A DNA stretch of 64,000 bases. Source: Rhizobium lusitanum (GTDB taxonomy: Bacteria > Pseudomonadota > Alphaproteobacteria > Rhizobiales > Rhizobiaceae). Shown here piece by piece: positions 1-64,000 of the stretch. The stretch is taken from positions 1,674,001-1,738,000 of the forward strand of contig NZ_CP050307.1 of the NCBI RefSeq assembly GCF_014189535.1, in the 5' to 3' direction. The translations under genes and the position numbers were made by a program. The first letter of the stretch is position 1; every line of letters starts with the position of its first letter. Below the pieces are notes generated by a model, which searched no databases, had not been told where the DNA came from, and worked only from the letters and a program-made list of their open reading frames with translations.

Positions 1-103
1 ATTTCGTGGCCGAAAAACGCAACCAGGTAGCGAAAAATCAACTTTACTAATATCGTATTTATTGCAACATTCCCGAATTCGAAAAATCGTTCGGGATGCG
101 AAT

Positions 104-517
104 ATGAAACGAGTTGTTGGAATGCTGATCGCTTTCGCCATGTCAGCCAGCGTGGTCGAAGCCGCATCGTGCGAAAGCAATTTCAAGACCACCGGCGTGC
201 CGATGGTCACAGCTGTCAGCTACAAGACCTGGCAGGAACTTCCGAAGGCAAAGGCGGCAACGGTTCTGAAAACGCTTGCCCAAGCTGTTGCGGCAGAGGG
301 ATTTTCCGGCATCAAGATCGACAGGGAACTTTCAGCCATCGACGCTTATCAGGAAACTACAGGGTCCGGCAGAATTCAGACCCTCAGAGTGGTCGCGCGC
401 AAAAAGGGCGCTGGAGTGCGCGTCGACGCGATATTCGATATTCAGGCCGGCCAGGTTACATCCAACAATGCGGTCCGAACCGGTCTTTGCAATATCGTGA
501 ATTCCGCATCGGGGTGA
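104..517 (+). CDS. Small exported protein of unknown function
   Basis: Encodes 137 residues starting at MKRVVGML. An upstream in-frame ATG at 62 would add 14 charged residues before the signal peptide, so I prefer the start at 104. Residues 1-20 form a typical Sec signal peptide (positive N-terminus, hydrophobic core, cleavage near VEA-AS), so the product should be periplasmic or secreted. Two cysteines (in ASCESN and GLCN) bracket the mature chain and could form a disulfide. I recognise no catalytic motif. It is convergent with the aldehyde dehydrogenase gene and separated from it by a hairpin, so it is not part of that operon. Reality as a gene is likely; function is unknown. Confidence 0.7.
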   Translation: MKRVVGMLIAFAMSASVVEAASCESNFKTTGVPMVTAVSYKTWQELPKAKAATVLKTLAQAVAAEGFSGIKIDRELSAIDAYQETTGSGRIQTLRVVARKKGAGVRVDAIFDIQAGQVTSNNAVRTGLCNIVNSASG

Positions 518-523
518 AAGCCG

Positions 524-572
524 GACGTTTCCGCTTCCACATCTGGCAAGATGTAAATGAGGCGGAAACGTC
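524..572. terminator. Bidirectional hairpin between convergent genes
   Basis: An 11-bp perfect inverted repeat, GACGTTTCCGC (524-534) and GCGGAAACGTC (562-572), encloses a second short stem ACATC/GATGT (539-543, 550-554). It lies between the ends of the convergent genes at 104-517 and 597-2099. There is no long T-run, so it may terminate weakly or block exonucleases. Confidence 0.6.
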
Positions 573-596
573 GATGAGCCGTCGGTAACTATGCGC

Positions 597-2099
597 TTAC
601 CCGATCGTCGCCCAGACGCCCTTGGTCTGGGTGTAGGACGTGAGCGCATCCATGCATTTGTCGCGACCGTTGCCGCTTTCCTTCCAGCCACCGAAGGGAA
701 GCTGCATGTCGCCGGTCATATAGCTGTTGATATAGACCATCCCGGCCTCCACATCGCGAGCGAAACGGTGCGCCTTGCCAAGATCCGAGGTCCAGATGCC
801 GGCGGCGAGACCGAAGCTGGTGTCGTTGGCAATTGAAACCGCCTCCTCAAAGCCATCGAAAGCAATGATGCTGGCGACGGGGCCGAAGATCTCTTCGCGG
901 GCGATGGCCATCTGGTTGTTGACGCCGGTGAAGATCGTCGGCGAAACGAAGGCGCCCTTTTCCAGCCCTGCCGGAATGCCGCCGCCGAGCACGCATTCCG
1001 CGCCGGCCTGCTTGCCGATGCCGATATAGTTCAACACTCGCTTCTGCTGGCCGAAATCCACCAGCGGCCCCATGCTGGTATCAGGGTTCAGCGGATCGCC
1101 CGGTCGATAGCCCAATTCGGCCTTTTCGCGGAAGATATCGGTGAAGTCCTTGAGGATCTTGCGTTCCACGAGGATGCGCGACCCGGCGCAGCAGACCTCG
1201 CCCTGGTTCCCGAAAATGCCCATGGCTGCCCAGGAGGCAGCCGCCTCAAGATCGGCGGCGTCGGCCATGATGACATGCGGAGATTTGCCGCCGCATTCGG
1301 TCGAGACTTTCTTGAGGTTCGACTGGCCGGAATAGACCATCATCAACTTGCCGACCTCGACCGAGCCGGTAAACGCGATCTTCTCGACGTCACGATGAAG
1401 CGCGAGTGCCTTGCCCGCCTCCGGTCCGAAGCCGTTGACGACGTTGAGCACGCCCTCGGGGCCTCCCGCTTCGACGAAGAGGCGCGCGAGAAGAACAGCC
1501 GACAGCGGCGATTGTTCGGCCGGCTTCAGCACCACCGAATTGCCGGCCGACAGCGCGGGCGCGATTTTCCACGAGGTCATCAGCAACGGATAGTTCCAGG
1601 GCACGATGCACCCGACGACCCCGAGCGGCTGGCGCAGCACATAGGAAAGGATATCAGGGGACGTGGCGCCCACGCTTCCCTGTACCTTGTCGATGCATTC
1701 GGCGGTAAACCGGAAGCAAAGGACTGCCAACGGAATGTCGACGTTCAGCATCTCGCTGATCGGCTTGCCCATGTCCATCGTATCGATCAGGGCAAATTCC
1801 TCGCGATGCGCCTCGATGAGATCGGCAAAGCGCAGCATCACAGCCATGCGCTCGCGCGGCGCCTTTCGCGACCAGACACCAGACTTAAAGGCCTTCAGGC
1901 CGGATGCGACGGCGCGATCGATATCAGCGGCATCGCCCTGCGCCACTTCGGCGATTGTCGCGCCGTTGGCTGGGTTGATGCTTTCGAACAGCTTGCCGGA
2001 TCTTGCCGGCAGGAGCGTGCCGTCGATGAACAACCCTCCCTCGGGCTTCAGTTTTTCGGCTTTTTGATGCCATGTCGTATTGATGGAAACAGCGGTCAT
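597..2099 (-). CDS. NAD(P)-dependent aldehyde dehydrogenase
   Basis: A 500-residue aldehyde dehydrogenase superfamily member that oxidises an aldehyde to a carboxylate in the cytoplasm. The active-site Glu region reads STECGGKSPH and the catalytic Cys lies in GNQGEVCCAGSR. The NAD-binding segment includes IVPWNYPL and AFTGSVEVGK. Length and motifs resemble betaine-aldehyde or gamma-aminobutyraldehyde dehydrogenases, but the substrate cannot be read from sequence. I choose the ATG at 2099 because GGAG lies just upstream, rather than an in-frame start at 2114 inside the previous gene. It is the last gene of the ten-gene minus-strand operon, directly after a GMC oxidoreductase, so it probably oxidises the aldehyde made by that enzyme. 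Confidence 0.9.
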   Translation of the reverse strand: MTAVSINTTWHQKAEKLKPEGGLFIDGTLLPARSGKLFESINPANGATIAEVAQGDAADIDRAVASGLKAFKSGVWSRKAPRERMAVMLRFADLIEAHREEFALIDTMDMGKPISEMLNVDIPLAVLCFRFTAECIDKVQGSVGATSPDILSYVLRQPLGVVGCIVPWNYPLLMTSWKIAPALSAGNSVVLKPAEQSPLSAVLLARLFVEAGGPEGVLNVVNGFGPEAGKALALHRDVEKIAFTGSVEVGKLMMVYSGQSNLKKVSTECGGKSPHVIMADAADLEAAASWAAMGIFGNQGEVCCAGSRILVERKILKDFTDIFREKAELGYRPGDPLNPDTSMGPLVDFGQQKRVLNYIGIGKQAGAECVLGGGIPAGLEKGAFVSPTIFTGVNNQMAIAREEIFGPVASIIAFDGFEEAVSIANDTSFGLAAGIWTSDLGKAHRFARDVEAGMVYINSYMTGDMQLPFGGWKESGNGRDKCMDALTSYTQTKGVWATIG

Positions 2100-2110
2100 T
2101 TTCGTTCTCC

Positions 2111-3696
2111 TCAAGCAGCAAGTATTTTCTGGCAGGCACGCTCGGCAAGCATGATCGTCGGCGCGTTGAGATTGCCGGACACCATTTTTGGAATGGCGGA
2201 GGCATCGGCGACGTGCAGACCTTCAAGGCCATGTACCTTCATGGTGACGGGATCGGTCACGGCGAGCCTGTCGACGCCCATTCGGCAGGTGCTGGAGGGA
2301 TGATAGAGCGTCGTCATGTGCCCACGGACATAATCGGCGATCTCGGCATCGGTCTCGCATTCCGCACTCGGCGACAGCTCATAGTCGATGAGCTCCCTCA
2401 TCGGCGATTGGGCGAGGATATCGCGGTTGATCCGCACGCCGGCGATCATGGTCGCAAGGTCGGTCCCGCCGGGATCGGAGACGAAGTATTTCGGATCGAT
2501 CGCCGGATGCTCCGTGGGATCGGCCGAGCGCAGCCTGATCTCACCCCGGCTGTTCGGCCGCTGCAGAACGCAATGAGCGGTGATGCCGGAACGGCCGCCG
2601 AGAAAACGGGCATAGTCGCGATGCGGGCTGATGGCGCCATAGAGCTGGAGGTCGGGCTCGACGCCTTCTCGGCTGCAGACATGAGCACCCGCCGCCACCC
2701 ATGGCGAGGTGCGGATGCCGCTTCGATGATCACGCCACTCCGCAAAACTGTCTTCGAGGGTTTCCTCCGTCCACGCCCCGATCCCCATCGGCTCCTTGGC
2801 ATAGAAGGATATCGGGATATTGAGGTGGTCCTGCAGATCCTTGCCGACGCCGGGGAGATCGTGAACCGGTGTGACGCCAGCCATTTCCAGTTCCGTGGCC
2901 GGGCCAATCCCGGACAGCATCATGATCTGGCATGTCCCGATGGCACCGGCCGCCATGACGACCTCGCTCTCCGCATGGGATGTCTCAGGAATACCGTTGA
3001 CCAGGTAGTTCACGCCGATGACGCGGCCCTTTTCGATGATCAGGCCAGTGACGAGAACGCCTTTTTCAAAGTCAGGTTCGGTCGTTCAAGCACGGGGCGC
3101 AGATAGGCCTTGCCGGTCCCCCATCGCTCGCCATTCTTGATCGTGAACTGGAAGAGCCCCGCCCCCTCCTGGCTCTCACCATTGAAGTCCGGGTTGAACG
3201 CAAAACCTGCCGCCTGGGCGGCTTCGAGCCAGAGACGCTCGTGCCTATCGACATAGGGCACGTTGGCAACGTGAAGCGGCCCTTCATTGCCGTGATAGGG
3301 GTCGGCCTGGAAATCGGCATTGTTCTCGGCCGCAAGGAAGGTCGGAAATACGTCCTTCCACCCCCAACCGATGCAGCCCATCTCCTGCCAGGCGTTATAA
3401 TCTGACGGCAAGCCGCGTATATAGATCATCGCATTGAGCGCGCCGGACCCACCGACCATTTTGCCGCGCGGCCAGAAGATGCGACGGCCCCGGCAGCCGG
3501 GCTGCGGTTCGGTATAGTAGCCCCAGTCGGCGCTCGTGTTGAACATCGTCACCCAGTCGGACGGGATATCGGAGGCAATCGGCGCATCCCGCCCAGCCTC
3601 CAGCACCAGAACCTTTCGCTTCGCATCCGCGCTCAGGCGATGGGCCGCCACGCAGCCGGCTGAGCCCGCACCGATAATGATCGTATCGAACATCAT
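2111..3696 (-). pseudogene. GMC-family alcohol/choline dehydrogenase, split by a frameshift
   Basis: Two adjacent reading frames together make one FAD-dependent GMC oxidoreductase of about 528 residues. The upstream part has the FAD dinucleotide motif IIIGAGSAGCVAAHRLS and the GMC signature around GKMVGGSGALNAMIY. The downstream part has the second signature (VVMAAGAIGTCQIMMLSGIG) and the C-terminal active-site region with HPSSTCRMG. The join fails in an A5 run of the coding strand (+ strand T5 at 3062-3066): adding one base restores a continuous family-like sequence (..LKKGVLVTGLIIEKG..). No other damage is visible, so this may be a sequencing error. The enzyme would oxidise an alcohol to an aldehyde, feeding the neighbouring aldehyde dehydrogenase. 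The start at 3696 (MMFDTIIIG) is chosen over 3723. Confidence 0.8.
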
Positions 3697-3777
3697 CCCG
3701 TTCTTTCGTTGGAAAATCGGCACATAGCCATGCGTTGCCCTGGCGCCGGCGAGCGCGACACCAGGGCATTGTCTAAA

Positions 3778-4077
3778 TCAGGCTTTCGCCGATGCCTCGA
3801 GCGCTGTCACCAGCGTCACAGGCCCATCCAGGATCGGGCTTGCGATGGCAAAAAACACACCCACCGCATCCGAACCATTGTGGCGATCCATGGCGGCGCG
3901 ATCCGTGAAGCGTTCATAGGTGGTGAACAGGCACGGATCGTCCTCGCTCTGGGAAATGAAGAAACCGAGAGTTTCCGGCTCATTCATGGCCACATGCGAG
4001 GCGACCGCCATCAGGGCGTCGCGCATGGTCGCCTCCTGCCCGGCCTTGACCCGGATGATCGCGCTGATGGTGTGCAT
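3778..4077 (-). CDS. ABM-domain (antibiotic biosynthesis monooxygenase-like) protein
   Basis: A 99-residue protein with the compact ferredoxin-like fold expected of the ABM family: an N-terminal strand (HTISAIIRVKAG), a helix with MRDALMAVASHV, the typical FFISQSEDDP and LFTTYERFTDRAAMDRH segments, and a final strand region. Such proteins include cofactor-free quinone monooxygenases and stress-related small enzymes; most have unknown substrates. Its ATG overlaps the stop of the amidase gene (TGATG), so the two are translationally coupled and it is probably part of the same degradative route. It may handle or detoxify an intermediate; this is inference. Confidence 0.8.
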   Translation of the reverse strand: MHTISAIIRVKAGQEATMRDALMAVASHVAMNEPETLGFFISQSEDDPCLFTTYERFTDRAAMDRHNGSDAVGVFFAIASPILDGPVTLVTALEASAKA

Positions 4078-5591
4078 CAGAACGACCTCCAGTCGCCGTC
4101 TGCCTCAAACGCGCTGGCCGCACGATAGATCGTGCTCTCATCGTAGTCCTTGGCGATCAGCATCAGCCCAACGGGCAACCCGTTGGCGAGGCCGCAGGGT
4201 ATGGACATGGCCGGATGGCCGGTGACGTCGAACGGGCTGGTGGAAGCGGTCATCTCGAAGGCGCGCTCGATGATCTCGGACAGCGGCGCATCCTTCTCGG
4301 GCAGTTTCGTTGCCACGCAAGGCAGGGTCGGCATCAGCAGCAGATCATATTCACCGAAGACCGCGTCATAGGCAGCCTTTGCCGCGATGGCGATGTTGCG
4401 GGACTTCGCATAGTAACGGCCACGGTAGTGAGTAAGCCCCCACTGACCAACCAGCATGCACAGCTTGAGGGTCTTCGACAGATCGTCGGCCCGGTTCCGC
4501 CAGGACGAATGCGCATCCAGCAGACCGACGTCGTAGAGTCCCTTCCAGTTGAAGCCCATGCCATTGCCGTGCATCATCTGCACCATGAAGCCTTCCAGCG
4601 TGATCGGGTTCCAGGCCGCAAGCGCATTGAGATGATCCGGGATCGAGACCTCGGAAATCTCGGCGCCGAGACCGGCCAGACGTTCGGCACCTGCCCGCAC
4701 CTTGTCGGCAACCGCGTCCTGCATGTTCGGCGCGACAAAGCCTTCCTTCAGCAAGCCGATCTTCAGACCCTTGACGCCCTTGCCCAGGGCCTCGGTATAG
4801 GCCGAAACCTTTGGCGCATATTGGCGCGGATCGAAGCCGTCGGCACCGGCAAGCACTTCCAGCAGCAGAGCATTGTCGGCGACCGTCGCGGTCATCGGCC
4901 CGGTATGGTCGATGGTCGATTCGATCGGCATGACGCCGGTATAGGGAACGAGACCATGCGTGGCCTTCATGCCGTAAATGCCGCAATAGGAGGACGGAAT
5001 CCGGATCGAGCCGCCCTGATCGCCGCCGATTGCCATGTCCACTTCGCCGGCCGCCACCAGTGCCGCGCTGCCCGAGGAAGAACCACCAGCCGAATAGCCC
5101 ATGCGATGCGGGTTATGCACCGGGCCTGGATCGGAGGTATGGCTGCCGCCGGAGAGGCAAAAGTGCTCGCAGACCGCCTTGCCGACGATGGTCGCGCCGG
5201 CATCGAGCATGCGCGTAACGATGGTCGCGTCGGCCGCCGGCACGAAGCCTTCTAGCGTAGTGGACCCGTTCATCATCGGAACGCCGGCGAGCGCGACATT
5301 GTCCTTGAGGGCGACGGTTCGTCCCTTGAGCTTGCCTTCGGAAGCGCCCTTCACCTCGCTCTTGTAGGCCCAGGCTCCATATTTGTTCTCCTCCAAGCCA
5401 GGCTTATAGCCCGGAGTGCGCGGATATTTGGCCGGTGGCAGGGGATTGGGCAGCGAGTCGACCACATCATAGGCATCGAACATGCCGCCCATCAAAGAGT
5501 GATAGCTGGCGGCCTCCTCGGCGGACATATTCATGTGCAGGCTGGAGGCCAGCTCGACGACATCGGCGACGGTTGGACGGGTAATGGACAT
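4077..5591 (-). CDS. Amidase (amidase-signature family)
   Basis: A 504-residue amidase-signature enzyme that hydrolyses a carboxamide to acid plus ammonia or amine. The Ser-cisSer-Lys triad is visible: the Lys in [12 protein letters not shown], the middle Ser in [14 protein letters not shown], and the nucleophile Ser in [14 protein letters not shown]. Length is normal for stand-alone amidases, and there is no signal peptide, so it is cytoplasmic. It sits directly downstream of an amide/urea-type ABC importer and is co-transcribed with an AmiC-like sensor, which supports a role in using an imported amide. Substrate is unknown. Aliphatic amides, aromatic amides such as nicotinamide, or amino amides are all possible. 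Confidence 0.9.
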
Positions 5592-5668
5592 GCGTCATCC
5601 TTTCTTGTGAAGACAAGCGTTTCAGGTCGGATTTTCAGTGGGAACAGAGCCGAGGCGGCTCCGGTAAA

Positions 5669-6370
5669 CTAGACGGGGGCCATGCCTACCTCCCCGGACA
5701 GGATGGCATCCCGATCGATTTCACCGGTGATGCGTCCCTTCTGGATATGCAGGATCCGGTCGGACAGCGAGGTGATGAATTCGAGGTTCTGCTCGACGAC
5801 GATCAGCGACAATTTCCAGCGGCTCTTCAGCGCAATCAGCGTCTCGATGATTTCCTCGATGATCGATGGCTGGATACCCTCGGTCGGCTCGTCGAGGAGG
5901 ATGAGCCTAGGCTTGGTGCACAGGCAGCGGGCAAGCGCCAGAAGCTGTTGTTCACCGCCGGAAAGCGCCCCGCCGCGACGGTCGAGCAGGCGCACGAGAC
6001 GCGGAAAATCCTGAAGAACGGTATCGATGATCGATCGGTCCTCCTTCCGGGCCGCCACAAGCCCCATCCGCAGATTTTCATAGACGGAAAGCTCCGGAAA
6101 GATTTCGCGCCCCTGCGGCACCAGCCCCATGCCGAGCCTCGACCGCTCGAAAGGTTTCATCCCCGTCACGTTGCGGCCCGAGAATTCCACCGTGCCGGCG
6201 GTGGCGGGCAGATGCCCCATAAGAGTCCGCATCAGCGTCGTCTTGCCCATGCCGTTATGACCAAGGATGCCGAGATACTCGCCCTCCTCCATGGCCATGT
6301 CGACGCCTGCGAGGATCGGAATCCGCCCATAGCCGGATCGCAGGTCCTTCACGTTGAGAAGCTGTGTCAT
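5669..6370 (-). CDS. Urea/amide-type ABC importer ATPase (LivF/UrtE-like)
   Basis: A 233-residue ABC ATPase. Walker A is GHNGMGKTT, the signature is LSGGEQQLLALARC, and Walker B is LILLDEPTEG followed by the H-loop region. The short length and the phrase LVPQGREIFPELSVYENL are typical of LivF/UrtE, one of the two ATPases of hydrophobic amino acid/urea/amide uptake systems. Its ATG overlaps the stop of the LivG-type gene (ATGA), indicating coupled translation. It powers the inner-membrane permeases encoded upstream. Confidence 0.92.
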   Translation of the reverse strand: MTQLLNVKDLRSGYGRIPILAGVDMAMEEGEYLGILGHNGMGKTTLMRTLMGHLPATAGTVEFSGRNVTGMKPFERSRLGMGLVPQGREIFPELSVYENLRMGLVAARKEDRSIIDTVLQDFPRLVRLLDRRGGALSGGEQQLLALARCLCTKPRLILLDEPTEGIQPSIIEEIIETLIALKSRWKLSLIVVEQNLEFITSLSDRILHIQKGRITGEIDRDAILSGEVGMAPV

Positions 6371-7095
6371 GCGACCACCTTCTTTCCGAGGTAGATGTCC
6401 CGAACCCTCTGATCAGCAAGTACGCGGTCGATCGTGTCTTCCACCAGCACCTTGCCCTGGTGAAAGACCGTGACCTTCTTGGCGATCAGCTTGATGAAAG
6501 CCATGTCGTGCTCGACGACAATGATGGCGCGCGACTGGTTGATGTCGCGGATGATCTCCGCGGTTCTGAGCGTCTCTTCGTCCGTCATACCAGCGGCGGG
6601 CTCGTCGAGCAGGATGAGGTCCGGCTCGGCGGCGAGCACCATGCCGATCTCGACCCATTGGCGCTGGCCGTGCGACAATGTCGCGACGACCCTGTCGGCA
6701 AAGTCGCTCAACCGGATCAGGGAAAGCACGCTCTCCACCATCGGCGCGAGCCCCCTCGGGGTCGCTTTTCGGCGGGCCGCCATCCAGATGTTTTCGCGGA
6801 CGCTCAACCCGTTGAAGACGCTCGGAACCTGCGTCTTGATGCCGATCCCCATGCGGGCGATTTCATGCGGGAGCTTTCCCGCGATCGGCTGCCCCCGGAA
6901 GGCGATCGTCCCCGATGTTGGCGTCTGCTGGCCGGTGAGCGACTTGAAGAAAGTGCTCTTTCCGGCTCCGTTCGGGCCGATCAGGCAGCGTAGTTCCATC
7001 TCCTCCAGCGTAAAGTTGATGTCGTCATTGGCGACGACGCCGCCGAAGCGCATGGTCAGATTTTCTGTCTTGAGAAGCAAAGTGGGCTCGGGCAT
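6367..7095 (-). CDS. Urea/amide-type ABC importer ATPase (LivG/UrtD-like)
   Basis: A 242-residue ABC ATPase with Walker A GPNGAGKSTF, Walker B LILLDEPAAGM and the unusual signature LSHGQRQWVEIG. The LSHGQ..W form is characteristic of UrtD-type subunits of urea/short-chain amide importers rather than LivG of leucine systems, which supports an amide or urea-like substrate. It is followed by the UrtE-like ATPase with a 4-bp overlap and preceded by the permease with one base between them. Confidence 0.92.
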   Translation of the reverse strand: MPEPTLLLKTENLTMRFGGVVANDDINFTLEEMELRCLIGPNGAGKSTFFKSLTGQQTPTSGTIAFRGQPIAGKLPHEIARMGIGIKTQVPSVFNGLSVRENIWMAARRKATPRGLAPMVESVLSLIRLSDFADRVVATLSHGQRQWVEIGMVLAAEPDLILLDEPAAGMTDEETLRTAEIIRDINQSRAIIVVEHDMAFIKLIAKKVTVFHQGKVLVEDTIDRVLADQRVRDIYLGKKVVA

Positions 7096-7096
7096 G

Positions 7097-8147
7097 TCAC
7101 TTGGCTCCCACAGGCTGGGTGGAGGATGCCTGCGCTGGTTTTACCGATCTCGGCTCGATCTTCGGGACGAGACGCAACAGAAGGTCGCGGACGGTCGGCA
7201 CCAATCCTTTGGGCAGCAGCAGCACGAAGAAAATGAGAACCGCACCCAGAACGAGGTTCGAATTCAGGGCCTGCTGCGAGCCGATGGCGGCAACGGCATA
7301 TTCAATCAATATGCAGCCGATGATCGGGCCTAGCAGGGTGCCAAGACCGCCGATGGTGATCCAGATGATGATCTCGGCCGACAGCGACAGGCTGAAAATC
7401 GTCGGCCCGACGAAGGCGCCCCAATTGACATAGAGGGCGCCAGCCAATCCGGCGACCGCGCCGCCGATCACGAAGGTCACCAGCTTGATCAGCCGGGGAT
7501 CATATCCCAGCAAGGAGGCGCGGACCTCGTTTTCCCGGACGGCGACCACGACGCGGCCGAATGGGCTCGCCAGAATGAGGCGCAACAGGAGATAGACGGC
7601 AATCAGCGCCCCGCCCGTCGCCCACCATGATTGTTCCGGCGACAACGGGGTCGAGGGATCGAAGGGCATGTTGAAGGTCGGCACCGCCGGGATGCCGTTG
7701 AAGCCGCCCAGCATCGCCGTCCCGATGTGATACTCGTCTCCCGACGTCGAGTTGATGACATTGAACAGGATCAGCGTCACCGTCAGGGTGATGACCCCGA
7801 GATAGACATCGGAGATCCGTCCGTAGAACACGAAGTAGCCGAGCAGCGCCGAAAACACCGCAGGAATGAACACCGCCAGCATGATGCCTTGCGTGGAATC
7901 CTGGAAGTTAATGGCGGAGATTGCATAGGCGTACCCGCCCAGCCCGAAGAAGGCCGTCTGGCCAAAAGACAGGATGCCGCCGAAACCCCAGATGAAGGCA
8001 AGGCTGAGCGACAGCACCGCCATGGCGGCAAACAGCGTGAACTGCATCAATGTAAAGAGTTCGAGCTGGCCGGGGGGCAATGGCGACGGCGACAATGGCG
8101 ACGAGAACGGCCAGGGTCTGGGCAATCAGGCGAAGACGCGGCGTCAT
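7097..8147 (-). pseudogene. Urea/amide-type ABC permease (LivM/UrtC-like), N-terminal frameshift
   Basis: The gene should encode about 349 residues with some ten membrane segments and the LivM signature GFGGILSFGQTAFFGLGGYAYA. From the ATG at 8147, which overlaps the stop of the preceding permease gene, translation gives a good membrane start (MTPRLRLIAQTLAVL) and then loses frame at a C6 run of the coding strand (+ strand G6, 8072-8077). Removing one C joins it to PGQLELFTLMQFTLF. The open frame starting at 8125 has an artificial proline/serine-rich N-terminus. A homopolymer sequencing error is likely. The product would be one of two permeases of the importer. Confidence 0.8.
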
Positions 8148-9013
8148 CAAAGGTTCCCCTTGAAAAAGCGCCCGGAAATGCCCTGGGGCAGCAGCCGGAT
8201 CAGGATGATGGCGGAAGTGAAGACGATGACTTCGCCATAGACGGGGGTGGTGAGATAGGCGCCGATCTGGTTGATGGCGCCGAACAGGGTCGCTGCCGAA
8301 AGCGTCCCGGACAGGATTGCCGCGCCGCCGCCGACAACCGTGATGAAGGCTTTGGCGACATAGGCGCCGCCCATGACCGGCGTAACGCCCGAGACCGGCG
8401 CCAGCAGGCCGCCGGCCAGACCGGTAATGGCCGCTCCCGCCGCGAAGGTCGTCATGTAGACGCGGGCCGGATTGACGCCAAGCGTGTTGGCCATGGCCGG
8501 GTTCTGCATGGTGGCGCGCGCGATCAGGCCGAACCGTGTGTAGCGCATGACGGCGTAGACCAGCGCCATCATGATGATGGCCATCGCCAGCAGGAACAGC
8601 GTGTAGTAGCTCGACCGGTAGGCGCCGATGGAGAAGCCGCCGAGCGGCGTGGGCACGCCCTGGATGGTGTTACCGAAGATCGTCGTGACGATGCCGATGA
8701 TCAGCAGGCTCAATCCCCAGGTCGCCAGCATGGAATCGACCAGCCGTCCATAGAGGAAACGGATCAGGCAGCGCTCGACGACGAGCCCGACCAGCCCGAC
8801 GAAAAGCGGTGCTACGACCAGCATCGCGATCCAGATATTGACGCCCGCATTGGCGGAAATAACCGTGGCATAGGCGCCGAGCATGATGAACTCGCCATGC
8901 GCCAGATTGATGATCTTCATCATCCCGAAGATGATCGCCAATCCCAGGCATAGGAGGAACAAAGAGGCCGTGCCGTTAATGACGTCGAGCGCCACTATGA
9001 TGTAGATATCCAA
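8147..9013 (-). CDS. Urea/amide-type ABC permease (LivH/UrtB-like)
   Basis: A 288-residue polytopic membrane protein of the LivH family. The N-terminal signature FGMMKIINLAHGEFIMLGAY is typical and is followed by alternating hydrophobic segments. The cytoplasmic loop TRFGLIARATMQNPAMANTLG is the ATPase-coupling region. It forms the second half of the permease pair with the downstream LivM-like protein; the two genes overlap by TGATG. A hairpin separates it from the upstream binding-protein gene, which would allow higher expression of the binding protein. Confidence 0.92.
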   Translation of the reverse strand: MDIYIIVALDVINGTASLFLLCLGLAIIFGMMKIINLAHGEFIMLGAYATVISANAGVNIWIAMLVVAPLFVGLVGLVVERCLIRFLYGRLVDSMLATWGLSLLIIGIVTTIFGNTIQGVPTPLGGFSIGAYRSSYYTLFLLAMAIIMMALVYAVMRYTRFGLIARATMQNPAMANTLGVNPARVYMTTFAAGAAITGLAGGLLAPVSGVTPVMGGAYVAKAFITVVGGGAAILSGTLSAATLFGAINQIGAYLTTPVYGEVIVFTSAIILIRLLPQGISGRFFKGNL

Positions 9014-9039
9014 AATCGAGCTCCTTTCTCGCGAAGACT

Positions 9040-9071
9040 GCGGATTGCGCAGGTGTTGCCGCGCAATCCGC
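9040..9071 (-). terminator. Intercistronic hairpin after binding-protein gene
   Basis: A perfect 11-bp inverted repeat GCGGATTGCGC (9040-9050) / GCGCAATCCGC (9061-9071) lies just after the stop of the binding-protein gene on the minus strand and before the permease gene. It probably acts as a partial terminator or 3' end stabiliser. Confidence 0.6.
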
Positions 9072-9080
9072 CGGCGGGTT

Positions 9081-10319
9081 TTAGAAGCTGATGACGTATT
9101 GCTTGTTGTCGGCCGGGTTCTTCACCAAATCGCAGACGCTGGCGGTGTCGAGCGGCTTGACGTCCGGGAAGCTCTCGAGAACGCTCCACTTGCGATCCTT
9201 GACCTCTGCGAGGAAGGCATTGCGCGTGGTGTGATGGGTGGCGTGATCAAGGGTAGCGGTGCCGGTCGGCCCGGCGAAGGAGAGGCCGGATTCCAGCGCG
9301 TCGACGACCTTGGCACGGTCGATGCTGCCGGCCTTGCGCACGCCTTCGGCCCAGAGCTGCGCCCCTTCATAGGTGGCCGCGGCAAGCTCGCTGATATAGG
9401 GCGTATCTGGATGGGCCTTCTTGATCTTCTCGACGAAGCTTTTGCTCGCGGGCGTATCGAGTTCCTCGAAATAACCATAGGCGCCCAGGATGTTCTCGCT
9501 TTCCGCCGCGTCCAGCGTCGTCGGCTCGTTGACGAGGCCGAAGGTGGTGGAGGCGATCGGGATCTGTCCCTTCATCCCCGCCGAGGTCCACTGCCGATAA
9601 AAGGCGGTGTGGTTGCCGCCGACGAGAGCCGACAGGATGAGATCGGGCTTGGCCGCCTGGATCTTGGAAATGGTCGGGCCGAAATTAGTGACATCGAGCG
9701 GGAAGAAGTCGATCGAAGCGACCTCGCCGCCATTGTCCTTGACATATTTGGTCATCCACTTCGCGGTGATCTGACCGTAATTGTAGTCGGCGGCGATGAT
9801 ATAGACCTTCTTGCCGGCCTTCTTCATGGCTGCGGGCACCAGTTTTTCGACGGTCTGCGCCGGCGTCGTGCCTGTGCAGAATGTATTGCGGTCGCAGACG
9901 CCACCCTCATAAAGCACATTGTAGAAATAGAGTACCTTGAAGCGGTCGAAGGTCGGGCGCACGGCCTCGCGCGAGGCCGAGGTGATCCCGCCATGGACAA
10001 CCGCAACCTTGTCCTTCAAGGCCAGTTGCTGGGCATATTGCGAATACATCTGGATGTTCGACTGCGTGTCGTAATGCACGATCTTGACCGGCCGGCCAAT
10101 AAGGCCGCCTGCCGCGTTGATCTCATCGGCCGCCAGTTGAAGCGCATGCACCATCGGTACGCCGGATGCCGCGATCGGGCCGGATTGGTCGTGCAGGCTA
10201 CCGATCAGGATGGGGTTGTCTGCACCGAGGGCCGAATGACGAAGGATCATGGGGGCGGTGAGAAGCGTGGCGGAGGCGAGTGCGGAGCGATGCAGAAAGC
10301 GGCGGCGAGACAGGTGCAT
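9081..10319 (-). CDS. Urea/amide-type ABC substrate-binding protein (UrtA/FmdD-like)
   Basis: A 412-residue type I periplasmic binding protein. The N-terminus has two consecutive arginines and a hydrophobic stretch (SRRRFLHRSALASATLL), consistent with a Tat signal peptide. The mature part begins ILIGSLHDQSGPIAASG, as in UrtA/FmdD proteins that bind urea or short-chain amides, and has the family segments DEINAAGGLIGRPVKIV and YNYGQITAKWMTKYV. It is the second gene of the operon, behind the AmiC-like gene. A plausible promoter (TTGATT, 17 bp, TTAACT) lies in the 68-bp gap upstream. The ligand cannot be named, but the neighbouring amidase suggests an amide. Confidence 0.9.
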   Translation of the reverse strand: MHLSRRRFLHRSALASATLLTAPMILRHSALGADNPILIGSLHDQSGPIAASGVPMVHALQLAADEINAAGGLIGRPVKIVHYDTQSNIQMYSQYAQQLALKDKVAVVHGGITSASREAVRPTFDRFKVLYFYNVLYEGGVCDRNTFCTGTTPAQTVEKLVPAAMKKAGKKVYIIAADYNYGQITAKWMTKYVKDNGGEVASIDFFPLDVTNFGPTISKIQAAKPDLILSALVGGNHTAFYRQWTSAGMKGQIPIASTTFGLVNEPTTLDAAESENILGAYGYFEELDTPASKSFVEKIKKAHPDTPYISELAAATYEGAQLWAEGVRKAGSIDRAKVVDALESGLSFAGPTGTATLDHATHHTTRNAFLAEVKDRKWSVLESFPDVKPLDTASVCDLVKNPADNKQYVISF

Positions 10320-10387
10320 AGAAGAGTTCCCCTTGTTGCTTATGGCGGGGATAGTTAAATCCGCAATATTTGAAAAATCAAGTTATT

Positions 10388-11437
10388 TTATACGCCGGCG
10401 AGAATCTTAAAGTCGTAGCCGTCCAGGCGCGCGACATGCACGGGATGGCGCCCGCCGACCACTGCTTTCGGCTCGCTGCCGCGGGCGGTGCGTTGTTGTA
10501 CGATGCGTCCGTAGAGGCGCGCGAGCTGTCTGGCATCGAATCCACCGGCCTCCTCGACAAGGGCGGCCAGGGAATAGATGCCTTCGTAGCAGGATTGTCC
10601 GAAGGCGTTGGCCGGCGGCGGGTTTTCGCCATAGGCCATATGATAGCGCTCCAGGAAGGCGCCGTTGTTACGGGACCTGATCGATGAAAAATAGGCCGAG
10701 CTAACGTAGAGATTTTCCGTCTCGTGCGGCGCGAGGCCATAGACGATCGTCTCGTCGATTGCCGAGGTGAAGCGCAAGACGCTGGGACCCAGGCCCGCCG
10801 CACAAAAGGCCCTGTTGAAAACGATGGCGTCGGAACCGAGGAAGTAGGGAAGGACAACATCCGCGCGCGTCGTCTTGATGCGATCCAGGATTTCATCATA
10901 GTCGTGCACGCCGACGGGAACAAAGCCTTCCCCCGTCACGACGCCGCCTGCGCGATGGATAAGTTTCCGCGCGATGGACAGGCTCGAGCGCGGCCAGACG
11001 TAATCATTGCCGCACAGAAAATAACGGCGGGCGCCCTTTTTCTCCGAAAGCCAGTTAATCGCCGGAGCGAGGAGTTCGTCGGCCGTTTCTCCGGTGGTCA
11101 TGACCTGCCGCTCTGGCGCAAAGCCTTCAAATTGCGGGGTATAGACAAACGGCACCGTGTCATTGGTCGCGGCGGCGACGGCCTCGCGTGCGTAGCTCGG
11201 CAGCATGCCGATGATTCCATGAACGCCGTCAAAGCGGATAGCGTTCGCGGCCGCACGGCCCGCCGTTTCGCTTGTCTGTCCGGCATCGATAACCGAAAGC
11301 TCCACGGGCCGACGCAAGATCCCGCTCGCACGGTTGAGCTCGTCAACCGCCAAGCGACCGCAAGCCTCCGCAGACGGCGCCCATAATCCCGCCGAACCAC
11401 TTTGTGGAGTGAGCAGACCAAGCCGAATCGTGAGCAA
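10388..11437 (-). CDS. AmiC-like cytoplasmic amide sensor (type I binding-protein fold)
   Basis: A 349-residue protein related to periplasmic binding proteins but with no signal peptide: it starts directly with IRLGLLTPQSG, so it should be cytoplasmic. Segments such as FLCGNDYVWPRSS and YFSSI match the AmiC protein of Pseudomonas, which binds short-chain amides and restrains the antiterminator AmiR. No AmiR-like gene is visible in the window. The first codon appears to be TTG (11437), and no better start exists in frame. As the promoter-proximal gene of the amide operon and divergent from a MarR gene, it probably senses the imported amide. An enzyme or accessory binding protein role cannot be excluded. 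Confidence 0.75.
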   Translation of the reverse strand: MLTIRLGLLTPQSGSAGLWAPSAEACGRLAVDELNRASGILRRPVELSVIDAGQTSETAGRAAANAIRFDGVHGIIGMLPSYAREAVAAATNDTVPFVYTPQFEGFAPERQVMTTGETADELLAPAINWLSEKKGARRYFLCGNDYVWPRSSLSIARKLIHRAGGVVTGEGFVPVGVHDYDEILDRIKTTRADVVLPYFLGSDAIVFNRAFCAAGLGPSVLRFTSAIDETIVYGLAPHETENLYVSSAYFSSIRSRNNGAFLERYHMAYGENPPPANAFGQSCYEGIYSLAALVEEAGGFDARQLARLYGRIVQQRTARGSEPKAVVGGRHPVHVARLDGYDFKILAGV

Positions 11438-11705
11438 GACCTTTGCCTTTCATCTTCTTCGCTTCGCCAAGGCTTTATGAAAGCAGGAAATGTGCCAACC
11501 GTTCCCGACTGGCCTTTTGCACCCTTCGGACTGTCGTCGACCACTGCAAGCGGCCTGATTTGGGCCCCCTGAAGGGCGACGACGCCGATTGTGCACAAAA
11601 AATGACGGGGCTCGATGCTCAGTTGTTAAGCATAATGGCCGGTCGACGGCTTGATCATTTGGGCTTGAAAATTTATATGGAAAGGAAAATATTGAAAATG
11701 AACAT

Positions 11706-12137
11706 ATGCACGCGAGGATCAACCAAGTGCAACTGACGCGCCTCATATGCGGCGTCAACCGCAAGCTCGAACAGGCCATGGAGGCACATCTGAGACCGGT
11801 TGGCCTATCCATAGAACAATACAGGATCCTGGAAGCACTCGACGAACATGACGGCATGTCGATGGGAGAGCTGGCAGCCAGGGTTTTCGTCGATTCGCCG
11901 ACCCTCACCAAGATCATCGACAAAATGGTCGCGTCTTCCGACGTCTATCGCGCTCCCGACGCCAAGGACCGGCGCAAGGTCCTCATTTTCCGCTCTAACA
12001 AGGGCAAGGAAATTTTTCTGACACTACAGGGCCTCAGCACGAAGGCCCAGCAAGACGTGATGAACATATTGGGCCAGAAGGAAGCGGCCGATCTTTCCAA
12101 CCTCCTCTCCGAGGTTTTCCAAAAGCTGGACCAATAG
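11706..12137 (+). CDS. MarR-family transcriptional regulator (MarR 1)
   Basis: A 143-residue winged-helix protein. Helices at residues 45-75 (SIEQYRILEALDEHDGMSM..ELAARVFVDSPTLTKIIDKM) and the wing APDAKDRRKVLIF match MarR dimeric repressors. It lies between the divergent amide operon and the NicAB-like operon, so it could control either. The intergenic region 11438-11705 is comparatively AT-rich near the start and contains the promoters of both divergent genes, but I cannot place a clear operator there. It is one of three MarR proteins in the catabolic region. Confidence 0.88.
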   Translation: MHARINQVQLTRLICGVNRKLEQAMEAHLRPVGLSIEQYRILEALDEHDGMSMGELAARVFVDSPTLTKIIDKMVASSDVYRAPDAKDRRKVLIFRSNKGKEIFLTLQGLSTKAQQDVMNILGQKEAADLSNLLSEVFQKLDQ

Positions 12138-12194
12138 GCGTTGCGCGCCGAAAATACCGCGATGTCTCCGTAAATAGTTTTCAAGCTCTGCCCA

Positions 12195-12238
12195 TTGACA
12201 GATAGCCGCCCCGCGGCAATCATTCGTATACAAACGAA
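12195..12238 (+). promoter_or_regulatory. Promoter plus operator A for the nicAB-like operon
   Basis: A -35 box TTGACA (12195-12200) is followed after exactly 17 bp by AATCAT (12218-12223). Operator TCATTCGTATACAAACGAA (12220-12238) overlaps and follows the -10. TTCGT/ACGAA are inverted arms. The same arrangement recurs at 18138 and 21900, and the operator also at 17348 on the other strand. Confidence 0.75.
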
Positions 12239-12267
12239 GGGCGATTAAGACCCTTGGGAACAGAGCG

Positions 12268-12381
12268 ATGACTATCTTGACAAAGTGCGGCAGCAACTGC
12301 TCGGTTTCGCATCGCCTCCCGCCATCTCGGGAGATGACGATCCATTCCATCGCGCTTGCGACGGGAAGGGAGACGTGGTGA
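12268..12381 (+). other. Possible upstream ORF coupled to the 2Fe-2S subunit gene
   Basis: An ATG just after a GGGAACAG element opens a 37-codon frame whose TGA (12379-12381) overlaps the GTG start at 12378 of the next gene (GTGA). This geometry would allow translational coupling. It shows no protein similarity that I recognise, so it may be a leader peptide or chance. Confidence 0.3.
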
Positions 12382-12884
12382 AGACTCGTCCGATCGCTCT
12401 TGATGTCAATGGGCACCGCCACACGCTCGACCTGTCCCCCGAAACGCCACTCCTCTACATCCTGCGCAACGATCTCGGTCTCAACGGGCCGAAATTCGGA
12501 TGCGGCCTCGGCGAATGCGGCGCCTGCGCGGTGCTGATCGGCAAGCGTGCCGTGCGCGCCTGTACGATATCGGCCGCCGCCGCCGAAGGACGCGCCATCG
12601 TCACCCTCGAGGGTCTCGGCACCGAGGACAGGCTGCATCCGGTGCAGCAGGCCTTCATCGAGAAACAGGCCGCGCAATGCGGTTATTGCCTGAACGGCAT
12701 GATCATCGCGACCACCGCCCTGCTTCTTCGCAACGCAAATCCGGATGAGACCACCATTCGCTCGGCCCTGAAGCACCATCTCTGTCGCTGCGGCACGCAT
12801 ATCGAGATCCTCGCGGCTGCCCGCCGTGCCAGTGAACTGATGACCGCTCTCCCCTCCTCGGCAATCGTGGAGGATGCACCATGA
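12378..12884 (+). CDS. nicA: [2Fe-2S] subunit of molybdenum hydroxylase (nicotinate dehydrogenase small subunit-like)
   Basis: A 168-residue electron-transfer subunit of the xanthine-oxidase family. The N-terminal plant-ferredoxin cluster is in FGCGLGECGACAVLIG with a later Cys, and the second cluster is in CGYCLNGMI and HHLCRCGTH, so all eight cysteines are present. It passes electrons from the Mo subunit to the cytochrome c domains of its partner. GTG at 12378 is chosen because AAGGGAG lies at the right distance; a longer frame from 12285 adds a non-family N-terminus. Its stop overlaps the start of the Mo subunit gene. NicA of Pseudomonas putida has this size and layout; isoquinoline 1-oxidoreductase small subunits are close relatives, so the substrate is inferred from context. 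Confidence 0.8.
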   Translation: MKTRPIALDVNGHRHTLDLSPETPLLYILRNDLGLNGPKFGCGLGECGACAVLIGKRAVRACTISAAAAEGRAIVTLEGLGTEDRLHPVQQAFIEKQAAQCGYCLNGMIIATTALLLRNANPDETTIRSALKHHLCRCGTHIEILAAARRASELMTALPSSAIVEDAP

Positions 12885-15800
12885 CCGCGCCGCTAGAGAC
12901 GCCCCGCGCCAGCTATCTGGAAGCGGATGAAATCCTGCTGGTGGTCAAGCCTGGCGACGCGCCCCAGCCCGACATTTTCCTTGCCCTTCATCCCGATGGG
13001 ACCGCCAGTGCCTTCAACGGCCATGTCGATCTCGGCACCGGCATCCGCACGGCTCTAGCACAGATCGTCGCCGAAGAGCTCGACCTGCCTTTCGAACGAG
13101 TCCATATGGTGCTCGGCAGCACGACGGCGGCACCCGATCAGGGCGCGACGATCGCCAGCGAAACGATCCAGGTGACGGCGATCCCGCTGCGCCACGCTGC
13201 GGCAACCGCGCGGCGCTGGCTTCTCGATCAGGCCGCCCTCCGATACGGTGTCCCGGCACAGACGCTCTCGATTGAGGAAGGCGTCATTCACCCGGAAACA
13301 TCGGCCAACTGGTCAGTCACCTTTGGTGAGTTGATCGCCGGGGGCCATGAACGGATCGCCATCGATGTTACCGCGCCGATCAAGCCGGTAGAGAATTACA
13401 GGATCGTCGGCAAGCCGCAGCCGCGCAACGACATCGCCGCCAAGGCGACGGGACAGTGGACCTATGTCCATGATGTCCGCGTGCCCGACATGCTGCATGG
13501 CCGTGTGGTCCGCCCGCCCTATGTCGGCTTCGACCAAGGCTCGCATGTCGGCCACAGCCTGATCTCAGTCAACGAAGCCTCGATCGCCGATATCCCCGGT
13601 CTGGTCGGGGTGGTGGCGATCGGCGATTTCGTCGGAGTCGTCGCTACGCGCGAGGAGAATGCCGCCGAGGCAGCGCGCCGGCTCGAGGTCGTCTGGCGCG
13701 ATCCGCCGCTCCTGCCCGATCTCAACAATCCGGAACAGGCGCTGCGCGACAATCCGGCCCAAAAGCGCATTCTTGCCGATCAGGGTGATGTCGAACGCGC
13801 GCTCGAAGGCGCGTCGCCGCGTTTCGACCGCAGCTACGTCTGGCCCTATCAGATGCACGGCTCCATCGGCCCGTCCTGCGCCGTCGCCGATTGGCGCCCG
13901 GAGCGGCTGATCGTCTGGTCGGGAACGCAAAACCCCTATCCGATGCGCCGCGATCTGGCGCTTCTGCTCGACATGCCGGAAGAGGCAGTTCTCGTCGAGC
14001 GGCTGGAGGCGGCCGGCTGTTATGGGCGCAATTGCGCCGACGATGTGACCGCCGACGCGGCCCTTTTGTCGCGCGCGGTCGGCCGCCCGGTGCGTGTGCA
14101 GCTCACCCGCGAACAGGAGCATGGCTGGGAGCCGAAGGGGGCCGCGCAGGTGATCGACGTGCGCGGCGGGCTCGATCTCGAAGGCGGGCCAGCGGCTTAC
14201 GATTTCGAGACGCGCTATCCGTCGAACCTGTCGCCGACGCTTGCCCTGATCCTGACCGGCAGAGCCTCGAACGTTGCGACGGTGGCGGAGATGGGCGACC
14301 GCACGGCGATCCCGCCCTATGCCTTCAGCAATATGCGTATCGCCGTGCAGGACATGCCGCCGATCGCGCGGGCCTCATGGTTTCGCGGCGTTTCGGCCAT
14401 GCCGAACAGCTTTGCACATGAAAGCTATATCGACGAGCTCGCCTTCGCGGCCAAGGTCGACCCCGTCGAATACCGGCTGCGCTATCTGAAGGATCCGAGG
14501 GCGGTCGATCTGGTCCATGCAGTCACCGAACGTGCCGGCTGGACGCCGCGCACTGCGCCGGGAACGATGGGCGGCGAAGGCGACCTTCTCTATGGCAGGG
14601 GTTTTGCTTACGCGCTCTATGTGCACGGCAAGTTCCCAGGAACACCGGCCGCCTGGTCGGCCTGGGTCGCCGATGTCGCCGTCAACCGCAAGACCGGCGA
14701 GATCGCGGTCACGCGCGTGACCGTCGGCCAGGATTCCGGCATGATGATCAATCCGGATGGCGTGCGACACCAGATCCACGGCAATGTCATCCAGTCCACC
14801 AGCCGCGTGCTGAAGGAGAAGGTCGATTTCTCCAGCACCGCGGTCGAGAGCGCCGAATGGGGCGGCTACCCGATCATCACCTTCCCGGAAGTGCCTGAGA
14901 TTGATGTCCTCATGTTGCTGCGGCAGGATGAAGAGCCGCGCGGCGCCGGCGAATCCGCCTCGGTCCCGTCGGCCGCTGCCATCGTCAATGCCGTCTTCGA
15001 CGCCACCGGCATCCGGTTCCGCGAGTTGCCGCTGACGCCGGAGCGCGTGCTCGCCGCGCTTGGCGAAACACATCTAGCACTCGCTCCGCCAGCCCCAGTC
15101 AAAAAACCATGGTGGCGGCGTGGATCGACGCTCGCAGGCATGGGCGGCGTTGTCGCAGGCGTGCTTGCCGGCGGCATTCTCGCCGCCTCGCCTTGGCGCG
15201 GCGCTTATCCGGAGATCACACGGCCGGACCCCGGCACCTACAGCGCCGCCACGATAGAGCGCGGACGCCTGGCAGCAGCAGCCGGCGCCTGCAATGTCTG
15301 TCACACCGGACCAGACGGGACCCCCCTTTGCCGGTGGCCGTGCCTTCGACACGCCGTTCGGCGTGGTCCACGCCACGAATATCACCCCCGACGCTGAAAA
15401 CGGCATCGGCGCCTGGTCCTATCCGGCTTTCGAACGGGCAATGCGCCAAGGCGTGCGCCGGGATGGAAAGCATCTCTATCCGGTCCATCCTTACCCCTCC
15501 TTTGCCGGCGCTACCGACGCGGATCTCCAGGCACTCTATGCGTTCCTGATGACGCAGACACCTTCTGACGCAAAGGCTCCGGAGAATGCCTTGCGCTTCC
15601 CCTTCAACATCCGGCCCTTGCTGGCCGGCTGGAATATGCTTTTTGCGGGCGGACGGACGGTGCCGGCGGATGCAACGAAGAGTGAAGGCTGGAACCGTGG
15701 CGCCTATCTCGTCGAAACACTCGGCCATTGCGGCGCCTGCCACACGCCGCGCAATGCACTCGGCGCGGAAAAGAAAGGCGACTTCCATCTTGCGGGCGGC

Positions 15801-16439
15801 CTCGCGGAGGGCTGGGATGCGCCGGCGCTGAACGGTGCCGGTCTCGCCCCCGTCGGCTGGAGCCAGACGGCGCTCTACGACTATCTGCGTACCGGTACGG
15901 CCAAGGGCCACGGCAGTGCCGGCGGGCCGATGGGCGCAGTCGTCAAGGCGCTTGCTCCGCTTCCAGACAGCGATATTCAGGCCATGGCGACGTATCTGGC
16001 AAGCTTCTCCGGGCAGACTGAAGAGGGTGCTACGGCACATCAGACAACCGCACTCGCCAACACGAAGGCGGCGGAAGCAACGGCGGCACGGATAGCGCCG
16101 GTAGGAGCGCGACTGTTCGAGGGTGCCTGTTCAGCCTGTCACACCGAGACTTCACCGCTCGGATCGCTCGCCTTCAATAGCAGCCTGCACGCCGATAGGC
16201 CCGACAATGTCCTGCTGACGATGATGCACGGAGCGGAAGCGCCGGCGCTACTTGCCCAGAAGGCGGGCGCAGATGCCGCCGAGATCATGTCCATGCCGGC
16301 TTATGGCGAAAGCCTGAGTGATCGCCAGTTGACCGACCTCGCCGCCTATCTGCGCGCCCGCTTTGCCCCCGACAAGCCTGCATGGCAGGATCTTGGCGCT
16401 GCGATCGAACGCGCTCGCGCCGTCCAGCCGATGGATTGA
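12881..16439 (+). pseudogene. nicB: Molybdopterin plus triple cytochrome c subunit (nicotinate dehydrogenase large subunit-like), frameshifted
   Basis: One locus of about 1,185 residues, close to the roughly 1,190 of P. putida NicB. Residues 1-730 are a xanthine-dehydrogenase-type Mo-cofactor domain (for example GHVDLGTGIRTALAQIVAEE and the late RGAGESASVPSAAAIVNA). A transmembrane helix (TLAGMGGVVAGVLAGGILAA) follows near residue 760. Three heme-binding CXXCH sites come next: CNVCH, CGACH and CSACH. Reading frame is lost at a C6 run (15321-15326), directly after the first heme motif; removing one C restores GTPFAGGRAFDT. The protein should be anchored in the inner membrane and hydroxylate an N-heterocycle with water, passing electrons to the respiratory chain. 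Downstream genes point to nicotinate -> 6-hydroxynicotinate. Confidence 0.78.
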
Positions 16440-16477
16440 AGTGCAATGAATGCGCGACGGCGGAACTGATCGAAGGT

Positions 16478-17320
16478 TCAGCCGACGAAAGCGCGCTCGA
16501 TGACGAAGGTCGCCGGCGCATTGTTGGCGCCTTCGATAAGACCGAAGGATTCCAGAACAGCTTTGGTATCCTTCAGCATCGCCGCCGAACCGCAGATCAT
16601 ACCGCGATCCTCATCCGGATTGATGCGCGGCAGGCCGGTCTCTTCAAAGAACTTGCCGCTGGTCAGAAGATCGGTGATCCGGCCCATGCGCGCAAAGGGT
16701 TCGCGCGTCGTCGTCGTATGCAGGCGCAGCCGTTCGCCGACGAGCTCGCCGATCAACGGATCATCCTTCAGCGTCTCCACCATCTGCGTAATATAGGTGA
16801 GCTCTTCCACGTCACGGCAGGTCTGGATGAGGACGATTTCCTCGAATTTCTCATAGGTTTCCGGATCGCGGATCAGGCTTGCGAAAGGCGCAACGCCGGT
16901 GCCGGTCGATAGAAGATAGAGCCGCTTGCCCGGGATCAGCGCATCCAGTACCAGCGTGCCGGTCGGCTTCTTGCGCATCAGCACGGTGTCGCCGGGCACG
17001 ATTTTCTGCAGATGTTCCGTCAACGGGCCGTCCGGAACCTTAATGGAATAGAATTCGATCTCCTCGTCCCAGAAGGGGCTGGCGATCGAGTAGGCGCGAA
17101 AGACCGGCTTTTCGGCATTCGGCAGGCCGATCATGATGAACTCGCCCGAACGGAAACGGAATTCCGCCGGCCGCGTGATGCGGAACTTGAACAGCCGGTC
17201 GGTGAAATGCCGGACCTCGGTCACCGTCTGGACAAAGACATTGGCGGGGATCGGAAAGGCCGGCGCGGAACCTGCCTGCTGACCGTCAATGATGACTGCT
17301 TCTTCCGTTGACAAGCTCAT
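16478..17320 (-). CDS. fpr: Ferredoxin-NADP+ reductase
   Basis: A 280-residue flavoprotein of the bacterial Fpr class. The FAD-binding motif is RAYSIASP, the NADP-binding glycine motif is LLSTGTGVAPFASLI, and a conserved CRDVEELTY segment follows. The start at 17320 has GAGGGAAG upstream; a longer frame from 17386 would read through the operator. The gene is transcribed toward nicB and is preceded by the same operator as the nic operons, so it is probably co-induced. Likely job: reduce a ferredoxin with NADPH to drive the 6-hydroxynicotinate-reductase-like protein encoded nearby. No ferredoxin gene is visible in the window. Confidence 0.88.
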   Translation of the reverse strand: MSLSTEEAVIIDGQQAGSAPAFPIPANVFVQTVTEVRHFTDRLFKFRITRPAEFRFRSGEFIMIGLPNAEKPVFRAYSIASPFWDEEIEFYSIKVPDGPLTEHLQKIVPGDTVLMRKKPTGTLVLDALIPGKRLYLLSTGTGVAPFASLIRDPETYEKFEEIVLIQTCRDVEELTYITQMVETLKDDPLIGELVGERLRLHTTTTREPFARMGRITDLLTSGKFFEETGLPRINPDEDRGMICGSAAMLKDTKAVLESFGLIEGANNAPATFVIERAFVG

Positions 17321-17347
17321 CCGTCTTCCCTCGCCTTGGTCGCTCAT

Positions 17348-17369
17348 ATTCATTTGTACACGAATGAAT
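17348..17369 (-). promoter_or_regulatory. Operator B upstream of fpr
   Basis: A near-perfect palindrome whose core is TCATTTGTACACGAATGAA (17350-17368), with arms ATTCATT/AATGAAT. On the minus strand a -10-like GTAAAA lies just upstream of it, as in the other three operator sites. The -35 here is weak. Confidence 0.7.
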
Positions 17370-17461
17370 TTTACTGCGCAATCCATTCCTTGCGCGAACC
17401 AGACAATGTTTCGTCATCGCCGACGGCAGAAAGAGGGAATCGAGGGCTTGAGAGCCGCAGT

Positions 17462-17908
17462 TCAGCAGATTTTTTGCAGCAGCTCGAGGAACATCATCCG
17501 CTCACCTGAGGTGAGCGGCGCCAATGTTCCCTCGGTCGCCACAAGCGCCGCGCCAACATTCGCGGCAATGACCGCGAGGCCGTCTTCGGTCAGCGACAAC
17601 ACAACCCGGCGGCCGTCATTCTGGTCCGGCGCGGTCGCGACGAAACCGCGCTTGACCAGGCGATCCACGACCCCTTTGACGGTCGCGACATCCATCGCCG
17701 TTTCGCGCCCGAGTTGGTTCTGCGAGCAGGGCTGGATTTCCTTGAGCTTCGAAAGCGCCGACCATTGCGTCGTCGTCAGCTTGTCGCCGATGGCGTTGGT
17801 AAAGATTGCCACATGCCGCTGGTTGGCCTGCCGGAGAAAGAACCCGACCTGCCGATCGACATGATATTCGGGCGCGGCGGATTGTCTGTCTTCACGCGAT
17901 TTCTGCAT
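17462..17908 (-). CDS. MarR-family regulator (MarR 2), NicR-like candidate
   Basis: A 148-residue MarR protein. The N-terminal phrase HVDRQVGFFLRQANQRHVAIF is typical of the MarR subgroup that includes NicR of Pseudomonas. The winged helix follows (CSQNQLGRETAMDVATVKGV..LVKRGFV) with the wing PDQNDGRRVVLSL. The ATG at 17908 has GGGACA upstream; a longer frame to 17932 is less likely. It lies behind fpr, in the middle of the operator-bearing genes, so it is my best guess for the repressor that binds operators A-D, with 6-hydroxynicotinate or a related acid as possible effector. MarR 3 at 27068 is a close relative and a competing candidate. Confidence 0.85.
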   Translation of the reverse strand: MQKSREDRQSAAPEYHVDRQVGFFLRQANQRHVAIFTNAIGDKLTTTQWSALSKLKEIQPCSQNQLGRETAMDVATVKGVVDRLVKRGFVATAPDQNDGRRVVLSLTEDGLAVIAANVGAALVATEGTLAPLTSGERMMFLELLQKIC

Positions 17909-18137
17909 TTGTCCCGCCCCGGATCTGCGCATATGGTTGCAACATCGATAAGCTGTTCTAGTTTCAAAAGATTAGAGCGTCATTGTGTGTTGATGTAAAC
18001 GCTCGAGGTCCCAAGCCTCTACTTTGAAGACCGCATTTGTCAACGCCGCAGCTCCTTAAGAACCGGATCAATCGATGGCCGTGACGACGCGCATCTGTTC
18101 CGGCGACAGCATTTTTATCAGACCTCCCCGCCGTCGC

Positions 18138-18184
18138 TTGACAGGACCGATAGACGGGCTGATACTCATTCGCATACAAATGAA
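18138..18184 (+). promoter_or_regulatory. Promoter plus operator C for the reductase operon
   Basis: TTGACA (18138-18143), 17 bp, GATACT (18161-18166), then operator TCATTCGCATACAAATGAA (18166-18184). A GGGAACA element follows at 18189 and a 9-codon ORF starts at 18196. Layout is the same as at sites A and D. Confidence 0.75.
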
Positions 18185-18270
18185 AAATGGGAACAATGAC
18201 GGTCAAATATCTGTCCATGGGCTGATGGCAGCACCACCGGACGAGCGGCCGCGTTAAAATGGAGAGTGCC

Positions 18271-19764
18271 ATGGTCAAGCAACGCGTGGAAAGCGTCGCA
18301 AACGGCAAGATACGCTGCGATGCCTGTCCCGTCATGTGCTATATCTCCGATGGTCGCTCCGGCGCCTGCGATCGCTACGCCAATGTCGGCGGCGAGCTGA
18401 TCCGCGTCGATCCGCTGACGATCATCGAAAACACCATTTCCGAAGGCGGCAATGTCGTGCCGTTCCTGGCCCAGCCGGGCGAGAGCGAATGGGACGGCGA
18501 CATCGTCCACGCCACCAGAAGCTTCGTCACGGCCGTCGGCGCCGGAACAACCTATCCCGACTACAAGCCGGCACCCTTCATCGTCTCGCAGCAGGAAAAC
18601 GGCGTCGACATGGTGACCGTCGTCACCGAAGGCATCTTCAGCTATTGCGGCGCCAAGGTGAAGATCGACACCGACCGGTTTCTCGGCTCGGAAACGGCAA
18701 CCGTGCGGGTCGACGGCGAAGCGATCGGCCATGTCACAACCGGCGAATACGGTTCGCAGATGCTGTCACTCGGTGGCGTGCATCACTTGACTGGCGGCTC
18801 CCAAAAGGAAGGCCGCATTACCTGCGACGCCCTATTGAGACTCTGTAATGGCGAATCCGTCGACATGCAGGTCGACGGTGGGGTCAACCTGACCATCAAG
18901 GCAGGTGCTGCACCTGTTATCAACGATGTCGAGGAAAGCCGCATGCGCGTCGGCTGCGGCTCGGCGACGATCGGCATGTTCGCCAAGCAGTGGATGGGCC
19001 ATGTCGATGAGGTCGTCGTCGTCGACGACCATATCACCGGCGTGCTCTCCGAACACCAGGCCGGACGCCTGCTCGATGTGCCGGCCACCGGTATTCGCAT
19101 CAAAGGCCGGCGCTCGACGCCCGGCCGTTATTTCCAGGTGGCCGAACCCGGCATTGGCTGGGGCGGCACCAACATTTCCGATCCCTTGACCATCCTCGGT
19201 GATTTCGACCCCAAGACCGCCTGGCCGGGCATGCGCATGCTGATGGTGTCGACCACCGGCGAGCAGTATGGCTACTATATTCTCGACGACAATCTGCGGC
19301 CGGAGCTGCAGATAATCCTCCCAGCAGCCCTGCAGGAATCGGTCGAGATCATCGCCGAAAACTGCGAACCGGCGCTGACCTCGGTCCTCTTCATCGGCGG
19401 CGCTGGCGGCAGCCTGCGCGCCGGCGTCACCACGAACCCCGTCCGCCTGACGCGCTCCGTCAAGGAGGCGCTGACCCATGTTTCCTGTGGCGGCGTTCCA
19501 GCCTATGTCTGGCCGGGCGGTGGCATCACCGTCATGGCCGACGTCACGCAAATGCCCAGCAACGCCTTCGGCTATGTGCCGACGCCAGCGCTCGTTGCGC
19601 CAATCGAATTCACTATGCGGCTCGATGACTACCGCGCGCTCGGCGGCCATATGGAGGCCGTCATGCCGATCGAGCAGGCACTTGAACTGGCCGAGCGCAA
19701 GGTCACACCGATCGGTCGTGGCCCGTGGCCGACGGAAAGCCGAAACTTCCGGTGGGGCGCCTGA
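18271..19764 (+). CDS. 6-hydroxynicotinate reductase-like Fe-S protein
   Basis: A 497-residue protein with an N-terminal cysteine cluster CDACPVMCYISDGRSGACDRY (residues about 17-37), suited to bind an Fe-S centre, and a long C-terminal domain rich in glycine motifs (FIGGAGGSLRAGV, YVWPGGGITVMADV). This architecture fits the family annotated as 6-hydroxynicotinate reductase, known from the anaerobe Eubacterium barkeri, which uses reduced ferredoxin to make 1,4,5,6-tetrahydro-6-oxonicotinate. The start at 18271 has GGAGAG at good distance; 18259 is an alternative. It heads an operon with UPF0280 and two AA_synth genes and carries operator C. The family assignment is from memory of the motif pattern, so function is probable, not proven. 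Confidence 0.72.
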   Translation: MVKQRVESVANGKIRCDACPVMCYISDGRSGACDRYANVGGELIRVDPLTIIENTISEGGNVVPFLAQPGESEWDGDIVHATRSFVTAVGAGTTYPDYKPAPFIVSQQENGVDMVTVVTEGIFSYCGAKVKIDTDRFLGSETATVRVDGEAIGHVTTGEYGSQMLSLGGVHHLTGGSQKEGRITCDALLRLCNGESVDMQVDGGVNLTIKAGAAPVINDVEESRMRVGCGSATIGMFAKQWMGHVDEVVVVDDHITGVLSEHQAGRLLDVPATGIRIKGRRSTPGRYFQVAEPGIGWGGTNISDPLTILGDFDPKTAWPGMRMLMVSTTGEQYGYYILDDNLRPELQIILPAALQESVEIIAENCEPALTSVLFIGGAGGSLRAGVTTNPVRLTRSVKEALTHVSCGGVPAYVWPGGGITVMADVTQMPSNAFGYVPTPALVAPIEFTMRLDDYRALGGHMEAVMPIEQALELAERKVTPIGRGPWPTESRNFRWGA

Positions 19765-19782
19765 CGGCAAAGGAGCGATAGC

Positions 19783-20805
19783 ATGTCGCGGCCTGTTGCC
19801 CGATATCTCGATGGTGGTGATCCGAACGGCCGGCTGCATTTGCAGCACGGGCCGATCGATCTCGTCATCGGCGTCGATGACGGCGGCGCTGCCCACAAGG
19901 GCGAAGCCGAACGGCGCGCTCGTGCTTTCGCGGCTGCCATTGCCCGTTTCCAGACTGTCCTCGACGAATTGGTGAGCGAACTGCCCCTGCTCCGCACACC
20001 CGCCGAAATTGGCAGCCCGATGCTTACGGGCTCGGTCGCCCGACGCATGGTCGCCGCGGTCCGGCCCTTTGCCGCTGACCATTTCATCACGCCGATGGCC
20101 GCCGTCGCCGGTGCCGTTGCCGACGAAATCCTGGCCTCGATGCTGGCAGGCTTCGACAAGGACGACCGCCCTCACCGCGCCTATGTCAACAATGGCGGCG
20201 ACATTGCCGTCCATCTTGAAGGCGATGCTGAGTATCGTGTCCGTATGGCCCGCGAAGACGGCGCTTCGCTCGGCGATTTCGCGCTGCGTGCCTCCAGTCC
20301 CACGCGCGGCATCGCCACCAGCGGACGCGGCGGGCGCAGCCTGTCGATGGGGATTGCCGACTCCGTGACCGTATTGGCGACGAATGCGGCGGCGGCCGAC
20401 GCGGCGGTCACGCTTGTTGCCAATGCCGTCGATCTCCCCGGCCATGCCGCCATCAGCCGGGCACGCGCCATCGACGTCGTCGACGACAGCGATCTCGGCG
20501 AACGCCTGGTTGTCACCGGCTGCGGGCCCCTGACCGATGCGGAAATCGACATGGCGCTTTCCCGTGGCCTTGCCAAAGCGGAGCATTTCATCGCGCTCGG
20601 CCTCATCGATCGCGCCGGCCTCTTTCTCGCGAACCAAGGCCTGCTCGCCATGCCGTCCGCAGCTGAGCCACTTTGCAGCCTCATCTCTTTCAATCGATCA
20701 ATCCATGGAGCGGTTTTCCAATGCCTGACGTCAAGATCCGCAAGTTCCTCACCATCATCGAGGAAATTTATCATGAAGGCGGCAAGCCCGTCGAAAAGCC
20801 GCTGA
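19783..20805 (+). CDS. UPF0280 (ApbE-related) family protein
   Basis: Encodes up to 340 residues of the UPF0280 family, distantly related to the flavin transferase ApbE, function unknown. Family features include an Asn-Gly-Gly-Asp motif (YVNNGGDIAVHLEGDA), AVAGAVADEIL and the SMGIADSVTVLATNAAAADAA segment. GGAGCGAT precedes the ATG. The last 30 or so residues are Ser-rich, unlike the family, and overlap the next gene by 85 bp. A one-base insertion near 20640 would instead end the protein at the TGA at 20664-20666 and leave a normal gap, so another indel is possible. ApbE-like folds handle FAD, so it may help flavinylate or mature an enzyme of this pathway; that is speculation. Confidence 0.8.
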   Translation: MSRPVARYLDGGDPNGRLHLQHGPIDLVIGVDDGGAAHKGEAERRARAFAAAIARFQTVLDELVSELPLLRTPAEIGSPMLTGSVARRMVAAVRPFAADHFITPMAAVAGAVADEILASMLAGFDKDDRPHRAYVNNGGDIAVHLEGDAEYRVRMAREDGASLGDFALRASSPTRGIATSGRGGRSLSMGIADSVTVLATNAAAADAAVTLVANAVDLPGHAAISRARAIDVVDDSDLGERLVVTGCGPLTDAEIDMALSRGLAKAEHFIALGLIDRAGLFLANQGLLAMPSAAEPLCSLISFNRSIHGAVFQCLTSRSASSSPSSRKFIMKAASPSKSR

Positions 20806-21305
20806 AGCGGGGAGCGATCGTCGCCGTCATCGAAAACCCGTTCGCGGGCAGCTATCATGAGGAAATCACCGGTTTCATGAAGGATCTGGAGCCGCTCGGC
20901 CTCGACATGGCAAACCGACTGGTCGCGGCACTCGGCGGCGACCCCACCATTGTCGAGGGATACGGCAAGGGCATCATCGTCGGTCAGGCCGGCGAACTGG
21001 AGCATGGCGCGCTTTGGCATGCGCCGGGCGGCTACGCCATGCGCGAAGTGCTGGGCGGCGCCAAGGCGATCGTCCCCTCATCGAAGAAGGTCGGCGGCCC
21101 CGGCACGCGGCTCGACGTACCGGTCACCCATATCAACGCCTCCTATGTTCGAAGCCATTTCGACTCCATCGAAGTCGGCGTGCCGGATGGTCCGCGCGCC
21201 AACGAGATGGCGGTCGTGCTGGTGATGACCACCGGTCCGCGCGTCCATGCGCGTAGCGGCGGCCTCAAGTCTGAGGACATCAAGGGCGAGGACGGCCTGC
21301 GTTGA
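20721..21305 (+). CDS. AA_synth-family (PF06684) protein, first paralogue
   Basis: A 194-residue protein of the family misleadingly called amino acid synthesis (DUF1185). Characteristic segments are AIVAVIENPFAGSYHEE, GKGIIVGQAGELEHGAL, IVPSSKKVGGPGTRLDVP and the C-terminal GLKSEDIKGEDGLR. The Ser-Ser-Lys-Lys-x-Gly-Gly-Pro-Gly loop is invariant between this protein and its neighbour and may be catalytic. Start at ATG 20721 with GGAG upstream. It overlaps the next paralogue by TTGA and so is translationally coupled. The pair may form a hetero-oligomer. No function is established to my knowledge; position in the cluster suggests a step on the reduced nicotinate ring or its product. Confidence 0.82.
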   Translation: MPDVKIRKFLTIIEEIYHEGGKPVEKPLKRGAIVAVIENPFAGSYHEEITGFMKDLEPLGLDMANRLVAALGGDPTIVEGYGKGIIVGQAGELEHGALWHAPGGYAMREVLGGAKAIVPSSKKVGGPGTRLDVPVTHINASYVRSHFDSIEVGVPDGPRANEMAVVLVMTTGPRVHARSGGLKSEDIKGEDGLR

Positions 21306-21886
21306 GCGCCGAGATCCGCAAGATCACCGTCTTCGTCGAGGAGACGCTGAGCGAGATGGGTCAAACCATCTCGCCGCCGACGCGCAAGGCTGCCGCCGTC
21401 GCCGTCATCGCCAATCCTTTCGCCGGCCGCTACGTCGAGGACCTGACGCCTCTGATCGAGATCGGCGCGGAACTCGGCGGCCTGCTTGGCCGCAAATGCG
21501 TCGAAGCACTCGGGATTTCGCCGGCGCAGGCCGAAAGCTACGGCAAGGCGGCGCTGGTCGGCGAGGATGGCGAGCTGGAACATGCGGCCGCCCTGCTACA
21601 TCCATCGCTCGGAAAGCCGCTGCGCGAGGCCGTGGAAAAGGGAGCGGCATTGGTGCCCTCCTCGAAGAAGCGCGGCGGCCCCGGCCGGCCTCTCGATATT
21701 CCGCTCGGGCACAAGGATGCCGCTTATGTACGGTCGCATTTCGACGGGATGGAAGTGAGCCTCGCTGACGCGCCGCGTCCGGCGGAAATCATGGTGGCCG
21801 TCGCTGTCACGGATAGCGGCCGACCGCTTGCCCGTGTCGGCGGGTTGAAGACCTCCGAAGTCGAAGGCAAGGATGGCCTGCGCTAG
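21302..21886 (+). CDS. AA_synth-family (PF06684) protein, second paralogue
   Basis: Also 194 residues, and clearly a tandem paralogue of the preceding gene: AVAVIANPFAGRYVED, GEDGELEHAAAL, LVPSSKKRGGPGRPLDIP, AAYVRSHFDGMEV and the ending GLKTSEVEGKDGLR line up along the full length. The start is a TTG that overlaps the previous stop. Divergence between the two copies is substantial outside the shared motifs, so they have probably specialised, for example as two subunits of one enzyme. Unknown function. It is the last gene of the operon that starts at 18271. Confidence 0.8.
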   Translation: MSAEIRKITVFVEETLSEMGQTISPPTRKAAAVAVIANPFAGRYVEDLTPLIEIGAELGGLLGRKCVEALGISPAQAESYGKAALVGEDGELEHAAALLHPSLGKPLREAVEKGAALVPSSKKRGGPGRPLDIPLGHKDAAYVRSHFDGMEVSLADAPRPAEIMVAVAVTDSGRPLARVGGLKTSEVEGKDGLR

Positions 21887-21899
21887 GGGACGCTCGCGC

Positions 21900-21947
21900 T
21901 TGACAGGCAATCGATCAGGTCCGTAAATTCATTTGTATGCAAACAAT
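21900..21947 (+). promoter_or_regulatory. Promoter plus operator D for the hyuAB-gcdH operon
   Basis: TTGACA (21900-21905), 17 bp, GTAAAT (21923-21928), then operator TCATTTGTATGCAAACAAT (21929-21947) and a GGGAACA element at 21951. An ATG at 21937 lies inside the operator and cannot be the real start of the downstream gene. Confidence 0.75.
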
Positions 21948-21960
21948 AATGGGAACAGTC

Positions 21961-24048
21961 GTGACTCAGCCTTCTTCGAATGAACCATCGAGCCCGACAC
22001 TTGAACAATCGCAGGTCGCGGGTATCGATGTCGGCGGCACATTTACCGATCTCGTGCTCTTCGACACGATCTCCGGCAAGGTCCGTCTCGCCAAGACGCC
22101 GACCACGCTCGACAATCAGGCTTTCGGCGTCCTCAATGCGCTGGACGCGGCGGAAGCCGATGTCGCGGCGCTCGACCTGATCGTGCACGGTACCACGACC
22201 ACCACGAATGCCGTCCTCGAACGCAACCTTTGCCGAACGGGCCTGATTACCACCCGTGGCTTTCGCGACGTGCTGGAACTCGGCCGGCGCACGCGCCCGA
22301 ACCCCTACGGCATGAAGGGCGAGTTTCGCCCGATCATCCCGCGCGACCTAAGGCTCGAGGTTCCCGAGCGCATGGATGCCGCCGGCAACGTGCTGATACC
22401 CCTCGACGAAGACGCGCTCCGCATTGCCTTGAAAGCTTTGGTGGATACGAATTGCGAGTCGCTGGTCATCCACTTCCTGCATGCCTATGCCAATCCGGCA
22501 CATGAATTGCGCGCCGGCGAAATCGCCGCCGAGATCTGGCCGAACGACAACATCACGCTCGGCCATGCGCTTCTGTCCGAAAGCCGCGAGTTCGAGCGCG
22601 GCGTGACGGCTGCCGTCAATGCGTCGGTGCAGCCGCTCCTGGCGCGCTATATCGAGCGTCTCGCCGACCAGCTCGCCACCAAAGGCTACAGGCACGACGT
22701 TCTCGTCATGAACGGCAATGGCGGCATGGTGTCCGCGCGCCACGTCGCCAAGGAAGCAGCAAAGACGGTGATGTCCGGCCCCGCCTCGGGCGTCATGGCC
22801 GCCGCCTATACCGGCCGGCGTGCCGGCATCCCCAACCTTATCACGTATGACATGGGCGGCACATCGACCGACGTCGCGCTGATCCGTAACGCCGAACCGG
22901 CGGTCTCCAACGAGATCGAGATCGAATATGCCATGCCGATCCATGTGCCGATGGTCGATGTGCGCACCGTCGGCGCCGGCGGCGGCTCGATCGCCAAGGT
23001 CACCGCCGCAGGCCTCCTGCAGGTCGGCCCGGAAAGTGCCGGCGCCATGCCGGGGCCAATCTGCTATGGTCGTGGCGGCACCACGCCGACCATCTCCGAC
23101 GCCAACCTGCTGCTCGGCCGTCTCAACCCCTCCAGGCTCAACTCGGTTCCCGGCGGCATCTCCATCGACGGCATCCGCGACCTGTTCGAGGAAAAGCTCG
23201 GTCGGCCACTCGGGCTTGACGCCACGGCGGCCGCCGCTGCCGTCATCCGTATTGCGAATGCCCGTATGGCCGACGCCGTGCGCATGGTCTCGGTCAGCCT
23301 TGGCGAGGATCCGCGCGATTTCGCGCTGTTCTCCTTTGGTGGTGCCGGCCCGCTGCACGCGACTGCGATCGCGCGGGAACTTGGCATTCCAAGGGTGCTG
23401 ACGCCGTCGCGTCCGGGGATCACCAATGCGCTCGGCTGCGTGGTCGCCGATCTCCGGCACGATTTCGTCAACACGGTCAACCGCCCGCTCGATGTCGCCG
23501 ATATGGACGCGGTGCACGCGCTCTTCGAAAAGCAGTCGGCGGAAGGACGCCGACTGATCGGCAAGGAGGCGGTCGCCATTCGCGAGATCCGGGAGATTTA
23601 CTCCGTCGATATGCAGTTCATCGGCCAGACGCATCTGCTGCGGGTGCCGCTGCCGAGCGCAATGCCGACCCGCGCCGAATTGCAGGCTCGGTTCGAGGAG
23701 GCCTATTTCAACCGCTTCCATGTCGAGCTTCCGGAGATCCGCGCCAGCCTCGTCAACGTCAACACCTCGGTGATCGGCCGGCGCACGGAGATCGATCTGT
23801 CCATGCTGATCGATGCGGCCGGACGTAAGAAAACGCTTACCGAAGCGCAGACCGGCACACGCTCGGTCTGGTTCGACGGTTGGCGGGAAACGCCGATCTA
23901 CTGGCGCGATCATCTGCCGCTCAAGGCAACGATACCGGGACCGGCGATCATCGAGCAGATGGATACGACTATCATCCTCGAGCCCGGCGACGTCGCCACC
24001 CAGGACGACGACGGCAATATCATCATCACGATCGGAGCCGGCCAATGA
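21961..24048 (+). CDS. hyuA: Hydantoinase/oxoprolinase subunit A (HyuA-like)
   Basis: A 695-residue member of the hydantoinase A/5-oxoprolinase/acetone carboxylase family. The N-terminal ATP-binding motif VAGIDVGGTFTDLVLFD, LIVHGTTTTTNAVLER, TYDMGGTSTDVALI and FSFGGAGPLHATAIAREL mark the actin-like ATPase fold. GTG at 21961 is preferred, following GGGAACA; an in-frame ATG at 21949 is possible. These enzymes use ATP to open cyclic amides or to carboxylate. With HyuB this pair could hydrolyse a six-membered lactam such as tetrahydro-6-oxonicotinate. That substrate is inferred from neighbours only. Confidence 0.88.
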   Translation: MTQPSSNEPSSPTLEQSQVAGIDVGGTFTDLVLFDTISGKVRLAKTPTTLDNQAFGVLNALDAAEADVAALDLIVHGTTTTTNAVLERNLCRTGLITTRGFRDVLELGRRTRPNPYGMKGEFRPIIPRDLRLEVPERMDAAGNVLIPLDEDALRIALKALVDTNCESLVIHFLHAYANPAHELRAGEIAAEIWPNDNITLGHALLSESREFERGVTAAVNASVQPLLARYIERLADQLATKGYRHDVLVMNGNGGMVSARHVAKEAAKTVMSGPASGVMAAAYTGRRAGIPNLITYDMGGTSTDVALIRNAEPAVSNEIEIEYAMPIHVPMVDVRTVGAGGGSIAKVTAAGLLQVGPESAGAMPGPICYGRGGTTPTISDANLLLGRLNPSRLNSVPGGISIDGIRDLFEEKLGRPLGLDATAAAAAVIRIANARMADAVRMVSVSLGEDPRDFALFSFGGAGPLHATAIARELGIPRVLTPSRPGITNALGCVVADLRHDFVNTVNRPLDVADMDAVHALFEKQSAEGRRLIGKEAVAIREIREIYSVDMQFIGQTHLLRVPLPSAMPTRAELQARFEEAYFNRFHVELPEIRASLVNVNTSVIGRRTEIDLSMLIDAAGRKKTLTEAQTGTRSVWFDGWRETPIYWRDHLPLKATIPGPAIIEQMDTTIILEPGDVATQDDDGNIIITIGAGQ

Positions 24049-25790
24049 GCATCGACCCCATCACACTCAGCGTCATCCAATCCGGCCTGCAGCAAGTCTG
24101 CGATGAAATGGACCTGACGTTCTCCCGCGCCGCCTTCTCGCCCGTCATCGCCGAGGCCAACGATCGCTCCGACGGCATCTATTCGGCAGAGGACGGCTCG
24201 CTGATCGCCCAGGGCGCCGGCGGCCTGCCGGTCTTCGTCGGCACCATGCAATATTCGACGCGTACGCTGATCGAGATGATCGCCTCCGGCAAGGCGGCAG
24301 CGCCGAAGCCGGGCGACATCTATATCGTCAACGATCCCTATCTCGGCGGCACGCATCTGATGGACGTGCGCTTTGCCATGCCGGTCTATCGCAACGGCGA
24401 GATCTTTTGCTGGCTATCGAACACCGGTCATTGGCCGGATACGGGCGGCGCCGTCCCCGGCGGCTTTTCGGCCTCGGCCACCTCCGTCGAACAGGAAGGC
24501 CTGCGCCTGCCACCCGTCCGGCTGTTCAAGGAAGGCAAGCTCGACACCGAGATCTATGCGATCATCTGCTCGAATATCCGCGTTTCCGAGCAGCGCATCG
24601 GCGATGTGAAGGCTCAAGCCGCCGCCCTCCTGGTCGGTCAGGAACGGCTGGTGCGCATTCTCGAACGCTATGGCGACGATACCGTCAGCCAAGCGATCGG
24701 CGAGCTGCGCCGCCGCGCGGCCGAGCAAATGCGCGCCAATATTCGGCTGATCCCGGAAGGCACCTATCGCTCCGTCGCCTATATCGACAGCGACGGCGTG
24801 GTCAACGAACCGCTCGAGATCCGTCTTTCGATCACAGCAACAGGCGACGAGCTTTCCTTCGATTTCGAGGGATCGTCAAAGCCCTGCGCCGGGCCGATGA
24901 ATTCTGTGCTGGCGACGACGCTATCCTCCGTCTACCTCGCCATGCGCCATATCTTCCCGGATGTTCCGATCAGCGCTGGCGCCTTCGAACCATTGAAGGT
25001 GAAGACCCCTGAGGGAACCTTCCTCGATGCCCATTATCCGCGCCCAGTTTCCGGCTGTGCTGCGGAAGTCAGCCAGCGTATCGCCGAAGCGGTGTTTGCG
25101 GCGCTGGTCGAAGCGCTGCCGGATAGGGTGACAGCGTCGCCCGCCGGAAGCTCCGGCAATTTCGCCCTCGGCGGACATGATCCGGAGCGCGGGCGCGGCT
25201 ATGTCATGTACCAGATTTCCGGCGGTGGCTATGGCGGCAACAGCGATCATGACGGGCTCGCCAATGGCTGCTCGACCATCGGCATTTCCAAGGCACCGCC
25301 GGTCGAGATCATGGAGCAGCAATTCCCGGTGCTTTATCATCGCTATGCCCTTCGTGAAGGGTCCGGCGGGGCCGGCAAGCATCGCGGCGGCTTCGGCCTC
25401 GACTACGAGATCGAACTCAGGCGCGGTGCGGCGACCGCGAGCTTCGTCATGGATCACGGCCGTTTTGGACCGCAGGGCGCGCTTGGTGGCAGCGACGGAC
25501 GAACCAACAGCGTTACGGTCTGGCGCGACGGCGAAGCGATGACGCCCGAGCATCTGTCGAAAGCGCAGGACATCGCGCTGAAACCCGGCGACCGCGTGCG
25601 CGTCGGCACGCCGGGCGGCGGCGGCTACGGCGACCCGTTGACACGCGACCCGCAAGCCGTTGTAGAAGATGTGCGGCTCGGTCGTTATACATCGACCGAA
25701 GCGCTCGATCTCTTCGGGGTTGTCTTAACAGTGGATTGCCATACGGATACGAACGCCACCGAACGAGCCCGCGCCAGCCGCAAGGCATAG
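24045..25790 (+). CDS. hyuB: Hydantoinase/oxoprolinase subunit B (HyuB-like)
   Basis: A 581-residue partner of HyuA. Family features are PITLSVIQSGLQQVCDEMD, VIAEANDRSDGIYSAEDGSL, DIYIVNDPYLGGTHLMDVRF, and the C-terminal GSGGAGKHRGGFGLDYEIE followed by VGTPGGGGYGDPLTRDP. The ATG overlaps the HyuA stop (ATGA), so the subunits are made together. In N-methylhydantoinase and 5-oxoprolinase systems this subunit carries out the amide-bond hydrolysis that ATP use by subunit A drives. It lies 42 bp before the glutaryl-CoA dehydrogenase gene in the same operon. Confidence 0.88.
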   Translation: MSIDPITLSVIQSGLQQVCDEMDLTFSRAAFSPVIAEANDRSDGIYSAEDGSLIAQGAGGLPVFVGTMQYSTRTLIEMIASGKAAAPKPGDIYIVNDPYLGGTHLMDVRFAMPVYRNGEIFCWLSNTGHWPDTGGAVPGGFSASATSVEQEGLRLPPVRLFKEGKLDTEIYAIICSNIRVSEQRIGDVKAQAAALLVGQERLVRILERYGDDTVSQAIGELRRRAAEQMRANIRLIPEGTYRSVAYIDSDGVVNEPLEIRLSITATGDELSFDFEGSSKPCAGPMNSVLATTLSSVYLAMRHIFPDVPISAGAFEPLKVKTPEGTFLDAHYPRPVSGCAAEVSQRIAEAVFAALVEALPDRVTASPAGSSGNFALGGHDPERGRGYVMYQISGGGYGGNSDHDGLANGCSTIGISKAPPVEIMEQQFPVLYHRYALREGSGGAGKHRGGFGLDYEIELRRGAATASFVMDHGRFGPQGALGGSDGRTNSVTVWRDGEAMTPEHLSKAQDIALKPGDRVRVGTPGGGGYGDPLTRDPQAVVEDVRLGRYTSTEALDLFGVVLTVDCHTDTNATERARASRKA

Positions 25791-25832
25791 ACTGGCTGCG
25801 ATTGAGAAAAGAAAGAATTGGGAGACGAGAGC

Positions 25833-27014
25833 ATGAGCCGCGAGATATTCGATTGGGCCGATCCGTTCCGGCTGACGGAACAGTTGAACGATGACGAGCG
25901 CATGGTGCTGGACACCGCCCATGCCTATGCGCAGGAGAAGCTGGCGCCTCGCGTGCTCGACGCCTTCCGCCATGAGAAGACCGATCCCTCTATCTTCCGC
26001 GAGATGGGCGAGCTTGGCCTGCTCGGGCCGACGATTGCGCCGGAATATGGCGGCGCTGGCCTCGGCTATGTCGCCTATGGCCTGATCGCCCGCGAAGTGG
26101 AGCGCGTCGACAGCGGCTATCGCTCGATGATGAGCGTGCAGTCCTCCCTCGTCATGGTACCGATCGATGCCTTCGGGTCCGAGGCGCAGAAGCAGAAATA
26201 CCTGCCGAAGCTTGCTACCGGCGAATGGATCGGCTGCTTCGGTCTTACCGAACCGAACCACGGCTCCGACCCCGGCTCGATGGCGACGCGGGCCAAGAAG
26301 GTGGATGGCGGCTATCACCTCACCGGTGCCAAGACCTGGATCTCCAATGCGCCGATCGCTGATGTCTTCGTCGTCTGGGGCAAGACCGAAGACGGTGTCA
26401 TCCGTGGCTTCATCCTGGAGAAGGGCTGGAAGGGTCTGTCTGCGCCCGCCATCCACGGCAAAGTCGGCCTGCGCGCCTCGATCACCGGCGAAGTCGTCAT
26501 GGACAATGTCTTCGTGCCGGAAGAAAACCTGTTGCCCAATGTCTCCGGCCTCAAGGGTCCGTTTACCTGCCTCAACTCCGCCCGCTTCGGCATTGCCTGG
26601 GGAGCGCTCGGTGCTGCCGAGGATTGCTATGCCAAGGCGCGGCAATATGTGCTCGACCGCCAGCAGTTCGGCCGGCCGCTTGCCGCCAACCAGCTGATCC
26701 AGAAGAAGCTCGCCGACATGGTGACCGAGATCACGCTTGGGCTACAGGGCTGCCTGCGTCTCGGCCGCATGAAGGAAGACGGCCATCCGCCGGTGGAGCT
26801 GACCTCGATCCTGAAGCGCAACAGCTGCGGCAAGGCGCTCGATATTGCCCGCGCTGCTCGCGACATGCTTGGCGGCAACGGCATATCCGACGAGTTCGGC
26901 ATCGCCCGCCATCTGGTCAACCTCGAAGTGGTCAACACCTACGAGGGCACCCATGATATCCACGCCCTCATCCTCGGCCGCGCCATTACCGGCATCGCCG
27001 CCTTTTCGAACTGA
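25833..27014 (+). CDS. gcdH: Glutaryl-CoA dehydrogenase (acyl-CoA dehydrogenase family)
   Basis: A 393-residue FAD enzyme of the acyl-CoA dehydrogenase family. [16 protein letters not shown] is the flavin-contact segment. The C-terminal [17 protein letters not shown] carries the catalytic Glu in the exact context seen in glutaryl-CoA dehydrogenases, as does [20 protein letters not shown] near residue 110. The enzyme oxidatively decarboxylates glutaryl-CoA to crotonyl-CoA. GGGAGACGAGAGC precedes the chosen ATG. Its place at the end of the hyuAB operon suggests that the ring-opened N-heterocycle becomes glutarate. No CoA-ligase or CoA-transferase gene for glutarate is visible in the window. Confidence 0.9.
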
Positions 27015-27033
27015 GGCCGAATAGCCAAAAAGA

Positions 27034-27059
27034 GAGGTGCTGTCGAACGGCAGCATCTC
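27034..27059. terminator. Hairpin between convergent gcdH and MarR 3
   Basis: GAGGTGCTG (27034-27042) and CAGCATCTC (27051-27059) pair with one G-T mismatch around an 8-base loop, between the stops of two convergent genes. No clear T-run. Confidence 0.5.
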
Positions 27060-27067
27060 ACGCCGGT

Positions 27068-27553
27068 CTATTTCTCCGGCGCGCTCGATGATTTGTCATC
27101 ATGGTAGGTCAAAATACGGCGCAGTAGATAAAGCAGGGCCACTCTTTCAGCCGGATTAAGGTCGGCCATGGTCAGCTCACTGATGAGGTGCGCCGCCGGT
27201 ATCATCTCCTCCAGCAGGTCCTCCGCAGCCGGCGTCAGGGACATGATGATCTTGCGTCCGTCCTGCTCATCGCCTGAGGTCGTGATCAGGCCCCGCGCGG
27301 ACAACCGTTCGATGATGCCCCGGATCGTGCCCTGATCGACGGCCGTGGCCTTGACGAGTTCGGTCTGGGAACTCGGCCCATGATCGCGAAGCGCGCAGAG
27401 GGTAACGAACTGAACGGAGGTCAGATTGGGGTCGGAGGCGTTGTCCTGGAAGATCGAAAGATGCCGCTGATACACCCTGCGCAGCAGATGGCCCACCTGC
27501 TGCGTGACATCATAGTCATCCGTATCCGGCCTATCGTGCTTCACATCAGCCAC
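27068..27553 (-). CDS. MarR-family regulator (MarR 3)
   Basis: A 161-residue MarR protein with TQQVGHLLRRVYQRHLSIF near the N-terminus, closely resembling MarR 2, then the recognition helix region SSQTELVKATAVDQGTIRGI and wing SGDEQDGRKIIMSL. It is divergent from the binding-protein gene at 27807, with a 253-bp intergenic region between them. On its own upstream side that region contains TTCGCGTATACACAC (minus strand), which resembles but does not match operators A-D. It may control the adjacent importer, the catabolic genes, or both. Confidence 0.87.
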   Translation of the reverse strand: MADVKHDRPDTDDYDVTQQVGHLLRRVYQRHLSIFQDNASDPNLTSVQFVTLCALRDHGPSSQTELVKATAVDQGTIRGIIERLSARGLITTSGDEQDGRKIIMSLTPAAEDLLEEMIPAAHLISELTMADLNPAERVALLYLLRRILTYHDDKSSSAPEK

Positions 27554-27806
27554 CCGTTGCCAAGATTAGTGTGTATACGCGAATTTCCATGTTCTCCGAA
27601 CAATTGGCAAGCTGGAAATGCGGGGTTTTTGCGCAATTTTGCCTAAAAAATACACAGAGAAAGATCTTGCATTTATAGTGAACACACCAGATCATATCGT
27701 CAGGCGACAGGCTATGGATCGCGATTGCACGCGCTCGAAATTCGATGCCGCCGATGACGTGCCGTAATAACAAGAATCAAAACAGATCAATCCAGAGAGG
27801 ACGGAA

Positions 27807-28994
27807 ATGAGAGGACTTTTTGCGATTATGGGTACGGCCCTTTGTCTGGCGGCCGGAACACAGGCGATGGCTGGCGAGATCAAGGTCGGCGAGATCAACA
27901 GCTATTCCGCGCTACCCGCATTCACCGATCCCTATAAAAAGGGTTGGCAGCTGGCGCTTGACGAGGTCAATGCGGCCGGTGGCATCAACGGCGACACGCT
28001 GGTGATCATTTCCAAGGATGACGGCGGCAAACCCGGCGACGCGCTGACGGCTGCCAACGAGCTGGTCGCAAAGGAAGGGGTGGTGATGATCTCCGGCTCC
28101 TTCTTTTCCAATGTCGGCATGGCTGTTGCCGACTTCGCCAAGCAGAAAAAGGTCTTTTACCTGGCGGGCGAACCGCTGACCGACGCAATGATCTGGTCGA
28201 AGGGCAACGATTATACCTTCCGCCTGCGTCCGCCGAATTACGTGCAGGCCGCCATGCTCGCGCAGGAAGCCGCCAAGCTGCCGGCGAAGCGCTGGGCGAC
28301 CATCGCGCCGAACTACGAATACGGTCAAAGCGCCGTGGCGGTGTTCAAGGAACTGCTCCAGAAGGCCCGGCCCGACGTGGAGTTCGTCGGCGAGCAATGG
28401 CCGCCGCAGGGCAAAATCGATGCCGGCTCCGTGGCGCAGGCCATCGAGGCCGCCAAGCCGGATGCGATCCTTAACGTCGAGTTCGGTGCCGATCTGGTGA
28501 AGCTCGTGCGCGAAGGCACGACCCGCGATCTCTTCAAGGGCCGCTCAGTGGTTTCCTTCCTGACCGGCGAGCCGGAATATCTCGATCCGCTGAAGACCGA
28601 TACGCCGGAAGGATGGATCGTCACCGGCTACCCTTGGTATTCCGTCGATACACCAGCGCATAAGGCCTTTCTCGACGCTTACCAGAAGCGCTACAACGAC
28701 TATCCCCGCCTCGGCTCGGTGGTCGGCTATGCGCTGGTCAAGTCGATGGCAGCAATTCTCATCAAGGCCAAGTCGACGGATACGGACGCGCTGATTGCCG
28801 CCGCCAAGGGTATTTCGGTCGATACGCCGTTCGGCCCGATCACCTATCGTGCCGCGGATCATCAATCGACGCTCGGCGCCTTCATCGGCAAGACCGCGCT
28901 CAAGGATGGAAAAGGCGTGATGGTCGATTTCCAGTACCATAGTGGCAACGACTTCCTGCCGAGCGAGGCCGACGCCGCCAAGCTTCGCCCCTAA
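27807..28994 (+). CDS. ABC substrate-binding protein (LivK-like, possible N-heterocycle/aromatic acid importer)
   Basis: A 395-residue type I periplasmic binding protein with a Sec signal peptide (residues 1-22, cleavage after AMA). The mature part begins EIKVGEINSYSALPAF and includes DEVNAAGGINGDTLVII, IAPNYEYGQSAVAVFKELL and GYALVKSMAAILIKA. AGAGAGG lies upstream of the ATG. This LivK subgroup often serves aromatic or heterocyclic acids, and the gene follows directly after the nicotinate region with a MarR gene divergent to it, so nicotinate or a related acid is a reasonable but unproven ligand. Confidence 0.9.
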   Translation: MRGLFAIMGTALCLAAGTQAMAGEIKVGEINSYSALPAFTDPYKKGWQLALDEVNAAGGINGDTLVIISKDDGGKPGDALTAANELVAKEGVVMISGSFFSNVGMAVADFAKQKKVFYLAGEPLTDAMIWSKGNDYTFRLRPPNYVQAAMLAQEAAKLPAKRWATIAPNYEYGQSAVAVFKELLQKARPDVEFVGEQWPPQGKIDAGSVAQAIEAAKPDAILNVEFGADLVKLVREGTTRDLFKGRSVVSFLTGEPEYLDPLKTDTPEGWIVTGYPWYSVDTPAHKAFLDAYQKRYNDYPRLGSVVGYALVKSMAAILIKAKSTDTDALIAAAKGISVDTPFGPITYRAADHQSTLGAFIGKTALKDGKGVMVDFQYHSGNDFLPSEADAAKLRP

Positions 28995-29008
28995 CAGAGC
29001 CGTCGAAG

Positions 29009-29042
29009 GCCGGCGGTCGCGGCTTCATGCCCTTCCGCCGGC
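29009..29042 (+). terminator. Intercistronic hairpin after binding-protein gene
   Basis: GCCGGCGG (29009-29016) pairs with CCGCCGGC (29035-29042) just after the binding-protein stop and before the permease gene. It probably trims or stabilises the upstream message so that the binding protein is made in excess. Confidence 0.5.
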
Positions 29043-29133
29043 GAAACGGGCATACATTCCGTCATAAAGCATAGCGCCGGCATTCGCTCCGTGGATCGAA
29101 TGCCACCCTTGTTAAATGGGCAGGGAGCCTCCG

Positions 29134-31017
29134 TTGGACCTTTATTTTCTGCAGTTCCTGACCGGGCTCTCCAATGCCGCCTCGCTGTTTCTGGTGGCAT
29201 CCGGGCTATCGCTGATCTTCGGTGTGACCCGCATCGTCAATTTCGCCCATGGCGCCTTTTACATGTTGGGCGCCTATATCGCCTATAGCCTGACGACCCG
29301 CTGGGAGAGCGCCTTCGGCTTCTGGGCAGCACTGCTTGTGTCTGCCGCCATTGTCGCTGTCTGCGGTGCTCTGCTGGAAATCCTGCTGCTGCGCCGTATT
29401 TACCGTGCTCCCGAACTGTTGCAGCTTCTGGCCACCTTCGGCGTCACGCTCGTCGTCGAGGACGGCGTGCGGCTGATCTGGGGACCGGAAGATCTCGTCG
29501 GGCCACGGGCACCGGGATTGTCCGGCGCCGTCCAGATCCTCGGCCGGCCCTTTCCCGCCTATGATCTCGTGCTCATCGCGCTCGGACCCGCCGTTCTCGG
29601 CCTGCTGTGGCTGCTGCTTCACCGCTCGCGATGGGGCATTCTGGTGCGTGCCGCCACCCAGGACCGCGACATGGTCAGCGCGCTCGGCGTAAACCAGAAA
29701 TGGCTTTTCACCGGGGTCTTCGCGCTCGGTGTCTTCCTGGCTGCCTTCGGTGGTGGCCTGCAAATTCCGCGCGATGCCGTCACGCACTTCATGGATCTCT
29801 CCGTCATCACCGAAGTGTTCGTCGTTGTGGTGATCGGCGGCCTCGGCAGCATCGGCGGCGTATTCCTGGCCGCCATCGTCGTCTCCGAGCTGAACGCCTT
29901 CGGCATCCTGGTGTTTCCGGGCATTTCCCTCGTGCTGATGTTCGTGGTCATGGCGGTCGTCCTTGTCCTGCGTCCCTGGGGCTTCTTCGGCAAGCCGCTG
30001 CCGGTGTCCCGCGCAGGCTATGCGGCAAGGACGACGTGGCAACCACTTGGTCCACGCAGCCGGGCCGCCGCCGGCGTGCTGATCCTTGGCGCGGTCCTGT
30101 TGCCGCTGGTGCTCGGCAATTACGGCCTCGGTGTCGCCAGCGAAGTCCTGATAGCCGTGATTTTCGCCACCAGTCTGCAGTTCATGATGTCGGTGGGCGG
30201 GCTGGACTCCTTCGGCCATGCGGCGAGCCTCGGCCTCGGCGCCTATGGAGCCGCATTGTCGGTCCAGTGGCTCGGCGCGCCAATGGAGCTTGCCCTCATC
30301 ATCGGACCTGTCGTGGCGGCTGCCATATCGCTGGTCTCGGGGTGGTTCTGCGTCCGGCTGTCCAACATCTATTTCGCCATGCTCACCCTGGCCTTCGCCC
30401 AGATTTTCTGGTCGATCGCCTACCAATGGGTCGACGTCACCGGCGGCGACAACGGCATCGTCGGCGTCTGGCCGTCCGACTGGGCAAGCGGAGCCAGGGC
30501 CTTCTATTGGCTGGCGCTGGCGGCGGCAGTACTGTCGGTCGGCTGCATCCGGTATCTGACTTTTGCGCCGTTCGGCCATGCCCTGAGAGCCCTTAGGGAT
30601 TCACCGCAGCGCGCCGCGGCAACCGGCATTCCGCGCCGTACCGTCCAGCATACGGCCTTCGTCGTCTCGGCCTTCTTTGCCGGCCTTGCCGGCTCGCTTC
30701 TGGCGTTTCAGAAGGGAAGCATCTTTCCCGACGTGCTCGGTATTCCGATGTCGATCGATGGGCTCGTCATGGTGCTACTCGGTGGCTTCGGCACGGTGTC
30801 GGGCGGCATCGTCGGCGCGATCGTCTACAAGACCGCCTCCATCTGGCTGATGAGCAACACCGATCTCTCCCGCATGATCCTCGGTGGCCTTATCATCCTC
30901 CTGGTCGTCGCCTTTCCGGAGGGGATCGTCGGAACGCTGGGCCGCATATGGGGAGCCCGCAAGCGGCAACCAGCAATCCTTTCACAGCCGGTCGCCAAAA
31001 TGGGGGATGCGCCATGA
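29134..31017 (+). CDS. Fused ABC permease (LivH-LivM in one polypeptide)
   Basis: About 627 residues that join the two permeases of a branched-chain-amino-acid-type importer. The first half has the LivH signature (IFGVTRIVNFAHGAFYMLGA) and the coupling loop SRWGILVRAATQDRDMVSAL. The second half begins near residue 310 and has the LivM signature (SVGGLDSFGHAASLGLGAYG) and loop FGHALRALRDSPQRAAATG. I choose TTG at 29134 because GGGAG lies 6 bases before it; an ATG at 29116 has no ribosome site. Natural fusions of this kind exist. It works with the two ATPases encoded next. Confidence 0.88.
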   Translation: MDLYFLQFLTGLSNAASLFLVASGLSLIFGVTRIVNFAHGAFYMLGAYIAYSLTTRWESAFGFWAALLVSAAIVAVCGALLEILLLRRIYRAPELLQLLATFGVTLVVEDGVRLIWGPEDLVGPRAPGLSGAVQILGRPFPAYDLVLIALGPAVLGLLWLLLHRSRWGILVRAATQDRDMVSALGVNQKWLFTGVFALGVFLAAFGGGLQIPRDAVTHFMDLSVITEVFVVVVIGGLGSIGGVFLAAIVVSELNAFGILVFPGISLVLMFVVMAVVLVLRPWGFFGKPLPVSRAGYAARTTWQPLGPRSRAAAGVLILGAVLLPLVLGNYGLGVASEVLIAVIFATSLQFMMSVGGLDSFGHAASLGLGAYGAALSVQWLGAPMELALIIGPVVAAAISLVSGWFCVRLSNIYFAMLTLAFAQIFWSIAYQWVDVTGGDNGIVGVWPSDWASGARAFYWLALAAAVLSVGCIRYLTFAPFGHALRALRDSPQRAAATGIPRRTVQHTAFVVSAFFAGLAGSLLAFQKGSIFPDVLGIPMSIDGLVMVLLGGFGTVSGGIVGAIVYKTASIWLMSNTDLSRMILGGLIILLVVAFPEGIVGTLGRIWGARKRQPAILSQPVAKMGDAP

Positions 31018-31796
31018 GCCAGCCGCTTCTGTCGGTATCGCATCTGAGCAAGAGCTATCAGGGCGTCAAGGCGGTCACGGACGTCTCCTTTTCGCTTGTT
31101 CGTGGCGAGTTGATGGCGCTCATCGGCCCGAACGGTGCTGGAAAAAGCACCTGCTTCAACATGCTAAACGGGCAGATCACACCCGATGCAGGGTCCGTAA
31201 CCCTCGACGGGCTCAACACATCGGGCCTTTCACCCGCCCGGATCTTCCGCCTCGGCGTCGGCCGGACATTCCAGATTGCGGAAGTCTATCTCTCCATGAC
31301 GGTTCGCGAGAATGTCCAGGTGGCGATCCTGTCCCATGCCGGACATCTCTCAGGATGGACCGGCTTTTTCGGGCGGCTGGACCGCAAGTTCCGTCGCGAG
31401 GCGGAAGAACTGATTGGCCTGATCGGTCTTGGCGACCAGGCCGATCGCCCCTGTCGCGAACTTCCCTATGGCGACGTTAAACGCCTTGAGCTTGCTATTG
31501 CGCTGGCGGGCGACCCAAAGCTGTTGCTGATGGATGAGCCGGCCGCCGGAATGGCTCCGCGGGAACGCATCGAGCTGATGAAGCTGACCGCCCGGATTGT
31601 CGAGGAAAGACAGATCGGCGTTCTCTTCACCGAGCATGACATGGATATCGTCTTTGAACATGCGTCGCGGATCATTGTGCTCAATCGCGGTGTGATCATC
31701 GCGGAAGGATCGCCCGAGGCGATCCGGACCAATGCCGATGTCCAGGCCGTCTATCTCGGCTCCGGCCTGCTTTACGCCAACAGATCGGAGGGCTGA
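31014..31796 (+). CDS. ABC importer ATPase (LivG-like)
   Basis: A 260-residue ABC ATPase with Walker A GPNGAGKST, a modified signature ELPYGDVKRLELAIAL and Walker B LLLMDEPAAGM. The C-terminal extension with ILNRG..EGSPEAIRTNADVQAVYLG is typical of LivG. The ATG at 31014 overlaps the permease stop; a longer frame to 30948 lies inside the permease gene. Shares an operon with the LivF-like ATPase (1-bp overlap). Confidence 0.92.
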   Translation: MSQPLLSVSHLSKSYQGVKAVTDVSFSLVRGELMALIGPNGAGKSTCFNMLNGQITPDAGSVTLDGLNTSGLSPARIFRLGVGRTFQIAEVYLSMTVRENVQVAILSHAGHLSGWTGFFGRLDRKFRREAEELIGLIGLGDQADRPCRELPYGDVKRLELAIALAGDPKLLLMDEPAAGMAPRERIELMKLTARIVEERQIGVLFTEHDMDIVFEHASRIIVLNRGVIIAEGSPEAIRTNADVQAVYLGSGLLYANRSEG

Positions 31797-32497
31797 TGCT
31801 GGAAGTATCGCGTCTCAATAGCTGGTACGGACCCGCGCATATCCTGTTCGACGTGGAGTTGCAGGTCGCCGAGGGCGAGGTCATCGCCCTGCTTGGCCGC
31901 AACGGCGCCGGCAAATCGACGACCTTCAAATCGATCATGAGCCTGCTCATGTCGAAACAGGGGGAGGTCCGGTTTCGCGGCGAGGATATTTCCAGGCTCG
32001 CTCCATTCGACATCGCACGCAGGGGGCTCGGTTACGTGCCGGAAGACCGGCGCATCTTCACTGGACTGACAGTGGAGGAGAATCTCGAAGTCGGACGGCA
32101 GGCGGCGCGCGACCAACACGCGGTGTGGACGCCTGAGCGCATCTACGAGATTTTCCCGAACCTCGCCGACATACGCAAGAGACCGGCCGGCAACATGAGC
32201 GGCGGCGAGCAGCAGATGCTGACCATCGGCCGAACCCTGATGGGCAATCCCCATTTGATCCTGCTAGACGAACCATCCGAAGGGCTGGCGCCCAAGATCG
32301 TCGAGCAGATGGCGGATGCTATCGTCACGATGAAGCGCGAGGGGCTGTCCATCCTGCTATCGGAACAAAACCTGCATTTTGCCCGACTGATATCCGACCG
32401 CGCCTATATTCTGGAAAAAGGCGGGATCCGATATTCCGGCACCATTGCCGAACTTGAAAGCCGCGAGGATATTCGACAGGCCTATCTCGCGATGTAA
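31796..32497 (+). CDS. ABC importer ATPase (LivF-like)
   Basis: A 233-residue ABC ATPase with Walker A GRNGAGKST, signature NMSGGEQQMLTIGR and Walker B LILLDEPSEGL. LGYVPEDRRIFTGLTVEENL is typical of LivF. It is the last gene of the importer operon and is convergent with the GntR gene, with only 64 bp between stops and no strong terminator visible. Confidence 0.92.
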   Translation: MLEVSRLNSWYGPAHILFDVELQVAEGEVIALLGRNGAGKSTTFKSIMSLLMSKQGEVRFRGEDISRLAPFDIARRGLGYVPEDRRIFTGLTVEENLEVGRQAARDQHAVWTPERIYEIFPNLADIRKRPAGNMSGGEQQMLTIGRTLMGNPHLILLDEPSEGLAPKIVEQMADAIVTMKREGLSILLSEQNLHFARLISDRAYILEKGGIRYSGTIAELESREDIRQAYLAM

Positions 32498-32561
32498 CTG
32501 GCGAATATGGGGCGCGTGTTAGGTCAGCCCTTCTCCTCGCCCGTGTATTTCCATACCCGCC

Positions 32562-33326
32562 TTACTGCACTTCATGCACGTAGCGGTGGCTTCTGGTCGT
32601 CGCCCGATGTCGCGCAACAAGAACGGGGACGGCGGACTGATCATAGGCCACCTCGTCGATCGTCAACGCGGCATCCGGCAAGTTGAGCTGCAACAACCGA
32701 GCATCTTCTTCCGTCGCAAGCGTTGCCGCGATCTGTTCGCGAACCGCGGAAATGCGAATGCCGTAGCGATCGAGAAGAAACAGATAGAGTAGCGCGGGAA
32801 TATCCTCTTTTCGTTCGGGGAATCCGGGCAGTAGGTGCGCCGGAAGCGTGATGATCTCGTGCATGACCGGCACTCCGCCGACGCTGCGCAGGCGGTGAAA
32901 AGTGATCACCTCCGTCGCGCTTTCCACTTGCAGGCTCGCGCATTCATCCTGGCTGGCCTGACGCTTCTCCAGGGACAGAATTTCCGAGGTGGAATTCTGC
33001 AACGAGCCGTCGAGGCCATGAAGACGGAAATACTGAAAGAAGAACCGCAGGCTGTGCTGTGGCGTACGTCCTGTCACGACCGTCCCCGTCTTGCGCCGGC
33101 GGCTCAACAACCCCTCATTGGTCAGATCCGCCAAAGCCCGTCGGATGGTGCCGACTGCGACGCCGAACATCTGCGAGAGCGCAATCTCGCTCGGCAGGGT
33201 CGTTCCCGCCGGCCATTTGCCCATCATGATCGCTTCCGTGACCTGCCGTTTGACCACCTCGTAAAGCGGCAGGGAAAACTCCGACGCTCGCGATGTGTCT
33301 GCTAAAAAATTGGGCATTTCGCGCAA
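32562..33326 (-). CDS. GntR-family regulator, HutC/UTRA subfamily
   Basis: A 254-residue regulator. Residues 20-90 form a GntR winged helix (LYEVVKRQVTEAIMMGKWPAG, LPSEIALSQMFGVAVGTIRRAL). The rest is a UTRA ligand domain (ITFHRLRSVGGVPVMHE, LPAHLLPGF, YGIRISAVREQI). The first codon is probably TTG at 33326 with AGAGG 7 bases before it; ATG at 33317 is the alternative. It is divergent from the peptide operon at 33447, which it probably controls. Confidence 0.88.
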   Translation of the reverse strand: MREMPNFLADTSRASEFSLPLYEVVKRQVTEAIMMGKWPAGTTLPSEIALSQMFGVAVGTIRRALADLTNEGLLSRRRKTGTVVTGRTPQHSLRFFFQYFRLHGLDGSLQNSTSEILSLEKRQASQDECASLQVESATEVITFHRLRSVGGVPVMHEIITLPAHLLPGFPERKEDIPALLYLFLLDRYGIRISAVREQIAATLATEEDARLLQLNLPDAALTIDEVAYDQSAVPVLVARHRATTRSHRYVHEVQ

Positions 33327-33377
33327 TTAATTGCCTCTTATTTGGAGTTGACTCGCGAAAGGCGAGGAAGCATCATT

Positions 33378-33387
33378 ACTATATAGT
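33378..33387. promoter_or_regulatory. Candidate GntR operator in the divergent promoter region
   Basis: A perfect 10-bp palindrome ACTATATAGT lies in the 120-bp gap between the GntR gene and the peptide operon, downstream of a TTGACT -35-like hexamer at about 33349. Short AT-centred palindromes are common GntR/UTRA sites, but a single site is weak evidence. Confidence 0.35.
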
Positions 33388-33446
33388 TTATATGAATACG
33401 AGAGCAGAGTAAGTCTCCATTCTGCGCGTCTTTTTCGGAACTCAAC

Positions 33447-34769
33447 GTGAGCAATCAAGCCTTATCACCCCAGTCGATATCATTTGCAAACGCCTTGACG
33501 GCAATCGAACGCGATGTCGAAAAAGCGGTCGAGGATCTGGCACGGATGATTGCCATCGACACCTCCTTTCCGCCCGGCACGGGCTACCCCGCCTTTGCGG
33601 ATCTGATGGAAGACCTGCTGAAGCCACTGGGCTTTCACACCAGACGCGTCACGGTGCCGGATGAGCTATGGCGTGTCGCCAATGGCCCAGCTTGCGGAGA
33701 GCGCGTCAATCTGATCGCCGAGCGTCCGGCAAACAAGCCGGTGTGCGGCCTCTACTATCATGTCGATACCGTTCCCGTGGCTCCGGGCTGGCAACGCCAT
33801 CCGCTGCGGCTGACGCGCGAGGGAGAGCAGCTTTTCGGGCTGGGTGCCGCCGACATGAAGGGCACGATTGCCGCGACATTGCTTGCGCTTCGCGCTGCCG
33901 AGGAATGCGGCGTCGAGCTTGCCTACGATCCGATGCTGTTGCTGTGCACGGACGAGGAAGGCGGGCTTTATCCCGGCATCCGTTACCTCGCCGAGCAGGG
34001 CATGCTGAAGGGACACATCATCAACTTCAACGGTTCGGCCGCGCCGCGCATCTGGGCCGGCTGCTTCGGTGTCTTTAATCTACAGATCACCATCAAGGGG
34101 CATGCCGTTCATGCCGGCGAAGGCAATCGCACCGGTTCGGGCGTCAACGCCATCGAGGGCGCCCTTCCCCTCCTCAATGCATTGCAGGCACTGAAGCCGA
34201 AGATCGCCGCTTTCGAGTCCAAGCTGCCTCCACCGCCACATGCGAGCGGCCCGCTACGACCGCAGCTGTCCATATCCGCCGTCAACGGCGGCACGTCCGG
34301 CGGACAGGTTGCAGCCGAGATCAAGATTCTCGTCAGCCGCCGCTATGCCCCCGAGGAAAGCTACGAAGCAGCTCGTGCAGAGATCGAGGATCTGGTGCGC
34401 GCCTGCGTGGCGCAAACGCCGGGCCTTGAGTTCGACATCGATCTCGTCGGCCATCTGATCCCGACGGCGGATCCGGATGGTCCCCATTGGCCGCGCTGGC
34501 AGAAAGCGTTGAGCCTCGGCTTCGGCTATCAGCCCTCCGACTTCAGCAAATGGGGCGCGGCCAGCTGCTCGGATTTCGGTTACGTGCAACAGGCGGGTGT
34601 CATGCAGGAGATACTGCTCGGCGGGCTTGGCCGTCCCGAAAGCTGCATCCACAGCCCGGAAGAACACACGACAACGACGGATATCATCGCGCTGGCACAG
34701 AGCATTCTCGCCTATCTCGCGCGCGATTTTTCCGCCGATCTCATTCCTGAATACTCCGCGTCAAAATAA
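33447..34769 (+). CDS. M20-family metallohydrolase (ArgE/DapE-like), first copy
   Basis: A 440-residue cytoplasmic M20 peptidase or deacylase. Metal-site motifs are YYHVDTVPV, FGLGAADMKGTIAATLLAL, and LLCTDEEGGLYPGI with the catalytic Glu. The dimerisation domain has IKGHAVHAGEGNRTGSGVNAI, and the last ligand is in ESCIHSPEEH. Start codon is GTG (33447). It is the first gene of a peptide uptake operon and probably cleaves an imported peptide or N-acyl amino acid; both metal ions can be bound judging by the motifs. Distinct in sequence from the second M20 gene at 39885. Confidence 0.9.
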   Translation: MSNQALSPQSISFANALTAIERDVEKAVEDLARMIAIDTSFPPGTGYPAFADLMEDLLKPLGFHTRRVTVPDELWRVANGPACGERVNLIAERPANKPVCGLYYHVDTVPVAPGWQRHPLRLTREGEQLFGLGAADMKGTIAATLLALRAAEECGVELAYDPMLLLCTDEEGGLYPGIRYLAEQGMLKGHIINFNGSAAPRIWAGCFGVFNLQITIKGHAVHAGEGNRTGSGVNAIEGALPLLNALQALKPKIAAFESKLPPPPHASGPLRPQLSISAVNGGTSGGQVAAEIKILVSRRYAPEESYEAARAEIEDLVRACVAQTPGLEFDIDLVGHLIPTADPDGPHWPRWQKALSLGFGYQPSDFSKWGAASCSDFGYVQQAGVMQEILLGGLGRPESCIHSPEEHTTTTDIIALAQSILAYLARDFSADLIPEYSASK

Positions 34770-34781
34770 GGGGAACACCAG

Positions 34782-36332
34782 ATGCTGAAGTTGAACCGAC
34801 GTTATTTTCTGGCCGGAACGGCAGCGCTGCTGACAGCACCGTCTCTCGGCCTTGCCCAAACCACCACGCCCGCCAAGGGAGGAACCTTGCGGATCTCCGT
34901 CGATCAGGCGGCGAGCGTGATCCATCCGCTTCTGACCCGCGTCAATCCCGAATACATGGTCACCGAGCTGCTCTATAGCAATCTGACCCGGCTGAAGGTC
35001 GACATGACCATCGAGCCGGACCTTGCCGAATCCTGGAGCGCCAACGATGCGCTGACCGAATGGACGTTCAAGCTTCGCAGCGGCGTGAAATTCCATGACG
35101 GCTCGCCCTTCACCGCCACCGATGTCGTCGAGACCTTCAAGGCGATCCTCAATCCGAACAATGCTTCGCCGGCGCGCAACAATGTCGGCCCGATCGCCGA
35201 TGTCACGGCTGCCGACCCTCTGACCGCCGTCTTCAAGCTCTCAGGCCCCTATGCCGACTTCCCGGTCGCCATGGCCTATACGGTGGCCCGTATCATTCCC
35301 GCCTCGATCGCGACCGGCGATTTCAAGAAGCTGTCGACGACAGCGAACGGTACCGGCCCCTTCAAGCTCGTCTCCTATGAGCCCGATCGCCTGATCGTCG
35401 TCGAGCGCAATCCGGACTATTACGATCCGAAGCGCCCCTATCTCGATCGCGTGGAAATCCAGGTCTTCCCGGATACATCCGCGCAAACTTCGGCGCTTCT
35501 GGCCGGCGACATCGACATCGTCTCCACGGTCCAGCCCACCGAATATCTGCGCATGAAGGATGCCCAGGGCGTCAATGCGTTGCGCATTCCGTCCGGCCAG
35601 TTCTGCAACATCAATTTCGGCTGCGACACCAAGCCCTTCAACGATCCCCGCGTCCGGCGTGCCCTGGCGCTGACGGTCGACCGGCAGGCCATGGTCGATT
35701 TCGTCACCGAAGGTTTTGGAACGCCGGGCAACGACACGCCACTGAATTCTTCCTACCACTTCTACACGGACCTGCCGCTACGCCAGGCCAATATCGAGGA
35801 AGCAAAGAAGCTGCTCACCGAAGCGGGCTATCCAGACGGGTTCGAAGCCACTCTGATCGCTTCCGACAAGCCGAGCCAGCGGACGCAACTCGCCGTGGCG
35901 CTCCGCGAAATGGCCAAGGAAGCCGGCATCCGGATCAATGTCCAGACCATGCCGCACGCCACCTATCTCGATCAGGTCTGGAAGAAGGGCAGCTTCTATG
36001 TCGGCTTCTACAACATGCAGCCGACAGCCGATGCCATCTTCAAGCTTCTCTACACCTCCGACGCAGCCTGGAACGAAACGCGCTGGAACAACGCGGCCTT
36101 CGACAAGGTCGTCAACGAGGCACGCGGGATCACCGACGAGGCCAAGCGTTCAGCGCTCTATGCGGAGGCACAGAAGCTGATGAACGAGGAAGTGCCCTCC
36201 ATCATCCCGGTCTTCTTCGACGTCCTGGCGGCCAAGCGCGACTGGGTCTCGGGCTTCGAAGTCCATCCGCGCGCATCCGTCTTCCGCCTCGACTATACCG
36301 CCTTGACCGATAAGGCGCCGAAGCGGAGCTGA
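34782..36332 (+). CDS. Peptide/nickel-type ABC substrate-binding protein (DppA-like)
   Basis: A 516-residue family 5 solute-binding protein. The signal peptide LNRRYFLAGTAALLTA has two arginines followed by a hydrophobic core, possibly Tat. The mature domain shows YSNLTRLKVDMTIEPDLAESW, FHDGSPFTATDVVETFKAI, GTGPFKLVSYEPDR and the C-terminal VPSIIPVFFDVLAAK. GGGGAAC precedes the ATG. It should deliver a peptide or peptide-like compound to the DppB/DppC permeases encoded next. Ligand not known. Confidence 0.9.
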   Translation: MLKLNRRYFLAGTAALLTAPSLGLAQTTTPAKGGTLRISVDQAASVIHPLLTRVNPEYMVTELLYSNLTRLKVDMTIEPDLAESWSANDALTEWTFKLRSGVKFHDGSPFTATDVVETFKAILNPNNASPARNNVGPIADVTAADPLTAVFKLSGPYADFPVAMAYTVARIIPASIATGDFKKLSTTANGTGPFKLVSYEPDRLIVVERNPDYYDPKRPYLDRVEIQVFPDTSAQTSALLAGDIDIVSTVQPTEYLRMKDAQGVNALRIPSGQFCNINFGCDTKPFNDPRVRRALALTVDRQAMVDFVTEGFGTPGNDTPLNSSYHFYTDLPLRQANIEEAKKLLTEAGYPDGFEATLIASDKPSQRTQLAVALREMAKEAGIRINVQTMPHATYLDQVWKKGSFYVGFYNMQPTADAIFKLLYTSDAAWNETRWNNAAFDKVVNEARGITDEAKRSALYAEAQKLMNEEVPSIIPVFFDVLAAKRDWVSGFEVHPRASVFRLDYTALTDKAPKRS

Positions 36333-36361
36333 CCTCGCTTAAGCTCGAAGTCGACATAGGC

Positions 36362-36388
36362 GTTGCGCGTCGTTTTCCGGCGCGCAAC
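36362..36388 (+). terminator. Intercistronic hairpin after DppA-like gene
   Basis: GTTGCGCG (36362-36369) pairs with CGCGCAAC (36381-36388) between the binding-protein and permease genes, as at the two other importers in this window. Confidence 0.5.
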
Positions 36389-36451
36389 ACAGCTCAAAGG
36401 CCGGCCGCGAGAAATTTGCAGCTGATCATAGGAACACCAGGGAACAAGCCC

Positions 36452-37399
36452 TTGTCACCGCACTATCTGATCAAGCGACTATTGATGATCGTTTACACGC
36501 TCTTCGTCGTGTCGCTCGTCGTCTTCGCCATTACCCAGGTCCTGCCGGCCGATGCCGCCGTGATGATGCTGGGAGAAAACGCCACCGCCGAGGCGCTGGA
36601 CGCCCTGCGTCAGCAAATGGGGCTGAATGACCCCGTATGGCTGCAATATCTGCACTGGCTGGGTGGCGTCCTGCATGGCGATTTTGGCCATTCGCTGCGC
36701 ACCGGCCAGCCCATCGGTCCCGTCATGTTCGAAGCCCTGGGACGGTCCCTGCTTCTCGCCTGCCTGTCGATCGGCCTGATGCTGGTGCTGGCCATTCCGC
36801 TCGGTGTTATCGCCGCGATGCGGCGCGGCCGTCTGACCGACATGCTGGTGAGCCTTGTGTCCTATGCGGGCGTTTCCCTGCCAGAATTCGTGACGGCAAC
36901 GGTCGCGGTGCTGGTCGTCTCCGACTGGCTGAAATTACTGCCCGCGACCGGCTACGTGCCGCTCACCGAGAATTTCCTCGACGGCCTCGCGCATCTGGCG
37001 CTGCCAGTCTGCGTCATCTCCATCATCCTCATCGCCCACGTCTCGCGCATGGTCCGTTCGGAACTCGTCGATGTCCTGCATACCGACTATATCCGTGCTG
37101 CGCGACTGAAGGGTCTTTCCGGTTCACGCGTTCTGTTCGGTCATGCCCTGCGCAACGCGCTGCTACCAACCATCACCGTGGTTGCGCTCGATGTCGGCTA
37201 TCTGCTCGGCGGCATCATTGTCGTCGAAGAAATCTTCGCCATTCCCGGCATCGGGCGGCAGCTGATCGTCGCCATCCAGACGCGCGACCTGCCCTCCATC
37301 CAGGCCGGCGTCCTTCTCATGGCGGCCACCTATTCCATCGTCAATTTCGCAGCCGACCTTCTCTATGCCTGGCTCGACAAGAGGATCCAATATGGTTGA
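36452..37399 (+). CDS. Peptide ABC permease (DppB-like)
   Basis: About 315 residues with six membrane segments. The N-terminal IKRLLMIVYTLFVVSLVVFAI and the coupling motif VLHTDYIRAARLKGLSGSRV are typical of DppB/OppB. The C-terminal GGIIVVEEIFAIPGIGRQL is also characteristic. The start is uncertain: TTG at 36452 follows AGGGAAC, while the open frame begins with TTG at 36416. Overlaps the start of the DppC-like gene by 8 bp. Confidence 0.9.
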   Translation: MSPHYLIKRLLMIVYTLFVVSLVVFAITQVLPADAAVMMLGENATAEALDALRQQMGLNDPVWLQYLHWLGGVLHGDFGHSLRTGQPIGPVMFEALGRSLLLACLSIGLMLVLAIPLGVIAAMRRGRLTDMLVSLVSYAGVSLPEFVTATVAVLVVSDWLKLLPATGYVPLTENFLDGLAHLALPVCVISIILIAHVSRMVRSELVDVLHTDYIRAARLKGLSGSRVLFGHALRNALLPTITVVALDVGYLLGGIIVVEEIFAIPGIGRQLIVAIQTRDLPSIQAGVLLMAATYSIVNFAADLLYAWLDKRIQYG

Positions 37400-38222
37400 T
37401 CTTCTCAAGCGGCTGTTGCGCACGCCGCAGGGCGCCACTGGCCTGATCCTCATCATTCTGGTATTCATCGTCGTCGCATTTGGCCCGTGGCTCGCCCCTC
37501 GCGATCCGGAAGCCATGTCGATCCTTGCCCGTTACAAGGGACCGAGCATGACATTCCTGCTCGGAACGGATCAATATGGCCGCGATATTCTGAGCCGCCT
37601 TCTGATCGGCGCCCGCGCAACGGTAATCACGGCGGTCGTCGCCACGCTCGCCGGAACCTTTGCCGGCGCCCTCATCGGTACGGTGTCGGCCTATCTGGGC
37701 GGGCGTGCCGACGAGATGATCATGCGCACGATCGATGCCGTGATGTCGATCCCGAACCTTCTGTTCGCGCTTCTGATCGTCAATCTGCTCGGCTCCGGCA
37801 GCGTCAATGCGCTGGTGGCCGTCGCCGTCGCCTTTGCGCCCGGCATGGCGCGCATTACCCGCAGCGTCGCCCTTTCCATCCGCAAGCAGGACTATGTCAG
37901 TGCCGCCATCGCTCGCGGCGAAAGCTCGTCCTATATCATCCTGCGCGAAATGCTGCCCAACGTCATCGCCCCGATCATCGTCGAGACGACCATCCGCATT
38001 TCCTTCGCCGTCATGCTGTTCGCGACACTGAGCTTCCTCGGTCTCGGCGCGCAGCCGCCGGCAACCGAATGGGGACTGATGATCTCCGAAGCGCGCCAAT
38101 ACATGCATATCAGCGCCGGCATCTTGATCTGGCCGAGCCTGGCAATCGCAATCGTTGCCGTCGGCTTCAACCTGCTCGGCGATGGCCTGCGCGATGCCCT
38201 CAACCCGCGCACGGGAGGCTGA
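37392..38222 (+). CDS. Peptide ABC permease (DppC-like)
   Basis: A 276-residue DppC/OppC-type permease. It has the periplasmic signature FLLGTDQYGRDILSRLLIGA and the coupling segment YVSAAIARGESSSYIILRE. AGAGGATCC precedes the ATG at 37392. It pairs with the DppB-like protein to form the transport channel. Its stop overlaps the region just before the ATPase start. Confidence 0.92.
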   Translation: MVDLLKRLLRTPQGATGLILIILVFIVVAFGPWLAPRDPEAMSILARYKGPSMTFLLGTDQYGRDILSRLLIGARATVITAVVATLAGTFAGALIGTVSAYLGGRADEMIMRTIDAVMSIPNLLFALLIVNLLGSGSVNALVAVAVAFAPGMARITRSVALSIRKQDYVSAAIARGESSSYIILREMLPNVIAPIIVETTIRISFAVMLFATLSFLGLGAQPPATEWGLMISEARQYMHISAGILIWPSLAIAIVAVGFNLLGDGLRDALNPRTGG

Positions 38223-38223
38223 G

Positions 38224-39861
38224 ATGAGTGAACCTGCACAGAACAGTGTTCTCCAGATCCGCAACTATTCGCTCGATTATCTGACAGTGAACGGTGTCTT
38301 CCACGCATTGAAGAACATCGATCTGGAGATCGGTGCCGGAGAAATACTCGGCCTTGTCGGCGAATCCGGTTCCGGAAAAACGTCGCTCGCCTGGTCGATC
38401 ATGCGCTATCTGCCGGACAACGCCCGCGAAGTTGGCGGCGCCATCCGGCTGCAGGGCGAAGACCTCGCGGCGAAATCGCCGGCCGAAATCGGCCGCATGC
38501 GCGGCAAGCATATCAGCATGGTATTCCAGGACCCCGGCACCTCGCTCAACCCTACCCTTTCGCTCGGCACGCAGCTGACGGAGGCGCTAAGGCGCCATCG
38601 CGGACTTACGAAGAGACAGGCATGGAGCGAAGGCGAGGCTATGCTCGCCCGCGTCGGCCTGAAGAGCCCGGCGCAGATGATGCAACGCATGCCGCATGAG
38701 GCATCGGGCGGCGAGAAGCAGCGCGTCGTCATCGCGACGGCCTTTGCCTGCAATCCGCAATGCATCATCTTCGATGAGCCGACGACGGCGCTGGATGTTA
38801 TCACCTCACGGCAGATCCTCGATCTGTTTCTCGATCTTCAGGCAGAGACCGGCGTCGCCTCGCTCTATATCTCACACGATCTGGCGCTGCTGTCCCGGAC
38901 GGCCAAGCGCGTTGCGGTCATGCGGCGCGGCGAGATCGTCGAGCAGGGCGCCATTGACGATATCTTCAGGGCACCGCGCCAGAATTACACCAGAGAGCTG
39001 CTTGCCGCCGTGCCCCGGCCCGCCAACCGGCTGGTCGAGACGCGCCCCTCTTATCAGACCAAGCCGCTGATGGAGGTCGAGAATGTCAGCGTGCATTATG
39101 GCCGCAAGCCGTTTCTTTCGGCCTTGACGGGCCGCGCCTTCAAGCGCTTCACCGGCAATCGCGCCATCAGTCTCACTGTGCAGCCGGGCGAAATCCTCGG
39201 CATCGTCGGGGAATCCGGTTCGGGCAAGTCGACGCTAGCCAAGGCGATGACCGGGCTCAACCCTTTTGAGGGAAGGATGACCTTCGCCGGGCGGACGATC
39301 ACCGGGCTTGCCGATATGGACCGGAGCTATCGGAGGGATGTCCAGCTGATCTTCCAGCACCCCGACGCATCGCTCAATCCCCGGCAGAAGATCCATGAAA
39401 TCCTGTCACGGCCACTGAAACTCTATGGGGCGGATCAAGGCGGTTCACAATCGCAGCAGATCGGTGACCTGCTGGAACAGGTTCGCCTGCCGCGCACCCA
39501 TGCCGACCGCTATCCGCATCAGCTCTCAGGTGGAGAGAAACAGCGCGTCGCCATCGCCCGCGCCTTCGCCTCGAAACCGAAGCTCGTCATCTGCGACGAG
39601 ATCACCTCGGCGCTGGATGTTTCCGTGCAGGCCTCGATCGTGCAGTTGCTGCTGGAATTGCACCGTAAGCACGGCACAGCCTTTCTCTTCATCACCCACG
39701 ACCTCAATCTCGTTCGCCAGATCGCCCATCGCATCGCCGTGATGTATCGCGGCGACCTTGTCGAGGTCGTACCATCAGACGAAATCGCCAGCCCTGACCG
39801 CGCCGCCTATACCCGCCAGCTCATTGCGGCGGTTCCGGCACTCGCGGGCACATCCCTGTAG
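38224..39861 (+). CDS. Fused peptide ABC ATPase (DppD-DppF in one chain)
   Basis: A 545-residue protein with two complete ABC ATPase domains. Domain 1 has Walker A GESGSGKTS, signature ASGGEKQRV and Walker B CIIFDEPTTALD. Domain 2 has Walker A GESGSGKST, signature LSGGEKQRV and Walker B LVICDEITSALD. The linker region carries NYTRELLAAVP, as at the end of normal DppD. Such fusions are common in alphaproteobacterial peptide systems, so this is not a sequence artefact. GGGAGGCTG precedes the ATG. Confidence 0.93.
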   Translation: MSEPAQNSVLQIRNYSLDYLTVNGVFHALKNIDLEIGAGEILGLVGESGSGKTSLAWSIMRYLPDNAREVGGAIRLQGEDLAAKSPAEIGRMRGKHISMVFQDPGTSLNPTLSLGTQLTEALRRHRGLTKRQAWSEGEAMLARVGLKSPAQMMQRMPHEASGGEKQRVVIATAFACNPQCIIFDEPTTALDVITSRQILDLFLDLQAETGVASLYISHDLALLSRTAKRVAVMRRGEIVEQGAIDDIFRAPRQNYTRELLAAVPRPANRLVETRPSYQTKPLMEVENVSVHYGRKPFLSALTGRAFKRFTGNRAISLTVQPGEILGIVGESGSGKSTLAKAMTGLNPFEGRMTFAGRTITGLADMDRSYRRDVQLIFQHPDASLNPRQKIHEILSRPLKLYGADQGGSQSQQIGDLLEQVRLPRTHADRYPHQLSGGEKQRVAIARAFASKPKLVICDEITSALDVSVQASIVQLLLELHRKHGTAFLFITHDLNLVRQIAHRIAVMYRGDLVEVVPSDEIASPDRAAYTRQLIAAVPALAGTSL

Positions 39862-39884
39862 AATTGCAGATCAAGGAGCATACA

Positions 39885-41105
39885 ATGGACCCGAAATCGC
39901 TCGTCGGCAAAATCGACGAGAAGAGCTGCCTCGACTTCCTGTCGAACATGGTGCGCCAGAAGAGCCATTCCCAGACCGACGGCGAGCGCGAACTTGCCCG
40001 CATCATGGCCCGCGAGATGGCGGCGATCGGCCTCCAGTCCGAACTGCAGCCTTTCGAGGACGGTCAGCGCTTCAATGCTATCGGGCGCCTGAAGGGATCG
40101 GGCGGCGGCAAGAGCCTGCTGTTCAACGGCCATCTCGACACCAATCCGGTCACCGAAGGCTGGACGGTCGATCCCTGGGGCGGACTGGTTGATGACAAGT
40201 TCATCTACGGCATCGGCGTCTCCAACATGAAGGCGGGCGATGCGGCCTATTTCTGCGCCGTCAAGACGTTGCTGGACGCCGGCGTGAAACTCAAGGGCGA
40301 TATCATCCTGACCTATGTGGTCGGTGAATTGCAGGGTGGCGTCGGCACGCTCGCGGCCATCCGCAGCGGCATCAAGGCCGACTATTTCATCAATAGCGAG
40401 CCGAGCGACCTTGCAGCCGTGACCATGCACGCGGCAGCACTGAGCTTCGTCATCGAGCTTACCGGCGACACCCGCCATCTCTCCAAGCGCGAGCAATCCG
40501 TCGATGCCATCGCCGCCGCCTGCGACATCATCCCGCGCATCAATGCCATGACCTTCAGCGGCGCGAAAAGCGACGTGCATCGCTCGATCAATCGCGGCCA
40601 TGTCGGCGTCGTCCATGGTGCTCTCGGGCGCGATCTCGAGGAATGGCGTCCGCCGCAGGTCTCCGACTTCGTGCGCATCCGGGGCTCGGCCCGTTACGCG
40701 CCCGGCCAGACGCAGGAAGGCGTCCTCGCCGATCTCGCCGGCGAACTCGTCGAGCTCGAAAAGCGTTTTCCGGGGCTGAAGGCCAAGCTGGTTCCCGAGA
40801 TGATCGAGGGCCGTCCGCTGATGCCGCCTTTCGAGGTATCGCCAACCTCGCGCATCGTCACATCGATCAATGCAGCCTACGAGGCAGTGCGCGGCGAGAA
40901 GCAGCCGACCGGTGCGATCACGCCGACCCGCTTTTACGGGACCGATGCCGGGCATCTCTATCACGAACTCGGCATGGAAGGCATCGTCTGTGGCCCGGGC
41001 GGGCGCTACAACACCATGCCGGACGAGCGCGTCGACATCGTCGACTATCTCGACATGATCCGCGTCTACATGCTCACCATTCTCGACATCTGCGAGATCG
41101 CCTGA
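39885..41105 (+). CDS. M20-family hydrolase, second copy, altered metal motif
   Basis: A 406-residue M20 family protein. The first ligand motif is LFNGHLDTNPVTEGW. The usual bridging-Asp motif (DMK) reads GIGVSNMKAGDAA, that is Asn in place of Asp, and the catalytic-Glu motif reads VVGELQGGVGT rather than DEE-G-G. These changes occur in some M20 subfamilies, so the protein may still be active, perhaps with one metal. AAGGAG precedes the ATG. Located between the transporter ATPase and the M24 gene, it is likely to process the imported compound. Confidence 0.85.
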   Translation: MDPKSLVGKIDEKSCLDFLSNMVRQKSHSQTDGERELARIMAREMAAIGLQSELQPFEDGQRFNAIGRLKGSGGGKSLLFNGHLDTNPVTEGWTVDPWGGLVDDKFIYGIGVSNMKAGDAAYFCAVKTLLDAGVKLKGDIILTYVVGELQGGVGTLAAIRSGIKADYFINSEPSDLAAVTMHAAALSFVIELTGDTRHLSKREQSVDAIAAACDIIPRINAMTFSGAKSDVHRSINRGHVGVVHGALGRDLEEWRPPQVSDFVRIRGSARYAPGQTQEGVLADLAGELVELEKRFPGLKAKLVPEMIEGRPLMPPFEVSPTSRIVTSINAAYEAVRGEKQPTGAITPTRFYGTDAGHLYHELGMEGIVCGPGGRYNTMPDERVDIVDYLDMIRVYMLTILDICEIA

Positions 41106-41111
41106 GGTCGC

Positions 41112-42233
41112 ATGTTTCCTCGTGACGAATATGACTGGCGGATTGCAAAGGCACATGCCGCCATGGACGCCGCCGCCGTCGATCTCCTTCTGATCGACAG
41201 CGGCGAGCTGCTGGCGTGGCTGACGGGCTATACCGTCTCCGAAACCATGTACCGTGCCGCCCTGCTTCCACGCCACGGACAGCCGTGGTTCGTCCTACGC
41301 GAACTCGACGAAGCGCCTTGCCGGGAAAAGACCTGGATCACCGATGTCATCGGCTTTGCCGATATCGATGATCCCCATCAGGTCGTGGCGGACAGCATCT
41401 GCTCCCACGGCTTCACTGACGCCCGCATCGGCGCTGATATCAATGCCTATAGCTTCAGTGCCCATACAGCCGCGCGGCTCAAGGCATGCCTGCCGCGGGC
41501 GGAATTCATCGCCCTTCCCGGCATCAGCGACAGCCTGCGCTGGATCAAATCACCGCGTGAAATCGCGGTTCTGGCGGATGCGTCTGCTATCGCCGACAAG
41601 GCCATGCGGGCCATCGCCGAGACAATCCGCCCGGGCATGTCGAGCCGCGATGCGGCAGCCATCGCAGCCGCGACCTTCCTGCGGGAGGGCGCCGATACGG
41701 GCGAGACCGGACCGATCGTCAAGGCGAGCGGCAGTCACGAGTTTCTCCATGGCGCGCTCAAGAATGAACTGCTGAGCGAAGGAGACATACTGCACGTCGA
41801 GCTGATCCCGCGCATCGGCGGCTACGGCGCACGTCTGATGCGGCCGATCATTATCGGCGAGCCCGCGTCGCGGCTTCGCGATGCGGCGTCCCGCATCGTC
41901 ACGCTGCAGGATGAGCAGATTGCGGCCATGAAGCCCGGGGTGATGGCACGGGATGTGGACGCCATCGTCCGCAATAGCCTCGTCGCGGAGGGCTGGCGGC
42001 CCATCTATAACAACGTCACGGCCTATACGCTTGGCCTCTATACGCGTACGCCACGTACGAGCGACTTTTCCCGCGTGTTCCTGCCGACAGAGAACTGGCC
42101 GCTGGAGGACGGAATGGTCTTCCATGTCTATGCCAGCGCCTGCGGCCTTGGTTTCAGCGAAACAGTCGTGGTGACCTCTGACGGCAGCAAAAGGCTGACA
42201 TCGACTGCCCGGCAGCTCTTAATCTCCGGCTAA
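41112..42233 (+). CDS. M24-family (Xaa-Pro peptidase/creatinase-like) protein with eroded metal site
   Basis: A 373-residue protein with an N-terminal creatinase domain and a C-terminal pita-bread fold (LRWIKSPREIAVLADASAIAD). Metal-dependent M24 peptidases need two Asp, one His and two Glu. Here the first position reads GDILHVELIP (Glu) and the second reads YGARLMRPI with no Asp. FHVYASACGLGFSETVVVT lacks the usual His-Gly-Glu context. The protein therefore resembles creatinase, a metal-free relative, more than aminopeptidase P. It could hydrolyse a C-N bond of the transported compound or be a binding protein. Last gene of the peptide operon. Confidence 0.85.
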   Translation: MFPRDEYDWRIAKAHAAMDAAAVDLLLIDSGELLAWLTGYTVSETMYRAALLPRHGQPWFVLRELDEAPCREKTWITDVIGFADIDDPHQVVADSICSHGFTDARIGADINAYSFSAHTAARLKACLPRAEFIALPGISDSLRWIKSPREIAVLADASAIADKAMRAIAETIRPGMSSRDAAAIAAATFLREGADTGETGPIVKASGSHEFLHGALKNELLSEGDILHVELIPRIGGYGARLMRPIIIGEPASRLRDAASRIVTLQDEQIAAMKPGVMARDVDAIVRNSLVAEGWRPIYNNVTAYTLGLYTRTPRTSDFSRVFLPTENWPLEDGMVFHVYASACGLGFSETVVVTSDGSKRLTSTARQLLISG

Positions 42234-42261
42234 CCGCCCGATCGCGGCAGCGGCTCTTGCC

Positions 42262-42285
42262 CCCCGATTGGCCTGATCATCGGGG
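42262..42285 (+). terminator. Hairpin after the peptide operon
   Basis: CCCCGAT (42262-42268) pairs with ATCGGGG (42279-42285) about 30 bp after the M24 stop. No T-run, so termination is likely but not certain. Confidence 0.5.
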
Positions 42286-42300
42286 TAAACATCATCCACC

Positions 42301-42314
42301 TATACCAAGGTATA
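42301..42314. promoter_or_regulatory. 14-bp perfect palindrome, candidate operator
   Basis: TATACCAAGGTATA has six-base arms TATACC/GGTATA around AA. It lies in the 357-bp gap between the peptide operon and the small gene at 42591. The rest of the gap also has a GTCCGG/CCGGAC hairpin near 42542-42561 and no gene that I can support. Confidence 0.4.
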
Positions 42315-42590
42315 ATCGCGGTGCACCAACGCCTGATTGACCGTTTATCCCCTCCATGACATCACGGCCATGCCCCACAACACAGTGCGCGGGGTTACCG
42401 AAACAACAGATCAAGAAGCCAATGGACAGCTACCCTAGTCGCTGTCCGGTTGCGGCATCAGGCCGTGGCCGGATGGTCATCGCAACAACCTGGACTGCCA
42501 CCGGCACAATCGGCCGGGCGAGCGTCGGTCGGGCCTAGCCTGTCCGGTTTGCCGCCCGGACCCGCCGTCGGCGGACCGAGGAGGTGAACC

Positions 42591-42809
42591 ATGAACAACA
42601 TCGTTCTTTTTCGCGGACGCACGTCCGTATCCAAATTTCCAGTTATCCGGGCGCTGCCCGCCAATTCCGGTTCGCCGCGCCCGGTCCTTGTCGCCGTCTG
42701 GCATACCAATCCCCTGAGCGGAAAGCTGGAGTGCTTCTGGACAACGCAAGCCCAGTTACCTGTCGAAGAGGATGGTAGTCGACACATCGACAACCATCGG
42801 ACGGCTTAA
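42591..42809 (+). CDS. Small protein of unknown function
   Basis: Encodes 72 residues starting MNNIVLFRGRTSV and containing PVLVAVWHTNPLSGKLECFW. A near-perfect ribosome site GGAGGTGAACC precedes the ATG, which is the main reason to accept it. The VAVWH..PxxGxLxCxW pattern is reminiscent of short rhizobial hypothetical proteins, but I cannot name a family with certainty. It precedes the ABC permease gene by about 100 bp on the same strand and could be co-transcribed. Confidence 0.6.
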   Translation: MNNIVLFRGRTSVSKFPVIRALPANSGSPRPVLVAVWHTNPLSGKLECFWTTQAQLPVEEDGSRHIDNHRTA

Positions 42810-42915
42810 CGGTCTCCTCCCTCCGTTCGACTGACGCCGCACCGGCGATTGCAGCTTTTATCACGTCGCGCGGGCATATCGCCGACACTCTCTCATTCTT
42901 CCATGAGGTCATCAC

Positions 42916-44677
42916 ATGGTCTTTCTTTCCAATGATCGCCGGGGGCATAGCGCCGTTGCCGAGCTGGCACGGACCCGCATCCTGCCGAACGGCTACGATC
43001 TCGTCGCCTTCGCCTTCGTCGCGGCGCTGGCCGTGCTCGCTGTGCATGGAGCAGCCGAAATGCGGGCGCCGCTGGACGGGTTGGCAAACGCTCCCATCTC
43101 GCTCGATCCCCGCGCGGCTGCCGGAATATGCCCTGCGCACGACGCTACGGATGTTCGCCGCAATCGGGGCCTCGCTGATCTTCACCTTCGTTTTCGCAAC
43201 GCTGGCCGCCAAAAGCCGGCGGGCGGAGATGATCATCATCCCCGCCCTCGATATCCTGCAATCCGTGCCGGTTCTCGGCTTTCTCACCTTCACCGTCACC
43301 TTCTTCATGGGGATCTTCCCGGGAAGCCAGCTTGGCGCCGAATGTGCGTCGGTCTTCGCGATCTTCACCAGTCAGGCCTGGAACATGGCCTTTTCCTTCT
43401 ATCAGTCGCTGCGAACAGTGCCACGCGATCTCGACGAAGTGAGCCGTGGTTTCGGCCTCTCTGCCTGGCAACGGTTCTGGCGGCTGGAGGCACCTTTTTC
43501 GGCGCCCGGGCTGATCTGGAACACGATGATGTCGATGTCCGGCGGCTGGTTCTTCGTTGTCGCCTCGGAGGCAATCACCGTCGGCAATGCCACGGTGCAG
43601 CTTCCGGGCCTCGGTTCCTGGCTTGCGGTTGCCATCGACAAGCAGGATTTTGCAGCGGTGAGCTGGGCAGTCCTCGCCATGGGCGTCGTCATCGTCCTCT
43701 ACGACCAGCTCCTGTTCCGACCGATCGTCGCCTGGGCAGACAAGTTCCGCTTCGAGCAGACCGCCGGGCAGGAAAAGCCCCGCTCATGGGTCTATTCCCT
43801 GATCCAGCGCACGCGCCTGCTGAAATTCCTGATGGGACCGCTCGCCTGGGTATGGGGCAGGCTGATGCTCGTTCGCTTGCCAGCCATGGCCCGCAAGGCG
43901 CCGGTCGCCAAGCGCGACAATGCTATGGCCACACGCTTGTTCGATTATGCCTGGTTCGCCTTGATCACGGGTGTCGGCATCTGGGGCATCTGGACCGCCG
44001 TTGCCTATGTGAGCCAGACACTGACGTGGGGTGACGCATGGGAAGCCTTCCAGGGTGGTCTCGTCACTCTCTTGCGCGTGCTCGTGCTGATCGCGGTGGC
44101 AAGCGTGATCTGGGTGCCGATCGGTGTCTGGATCGGGCTCCGGCCGGCCGTCGCCGAGCGTGTCCAGCCCGTGGCGCAGTTCCTGGCGGCCTTTCCCGCC
44201 AACGTGCTGTTTCCCTTCGCAGTCGTTGCAATCGTCGCCACCGGAGCAAGCCCCGGCATCTGGCTATCGCCGCTGATGGTACTCGGCACGCAATGGTACA
44301 TCCTCTTCAATGTCATCGCCGGGGCAAGCGCCTTTCCGACTGACCTGAAGGAAGTTGCCTCGGTCTACCAGCTCCGGTCATGGACCTGGTGGCGCCGTGC
44401 CATCCTACCGGGGATCTTTCCCTACTACGTCACCGGAGCGCTCACTGCATCGGGCGGCTCATGGAATGCCAGCATCGTCGCAGAAGTGGTGAGCTGGGGT
44501 CACACCAAGCTCGAAGCCTTCGGCCTCGGCTCCTACATCGCTAAGGCCACGGAGGCCGGCGACTACCCGCGCGTCATCCTCGGCATTGCGGTCATGTCGC
44601 TCTTCGTCACCCTTTTGAACCGAACTCTGTGGCGACCGCTCTACGTCTTCGCCGAACGCCGCCTGCGTCTCAACTAA
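42916..44677 (+). pseudogene. Double-domain ABC permease (nitrate/sulfonate-type), frameshifted
   Basis: About 586 residues when repaired. The N-terminus from ATG 42916 (GAGGTCATCAC upstream) has a clear first membrane segment (YDLVAFAFVAALAVLAV), then loses frame at 43116-43117 (GCGCGG). Deleting one G gives the continuous SLDPRALPEYALRTTLRM. Two BPD_transp permease domains follow, near residues 70-280 and 370-570, each with a coupling loop (LDEVSRGFGLSAWQRFW; LKEVASVYQLRSWTWWRR). The product pairs with the ATPase encoded next. No binding protein gene is adjacent. The remaining reading frame is intact, so an indel error is likely. Confidence 0.8.
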
Positions 44678-44700
44678 CCATTCCAGTCGGAGTAACACTC

Positions 44701-46032
44701 ATGGAAAACATCATACTCACGAAGACGGCAGGAATTGCCGAAAACACCCCGCTGGTATCCGCCAAGCAGGTCTGCCAGATCTACGACAAGGGCGCATCCG
44801 GCTCGCTGGTCGTGCTGGACAATGTCGATCTGGAGCTTCGTTCCGCCGAAATCGTCGGACTGCTTGGGCGCTCCGGTTCCGGCAAGTCGACACTGCTGCG
44901 GGCGATCGCTGGCCTAATCCAGCCGAGCAAGGGTGAAGTCACTTTCGAAGGCAAGCCAGTGACCGGTCCGAACTCGGGCGTATCGGTCGTCTTTCAGAGT
45001 TTTGCACTCTTCCCCTGGCTATCCGTCCTGCAGAATGTCGAATTGGGCCTCGAGGCCCAGGGCATAGCACCGGGCGAGCGGCGCAAGCGTGCACTTGCCG
45101 CCATCGACCTTATCGGTCTCGACGGCTTCGAAAGCGCCTATCCGAAGGAGCTGTCGGGCGGCATGCGCCAGCGCGTTGGCCTTGCACGCGCCCTCGTCGT
45201 TCGCCCGAAGGTCCTTTTGATGGACGAGCCTTTCTCGGCGCTCGACGTGCTGACGGCGGAGACGCTGCGCACAGATCTTCTCGATCTGTGGTGCGAAGGC
45301 CGGATGCCAATCGAATCCATCCTGATGGTGACGCATAATATCGAAGAGGCCGTGCTGATGTGCGACCGCATCCTGATCTTCGGGTCGAACCCCGGTCGTG
45401 TCATCGCCGAAATTCGCGTCGACCTGCCGCAGCCGCGCAACCGTCTCGACCCCACCTTCCGGATGCTGGTCGAAGACATCTATGCAAGGATGACCGCGAA
45501 GACCGGCACCACGGCGCGCGATGGGCTCTTCCCGGGCACGGGCATCGCCATGGCCCTGCCGCGGGTATCGACCAACCTGCTGTCCGGCCTGATAGAAACG
45601 GTGGCAGCCGAGCCTTACCGGGGACAGGCGGATCTGCCGCCGCTTGCCACGCATCTCCATCTCGACATCGACGATCTCTTCCCGGTCGCCGAAACGCTGC
45701 AACTGTTGCGTTTTGCCGATCTGGAAGGCGGCGACATCCGGCTGACGGCTCCGGGCCTGCGCTTCTTCGATAGCGACGTCGACGAACGCAAGCGCCTGTT
45801 CGAGCAGCATCTCGCCACCTATGTGCCGCTCGCCGCCCATATCCGCCGTGTCCTCGACGAGCGGCCGACGCATCGCGCGCCGGCCCGACGTTTTCGCGAC
45901 GAGCTCGAGGATTACATGTCGGAGGACTATGCCGATACCACGCTGAAAGCCGTGACGAACTGGGCTCGTTATGCCGAATATTTCGCTTACGACGAGAATG
46001 CTGACCTGTTCACACTCGAAAACCCGAGTTAA
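44701..46032 (+). CDS. ABC ATPase with C-terminal AAA-associated domain
   Basis: A 443-residue protein. Residues 1-270 are a nitrate/sulfonate-type ABC ATPase: Walker A GRSGSGKST, signature LSGGMRQRVGLARA, Walker B VLLMDEPFSALD. Residues 290-443 form the extra domain seen on some ATPases of this type (AAA-associated C-terminal domain), including LETVAAEPYRGQADLPPLA and DLFPVAETLQLLRFADLEGG. Its role is probably regulatory. GGAG precedes the ATG at 44701. It is 23 bp behind the double permease gene. Confidence 0.9.
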   Translation: MENIILTKTAGIAENTPLVSAKQVCQIYDKGASGSLVVLDNVDLELRSAEIVGLLGRSGSGKSTLLRAIAGLIQPSKGEVTFEGKPVTGPNSGVSVVFQSFALFPWLSVLQNVELGLEAQGIAPGERRKRALAAIDLIGLDGFESAYPKELSGGMRQRVGLARALVVRPKVLLMDEPFSALDVLTAETLRTDLLDLWCEGRMPIESILMVTHNIEEAVLMCDRILIFGSNPGRVIAEIRVDLPQPRNRLDPTFRMLVEDIYARMTAKTGTTARDGLFPGTGIAMALPRVSTNLLSGLIETVAAEPYRGQADLPPLATHLHLDIDDLFPVAETLQLLRFADLEGGDIRLTAPGLRFFDSDVDERKRLFEQHLATYVPLAAHIRRVLDERPTHRAPARRFRDELEDYMSEDYADTTLKAVTNWARYAEYFAYDENADLFTLENPS

Positions 46033-46050
46033 GGACCATGCTTGATCATC

Positions 46051-46080
46051 GCCGACCATTGGCCCACCTCAATGGTCGGC
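46051..46080 (+). terminator. Hairpin after ABC ATPase gene
   Basis: A perfect 11-bp stem GCCGACCATTG (46051-46061) / CAATGGTCGGC (46070-46080) with an 8-base loop, 19 bp after the ATPase stop. It probably separates the transporter operon from the histidine kinase gene. Confidence 0.6.
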
Positions 46081-46157
46081 ATTGCTCATGGCTTTCCGAT
46101 CGTGCACCCTGCCGTCGCATGTGCGGCGGCGGATTCGTGTAGGAAGGGTAAGGCGAT

Positions 46158-47222
46158 ATGAGGCGCGAGGTCCTGCGATACCTGGTCGAGGCGCCCTTGC
46201 TGTGGCTGGGCCTTGCGCTGCTCGCCACCCTGATCTTCGTTGCCGACACGGTGACCAATCTGGAGATCGCCTTTGCGGTGCTCTATGTCTCGGTGATCCT
46301 CATCTCCGTGCGCTCCGGCCGGCCCGGGGCCGTCATGATCGTGGGGATCGCCTGTGCCGTCCTCACCATAGCGAGCTACTTTCTGACACGGCACGGAGAT
46401 TCCCAATCCGGCATGGTGAACGGGGCCATAAGCCTGCTTGCCATCGGCGCGACTACCTATCTGGCGATCAGGATCGAGGCGACCGAGGCAAGAGCTAGAC
46501 AGGCGCAATCCGAACTCGCGCGGATGTCGCGCATCATGACGATGGGCGAACTCAGCACCTCTATCGCCCATGAAGTCAGCCAGCCGATCACCGCAATCGT
46601 GGCCAATGGCAATGCGGCACTCCGCTGGCTGTCGGCAGCACCGCCCGAGCAGGAGGAGGCACGGCGCGCGCTCGACAGGATCGTCAAGGATGCCGGCCGC
46701 GCCGGCGAGGTGATTGGCCGCGTCCGCAGTCTGGTTGCGCGAACGGCGCCATCGCGCGACAGGATCGACATTGTTGAAGCGGTCACCGAAGCGCTGGCGC
46801 TCGTGCGTGGTGAGATCCGCGAAAACCATATCCTGCTGCGCACCGAACTCGCCAATGATCTACCATCAGTGACAGGCGACCGGGTTCAACTGCAGCAGGT
46901 GATCCTGAACTTCGTCATCAATGCCATCGAAGCAATGGCGGGCGTCGATGTGGAGAAGCGCGAGCTGCTGGTCAGCGCCGCCGCCGATGGCAGAAAGATA
47001 ACGGTCAGCGTGCGCGACACAGGCACGGGCGTGCCGCCTGCCGCTTCCGAGAGGATGTTCGAAACCTTCTTCACGACCAAGACAACAGGAATGGGAATGG
47101 GGCTGGCGATCAGCCGGTCGATCGTCGAGGCGCATGGCGGCACGGTCTATACAGCGCCCAACTTCCCGCATGGCGCGGTGTTCGGCTTCATCCTGCCGTC
47201 GGTTGCCGGAACGAGAGGATGA
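46158..47222 (+). CDS. Membrane sensor histidine kinase
   Basis: A 354-residue kinase. Residues 10-115 contain about four membrane segments, with no large periplasmic domain, so it may sense a signal inside the membrane. The phosphorylated His is in STSIAHEVSQPITAI (H box), followed by the N box NFVINAIEAM and the G2 box GMGMGLAIS. The subgroup is close to FixL/TodS-like kinases with a LuxR-type partner. Its stop overlaps an ATG of the response regulator frame, and the pair is surely co-expressed. Possible control of the neighbouring transporter is inference. Confidence 0.9.
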   Translation: MRREVLRYLVEAPLLWLGLALLATLIFVADTVTNLEIAFAVLYVSVILISVRSGRPGAVMIVGIACAVLTIASYFLTRHGDSQSGMVNGAISLLAIGATTYLAIRIEATEARARQAQSELARMSRIMTMGELSTSIAHEVSQPITAIVANGNAALRWLSAAPPEQEEARRALDRIVKDAGRAGEVIGRVRSLVARTAPSRDRIDIVEAVTEALALVRGEIRENHILLRTELANDLPSVTGDRVQLQQVILNFVINAIEAMAGVDVEKRELLVSAAADGRKITVSVRDTGTGVPPAASERMFETFFTTKTTGMGMGLAISRSIVEAHGGTVYTAPNFPHGAVFGFILPSVAGTRG

Positions 47223-47224
47223 TC

Positions 47225-47833
47225 ATGCCGGAGCAAAAACCGACCATCTATGTCATCGATGACGATCCGTCCGTCCGGGATGGGCTGGACAGCCTCCTGC
47301 GCTCGGTCGGCTACGACGTCAGCAGCTTCGCATCGCCACGGGACTTCCTCAACCATCGACGATCCGATGGCCCCTCCTGCCTTGTCCTCGACGTCAGGAT
47401 GCCGGATGCAAGTGGCCTGGATTTCCAGGACGAATTGGCAAGGACCGGCAATCCCCTGCCCATCATATTCCTGACCGGCCATGGCGACGTGCCGATGTCG
47501 GTCAGGGCGATGAAGGCCGGCGCGGTGGAGTTTCTGCTCAAGCCCTTTCGGGAGCAGGATCTCCTCGACGCCATTCGGCAAGCTTTGGAAAAAGATCGCG
47601 TCCGACTTCGCCAGGACGCTGCGACGACCGATCTGCGGGAGCGGTTTGCGACGCTGACAACGCGCGAGCGTGAGGTGATGGCGCTTGTCGCCCTCGGACG
47701 CCTCAACAAGCAGATCGCAGCCGAACTCGGCCTGAGCGAAATCACCGTGAAGGTTCATCGCGGCCAGGCGATGCGCAAGATGCAGGCTGGCTCCGTCGCC
47801 GACCTCATCAGAATGGCCGATACGCTCGGATAG
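47225..47833 (+). CDS. FixJ/NarL-type response regulator
   Basis: A 202-residue regulator. The receiver domain starts IYVIDDDPSVRDGLDSLLRS (acidic pair), has the phospho-Asp in CLVLDVRMPDASGL, the Thr in FLTGHGDVPMS and the Lys in LLKPF. The C-terminal LuxR-type helix-turn-helix includes TTREREVMALVALGRLNKQI. ATG 47225 is preferred over 47219 because GAGAGG is at better distance. Partner of the preceding histidine kinase. Confidence 0.92.
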   Translation: MPEQKPTIYVIDDDPSVRDGLDSLLRSVGYDVSSFASPRDFLNHRRSDGPSCLVLDVRMPDASGLDFQDELARTGNPLPIIFLTGHGDVPMSVRAMKAGAVEFLLKPFREQDLLDAIRQALEKDRVRLRQDAATTDLRERFATLTTREREVMALVALGRLNKQIAAELGLSEITVKVHRGQAMRKMQAGSVADLIRMADTLG

Positions 47834-47867
47834 CCCGCAATGCCGGGGACATCAATCAGTTCAACGT

Positions 47868-47899
47868 CGTCAAGGCACGATCGAAATCGTGCCTTGACG
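47868..47899. terminator. Strong bidirectional terminator
   Basis: A perfect 14-bp stem CGTCAAGGCACGAT (47868-47881) / ATCGTGCCTTGACG (47886-47899) with loop CGAA, between the convergent response regulator gene and the small secreted protein gene. Confidence 0.75.
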
Positions 47900-47950
47900 C
47901 TATGCTTTAGCCCGCCGGCTACATTGGTCACGGCGGATGATGCGTGAGCC

Positions 47951-48298
47951 TTAATTGAGGGCCGGGCAGCCACGTCGATTGGCAAAAACCATACGGTCGG
48001 GGCCACCATCATTCCAGCCACGGACGACAATGCGTCGCCCGTTGTTTTCGACCGAATCAATGCGTCGGAAACCTTCCTGGCGGGCGGCGTCCATGAGTTC
48101 GCGCCGGCCGCAGCCCCCGCGGTCACGGTCTCTCCGTGGGCCGTCCCAGTTCTGATCCTGCCGGCGATCCCACCTTGGCGGCTGCCTGTATCCGTCGTCA
48201 TCACCGAAATTCTGCGCCATGGCGGCAGACGGCATCAATTGCGTTGCGGCCAGGCCGGCCAATGCAAGAAAAGAAACTCGTGCAAAACGTCCAAACAT
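47951..48298 (-). CDS. Small secreted basic protein
   Basis: A 115-residue protein with a Sec signal peptide (residues about 1-28, cleavage after AMA). The mature chain is rich in Arg, Asp, Gly and Gln (DRRQDQNWDGPRRDRDRGG), then has a compact domain with GFRRIDSVENNGRRIVVRGW and two cysteines (GGCGRRE, RRGCPALN) that could pair. AGGAGCGAAGG precedes the ATG. Similar short periplasmic proteins are common in rhizobia. Function unknown. Confidence 0.75.
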   Translation of the reverse strand: MFGRFARVSFLALAGLAATQLMPSAAMAQNFGDDDGYRQPPRWDRRQDQNWDGPRRDRDRGGCGRRELMDAARQEGFRRIDSVENNGRRIVVRGWNDGGPDRMVFANRRGCPALN

Positions 48299-48582
48299 CC
48301 TTCGCTCCTCACTTTTATATCGATGGCATGATTCGGTGATATTGCATTTTACATGAACGCTATCCGAACAGGCCGTTCATACAATCCCAACGTGATCGCC
48401 CCCAAGGCATCGCTTCCACGATGCAGCGCCTCCCCGAGCATAAAACTAGGGTTGCCAGCAGTGAAGGCAAGCACGGGAGCGTGGCCCACCGGGAGAAGCA
48501 ACGGAATGAAATGAAACAACGTCTCCCCCAAGGGCGGCTTTGCTCTATCCCCACGAAACGTGACGGCGCGCCATCATATCGA

Positions 48583-48616
48583 TTGACGAAATTCCAACCT
48601 CGTCTACCATATGTAG
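48583..48616 (+). promoter_or_regulatory. Promoter with overlapping palindrome upstream of riboswitch
   Basis: TTGACG (48583-48588), 16 bp, TACCAT (48605-48610). The inverted repeat CTAC-CATAT-GTAG (48604-48616) overlaps the -10, a typical repressor position and loosely like an NrdR box. The preceding stretch 48299-48582 has short open frames but none with a ribosome site or recognisable family, so I call no gene there. Confidence 0.45.
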
Positions 48617-48822
48617 TGTTCGAGGTTCTTCCGATTCGCAAGGGTTGGGGGCTAAGACGGGAATACGGTGCGCGACCGCCCATAATGGGCGCCGCAATTC
48701 CGGAGCTGCCCCCGCAACTGTAAGCGGCGAGCATCTATCCACCGAAAGCCACTGAAGCATGATGTTTCGGGAAGGTGAGGATTGATGCAACGACCCGCAA
48801 GCCAGGAGACCTGCCTCAAACA
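48617..48822 (+). ncRNA. Cobalamin (adenosylcobalamin) riboswitch
   Basis: The conserved elements of a B12 riboswitch appear in order: a helix start with GGTTCTTCC, the segment GACGGGAATACGGTG, the core GCCGCAATTCCGGAGCTGCC CCCGCAACTGTAAGCGGCGA (48691-48730), CCACTGAAGCATG, GGGAAGGTGAGG and the B12 box AAGCCAGGAGACCTGCC (48799-48815). It lies about 260 bp before nrdH. Between them a CCCCGA/TCGGGG hairpin (about 48892-48921) may be the expression platform. Binding of cobalamin should reduce nrdHIEF expression. Confidence 0.93.
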
Positions 48823-49080
48823 AAACGTCCACGGGCGGGGTGTCCGGAAGGTCGCGATGTACAGCGGAATGACTCCGTTCGTGCACGCTTCCCCGAGGTC
48901 CTGCGATCAGTCAACTTCGGGGTGAAGTCCATGTCGAATTTTTCAAACCAGTCCCTGCGCGAGTAGCCGCACATCCACGTCCGAATCCGGGCGTGTGCTG
49001 ACCCATCTTCATTTTCTTCGAACGGGCATCGGCGGATGTCTGGACGATATCGTGTGACTTTCAAAGATACGAGGACAATC

Positions 49081-49302
49081 ATGAGCATCACCGTCTACAG
49101 CAAGCCCGCCTGCGTCCAATGCACAGCAACAACACGAGCACTCGACCGCCACGGCATCGCATACCGGGTCGTCGATGTTTCCACCGACAATGCCGCTTTC
49201 GAACTGGTGCAGGGCCTCGGCTACCGCAAGGTCCCGGTGGTCGTCGCCGGCGAACAGCATTGGGCGGGCTTCCGGCCCGACATGATCAGCGCGCTTGCCT
49301 GA
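49081..49302 (+). CDS. nrdH: Glutaredoxin-like NrdH, electron donor of class Ib ribonucleotide reductase
   Basis: A 73-residue redoxin starting [14 protein letters not shown], with the redox pair Cys-Val-Gln-Cys. Typical segments [17 protein letters not shown] and HWAGFRPD follow. GAGGACAATC precedes the ATG; a frame from 49036 adds residues without family support. NrdH reduces NrdE. First gene of nrdHIEF, downstream of the B12 riboswitch; its stop overlaps the nrdI start (ATGA). Confidence 0.95.
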
Positions 49303-49699
49303 TGAGACAGCCATCGATGGGGCAGATCGTCTATTTTTCCAGCCGGTCCGAGAACACCCATCGCTTCATCGGCAAGCTTGGCCTGGACGCCGTGCGAATA
49401 CCGGTTCGTCAGGATGAGCTTTTCCGTGTCCACCAGCCCTTCGTCCTCGTGGTGCCGACCTATAGCGGCGACAGCGGCAAGGGCGCGGTTCCAAAACAGG
49501 TGATCCGTTTCCTGAACGAGACGGAGAACCGATCGAACATCCGAGGCGTGATCGCCGCGGGCAACAGCAACTTCGGAGCGACCTTCGGGATCGCCGGCGA
49601 CATCATCTCCGCCAAATGCCAGGTGCCGTATCTTTACAGGTTCGAGCTGATCGGCACGGAAGAGGACGTCGCCAATGTCAGAGATGGATTGGAACGATT

Positions 49700-52859
<3,160 letters not shown>

Positions 52860-53000
52860 GCCGACACCGCCGGTCGTTTCCGAAACCATTCCGTTTTGCG
52901 AGCAGCGCTTTTCCCGTTGCCGCATGGATTTGGCCGGTGGTACATCTCGACCGGAATTCGAAGCAGACGAAATGGAAACTATTCAGATGGGCGACCGCAC

Positions 53001-53723
53001 ATGAACGATCAGCAGCCCCGCAAGCCGGGTATATTTGGGTGGCTGAACCGTTTCGAACCCCTGGTGCTCGTCATGTTCGCGGCTTTCTCTGGCGGGCTCT
53101 TTCTGTTTCTGCAATTGACCGGTGAGGTTCTTGAAGGTTCGACGAGGCGATTTGACGAAAGCATATTGCTGGCGCTTCGCCAGCCGGACAATCTATCGCT
53201 TCTATTGGGACCTGCGTGGCTCACCCATGCCTTCAGCGATATCACCAGCCTTGGCGGCACGACGGTCCTCACGCTGTTGACGACACTGGTGACCATCTAC
53301 CTGCTACTCGATCGCCGCCGCTCGATCGCCATCTTCATCCTCGCCTCGGTGCTGGGCGGATGGCTGCTGAGCACCACGCTGAAGCTAGGCGTTGCAAGGC
53401 CAAGGCCGGACATCGTTCCGCATCTGGTCGAGGTTCATGACCTGAGTTTTCCGAGCGGTCACGCGATGGTCTCTGCCGTGACCTACCTGACGCTTGGCGC
53501 GCTTCTCTCCCGCACGCAGGCTTACAGGTCGACCCGGATCTTCATGATTGTGGTCGCCATTTTTCTGACGCTTCTGATCGGCACAAGCCGGGTCTTTCTC
53601 GGCGTGCATTTCCCGACCGATGTCCTGGGCGGCTGGTGCGCCGGCGCCACATGGGCGCTTGGGTGCTGGATGATCGCCCGCCGCTACATATCGACATCGC
53701 CTGAAACGAGAAACCCGGGATAG
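53001..53723 (+). CDS. PAP2-family membrane phosphatase
   Basis: A 240-residue membrane protein with about six hydrophobic segments. All three phosphatase motifs are present: KLGVARPRPD, PSGHAMVS and SRVFLGVHFPTD. It removes phosphate from a lipid phosphate such as undecaprenyl pyrophosphate or phosphatidate at the membrane surface. The start at 53001 (MNDQQPRK) has only a weak ribosome site; longer frames read through less family-like sequence. The 141 bp after nrdF contain no evident terminator, so partial read-through from nrd is possible. Confidence 0.88.
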   Translation: MNDQQPRKPGIFGWLNRFEPLVLVMFAAFSGGLFLFLQLTGEVLEGSTRRFDESILLALRQPDNLSLLLGPAWLTHAFSDITSLGGTTVLTLLTTLVTIYLLLDRRRSIAIFILASVLGGWLLSTTLKLGVARPRPDIVPHLVEVHDLSFPSGHAMVSAVTYLTLGALLSRTQAYRSTRIFMIVVAIFLTLLIGTSRVFLGVHFPTDVLGGWCAGATWALGCWMIARRYISTSPETRNPG

Positions 53724-53752
53724 ATGGTTGAACCCACCGGGCATTCAACCAA

Positions 53753-53780
53753 AACAGGGCGCATCGAATTGCGCCCTGTT
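53753..53780. terminator. Strong bidirectional terminator
   Basis: A perfect 11-bp stem AACAGGGCGCA (53753-53763) / TGCGCCCTGTT (53770-53780), flanked by A-rich and T-rich sides, between the convergent PAP2 and lectin-toxin genes. Confidence 0.8.
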
Positions 53781-53813
53781 TCGTGCCGAATAAGACCAGA
53801 CTTGCCGGTCTCC

Positions 53814-54866
53814 TCAATGCCGTTGCGGCCTTGAGGAATGGGCGGGAACCAGCCGCTTGACGGCCGAGCCCGACACGTCCTGTATCTCGACGCTGGTATA
53901 GCTCACTCCTTCATAAGTTCCGCTGACGGGGTATTCGAGCGTGGTGCCGTCGGTAAAGACGATATGCACGGTCCCGGTGAAAGGGAGATCCGCCTGCCCC
54001 GTATAGGTCACGGCAAGCAGTGTGATCGAGGCGTGAGATGCCAGCGTGCCCGAATAGTTCCAGCTCATCTCATGCGTCGAGGATTCGCTGAAGGATTGCT
54101 CCGAACTCGTGCCCACTTCCCATGTGAAGGTCGAATTCACTTCCCCGATGGTCGGCACGCCCACGGTGAGACCGATACTTCCACCTAAGGAAAATGTCTG
54201 TCCCGTCGTCCAGGTGCTGGTATCGGTCACCGAGATCGAGCCCGAAAACGTATATTGCTTCTCGTCGGTTCCGTTGTTCGTATAGGTTTCCTTGGAGAGC
54301 CGGTCGGGGTTGCAAGGCTGGCCGTTGAGATTGGAATAAGTCACATCATCCAACGTCATTGCTGTGAACGGTCTCTGAAAGTAGAAGCCCAGATTGTCGA
54401 TATCCAAACCGCTCCGGCCGGTGGCGCCGACGCAGATGCCGCTGCCGACATCGATATGGTATTCCGTCGAGGTTGAGCCGCCTGAATCGAACCTTCCGCC
54501 GCTGCTCGTGGTGAAGCGAATGCGGCCAAGGCGCGTTCCCACGCCGTCGCCCCACAGGCTTAACGCGCTGATTGTCTCTTCTTGCGCGAAGCTGTAGGTC
54601 TGGTCCGGAGCGTCGGATGCCGTCCCCTGGGTAAAGCTCGTGTCGTCGGAAAACAGCAGATAGATCTGGCGTACAACGGAGCCGTCGACCCATGCACTGA
54701 TTTCCTTCAACGCTCCGCCCTTCATGACCAGATTGTAGTCGAAGGGATCACCGCCGTCGCCGCCGATGATTCTCAGCGGTGCGCAATATTGCGCCGGGTC
54801 ACCTCCAGCCCCGACGGGGAATGTGGGATCGATTTTCGAGCTCGATTGTTGCGCGGAAATGTTCAT
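53814..54866 (-). CDS. Jacalin-like lectin fused to aerolysin-like pore-forming domain
   Basis: A 350-residue protein with two parts. Residues 25-165 resemble a jacalin-like beta-prism lectin: IIGGDGGDPFDYNLVM at the start, repeated short strands, IRFTTSSGGRFDSGG, and the family-type ending GRSGLDIDNLGFYFQ. Residues 170-330 look like an aerolysin-type module: long strands of alternating Ser/Thr and hydrophobic residues, with a probable membrane-insertion hairpin around TTGQTFSLGGSIGLTVGV and GEVNSTFTWEVGTSSEQSF. This layout recalls natterin-like proteins and zebrafish Dln1/Aep1. There is no signal peptide, so release would need lysis or a non-classical route. It probably binds glycans and forms pores, but this is fold recognition by eye. 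Confidence 0.65.
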   Translation of the reverse strand: MNISAQQSSSKIDPTFPVGAGGDPAQYCAPLRIIGGDGGDPFDYNLVMKGGALKEISAWVDGSVVRQIYLLFSDDTSFTQGTASDAPDQTYSFAQEETISALSLWGDGVGTRLGRIRFTTSSGGRFDSGGSTSTEYHIDVGSGICVGATGRSGLDIDNLGFYFQRPFTAMTLDDVTYSNLNGQPCNPDRLSKETYTNNGTDEKQYTFSGSISVTDTSTWTTGQTFSLGGSIGLTVGVPTIGEVNSTFTWEVGTSSEQSFSESSTHEMSWNYSGTLASHASITLLAVTYTGQADLPFTGTVHIVFTDGTTLEYPVSGTYEGVSYTSVEIQDVSGSAVKRLVPAHSSRPQRH

Positions 54867-54898
54867 GGCTGCCTCCTGAGGGATTGATTGGACATGAC

Positions 54899-54944
54899 GC
54901 CAGCCTGTTCAATTTAAAATTGAATATCCTCAACTCAGGCTGGC
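54899..54944. promoter_or_regulatory. Nested inverted repeats upstream of the lectin-toxin gene
   Basis: An outer perfect 9-bp repeat GCCAGCCTG (54899-54907) / CAGGCTGGC (54936-54944) encloses a 17-bp palindrome TTCAATTTAAAATTGAA (54908-54924). It lies 33-78 bp upstream of the start codon of the minus-strand gene, where a promoter or operator is expected. Such nested symmetry suggests a regulator site or a cruciform. Confidence 0.5.
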
Positions 54945-55105
54945 AATGGCAGCGTATATAAGCGTGGCGAGATAAACATACGGCAGCTGTCGTATTTCAG
55001 CCGCGCCAGTGACTGACCGAAAAACCACTCGACCAATTCACAAAATGAAATGCTCCGCCCCATGATCGCGGCGGCGAACGGGCACCACATTTCCTTCGTC
55101 CTGCA

Positions 55106-55253
55106 TTGACGACATGCAGATTCCTGTCTAGTTTTCCCATCATGAAGATCACGATGGTTCTTGCAGTGGTGATAGGGCGCATGGGCGGGATGGTATAACC
55201 ATCCGGCGAAAGCACCCATGCGCGGTAAACAGGCTCCTGACGGGGCCTTTTTT
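55106..55253 (+). ncRNA. Candidate structured RNA with own promoter and terminator
   Basis: A promoter-like TTGACG (55106-55111), 17 bp, TAGTTT (55129-55134) is followed by a long stem GCGCATGGG (55177-55185) / CCCATGCGC (55215-55223) enclosing an inner hairpin GGATGG-TATAA-CCATCC (55188-55204), then an intrinsic terminator GGCTCC/GGGGCC with six T (55232-55253). It ends 68 bp before the MFS gene, so it may be a small RNA or a leader that controls that gene by termination. I do not recognise it as a known riboswitch class. Confidence 0.5.
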
Positions 55254-55321
55254 ATGCCCAAAATTCGGGCCGCGCCTCGTCAGATTTCCCTCGACACCCC
55301 ACGGACAAGACGGTCAAGACC

Positions 55322-56578
55322 ATGACGGATAACAATCCCATTCAGGCTTCGCGTATCCAACCGACAGCCAAGACGACTAGCATCCCGGCTGGTCCGCCTC
55401 CCCGACTGACAACCCTCATCTTTCTGTCGGCGCTCTCGGTGCTGCCGGTGAACATGATCCTGCCGTCGCTACCCAGAATTGCTGCTGCGTTCCACGCCGA
55501 TTACGCGCTCGTCAACCTTTCGGTTGCCGGCTATACGATCGTCACGGCCATGATAGAGATCGTCGCCGGTGCGATGTCGGATCGGTATGGACGCAGGCCG
55601 GTCGCTTTGATCGCCGTCTCCATTTTTATCATCGCGTCGATCGGCTGCGCTCTGGCCACCAATATCGGCACCTTCCTCGTTTTTCGGGCGCTGCAAGCCT
55701 CGATCGGCGCCTGCTTTTCCGTCGCTCTCGTCGTCGTCAAGGAGACATCTGGCGAACGCGGAGCGGCAAGCAGAATTGGCTATGTCTCCATGGGATGGGC
55801 GATTGCGCCCATGGTCGGGCCGATGTTTGGCGGGTTATTGGACGAGTTGTTCGGATGGCGAGCGATCTTCATTGTCCTGGCTATCCTTGGTGCGGCTATC
55901 CTCGCTCTGTCCATACGCGAGCTAAGGGAAACCTCCACACACGCATCAAAGCCGAAGGCGAACTATCTCGCCTCCTATGCGCAACTCCTGAGTTCGGCGC
56001 GGTTCTGGGCCTATACCCTGTGCATGGCCTGCTCCATGGGAACGCTCTACATTTTCCTCGGAGGAGCACCCTTGGCATTCAGCCAGTCGTTCGGCGGATC
56101 AAGCGCGACCCTGGGCTTCTACATGGGAATGGTCCCGGCGGGCTTCATCCTGGGGAGTTATTTGGCCGGCCGCTACGCCTCCCGAAATGCGCTCAGCACC
56201 GTCCTCATCGTCGCACGCCTCTTCACATGCATAGGGCTGCTGGCTGGCCTGGTCCTTTCGATGTCGGGTGCCGCCCACATTCTTGCATTCTTTGGACCCT
56301 GCATGTTCATCGGCATTGGCAACGGGTTGACCATGCCCGCCGGCAACACCGGCGTGCTGTCCGTGCGCCCCGACCTTGCGGGCACCGCTGCGGGACTGTC
56401 CGCAGCCATGAGGCTCGTCGGCGGAGCGCTCATAGGTTCCGTGGCTGGTCTGTTTCTGGCGCGGTCGGGGACAATCCATGCCTTGTTCGTCATGATGCTG
56501 ATATCGGCATTGCTCGCATTGTTGGCGGCATTTTACGCGGCCTTCGTCGATCGGAGTATGTCCAGGACGGTTTCCTAG
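55322..56578 (+). CDS. MFS transporter, Bcr/CflA-type drug exporter
   Basis: A 418-residue, twelve-segment major facilitator. The N-terminal half has ALSVLPVNMILPSLPRIAAAF and the loop motif GAMSDRYGRRPVALI, both typical of the Bcr/CflA drug-resistance group. The first 30 residues are hydrophilic. It probably exports a small toxic compound by proton antiport. It is preceded by the structured RNA candidate and convergent with the LacI-family gene, whose stop is 11 bp away. Confidence 0.88.
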   Translation: MTDNNPIQASRIQPTAKTTSIPAGPPPRLTTLIFLSALSVLPVNMILPSLPRIAAAFHADYALVNLSVAGYTIVTAMIEIVAGAMSDRYGRRPVALIAVSIFIIASIGCALATNIGTFLVFRALQASIGACFSVALVVVKETSGERGAASRIGYVSMGWAIAPMVGPMFGGLLDELFGWRAIFIVLAILGAAILALSIRELRETSTHASKPKANYLASYAQLLSSARFWAYTLCMACSMGTLYIFLGGAPLAFSQSFGGSSATLGFYMGMVPAGFILGSYLAGRYASRNALSTVLIVARLFTCIGLLAGLVLSMSGAAHILAFFGPCMFIGIGNGLTMPAGNTGVLSVRPDLAGTAAGLSAAMRLVGGALIGSVAGLFLARSGTIHALFVMMLISALLALLAAFYAAFVDRSMSRTVS

Positions 56579-56589
56579 CACATGGAACG

Positions 56590-57612
56590 TCAGGTCACGA
56601 CCGGCATGTTATAGGAGGTGATGATTTCCACCGCCGACAACATCGCCGGCGCGCTGCGCCCATTTACCTGGCCGCTCATGATGGCGCGAAACGCCGATCG
56701 GGCGTCTGTTCGCAAGTCATGATGCAGCACGAAGCCGATCTTGCCGGCGGCGAGCAGCGCACGGTTGTCAGCATCGAGATCATGCGCCACGAAAATGCGG
56801 ATCGGCCTTCCAGCTGCCTCGAAGGCGGCGAGCACGGCCCTGTTGCCGCCGCCGACGGAATAGACCGCATTGATCGTCGCATCCGCAGCGATGGAGCGCG
56901 CCGCAAGCGTTCCCGTCGCGACATCGGTGCCGTGACCTTCGCTGATCTCGGTAACACCGATCTGCGGATAGCGCTCGCGCAACACGCGGCGAAAGCCGAT
57001 CTCACGCTCCTCCTCACCGCGAAAGCGGCCGCTCGACAGCGTGACGAGAACCCGTGCGTCAGCGCCGTCAAAACTGCTGCCGATGAGATAGGCGGCCGTT
57101 TCGCCTGCCGCACGATTGTCGGCACCTGCGTAAGCCGCGCGTGACGAATTCGGCAGGTCCGTCACCAGGGTGACGACCGTGATGCCGGCCTTGGTCGCGC
57201 GCTCGACCGCGGCGGCGATTTCCGGAATATCGGGGGCCTTCAAGACGATCCCATGCGTACCCCGCAGCCGGATGCGATCGAGCAATTGCACCAGTTCACT
57301 GGGCTTCATCACCTCGGCGAAATGAAAGCGACAGCGGAAGACCATCGGCAGGAAAGTCGCAACCTCCGCTTCGAAGGCTGAACGCACCGCGTTGGAAAAA
57401 CGCTCTGGCGCCTCCATGACGATATCGATTACCAGCGTCCGGCCGCTGATCCCGGCGCCTGCCTGCTGTTTCTCCAGCTCGGCGATCGCCGCCTTCACCC
57501 GCATTTCGGTCTGCCGGCGCACGCCCGGCCGCCCGTTCAGCACTCGGTCGACGGTGGCGGTGCTCAAGCCTGCTTGAAAGGCGATATCCTTGACAAGAAA
57601 CGGATGCGACAT
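56590..57612 (-). CDS. LacI-family transcriptional regulator
   Basis: A 340-residue regulator. The N-terminal helix-turn-helix VKDIAFQAGLSTATVDRVLN with hinge-region sequence RRQTEMRVKAAIAEL is LacI-type. The rest is a periplasmic-binding-protein fold (GIVLKAPDIPEIAAAV, VYSVGGGNRAVLAAFEAAG, FVAHDLDADNRALLAAG), as in sugar-binding repressors. It is divergent from the dioxygenase-like gene at 57707, with a 94-bp gap, so it probably controls that gene and the SDR. Effector likely a sugar or polyol, unproven. Confidence 0.9.
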   Translation of the reverse strand: MSHPFLVKDIAFQAGLSTATVDRVLNGRPGVRRQTEMRVKAAIAELEKQQAGAGISGRTLVIDIVMEAPERFSNAVRSAFEAEVATFLPMVFRCRFHFAEVMKPSELVQLLDRIRLRGTHGIVLKAPDIPEIAAAVERATKAGITVVTLVTDLPNSSRAAYAGADNRAAGETAAYLIGSSFDGADARVLVTLSSGRFRGEEEREIGFRRVLRERYPQIGVTEISEGHGTDVATGTLAARSIAADATINAVYSVGGGNRAVLAAFEAAGRPIRIFVAHDLDADNRALLAAGKIGFVLHHDLRTDARSAFRAIMSGQVNGRSAPAMLSAVEIITSYNMPVVT

Positions 57613-57706
57613 GCTCTTCGTTCTGATGGCTTTTTGATGGATTTACGATCTATAACACGACAATGCCTGCCGTATAGTGCCTTCATCAGAGATGGAGGAA
57701 CACCTG

Positions 57707-58900
57707 ATGAAAACCGACAATCCGCAGAAGCTGCGCGCCGACCGGGTCTGGCTGACCGAGGATGCCTGCGACCTCGCCGATTTCCGAACTCTGGCGGAAA
57801 AGACCACGACCCTTGCCGACTATCCGACCGCCGATAGCGTCGAGAAAAACGTCCTGATCTATGACAGCGCCAAGGTTCTGGCCGCCATTACCAGCCCAGA
57901 CGGACGGCGTGCCGTGCTCGCCGAGATTTGCGAAGCCTTCGGCGAAGGCCCCGGCGTCGTGGTCTTCAAGCGCGCCTATGAGGATACATCCGTCATCGAC
58001 CGCGCCAGCGTGATCTTCGACGACATCATCAATGAGCAGCACCGCACGGCGTCCGGCGGCGGCGACCATTTCGCCAAGCCGGGTGCCAACGACCGCATCT
58101 GGAATTCGCTGGAAAAACACTGCCTCGCCGATCCAGCCAATTTCGCAGAATATTACGGCAATGCCATTGTCGCGATTGCCAGCGAAGCCTGGCTCGGACC
58201 GAGCTACCAGATGACGGCGCAGGTCAACAGGGTCAATCCCGGCGGTGCCGCGCAATCCGCCCACCGCGATTACCATCTCGGCTTCCAGACATCGAAGGTG
58301 ATCGAGCAGTTTCCGGCTCACGTCCACAAGCTCTCGCCGGTCCTGACGCTGCAAGGCGCGGTTGCCCATTGCGACATGCCGCTCGAAAGTGGGCCGACGC
58401 TGTTCCTGCCGCATAGCCAGACCTATGTGCCTGGTTATCTCGCGCTGAAGCGCCAGGAATTCCGCGACTATTTCGATCGTAACCATGTCCAGTTGCCGCT
58501 CGAAAAAGGCGATGTCGTCGTCTTCAACCCTGCCCTCTTCCATGCCGCCGGCACCAATCGCTCAGCGAATATCAAGCGCGTGGCGAACCTGCTGCAGGTT
58601 TCCTCCGCCTTCGGCCGCGCCATGGAGACGGTCAATCGCGAACGCATGAGCGCCCGCCTGTTCCCGGCACTGAAAGCACTGAAAACGGCGGGCAAACTCT
58701 CCGAGGCAGAAGTGTCGAATGCCATCGCGTCGTGCGCCGAGGGCTATTCCTTCCCCACCAACCTCGACCGCGACCCACCCGTCGGCGGTCTTGCCCCAAA
58801 GACACAGGCGCAATTGCTGCATGAGGCACTGACGGAAGGCTGGAGCGACGAGGCGTTCACCAAGGCTCTCTCGGAGCAGGCCGGGAAGAAGCTCACCTGA
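57707..58900 (+). CDS. Phytanoyl-CoA dioxygenase (PhyH)-family enzyme
   Basis: A 397-residue protein of the Fe(II)/2-oxoglutarate-dependent PhyH family. The metal-binding His-x-Asp is in AQSAHRDYHLGF, and the distal His and the Arg for 2-oxoglutarate are probably in VFNPALFHAAGTNRSANIKR. The ATG at 57707 has GGAGGAACACC just before it; an open frame to 57677 is less supported. These enzymes hydroxylate varied small molecules, so no substrate is claimed. It lies 96 bp before the SDR gene and divergent from the LacI-type regulator, suggesting a small catabolic unit. Confidence 0.85.
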   Translation: MKTDNPQKLRADRVWLTEDACDLADFRTLAEKTTTLADYPTADSVEKNVLIYDSAKVLAAITSPDGRRAVLAEICEAFGEGPGVVVFKRAYEDTSVIDRASVIFDDIINEQHRTASGGGDHFAKPGANDRIWNSLEKHCLADPANFAEYYGNAIVAIASEAWLGPSYQMTAQVNRVNPGGAAQSAHRDYHLGFQTSKVIEQFPAHVHKLSPVLTLQGAVAHCDMPLESGPTLFLPHSQTYVPGYLALKRQEFRDYFDRNHVQLPLEKGDVVVFNPALFHAAGTNRSANIKRVANLLQVSSAFGRAMETVNRERMSARLFPALKALKTAGKLSEAEVSNAIASCAEGYSFPTNLDRDPPVGGLAPKTQAQLLHEALTEGWSDEAFTKALSEQAGKKLT

Positions 58901-58996
58901 CGGCCAAGGATACATCGATCACCCATCAAACCGGAGCCTCTCGCATCGCGAGGGGCTTTGCGCACATCACATCGAACCATTTCCGGGAGGAATAGC

Positions 58997-59818
58997 ATGA
59001 GCACAGACCACAGCCGCTTCGACGGCAAAATCGCGATTGTCACCGGCGGCACGCAGGGGCTTGGCGCCACCATTGCCCGCCTCTTTGCCGATCGCGGCGC
59101 CAAGGGCATCGTCATCTGCGGCCGCAACGAGGCGAAGGGCAAAGCCAAGGCGGAGGAGATCTCGGCGGCAACCGGGGCAAAGGTCGTCTACGTCAAAGCC
59201 GATCTCGGCAATGTCGACGACGCGCGCAATGTCGTCCATGTCTGCGACCAGACTTTCGGCCGCGTCGATGCGCTGGTGAACGCCGCCGCCATAACCGATC
59301 GCGGCACGATCCTCGACACCAGCCCCGACCTTTTCGACGCCATGTTCGCCGTCAATGTTCGGGCGCCGTTCTTCCTGATGCAGGAGGCCGTCAAGGTCAT
59401 GCGGCGCGAGACGATCGAGGGCACGATTGTCAATATCGGCTCGATGTCGGCCAAAGCCGGCCAGCCCTTCATCGCCGCCTATTGTGCCTCCAAGGGTGCG
59501 CTGGAAACACTGACGAAGAACACGGCCTACGCGCTCTTGCGCAACCGCATCCGCGTCAACGGCCTCAACATCGGCTGGATGGCCTCCGAAGGCGAGGACC
59601 GGATTCAGAGGGAGTATCACAACGCTCCCGCCGACTGGCTGGAAAAGGCGGCTGCCAGCCAGCCGTTCGGCCGGCTGGTCGACCCGCAAGAGGTGGCCCG
59701 CGCCTGCGCCTATCTGTCGTCAGCCGAATCCGGCCTGATGACCGGCTCGGTCACCTGCTTCGACCAGTCGATCTGGGGGGCCTACGACGGCTCACCGCAC
59801 CCGGTCGCCGCCCTCTGA
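58997..59818 (+). CDS. Short-chain dehydrogenase/reductase
   Basis: A 273-residue classical SDR. The cofactor motif is IVTGGTQGLGATIA, the NAAA-type motif is VNAAAITDRG, and the catalytic Ser and Tyr-x3-Lys are in VNIGSMSAKAG and AYCASKGALE. GGGAGGAATAGC precedes the ATG; an open frame to 58958 is not needed. It probably oxidises or reduces a hydroxyl group of the product of the PhyH-like enzyme or of a sugar-like compound. Cofactor preference cannot be assigned safely. Confidence 0.9.
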   Translation: MSTDHSRFDGKIAIVTGGTQGLGATIARLFADRGAKGIVICGRNEAKGKAKAEEISAATGAKVVYVKADLGNVDDARNVVHVCDQTFGRVDALVNAAAITDRGTILDTSPDLFDAMFAVNVRAPFFLMQEAVKVMRRETIEGTIVNIGSMSAKAGQPFIAAYCASKGALETLTKNTAYALLRNRIRVNGLNIGWMASEGEDRIQREYHNAPADWLEKAAASQPFGRLVDPQEVARACAYLSSAESGLMTGSVTCFDQSIWGAYDGSPHPVAAL

Positions 59819-59892
59819 GAAAACGAGAAAGAATGATGCTGACGTTGTGCATTCATCAACGCCAGCACGTCTATTACAGGCTTGTCGCAGGC

Positions 59893-61137
59893 CTAAACGT
59901 TCTCGAGCTCAAGCAATTCGTCCAGCGTCTGGCGCCGGCGGATCAGCCTGTGTTTTCCTTCGTCCAAAAGCACTTCGGGAGCATAGAGCCGGCTATTGTA
60001 GTTCGAGGACATCGTCGCCCCATAGGCGCCTGCGCCATGGAACACCAGGAAGTCGCCGACATGGGTTTCCGGCAGATCCCTTTTCTCCACCGTTCCGAAT
60101 TCCGTCTGCGTGAACACATCGCCCGATTCACACAAAGGGCCGGCAACGACGGTCGGCAGGGTGACGGCCGAGCGATCGCCGGGCGTGGGACCAGGGATGA
60201 CGGATATATGGTGATAGCTGCCATACATCGCCGGTCTGGCGAGGTCACTGAAACCGGCATCAACCAGCGTGAACAGGTTCTGGCCCATGGTCTTGACCGC
60301 CCTCACCTCCGCAAGCAGCACGCCGGAATCCGCCGTGAGGAAGCGTCCAGGCTCGATCTCCAGGCGGATCGGATGCTTGAAGTGCGCCTCGACCTGCCGC
60401 CGCGCCTCATCCCAGAGCGAGAAATAATGCGTGGGGTCGATCTCCTCCTCGCCTTCCTTATAAGGAACCGAGAGGCCGCCGCCAGCGGAGATCGCCTCGA
60501 TGTCGATGCCAAGATCGCGGCAGAAATCGACCATCGCCCCGCAGACACGCTGCAGATGACCGTAATCGACGCCGGAGCCGATATGCATGTGCAGCCCGAC
60601 AAGCGTCAGGGAATGAGCGCGCACGGCAGAGACTGCCTCGTGCAACTGTTCGAACCAGATGCCGTGCTTGCTGTTTTCGCCGCCGGTGTTGGTCTTGTTG
60701 CTGTGGCCGTGTCCAAAACCAGGGTTGACGCGAAGCCAGACCCTGTGGCCGGGAGACCGCTCCCCGAGCTGATGCAGCATGTCGATCGAGCCGATATTGA
60801 CCTCGATCTTGTCGGCAACGACCCTGTCGAGCATCGCACGATCGAAGACATCGGCGGTGAAGACGATTTCCGCCGTATCGGATGTGCTGCCTACCGCATA
60901 GCCCGCTCGCACCGCACGCTCGATCTCGCCGAGCGACACGGCGTCGACGAAAACGCCAGCCTTGTGCATTTCCCTGAGAATATGGATGTTCGAACAGGCC
61001 TTTTGCGCAAAGCGGATCACGTCGAAGGCCGATAATTGCTTGATGCGGCGGCGGATGGCTTCAGCGTCGTAGACCCAGAGGGGCGTCCCATATTCGGCGG
61101 CGAGCGTGGTCAGGGTGTCGTTGGAAGGGATGGTCAT
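59893..61137 (-). CDS. lysA: Diaminopimelate decarboxylase, E. coli-type
   Basis: A 414-residue PLP enzyme that converts meso-diaminopimelate to lysine. The PLP Lys is in FAQKACSNIHIL, the phosphate-binding glycines in ISAGGGLSVPY, the substrate Arg in EPGRF, and the catalytic Cys in GPLCESGD. The active-site context FAQKACSNIHILREM resembles the E. coli LysA group rather than the type usually found in rhizobia, so it may be a second copy with a separate role. It stands alone, convergent with the SDR gene. Confidence 0.88.
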   Translation of the reverse strand: MTIPSNDTLTTLAAEYGTPLWVYDAEAIRRRIKQLSAFDVIRFAQKACSNIHILREMHKAGVFVDAVSLGEIERAVRAGYAVGSTSDTAEIVFTADVFDRAMLDRVVADKIEVNIGSIDMLHQLGERSPGHRVWLRVNPGFGHGHSNKTNTGGENSKHGIWFEQLHEAVSAVRAHSLTLVGLHMHIGSGVDYGHLQRVCGAMVDFCRDLGIDIEAISAGGGLSVPYKEGEEEIDPTHYFSLWDEARRQVEAHFKHPIRLEIEPGRFLTADSGVLLAEVRAVKTMGQNLFTLVDAGFSDLARPAMYGSYHHISVIPGPTPGDRSAVTLPTVVAGPLCESGDVFTQTEFGTVEKRDLPETHVGDFLVFHGAGAYGATMSSNYNSRLYAPEVLLDEGKHRLIRRRQTLDELLELENV

Positions 61138-61311
61138 TTTCTCTCGGTCGGTTGGGGCTGAGGCTTGGCAATACGCCGGAACAATAATGCGGGCGGAATG
61201 CCGTTGTCACTCTACCCGCTTCGTAATGCAAATCAGAATTTGAGGCGTCGTCGCTTATTTTGCTGCGGCAACGGGGACCTACTCCAGATCCGCAATAATG
61301 CTCTTCGCATC

Positions 61312-61479
61312 ATGAAAACCGACATTGAGACGGATCGTCCGGTCGTTGACGCTGAAGCGCGCGAAGACGTTCGCGGCACCCCGGATCAATCGCTCAAGGA
61401 TATCCCGTTCGTCTCGCGCGAGGAACTCGACAGGCTTTCCGCGCGTGAAACACGGCTCAGTCAATACAACTTAAATTAG
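61312..61479 (+). CDS. Possible small acidic protein
   Basis: A 55-codon frame starting MKTDIETDRPVV and ending ARETRLSQYNLN, with charged, helix-prone residues (REELDRLSARE). Codon use looks like that of a real gene, but no ribosome site is visible and the family is unknown. It lies in the 797-bp gap between lysA and the siderophore importer. Weak call. Confidence 0.3.
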   Translation: MKTDIETDRPVVDAEAREDVRGTPDQSLKDIPFVSREELDRLSARETRLSQYNLN

Positions 61480-61934
61480 CTAAACCCTAGAGCCGCACTG
61501 ACGTGTTTCGCTCATTCCAAAGCAAGCTGCTTCGGAGAAGTTGCCATGGGCCGTTGCAAGCTTCTGAAAAAGGGAAACCAGCTTTTCAGCATCGGAAGTT
61601 GCCCGTGATGATGACGGATTATTTCAATAAAATCTAACGAAATTAATATTATGTCTGAAATTGAACAAGGAAGTCCGCGCGCCCTCTTTTTTATGTTGAA
61701 TATTGTTATCATGTTTTTTAGAGTATACCAAGCCGGGATACATTAAAATGCAATTTTAGATTGTATATGGAGCCCGACATGGTCGTCAATCCTTCACAAT
61801 CAATATCGAATGAATAGCTCAAAGCAGTACTCCTCACCTACCCTAAACTATCGGCTGGCGCCCGGCGGGTTACCGATCAGCCGCCGGAATGCGGATCGCC
61901 CGCATCCATCCCGTCATCTTCCACGAGGACGACC
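61480..61934. other. AT-rich intergenic region before the siderophore importer
   Basis: About 450 bp with much lower GC than the surroundings, especially 61620-61790. Short T-runs and several AT hexamers are present, but I find no clear gene, tRNA or terminator. It presumably holds the promoter of the importer and perhaps an iron-responsive site. Confidence 0.4.
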
Positions 61935-62747
61935 ATGAAATACGAAACGGCCGTCGAGCCTTCCAACGAGAGGCCCGCCGTCTTTACCACGGAGAAACTG
62001 CGTTTTGACGTGGATGGACGAACCATTCTTCATCCGCTCGACCTGAGCTTCAGGGCCGGGGAAATCTCGGGGCTGATCGGCCATAATGGCTCGGGGAAAT
62101 CCACCCTGATCAAGCTGCTGGCCCGGCAGATCCAACCGAGCAGCGGCCGGGTGCTGTTCGACGGCGCACCTGCCGGCTCCTACGATGCGCGCGCCTTCGC
62201 CCGCGCCGTCGCCTATCTGCCGCAGGACACAACCTCGGCCGCCGGCATGACCGTTAGGGAATTGGTGGCGTCCGGCCGCTACCCCTGGCACGGGGCGCTC
62301 GGCCGCTTTACTGACCTCGACCGGGAAAAGGTCGAGACCGCCCTGCGGCTGACCCATGTCGACACATTGGCCGGCCGTATGGTCGACACGCTGTCCGGCG
62401 GCGAGCGCCAGCGGGTGTGGATCGCCATGCTGATCGCGCAGGATAGCCGCTGTCTTCTGCTCGACGAGCCGACCTCCGCTCTCGATATCGCGCACCAGAT
62501 GGAGGTGCTGGGCCTCGTGCACGAGCTGTGCCGCACCAAAAACCTGAGCGCCATTCTCGTCCTCCATGACATCAATATCGCATCGCGTTTCTGCGATCAT
62601 CTCTATGCCCTGAAGGCGGGACGGCTGATCGCCGCCGGCCCGTCCGCAAGCCTGATGAAAGCGGAAACTCTCCATGCCATTTACGGCGCGGACATGGGCG
62701 TCACCGCCCATCCCGTGCACGGAACCCCGCTCGCCTATGTCATCTGA
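61935..62747 (+). CDS. Iron-siderophore ABC ATPase (FhuC/FepC-like)
   Basis: A 270-residue ABC ATPase with Walker A GHNGSGKST, signature LSGGERQRVWIA and Walker B LLLDEPTSALD followed by LVLHDINIASRFCDHL, which is characteristic of FhuC/FepC/BtuD-type iron and B12 importers. It powers uptake through the FecCD-type permease encoded two genes later. Its stop overlaps the start of the binding-protein gene. Ferric-siderophore is the likely substrate; hydroxamates fit the FhuCDB gene order. Confidence 0.92.
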   Translation: MKYETAVEPSNERPAVFTTEKLRFDVDGRTILHPLDLSFRAGEISGLIGHNGSGKSTLIKLLARQIQPSSGRVLFDGAPAGSYDARAFARAVAYLPQDTTSAAGMTVRELVASGRYPWHGALGRFTDLDREKVETALRLTHVDTLAGRMVDTLSGGERQRVWIAMLIAQDSRCLLLDEPTSALDIAHQMEVLGLVHELCRTKNLSAILVLHDINIASRFCDHLYALKAGRLIAAGPSASLMKAETLHAIYGADMGVTAHPVHGTPLAYVI

Positions 62748-63644
62748 CGGACCTCTCGACATCTTCAGGCTGTCGCGCCGCGACGCATTGATCGCCGCCG
62801 CGGCAATGTTTGCCGTTCCACGGATCGGTCACGCGGCATCGCCAATGTCCGGCCCGATCGTCTCGCTGGATTACGGCCTGGCTTCGACCCTTCTGGCGCT
62901 CGGGGTGACGCCGGCTGCCATCGTCTCGCTTGCCGATTGGGACAAATGGGTGGTGGAACCGAAAATGCCATCCGGTGTCGTTGATCTCGGGACCGCCTGG
63001 GAGATCAATCTTGAAATCCTGGCGAGCCTCAAGCCGGCCCTGATCCTGACGACACCCTATCTGGCGGCTCTCAAATCGCGCCTCGAGCCGATCGCGCCCG
63101 TCCTGGAGCTGACGATCTATGCCGAAGGGGGGAGGCGTTGCCCCGCTCCATCGAGGCGACCAAGGTGCTGGCCACGGCGATCGGCCGCGAGCCGCAGGCG
63201 GCTGATTTCCTCGCAAGATCGGAGCAGTTCTTCGATGATTGCGCCCGGCGGGTCCGACAGATGTCACCGCCGCCACTGGCGCTCGTCAGTTTCGTCGATC
63301 AGCACCATGCCCGCATCTATGGTGGCGCAGGCCTCTACCAGAACGTCATGACCCGGATCGGCCTGAAGAACGCCTGGACGGGCAGCGGCAACTTCTGGGG
63401 CTTCGAGACGATCGGCATCGAACAACTGGCATCGCTCGACCAAAACCTGCGGCTGATCGTCTTCGAACCGCTCATTCCCCCCAATATCCTGTCCGGTCTG
63501 GAGGAGAGCCCCTTGTGGACCAGCCTGCCCTTCGTCAAAGCCGGGCGGATCTCGGTTCTCCCCGGCTCGCTCATGTTCGGCATGGTGCAGGAGGCGGAGC
63601 GCTTCGCCGGCATTCTGCTTGACCATCTCGAGAAGGCGGCCTGA
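62737..63644 (+). pseudogene. Iron-siderophore binding protein (FhuD-like), frameshifted
   Basis: About 302 residues when repaired. The N-terminus LSRRDALIAAAAMFAVPRI has twin arginines and a hydrophobic stretch (possible Tat signal). The first lobe includes VSLDYGLASTLLALGVTPAA and LEILASLKPALILTTPY. Frame is lost at a G6 run (63127-63132); one more G gives IYAEGGEALPRSIEATKVLA, after which the rest is intact through GIEQLASLDQNLRLIVFEP. This looks like a homopolymer error. The start at 62737 overlaps the ATPase stop, and the end overlaps the permease ATG. Confidence 0.82.
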
Positions 63645-64000
63645 TGCGTATCCATTCGGACAATAGCCTCGGCGCACCGGCCGTAGGGATCGGACTTCTG
63701 CTGCTCGCCAGCCTGCTCGCCTGGCATCAGGTCTCGCCCGATCTTTCGCGCCTGACAGCGCAGGACGTCGGATATGATCCGCGCCGGATGCTGCTTCTTT
63801 ACTCAACCCTGCCGAGGATCGTCACCGCGCTAATTTCCGGCGCGGCACTGGCGTTGGCCGGAAGCCTGCTCCAGCAGGTGTTGCGCAACCCGCTTGCCTC
63901 ACCGACGACGCTCGGCATCTCCGCCGGCGCGAACCTCGCACTCGTCGCCGCTATGCTCGCCTTTCCAGCCCTTGAAGGGTTGAGCCGCGACGCAGTCGCC
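63644..64000 (+). CDS. Siderophore ABC permease (FhuB/FecCD-like), partial
   Basis: The first 119 codons of a FecCD-family permease, cut by the window end. After a short hydrophilic start comes the first membrane segment (GIGLLLLASLLAWH) and the typical RIVTALISGAALALAGSLLQ and LRNPLASPTTLGISAGANLA motifs. ATG overlaps the previous stop (ATGA). Given the gene order it may be a long FhuB-type double permease. Confidence 0.9.
   Translation, partial: MRIHSDNSLGAPAVGIGLLLLASLLAWHQVSPDLSRLTAQDVGYDPRRMLLLYSTLPRIVTALISGAALALAGSLLQQVLRNPLASPTTLGISAGANLALVAAMLAFPALEGLSRDAVA

Follow-up and report, generated by a model that had tools for sequence, protein, structure and literature searches.

A probable reductive nicotinate-catabolism cluster in Rhizobium lusitanum with a hydantoinase-type candidate for ring opening

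Introduction

As Alhapel reportedly described in 2006, Eubacterium barkeri ferments nicotinate by way of a selenium-containing hydroxylase, an enamidase (Ena) and a methyleneglutarate branch leading to propionate. The route proposed below has 6-hydroxynicotinate reductase (Hnr) and the intermediate 1,4,5,6-tetrahydro-6-oxonicotinate (THON) in common with that fermentation, but would employ NicAB, HyuAB and glutaryl-CoA dehydrogenase (GCDH) instead. A third system, the oxidative nic cluster of the Pseudomonas putida type, is represented here by that of R. leguminosarum pRL1 (L081; nic gene names assigned from product names and gene order), which shares the NicAB entry enzyme, with 72% identity in NicB, and a MarR gene with our locus.

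Reductive clusters are known from aerobes as well. A 2012 publication (PMC3511419) describes them in Azorhizobium caulinodans, Bradyrhizobium japonicum, Rhodopseudomonas palustris HaA2 and strain SG-6C, where the genes for the first three steps were found by BLAST from E. barkeri and the SG-6C Hnr is 42% identical to that of E. barkeri. These clusters stand for a THON route in an aerobe, as proposed here, so that the anaerobic-type reductase pathway in an aerobe, regarded as novel in the first-pass annotation, was already on record. In contrast to the clusters as published there, the locus presented here carries HyuAB, and an enamidase of the E. barkeri type was not found.

Results

Gene content of the cluster

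In the 64,000-nt stretch of Rhizobium lusitanum analysed here (the window), which has the look of a Rhizobium close to R. rhizogenes, domain and homology searches confirmed nicAB, hnr, fpr, hyuAB and gcdh at the positions given in the first-pass annotation, which had missed five further members of the unit: both MarR regulators, the UPF0280 gene and the two DUF1185 genes. The features are:

12378..12884, + strand: nicA, [2Fe-2S] subunit of nicotinate hydroxylase (PF01799, E 9e-27; PF00111)
12881..15397, + strand: nicB, molybdopterin part, frame broken near the end (MoCoBD domains)
15294..16439, + strand: nicB, cytochrome c part, in a different frame (cytochrome c domains; one unbroken frame in relatives, e.g. 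L009)
16478..17386, − strand: fpr, ferredoxin-NADP reductase (PF00970/PF00175; NF008178 under its cut-off; operator upstream)
17462..17932, − strand: MarR regulator, NicR-like by position (PF01047; HMM of neighbours)
18259..19764, + strand: hnr, 6-hydroxynicotinate reductase, without a Pfam family (81% to the annotated hnr of L080)
19783..20805, + strand: UPF0280 protein, ApbE-like fold (homology stops at about residue 295; tail of low confidence)
20721..21305, + strand: DUF1185/AA_synth protein 1 (PF06684, E 1e-70)
21302..21886, + strand: DUF1185/AA_synth protein 2 (PF06684, E 2e-73; 2qtp, SPO0826, E 1.6e-92)
21937..24048, + strand: hyuA, hydantoinase/5-oxoprolinase-type subunit, proposed ring opener (PF01968, PF05378, PF19278; 7hk5, E 1.4e-127)
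24045..25790, + strand: hyuB, partner subunit of hyuA (6yra_B, E 9e-81)
25818..27014, + strand: gcdh, glutaryl-CoA dehydrogenase (3gnc, E 1.5e-215)
27068..27553, − strand: second MarR regulator (PF01047)
27807..32497, + strand: branched-chain-type ABC transporter comprising a binding protein, a fused permease and two ATPases (PF13458 and PF02653 for the first two)

GCDH is closely similar to the solved 3gnc, 3eom and 1siq, and gcdh was the sole match in its own genome at E ≤ 1e-60. Hnr matched no Pfam or NCBIfam model, and its assignment as 6-hydroxynicotinate reductase was set by annotated relatives, foremost the L080 protein. Among relatives at 70–97% identity (120 of at least 8000 scored), this was the functional name wherever one was given, the remaining matches listed being 'hypothetical' or unnamed. 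Seven cysteines (C20, C23, C27, C37, C189, C233 and C369) were invariant in all 42 aligned Hnr sequences. ABC transporter sets of a similar kind adjoin hnr in other loci, and the one beside this cluster probably serves uptake.

Shared operators

The palindrome TTYGTATACRAA occurs at four sites in the window with at most one mismatch, one immediately ahead of each of nicA, fpr, hnr and hyuA:

12223..12234, + strand: operator-like palindrome before nicA (TTCGTATACAAA, 0 mismatches)
17353..17364, + strand: operator-like palindrome before fpr (1 mismatch)
18169..18180, + strand: operator-like palindrome before hnr (1 mismatch)
21932..21943, + strand: operator-like palindrome before hyuA, over its first ATG (1 mismatch)

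The start codon of hyuA may lie slightly downstream of the called one. At up to two mismatches, the window held seven sites as against 1.95 expected, a count reached in none of 100 shuffles, which bears out the earlier suggestion of shared operators. As the pattern was derived from the first two of the four sites, independent support comes from the other two and from relatives: 28 kb of the window together with 72 loci contained 84 sites, 76 of them near the start of a pathway gene, compared with 1–5 sites in each of five block-shuffled versions of this search set. Operator-free loci made up 31 of the 73, and hyuA lacked an operator in 13 of 27 HyuAB loci.

Nicotinate as the likely substrate

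Two-frame NicB with cytochrome c domains and NicA (74% identical over 155 aa to the annotated nicA product of Neorhizobium NCHU2750) together point to the nicotinate hydroxylase expected of a reductive cluster. Unlike in the oxidative cluster, NicX had no match in the window's own genome at E ≤ 0.001, and the best own-genome match to NicC was just 30% identical, short of what an oxidative pathway would call for. The same NicX query matched 20 of 397 genomes, including two of five from the same genus (96% and 99%). For NicX and NicC, two of the four P. putida-type oxidative genes named previously, the noted absence therefore holds; the other two, NicD and NicF, belong to broad hydrolase families. 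Since NicX was not found and NicB is 72% identical to its oxidative-cluster counterpart, nicotinate is likely the substrate of the cluster.

In this assembly, nicB is frameshifted between its hydroxylase and cytochrome c parts; for this reason, the strain may be unable to enter the pathway in the way drawn below. The gene is unsplit in L007, L008, L009 and L011, and its two-frame state here would fit a decaying pathway that no longer serves growth on nicotinate. We consider such decay improbable. Runs of identical bases are a frequent site of assembly errors, and the nicB break adjoins one, so that it may be a sequencing error, or both portions of the protein could still be produced as separate chains. 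The other cluster genes have open frames. In a comparison with L007 that covered all but the first MarR gene, identities were 94–98%, with the exception of the nicB cytochrome c part (89%) and UPF0280 (88%).

Proposed role of HyuAB in place of enamidase

An enamidase as in the clusters of the Azorhizobium/SG-6C type was not found in this genome at E ≤ 1e-60 with the 2vun ortholog as query (4 of 16 candidates scored), while related clusters examined do carry one. Among 92 genomes of the order with Hnr, 52 had Ena only, 32 HyuAB only, 3 both and 5 neither. The limits behind these counts were chosen after gaps in the scores had been seen: at least 550 bits for Ena, where the next value was 313, and at least 67% for HyuB, followed by 59%. 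Members of five families, and of one genus, differ in which of the two openers they carry. Ena orthologs were also present in 13 genomes without detected Hnr. As for the loci compared, L007–L032 were gathered by patterns from the window's own Hnr and consequently lean to close kin, L033–L078 represent 46 of the remaining 91 genomes with Hnr in the order draw, every genus being included at least once, and L001–L006 and L079 were excluded from counts.

Both HyuA and HyuB are related to solved members of cyclic-amide hydrolase families, HyuA matching 6yra (E 1e-105) and the N-methylhydantoinase 7hk5 (E 1.4e-127). N-methylhydantoinase, 5-oxoprolinase and caprolactamase of the HyuA/HyuB type are ATP-dependent enzymes and share the two-subunit architecture of HyuAB; ring opening by HyuAB would probably be ATP-driven. 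HyuAB differs from these hydrolases in its proposed substrate, THON, and HyuB scored 331.6 bits against the caprolactamase-beta model NF050157, well under the cut-off of 1000. A role as ketone carboxylase was rejected, since acetophenone and acetone carboxylase are more distant from the pair than are N-methylhydantoinase and oxoprolinase.

Given the split of the 92 genomes, the mixed families and a hyuA operator identical in kind to those of nicA, fpr and hnr, HyuAB appears, on sequence evidence, to take over from enamidase in opening the reduced ring. The lactam-opening hydrolase pair singled out in the first-pass annotation was the right clue, yet the replacement of enamidase had gone unseen; the proposed fit to the Azorhizobium route holds for the reductive part and needs amending at the enamidase step.

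The range of HyuAB families is broad, from hydantoins, oxoproline and caprolactam to ketone carboxylation, and HyuAB-type clusters might instead serve another N-heterocycle or lactam, with Hnr reducing a different hydroxypyridine and HyuAB fitted to its product. In line with this, nicAB was out of reach in 18 of 27 HyuAB loci (another molybdenum hydroxylase in 11, none found in 7), and HyuAB-type Hnr partly formed clades of their own in trees. The Hnr tree comprised 58 of 71 full-length Hnr after removal of 13 rows in which both ring openers or none occurred. The locus was the sole source of its labels for L007–L032, and an earlier tree had already shown the clade under test. We nevertheless deem another substrate unlikely, about as much so as decay: NicAB orthologs accompany HyuAB in this cluster but Ena elsewhere, NicB resembles that of the oxidative cluster, the two openers alternate among close relatives, Hnr of the Ena type is a closer match to the window's Hnr than is the other large HyuAB group, and pathway genes have an operator in common.

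DUF1185 proteins

The DUF1185 pair scored 236.7 and 246.1 bits against PF06684 (cut-off 27). Could these proteins open the ring, leaving HyuAB to another job such as handling a side product? Of 46 order-drawn loci, 35 contain DUF1185 together with hnr. In an alignment of 93 sequences, His and Arg residues were retained in at least 97%, and the structures of relatives show a hexamer and a conserved cluster of His (PMC2954203). Ena-type loci carry DUF1185 as well, however, so that it does not make up for the missing Ena, which is compensated by HyuAB instead; DUF1185 was thus rejected as enamidase replacement, and we give its acting as ring opener very little credence.

UPF0280 and the flavin of Hnr

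Hnr is reported to carry a covalent flavin (Alhapel, in 2006). UPF0280 is nearly confined to Hnr genomes, with 89 genomes having both, 90 UPF0280 and 92 Hnr, and it was recognized as having the ApbE fold. ApbE, Ftp and FmnB flavin transferases combine a conserved catalytic His with a DxxSGAT-type target, and His257 of Vibrio cholerae ApbE has been termed absolutely conserved (PMC5655446). UPF0280 lacks the former feature and Hnr the latter: judged by sequence position rather than superposed coordinates, the stretch from TSG to AD..T was devoid of a conserved His in 40 UPF0280 sequences (a His at residue 187 occurred in 6 of the 40), and a DxxSGAT-like motif was found in 0 of 71 Hnr. UPF0280 as a plain ApbE was rejected on these grounds. 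Considering its distribution and fold, UPF0280 probably helps to load the covalent flavin of Hnr.

Discussion

Gene content, a co-regulation signal and patterns of co-occurrence and replacement form the basis of our reading of this locus as a reductive nicotinate-catabolism cluster in which ring opening has passed to a different enzyme, a reading we hold with fairly good confidence. For the reductive route itself, as first suggested, the genes present give good support. Reductive clusters in aerobes being already known, what is new here is the ring opener.

In the following scheme, we infer what each enzyme does and on which substrate, and what part UPF0280 and DUF1185 play. Nicotinate would be taken up by the ABC transporter and converted by NicAB to 6-hydroxynicotinate, which Hnr—presumably with electrons supplied by Fpr via ferredoxin, and with the probable aid of UPF0280 in gaining its flavin—would reduce to THON. 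HyuAB would then open the THON lactam, probably consuming ATP, at the step for which many relatives use Ena. Loss of ammonia and CO2 would lead the opened enamine toward glutarate semialdehyde, a stage at which the DUF1185 pair may act, and oxidation and CoA transfer would yield glutaryl-CoA, to be converted by GCDH to crotonyl-CoA.

Going further, one may conceive of the HyuAB clade as a THON lactamase that depends on ATP and has repeatedly ousted enamidase across the order, and at the same time of UPF0280 as a histidine-less branch of the ApbE fold with Hnr as its single client, attaching or inserting the covalent flavin by non-ApbE chemistry; we offer this joint proposal tentatively and doubt that it holds in full. 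By analogy with the relative TgnF, which might act one carbon shorter in trigonelline breakdown, the DUF1185 pair might decarboxylate 2-formylglutarate.

For the order, HyuAB provides a ring-opening candidate in about one third of the Hnr-bearing genomes (32/92, with HyuB and no enamidase found). UPF0280 and DUF1185 proteins, annotated as 'hypothetical' or 'amino acid synthesis', would acquire testable roles, and the locus would exemplify a catabolic pathway that retained its reductase while hydroxylase and ring opener were swapped.

Gene order and content of the cluster

The cluster comprises the following genes, in order (window coordinates):

nicA
12881–16439, nicB, in two frames
fpr, minus strand
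marR, minus strand
hnr, 6-hydroxynicotinate reductase (Hnr)
19783–20805, UPF0280, an ApbE-fold protein
DUF1185, two copies
hyuA and hyuB, encoding the proposed ring opener HyuAB
gcdh
marR, minus strand
branched-chain-type transporter

The window Hnr shares 96–98% identity with its counterparts in R. rhizogenes, R. lusitanum and their relatives (L007–L011, L013; L numbers denote fetched hnr loci), on which basis the window is assigned to Rhizobium, and the gene-order comparison with rhizobia proposed in the first-pass annotation bore out the arrangement, R. rhizogenes OV677 and NBRC 13257 matching the window within the fetched DNA. nicB, a single frame in four close relatives, is interrupted here by a frameshift that separates its molybdopterin part from its cytochrome c part; the shift lies beside a homopolymer run and may be either an artefact of assembly or a true break. 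The UPF0280 frame runs ~45 codons beyond its homologous part, overlapping the start of the next gene, and this C-terminal extension is of low confidence in the predicted structure. In searches of the window's own genome, gcdh, whose product is closely related to GCDH, was the sole match at E ≤ 1e-60, and the class III CoA-transferase known from near other clusters, a candidate for glutarate activation, gave matches of only 35–44%. Directly upstream of nicA, the minus strand (4077–11437) carries genes for two receptor-like binding proteins and an amidase together with ABC transporter genes, which may form a unit for amide uptake; the end nearest nicA is likewise present upstream of nicA in L007–L009.

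A probable reductive pathway under a shared operator

PMC3511419 describes the same kind of cluster, with a route via 1,4,5,6-tetrahydro-6-oxonicotinate (THON), in Azorhizobium and Bradyrhizobiaceae, and PMC9304392 counts E. barkeri and Azorhizobium among THON users and calls the E. barkeri enamidase (Ena, ring opener) bifunctional. The Azorhizobium cluster is compared with the window through this published description. Kitts, in 1992, is said to have described the full Azorhizobium route as far as glutaryl-CoA. Judged from its sequence, the window cluster very probably encodes a reductive nicotinate pathway.

The window NicB is 72% identical to NicB of the R. leguminosarum pRL1 cluster and 59–63% identical to NicB adjoining Hnr in Ena genomes. 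The pRL1 cluster encodes a leucyl aminopeptidase, isochorismatase, alpha/beta hydrolase and FAD monooxygenase, which we take to be nicX, nicF, nicD and nicC; on our reading, it would be a classical oxidative nicotinate cluster. As the first-pass annotation had held for the oxidative genes, NicX was not found in a search of the window's own genome. Two of the five same-genus genomes in the order-wide draw had NicX without Hnr, the other three neither. NicX scored at least 570 bits in 10 genomes; since two of these (G237, G309) also have Hnr, the oxidative and reductive routes do not strictly exclude each other.

A common core, TTYGTATACRAA, is found in the inverted repeats that precede nicA and lie at the start of fpr. 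The proposal of shared operators stood: four window sites with at most one mismatch were found, every one at the start of a cluster gene. The combined DNA of 72 loci and 28 kb of the window gave 84 sites, of which 76 lay close to pathway genes (hnr, 32; hyuA, 14; hydroxylase subunits, 14; fpr, 12; enamidase, 2; marR, 2); when this DNA was block-shuffled five times, 2, 2, 1, 4 and 5 sites remained. Because hyuA carries the operator, it is linked to the pathway independently of gene order. Two counts speak against this link: a site at hyuA was present in only 14 of 27 HyuAB loci, and 31 of 73 loci lacked any site, the majority of these having another hydroxylase type or none. In three R. lusitanum and R. 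tubonense loci lacking nicAB in reach, the operator (L010:3496, L012:3676, L013:3496) stands a short way before a gene set that includes a different ABC transporter and might provide an alternative means of uptake; in L013, this set comprises an ABC binding protein and permease.

UPF0280 and DUF1185

E. barkeri Hnr reportedly carries a covalent flavin (Alhapel, 2006). UPF0280 is a tentative candidate for a flavin loader, a role it may well not have. Of the 46 hnr loci drawn from the order, 35 had one or both DUF1185 genes, across Ena and HyuAB types. In a tree of 93 DUF1185 sequences the second copies grouped in a single clade, and most of the first copies grouped in a different one. The nicotinate and trigonelline pathways should each pass a 2-formyl-dicarboxylate that loses CO2, and for this reason DUF1185 is guessed, by analogy and with little confidence, to be a decarboxylase. 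According to PMC7913881, TgnF of trigonelline breakdown is homologous to the DUF1185 protein HcdD and stimulates succinate semialdehyde oxidation, an effect that HcdD did not give in those authors' hands.

Probable replacement of enamidase by HyuAB

Neighbour analysis of 73 hnr loci placed an enamidase-type amidohydrolase at 14, HyuAB at 27 and neither at 32; the two never occurred together (0/73). This amidohydrolase and the enamidase of E. barkeri are orthologs (2vun, E 5e-109). Because genes may lie outside the hnr locus, a common set of 397 genomes from the order was searched for each protein; 92 of these had Hnr. With score limits set after gaps had been seen, Ena (at least 550 bits) was found in 68 genomes, 55 with Hnr, and HyuB (at least 67%) in 36, 35 with Hnr. 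The Hnr genomes comprised 52 with Ena only, 32 with HyuB only, three with both (G098, G209, G248) and five with neither (G032, G064, G159, G245, G246), three of these five having a HyuB relative at 57–59%. Per genus (n = 39), the counts were 24, 11, 3 and 1, respectively.

Ena orthologs also occurred in 13 genomes where no Hnr was found, 12 of them from family f16 (G099, G130, G225, G244, G278, G307, G321, G334, G347, G371, G383, G394; outside f16, G144), hinting that the enamidase serves another use in this family. In Aestuariivirga and kin (L021–L024, L058), hnr stands together with MarR and fpr, a distant second molybdenum hydroxylase is in reach in four of the five loci, and UPF0280, DUF1185 and enamidase were all absent close to hnr; the genome of L058 (G068) has UPF0280 and enamidase elsewhere on the same contig. 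One hnr match (G247:C1:419777-421219) contains an in-frame TGA.

The p-values take no account of relatedness among the genomes, but both ring-opener kinds were found inside families f2, f5, f11, f14 and f42, and also inside genus g127. The window Hnr is 64–73% identical to Ena-type Hnr versus 59–62% to a HyuAB-type group of other families. On a tree of 58 of 71 full-length Hnr, leaving out the 13 with neither or both ring openers, ring-opener type needs four changes, two forced by starred branches, and a single HyuAB clade was rejected (p 0.012). Named plasmids fit this pattern: in those of Neorhizobium NCHU2750 and of Pleomorphomonas SM30 the fetched stretch contains hnr-UPF0280-DUF1185-hyuAB, and Ena was not found there; Sulfitobacter pontiacus (74%) and a Comamonadaceae bacterium (70%) have Ena, with HyuAB not found in the fetched stretch of their plasmids. 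From these sequence comparisons, HyuAB is likely to stand in for Ena as the ring opener.
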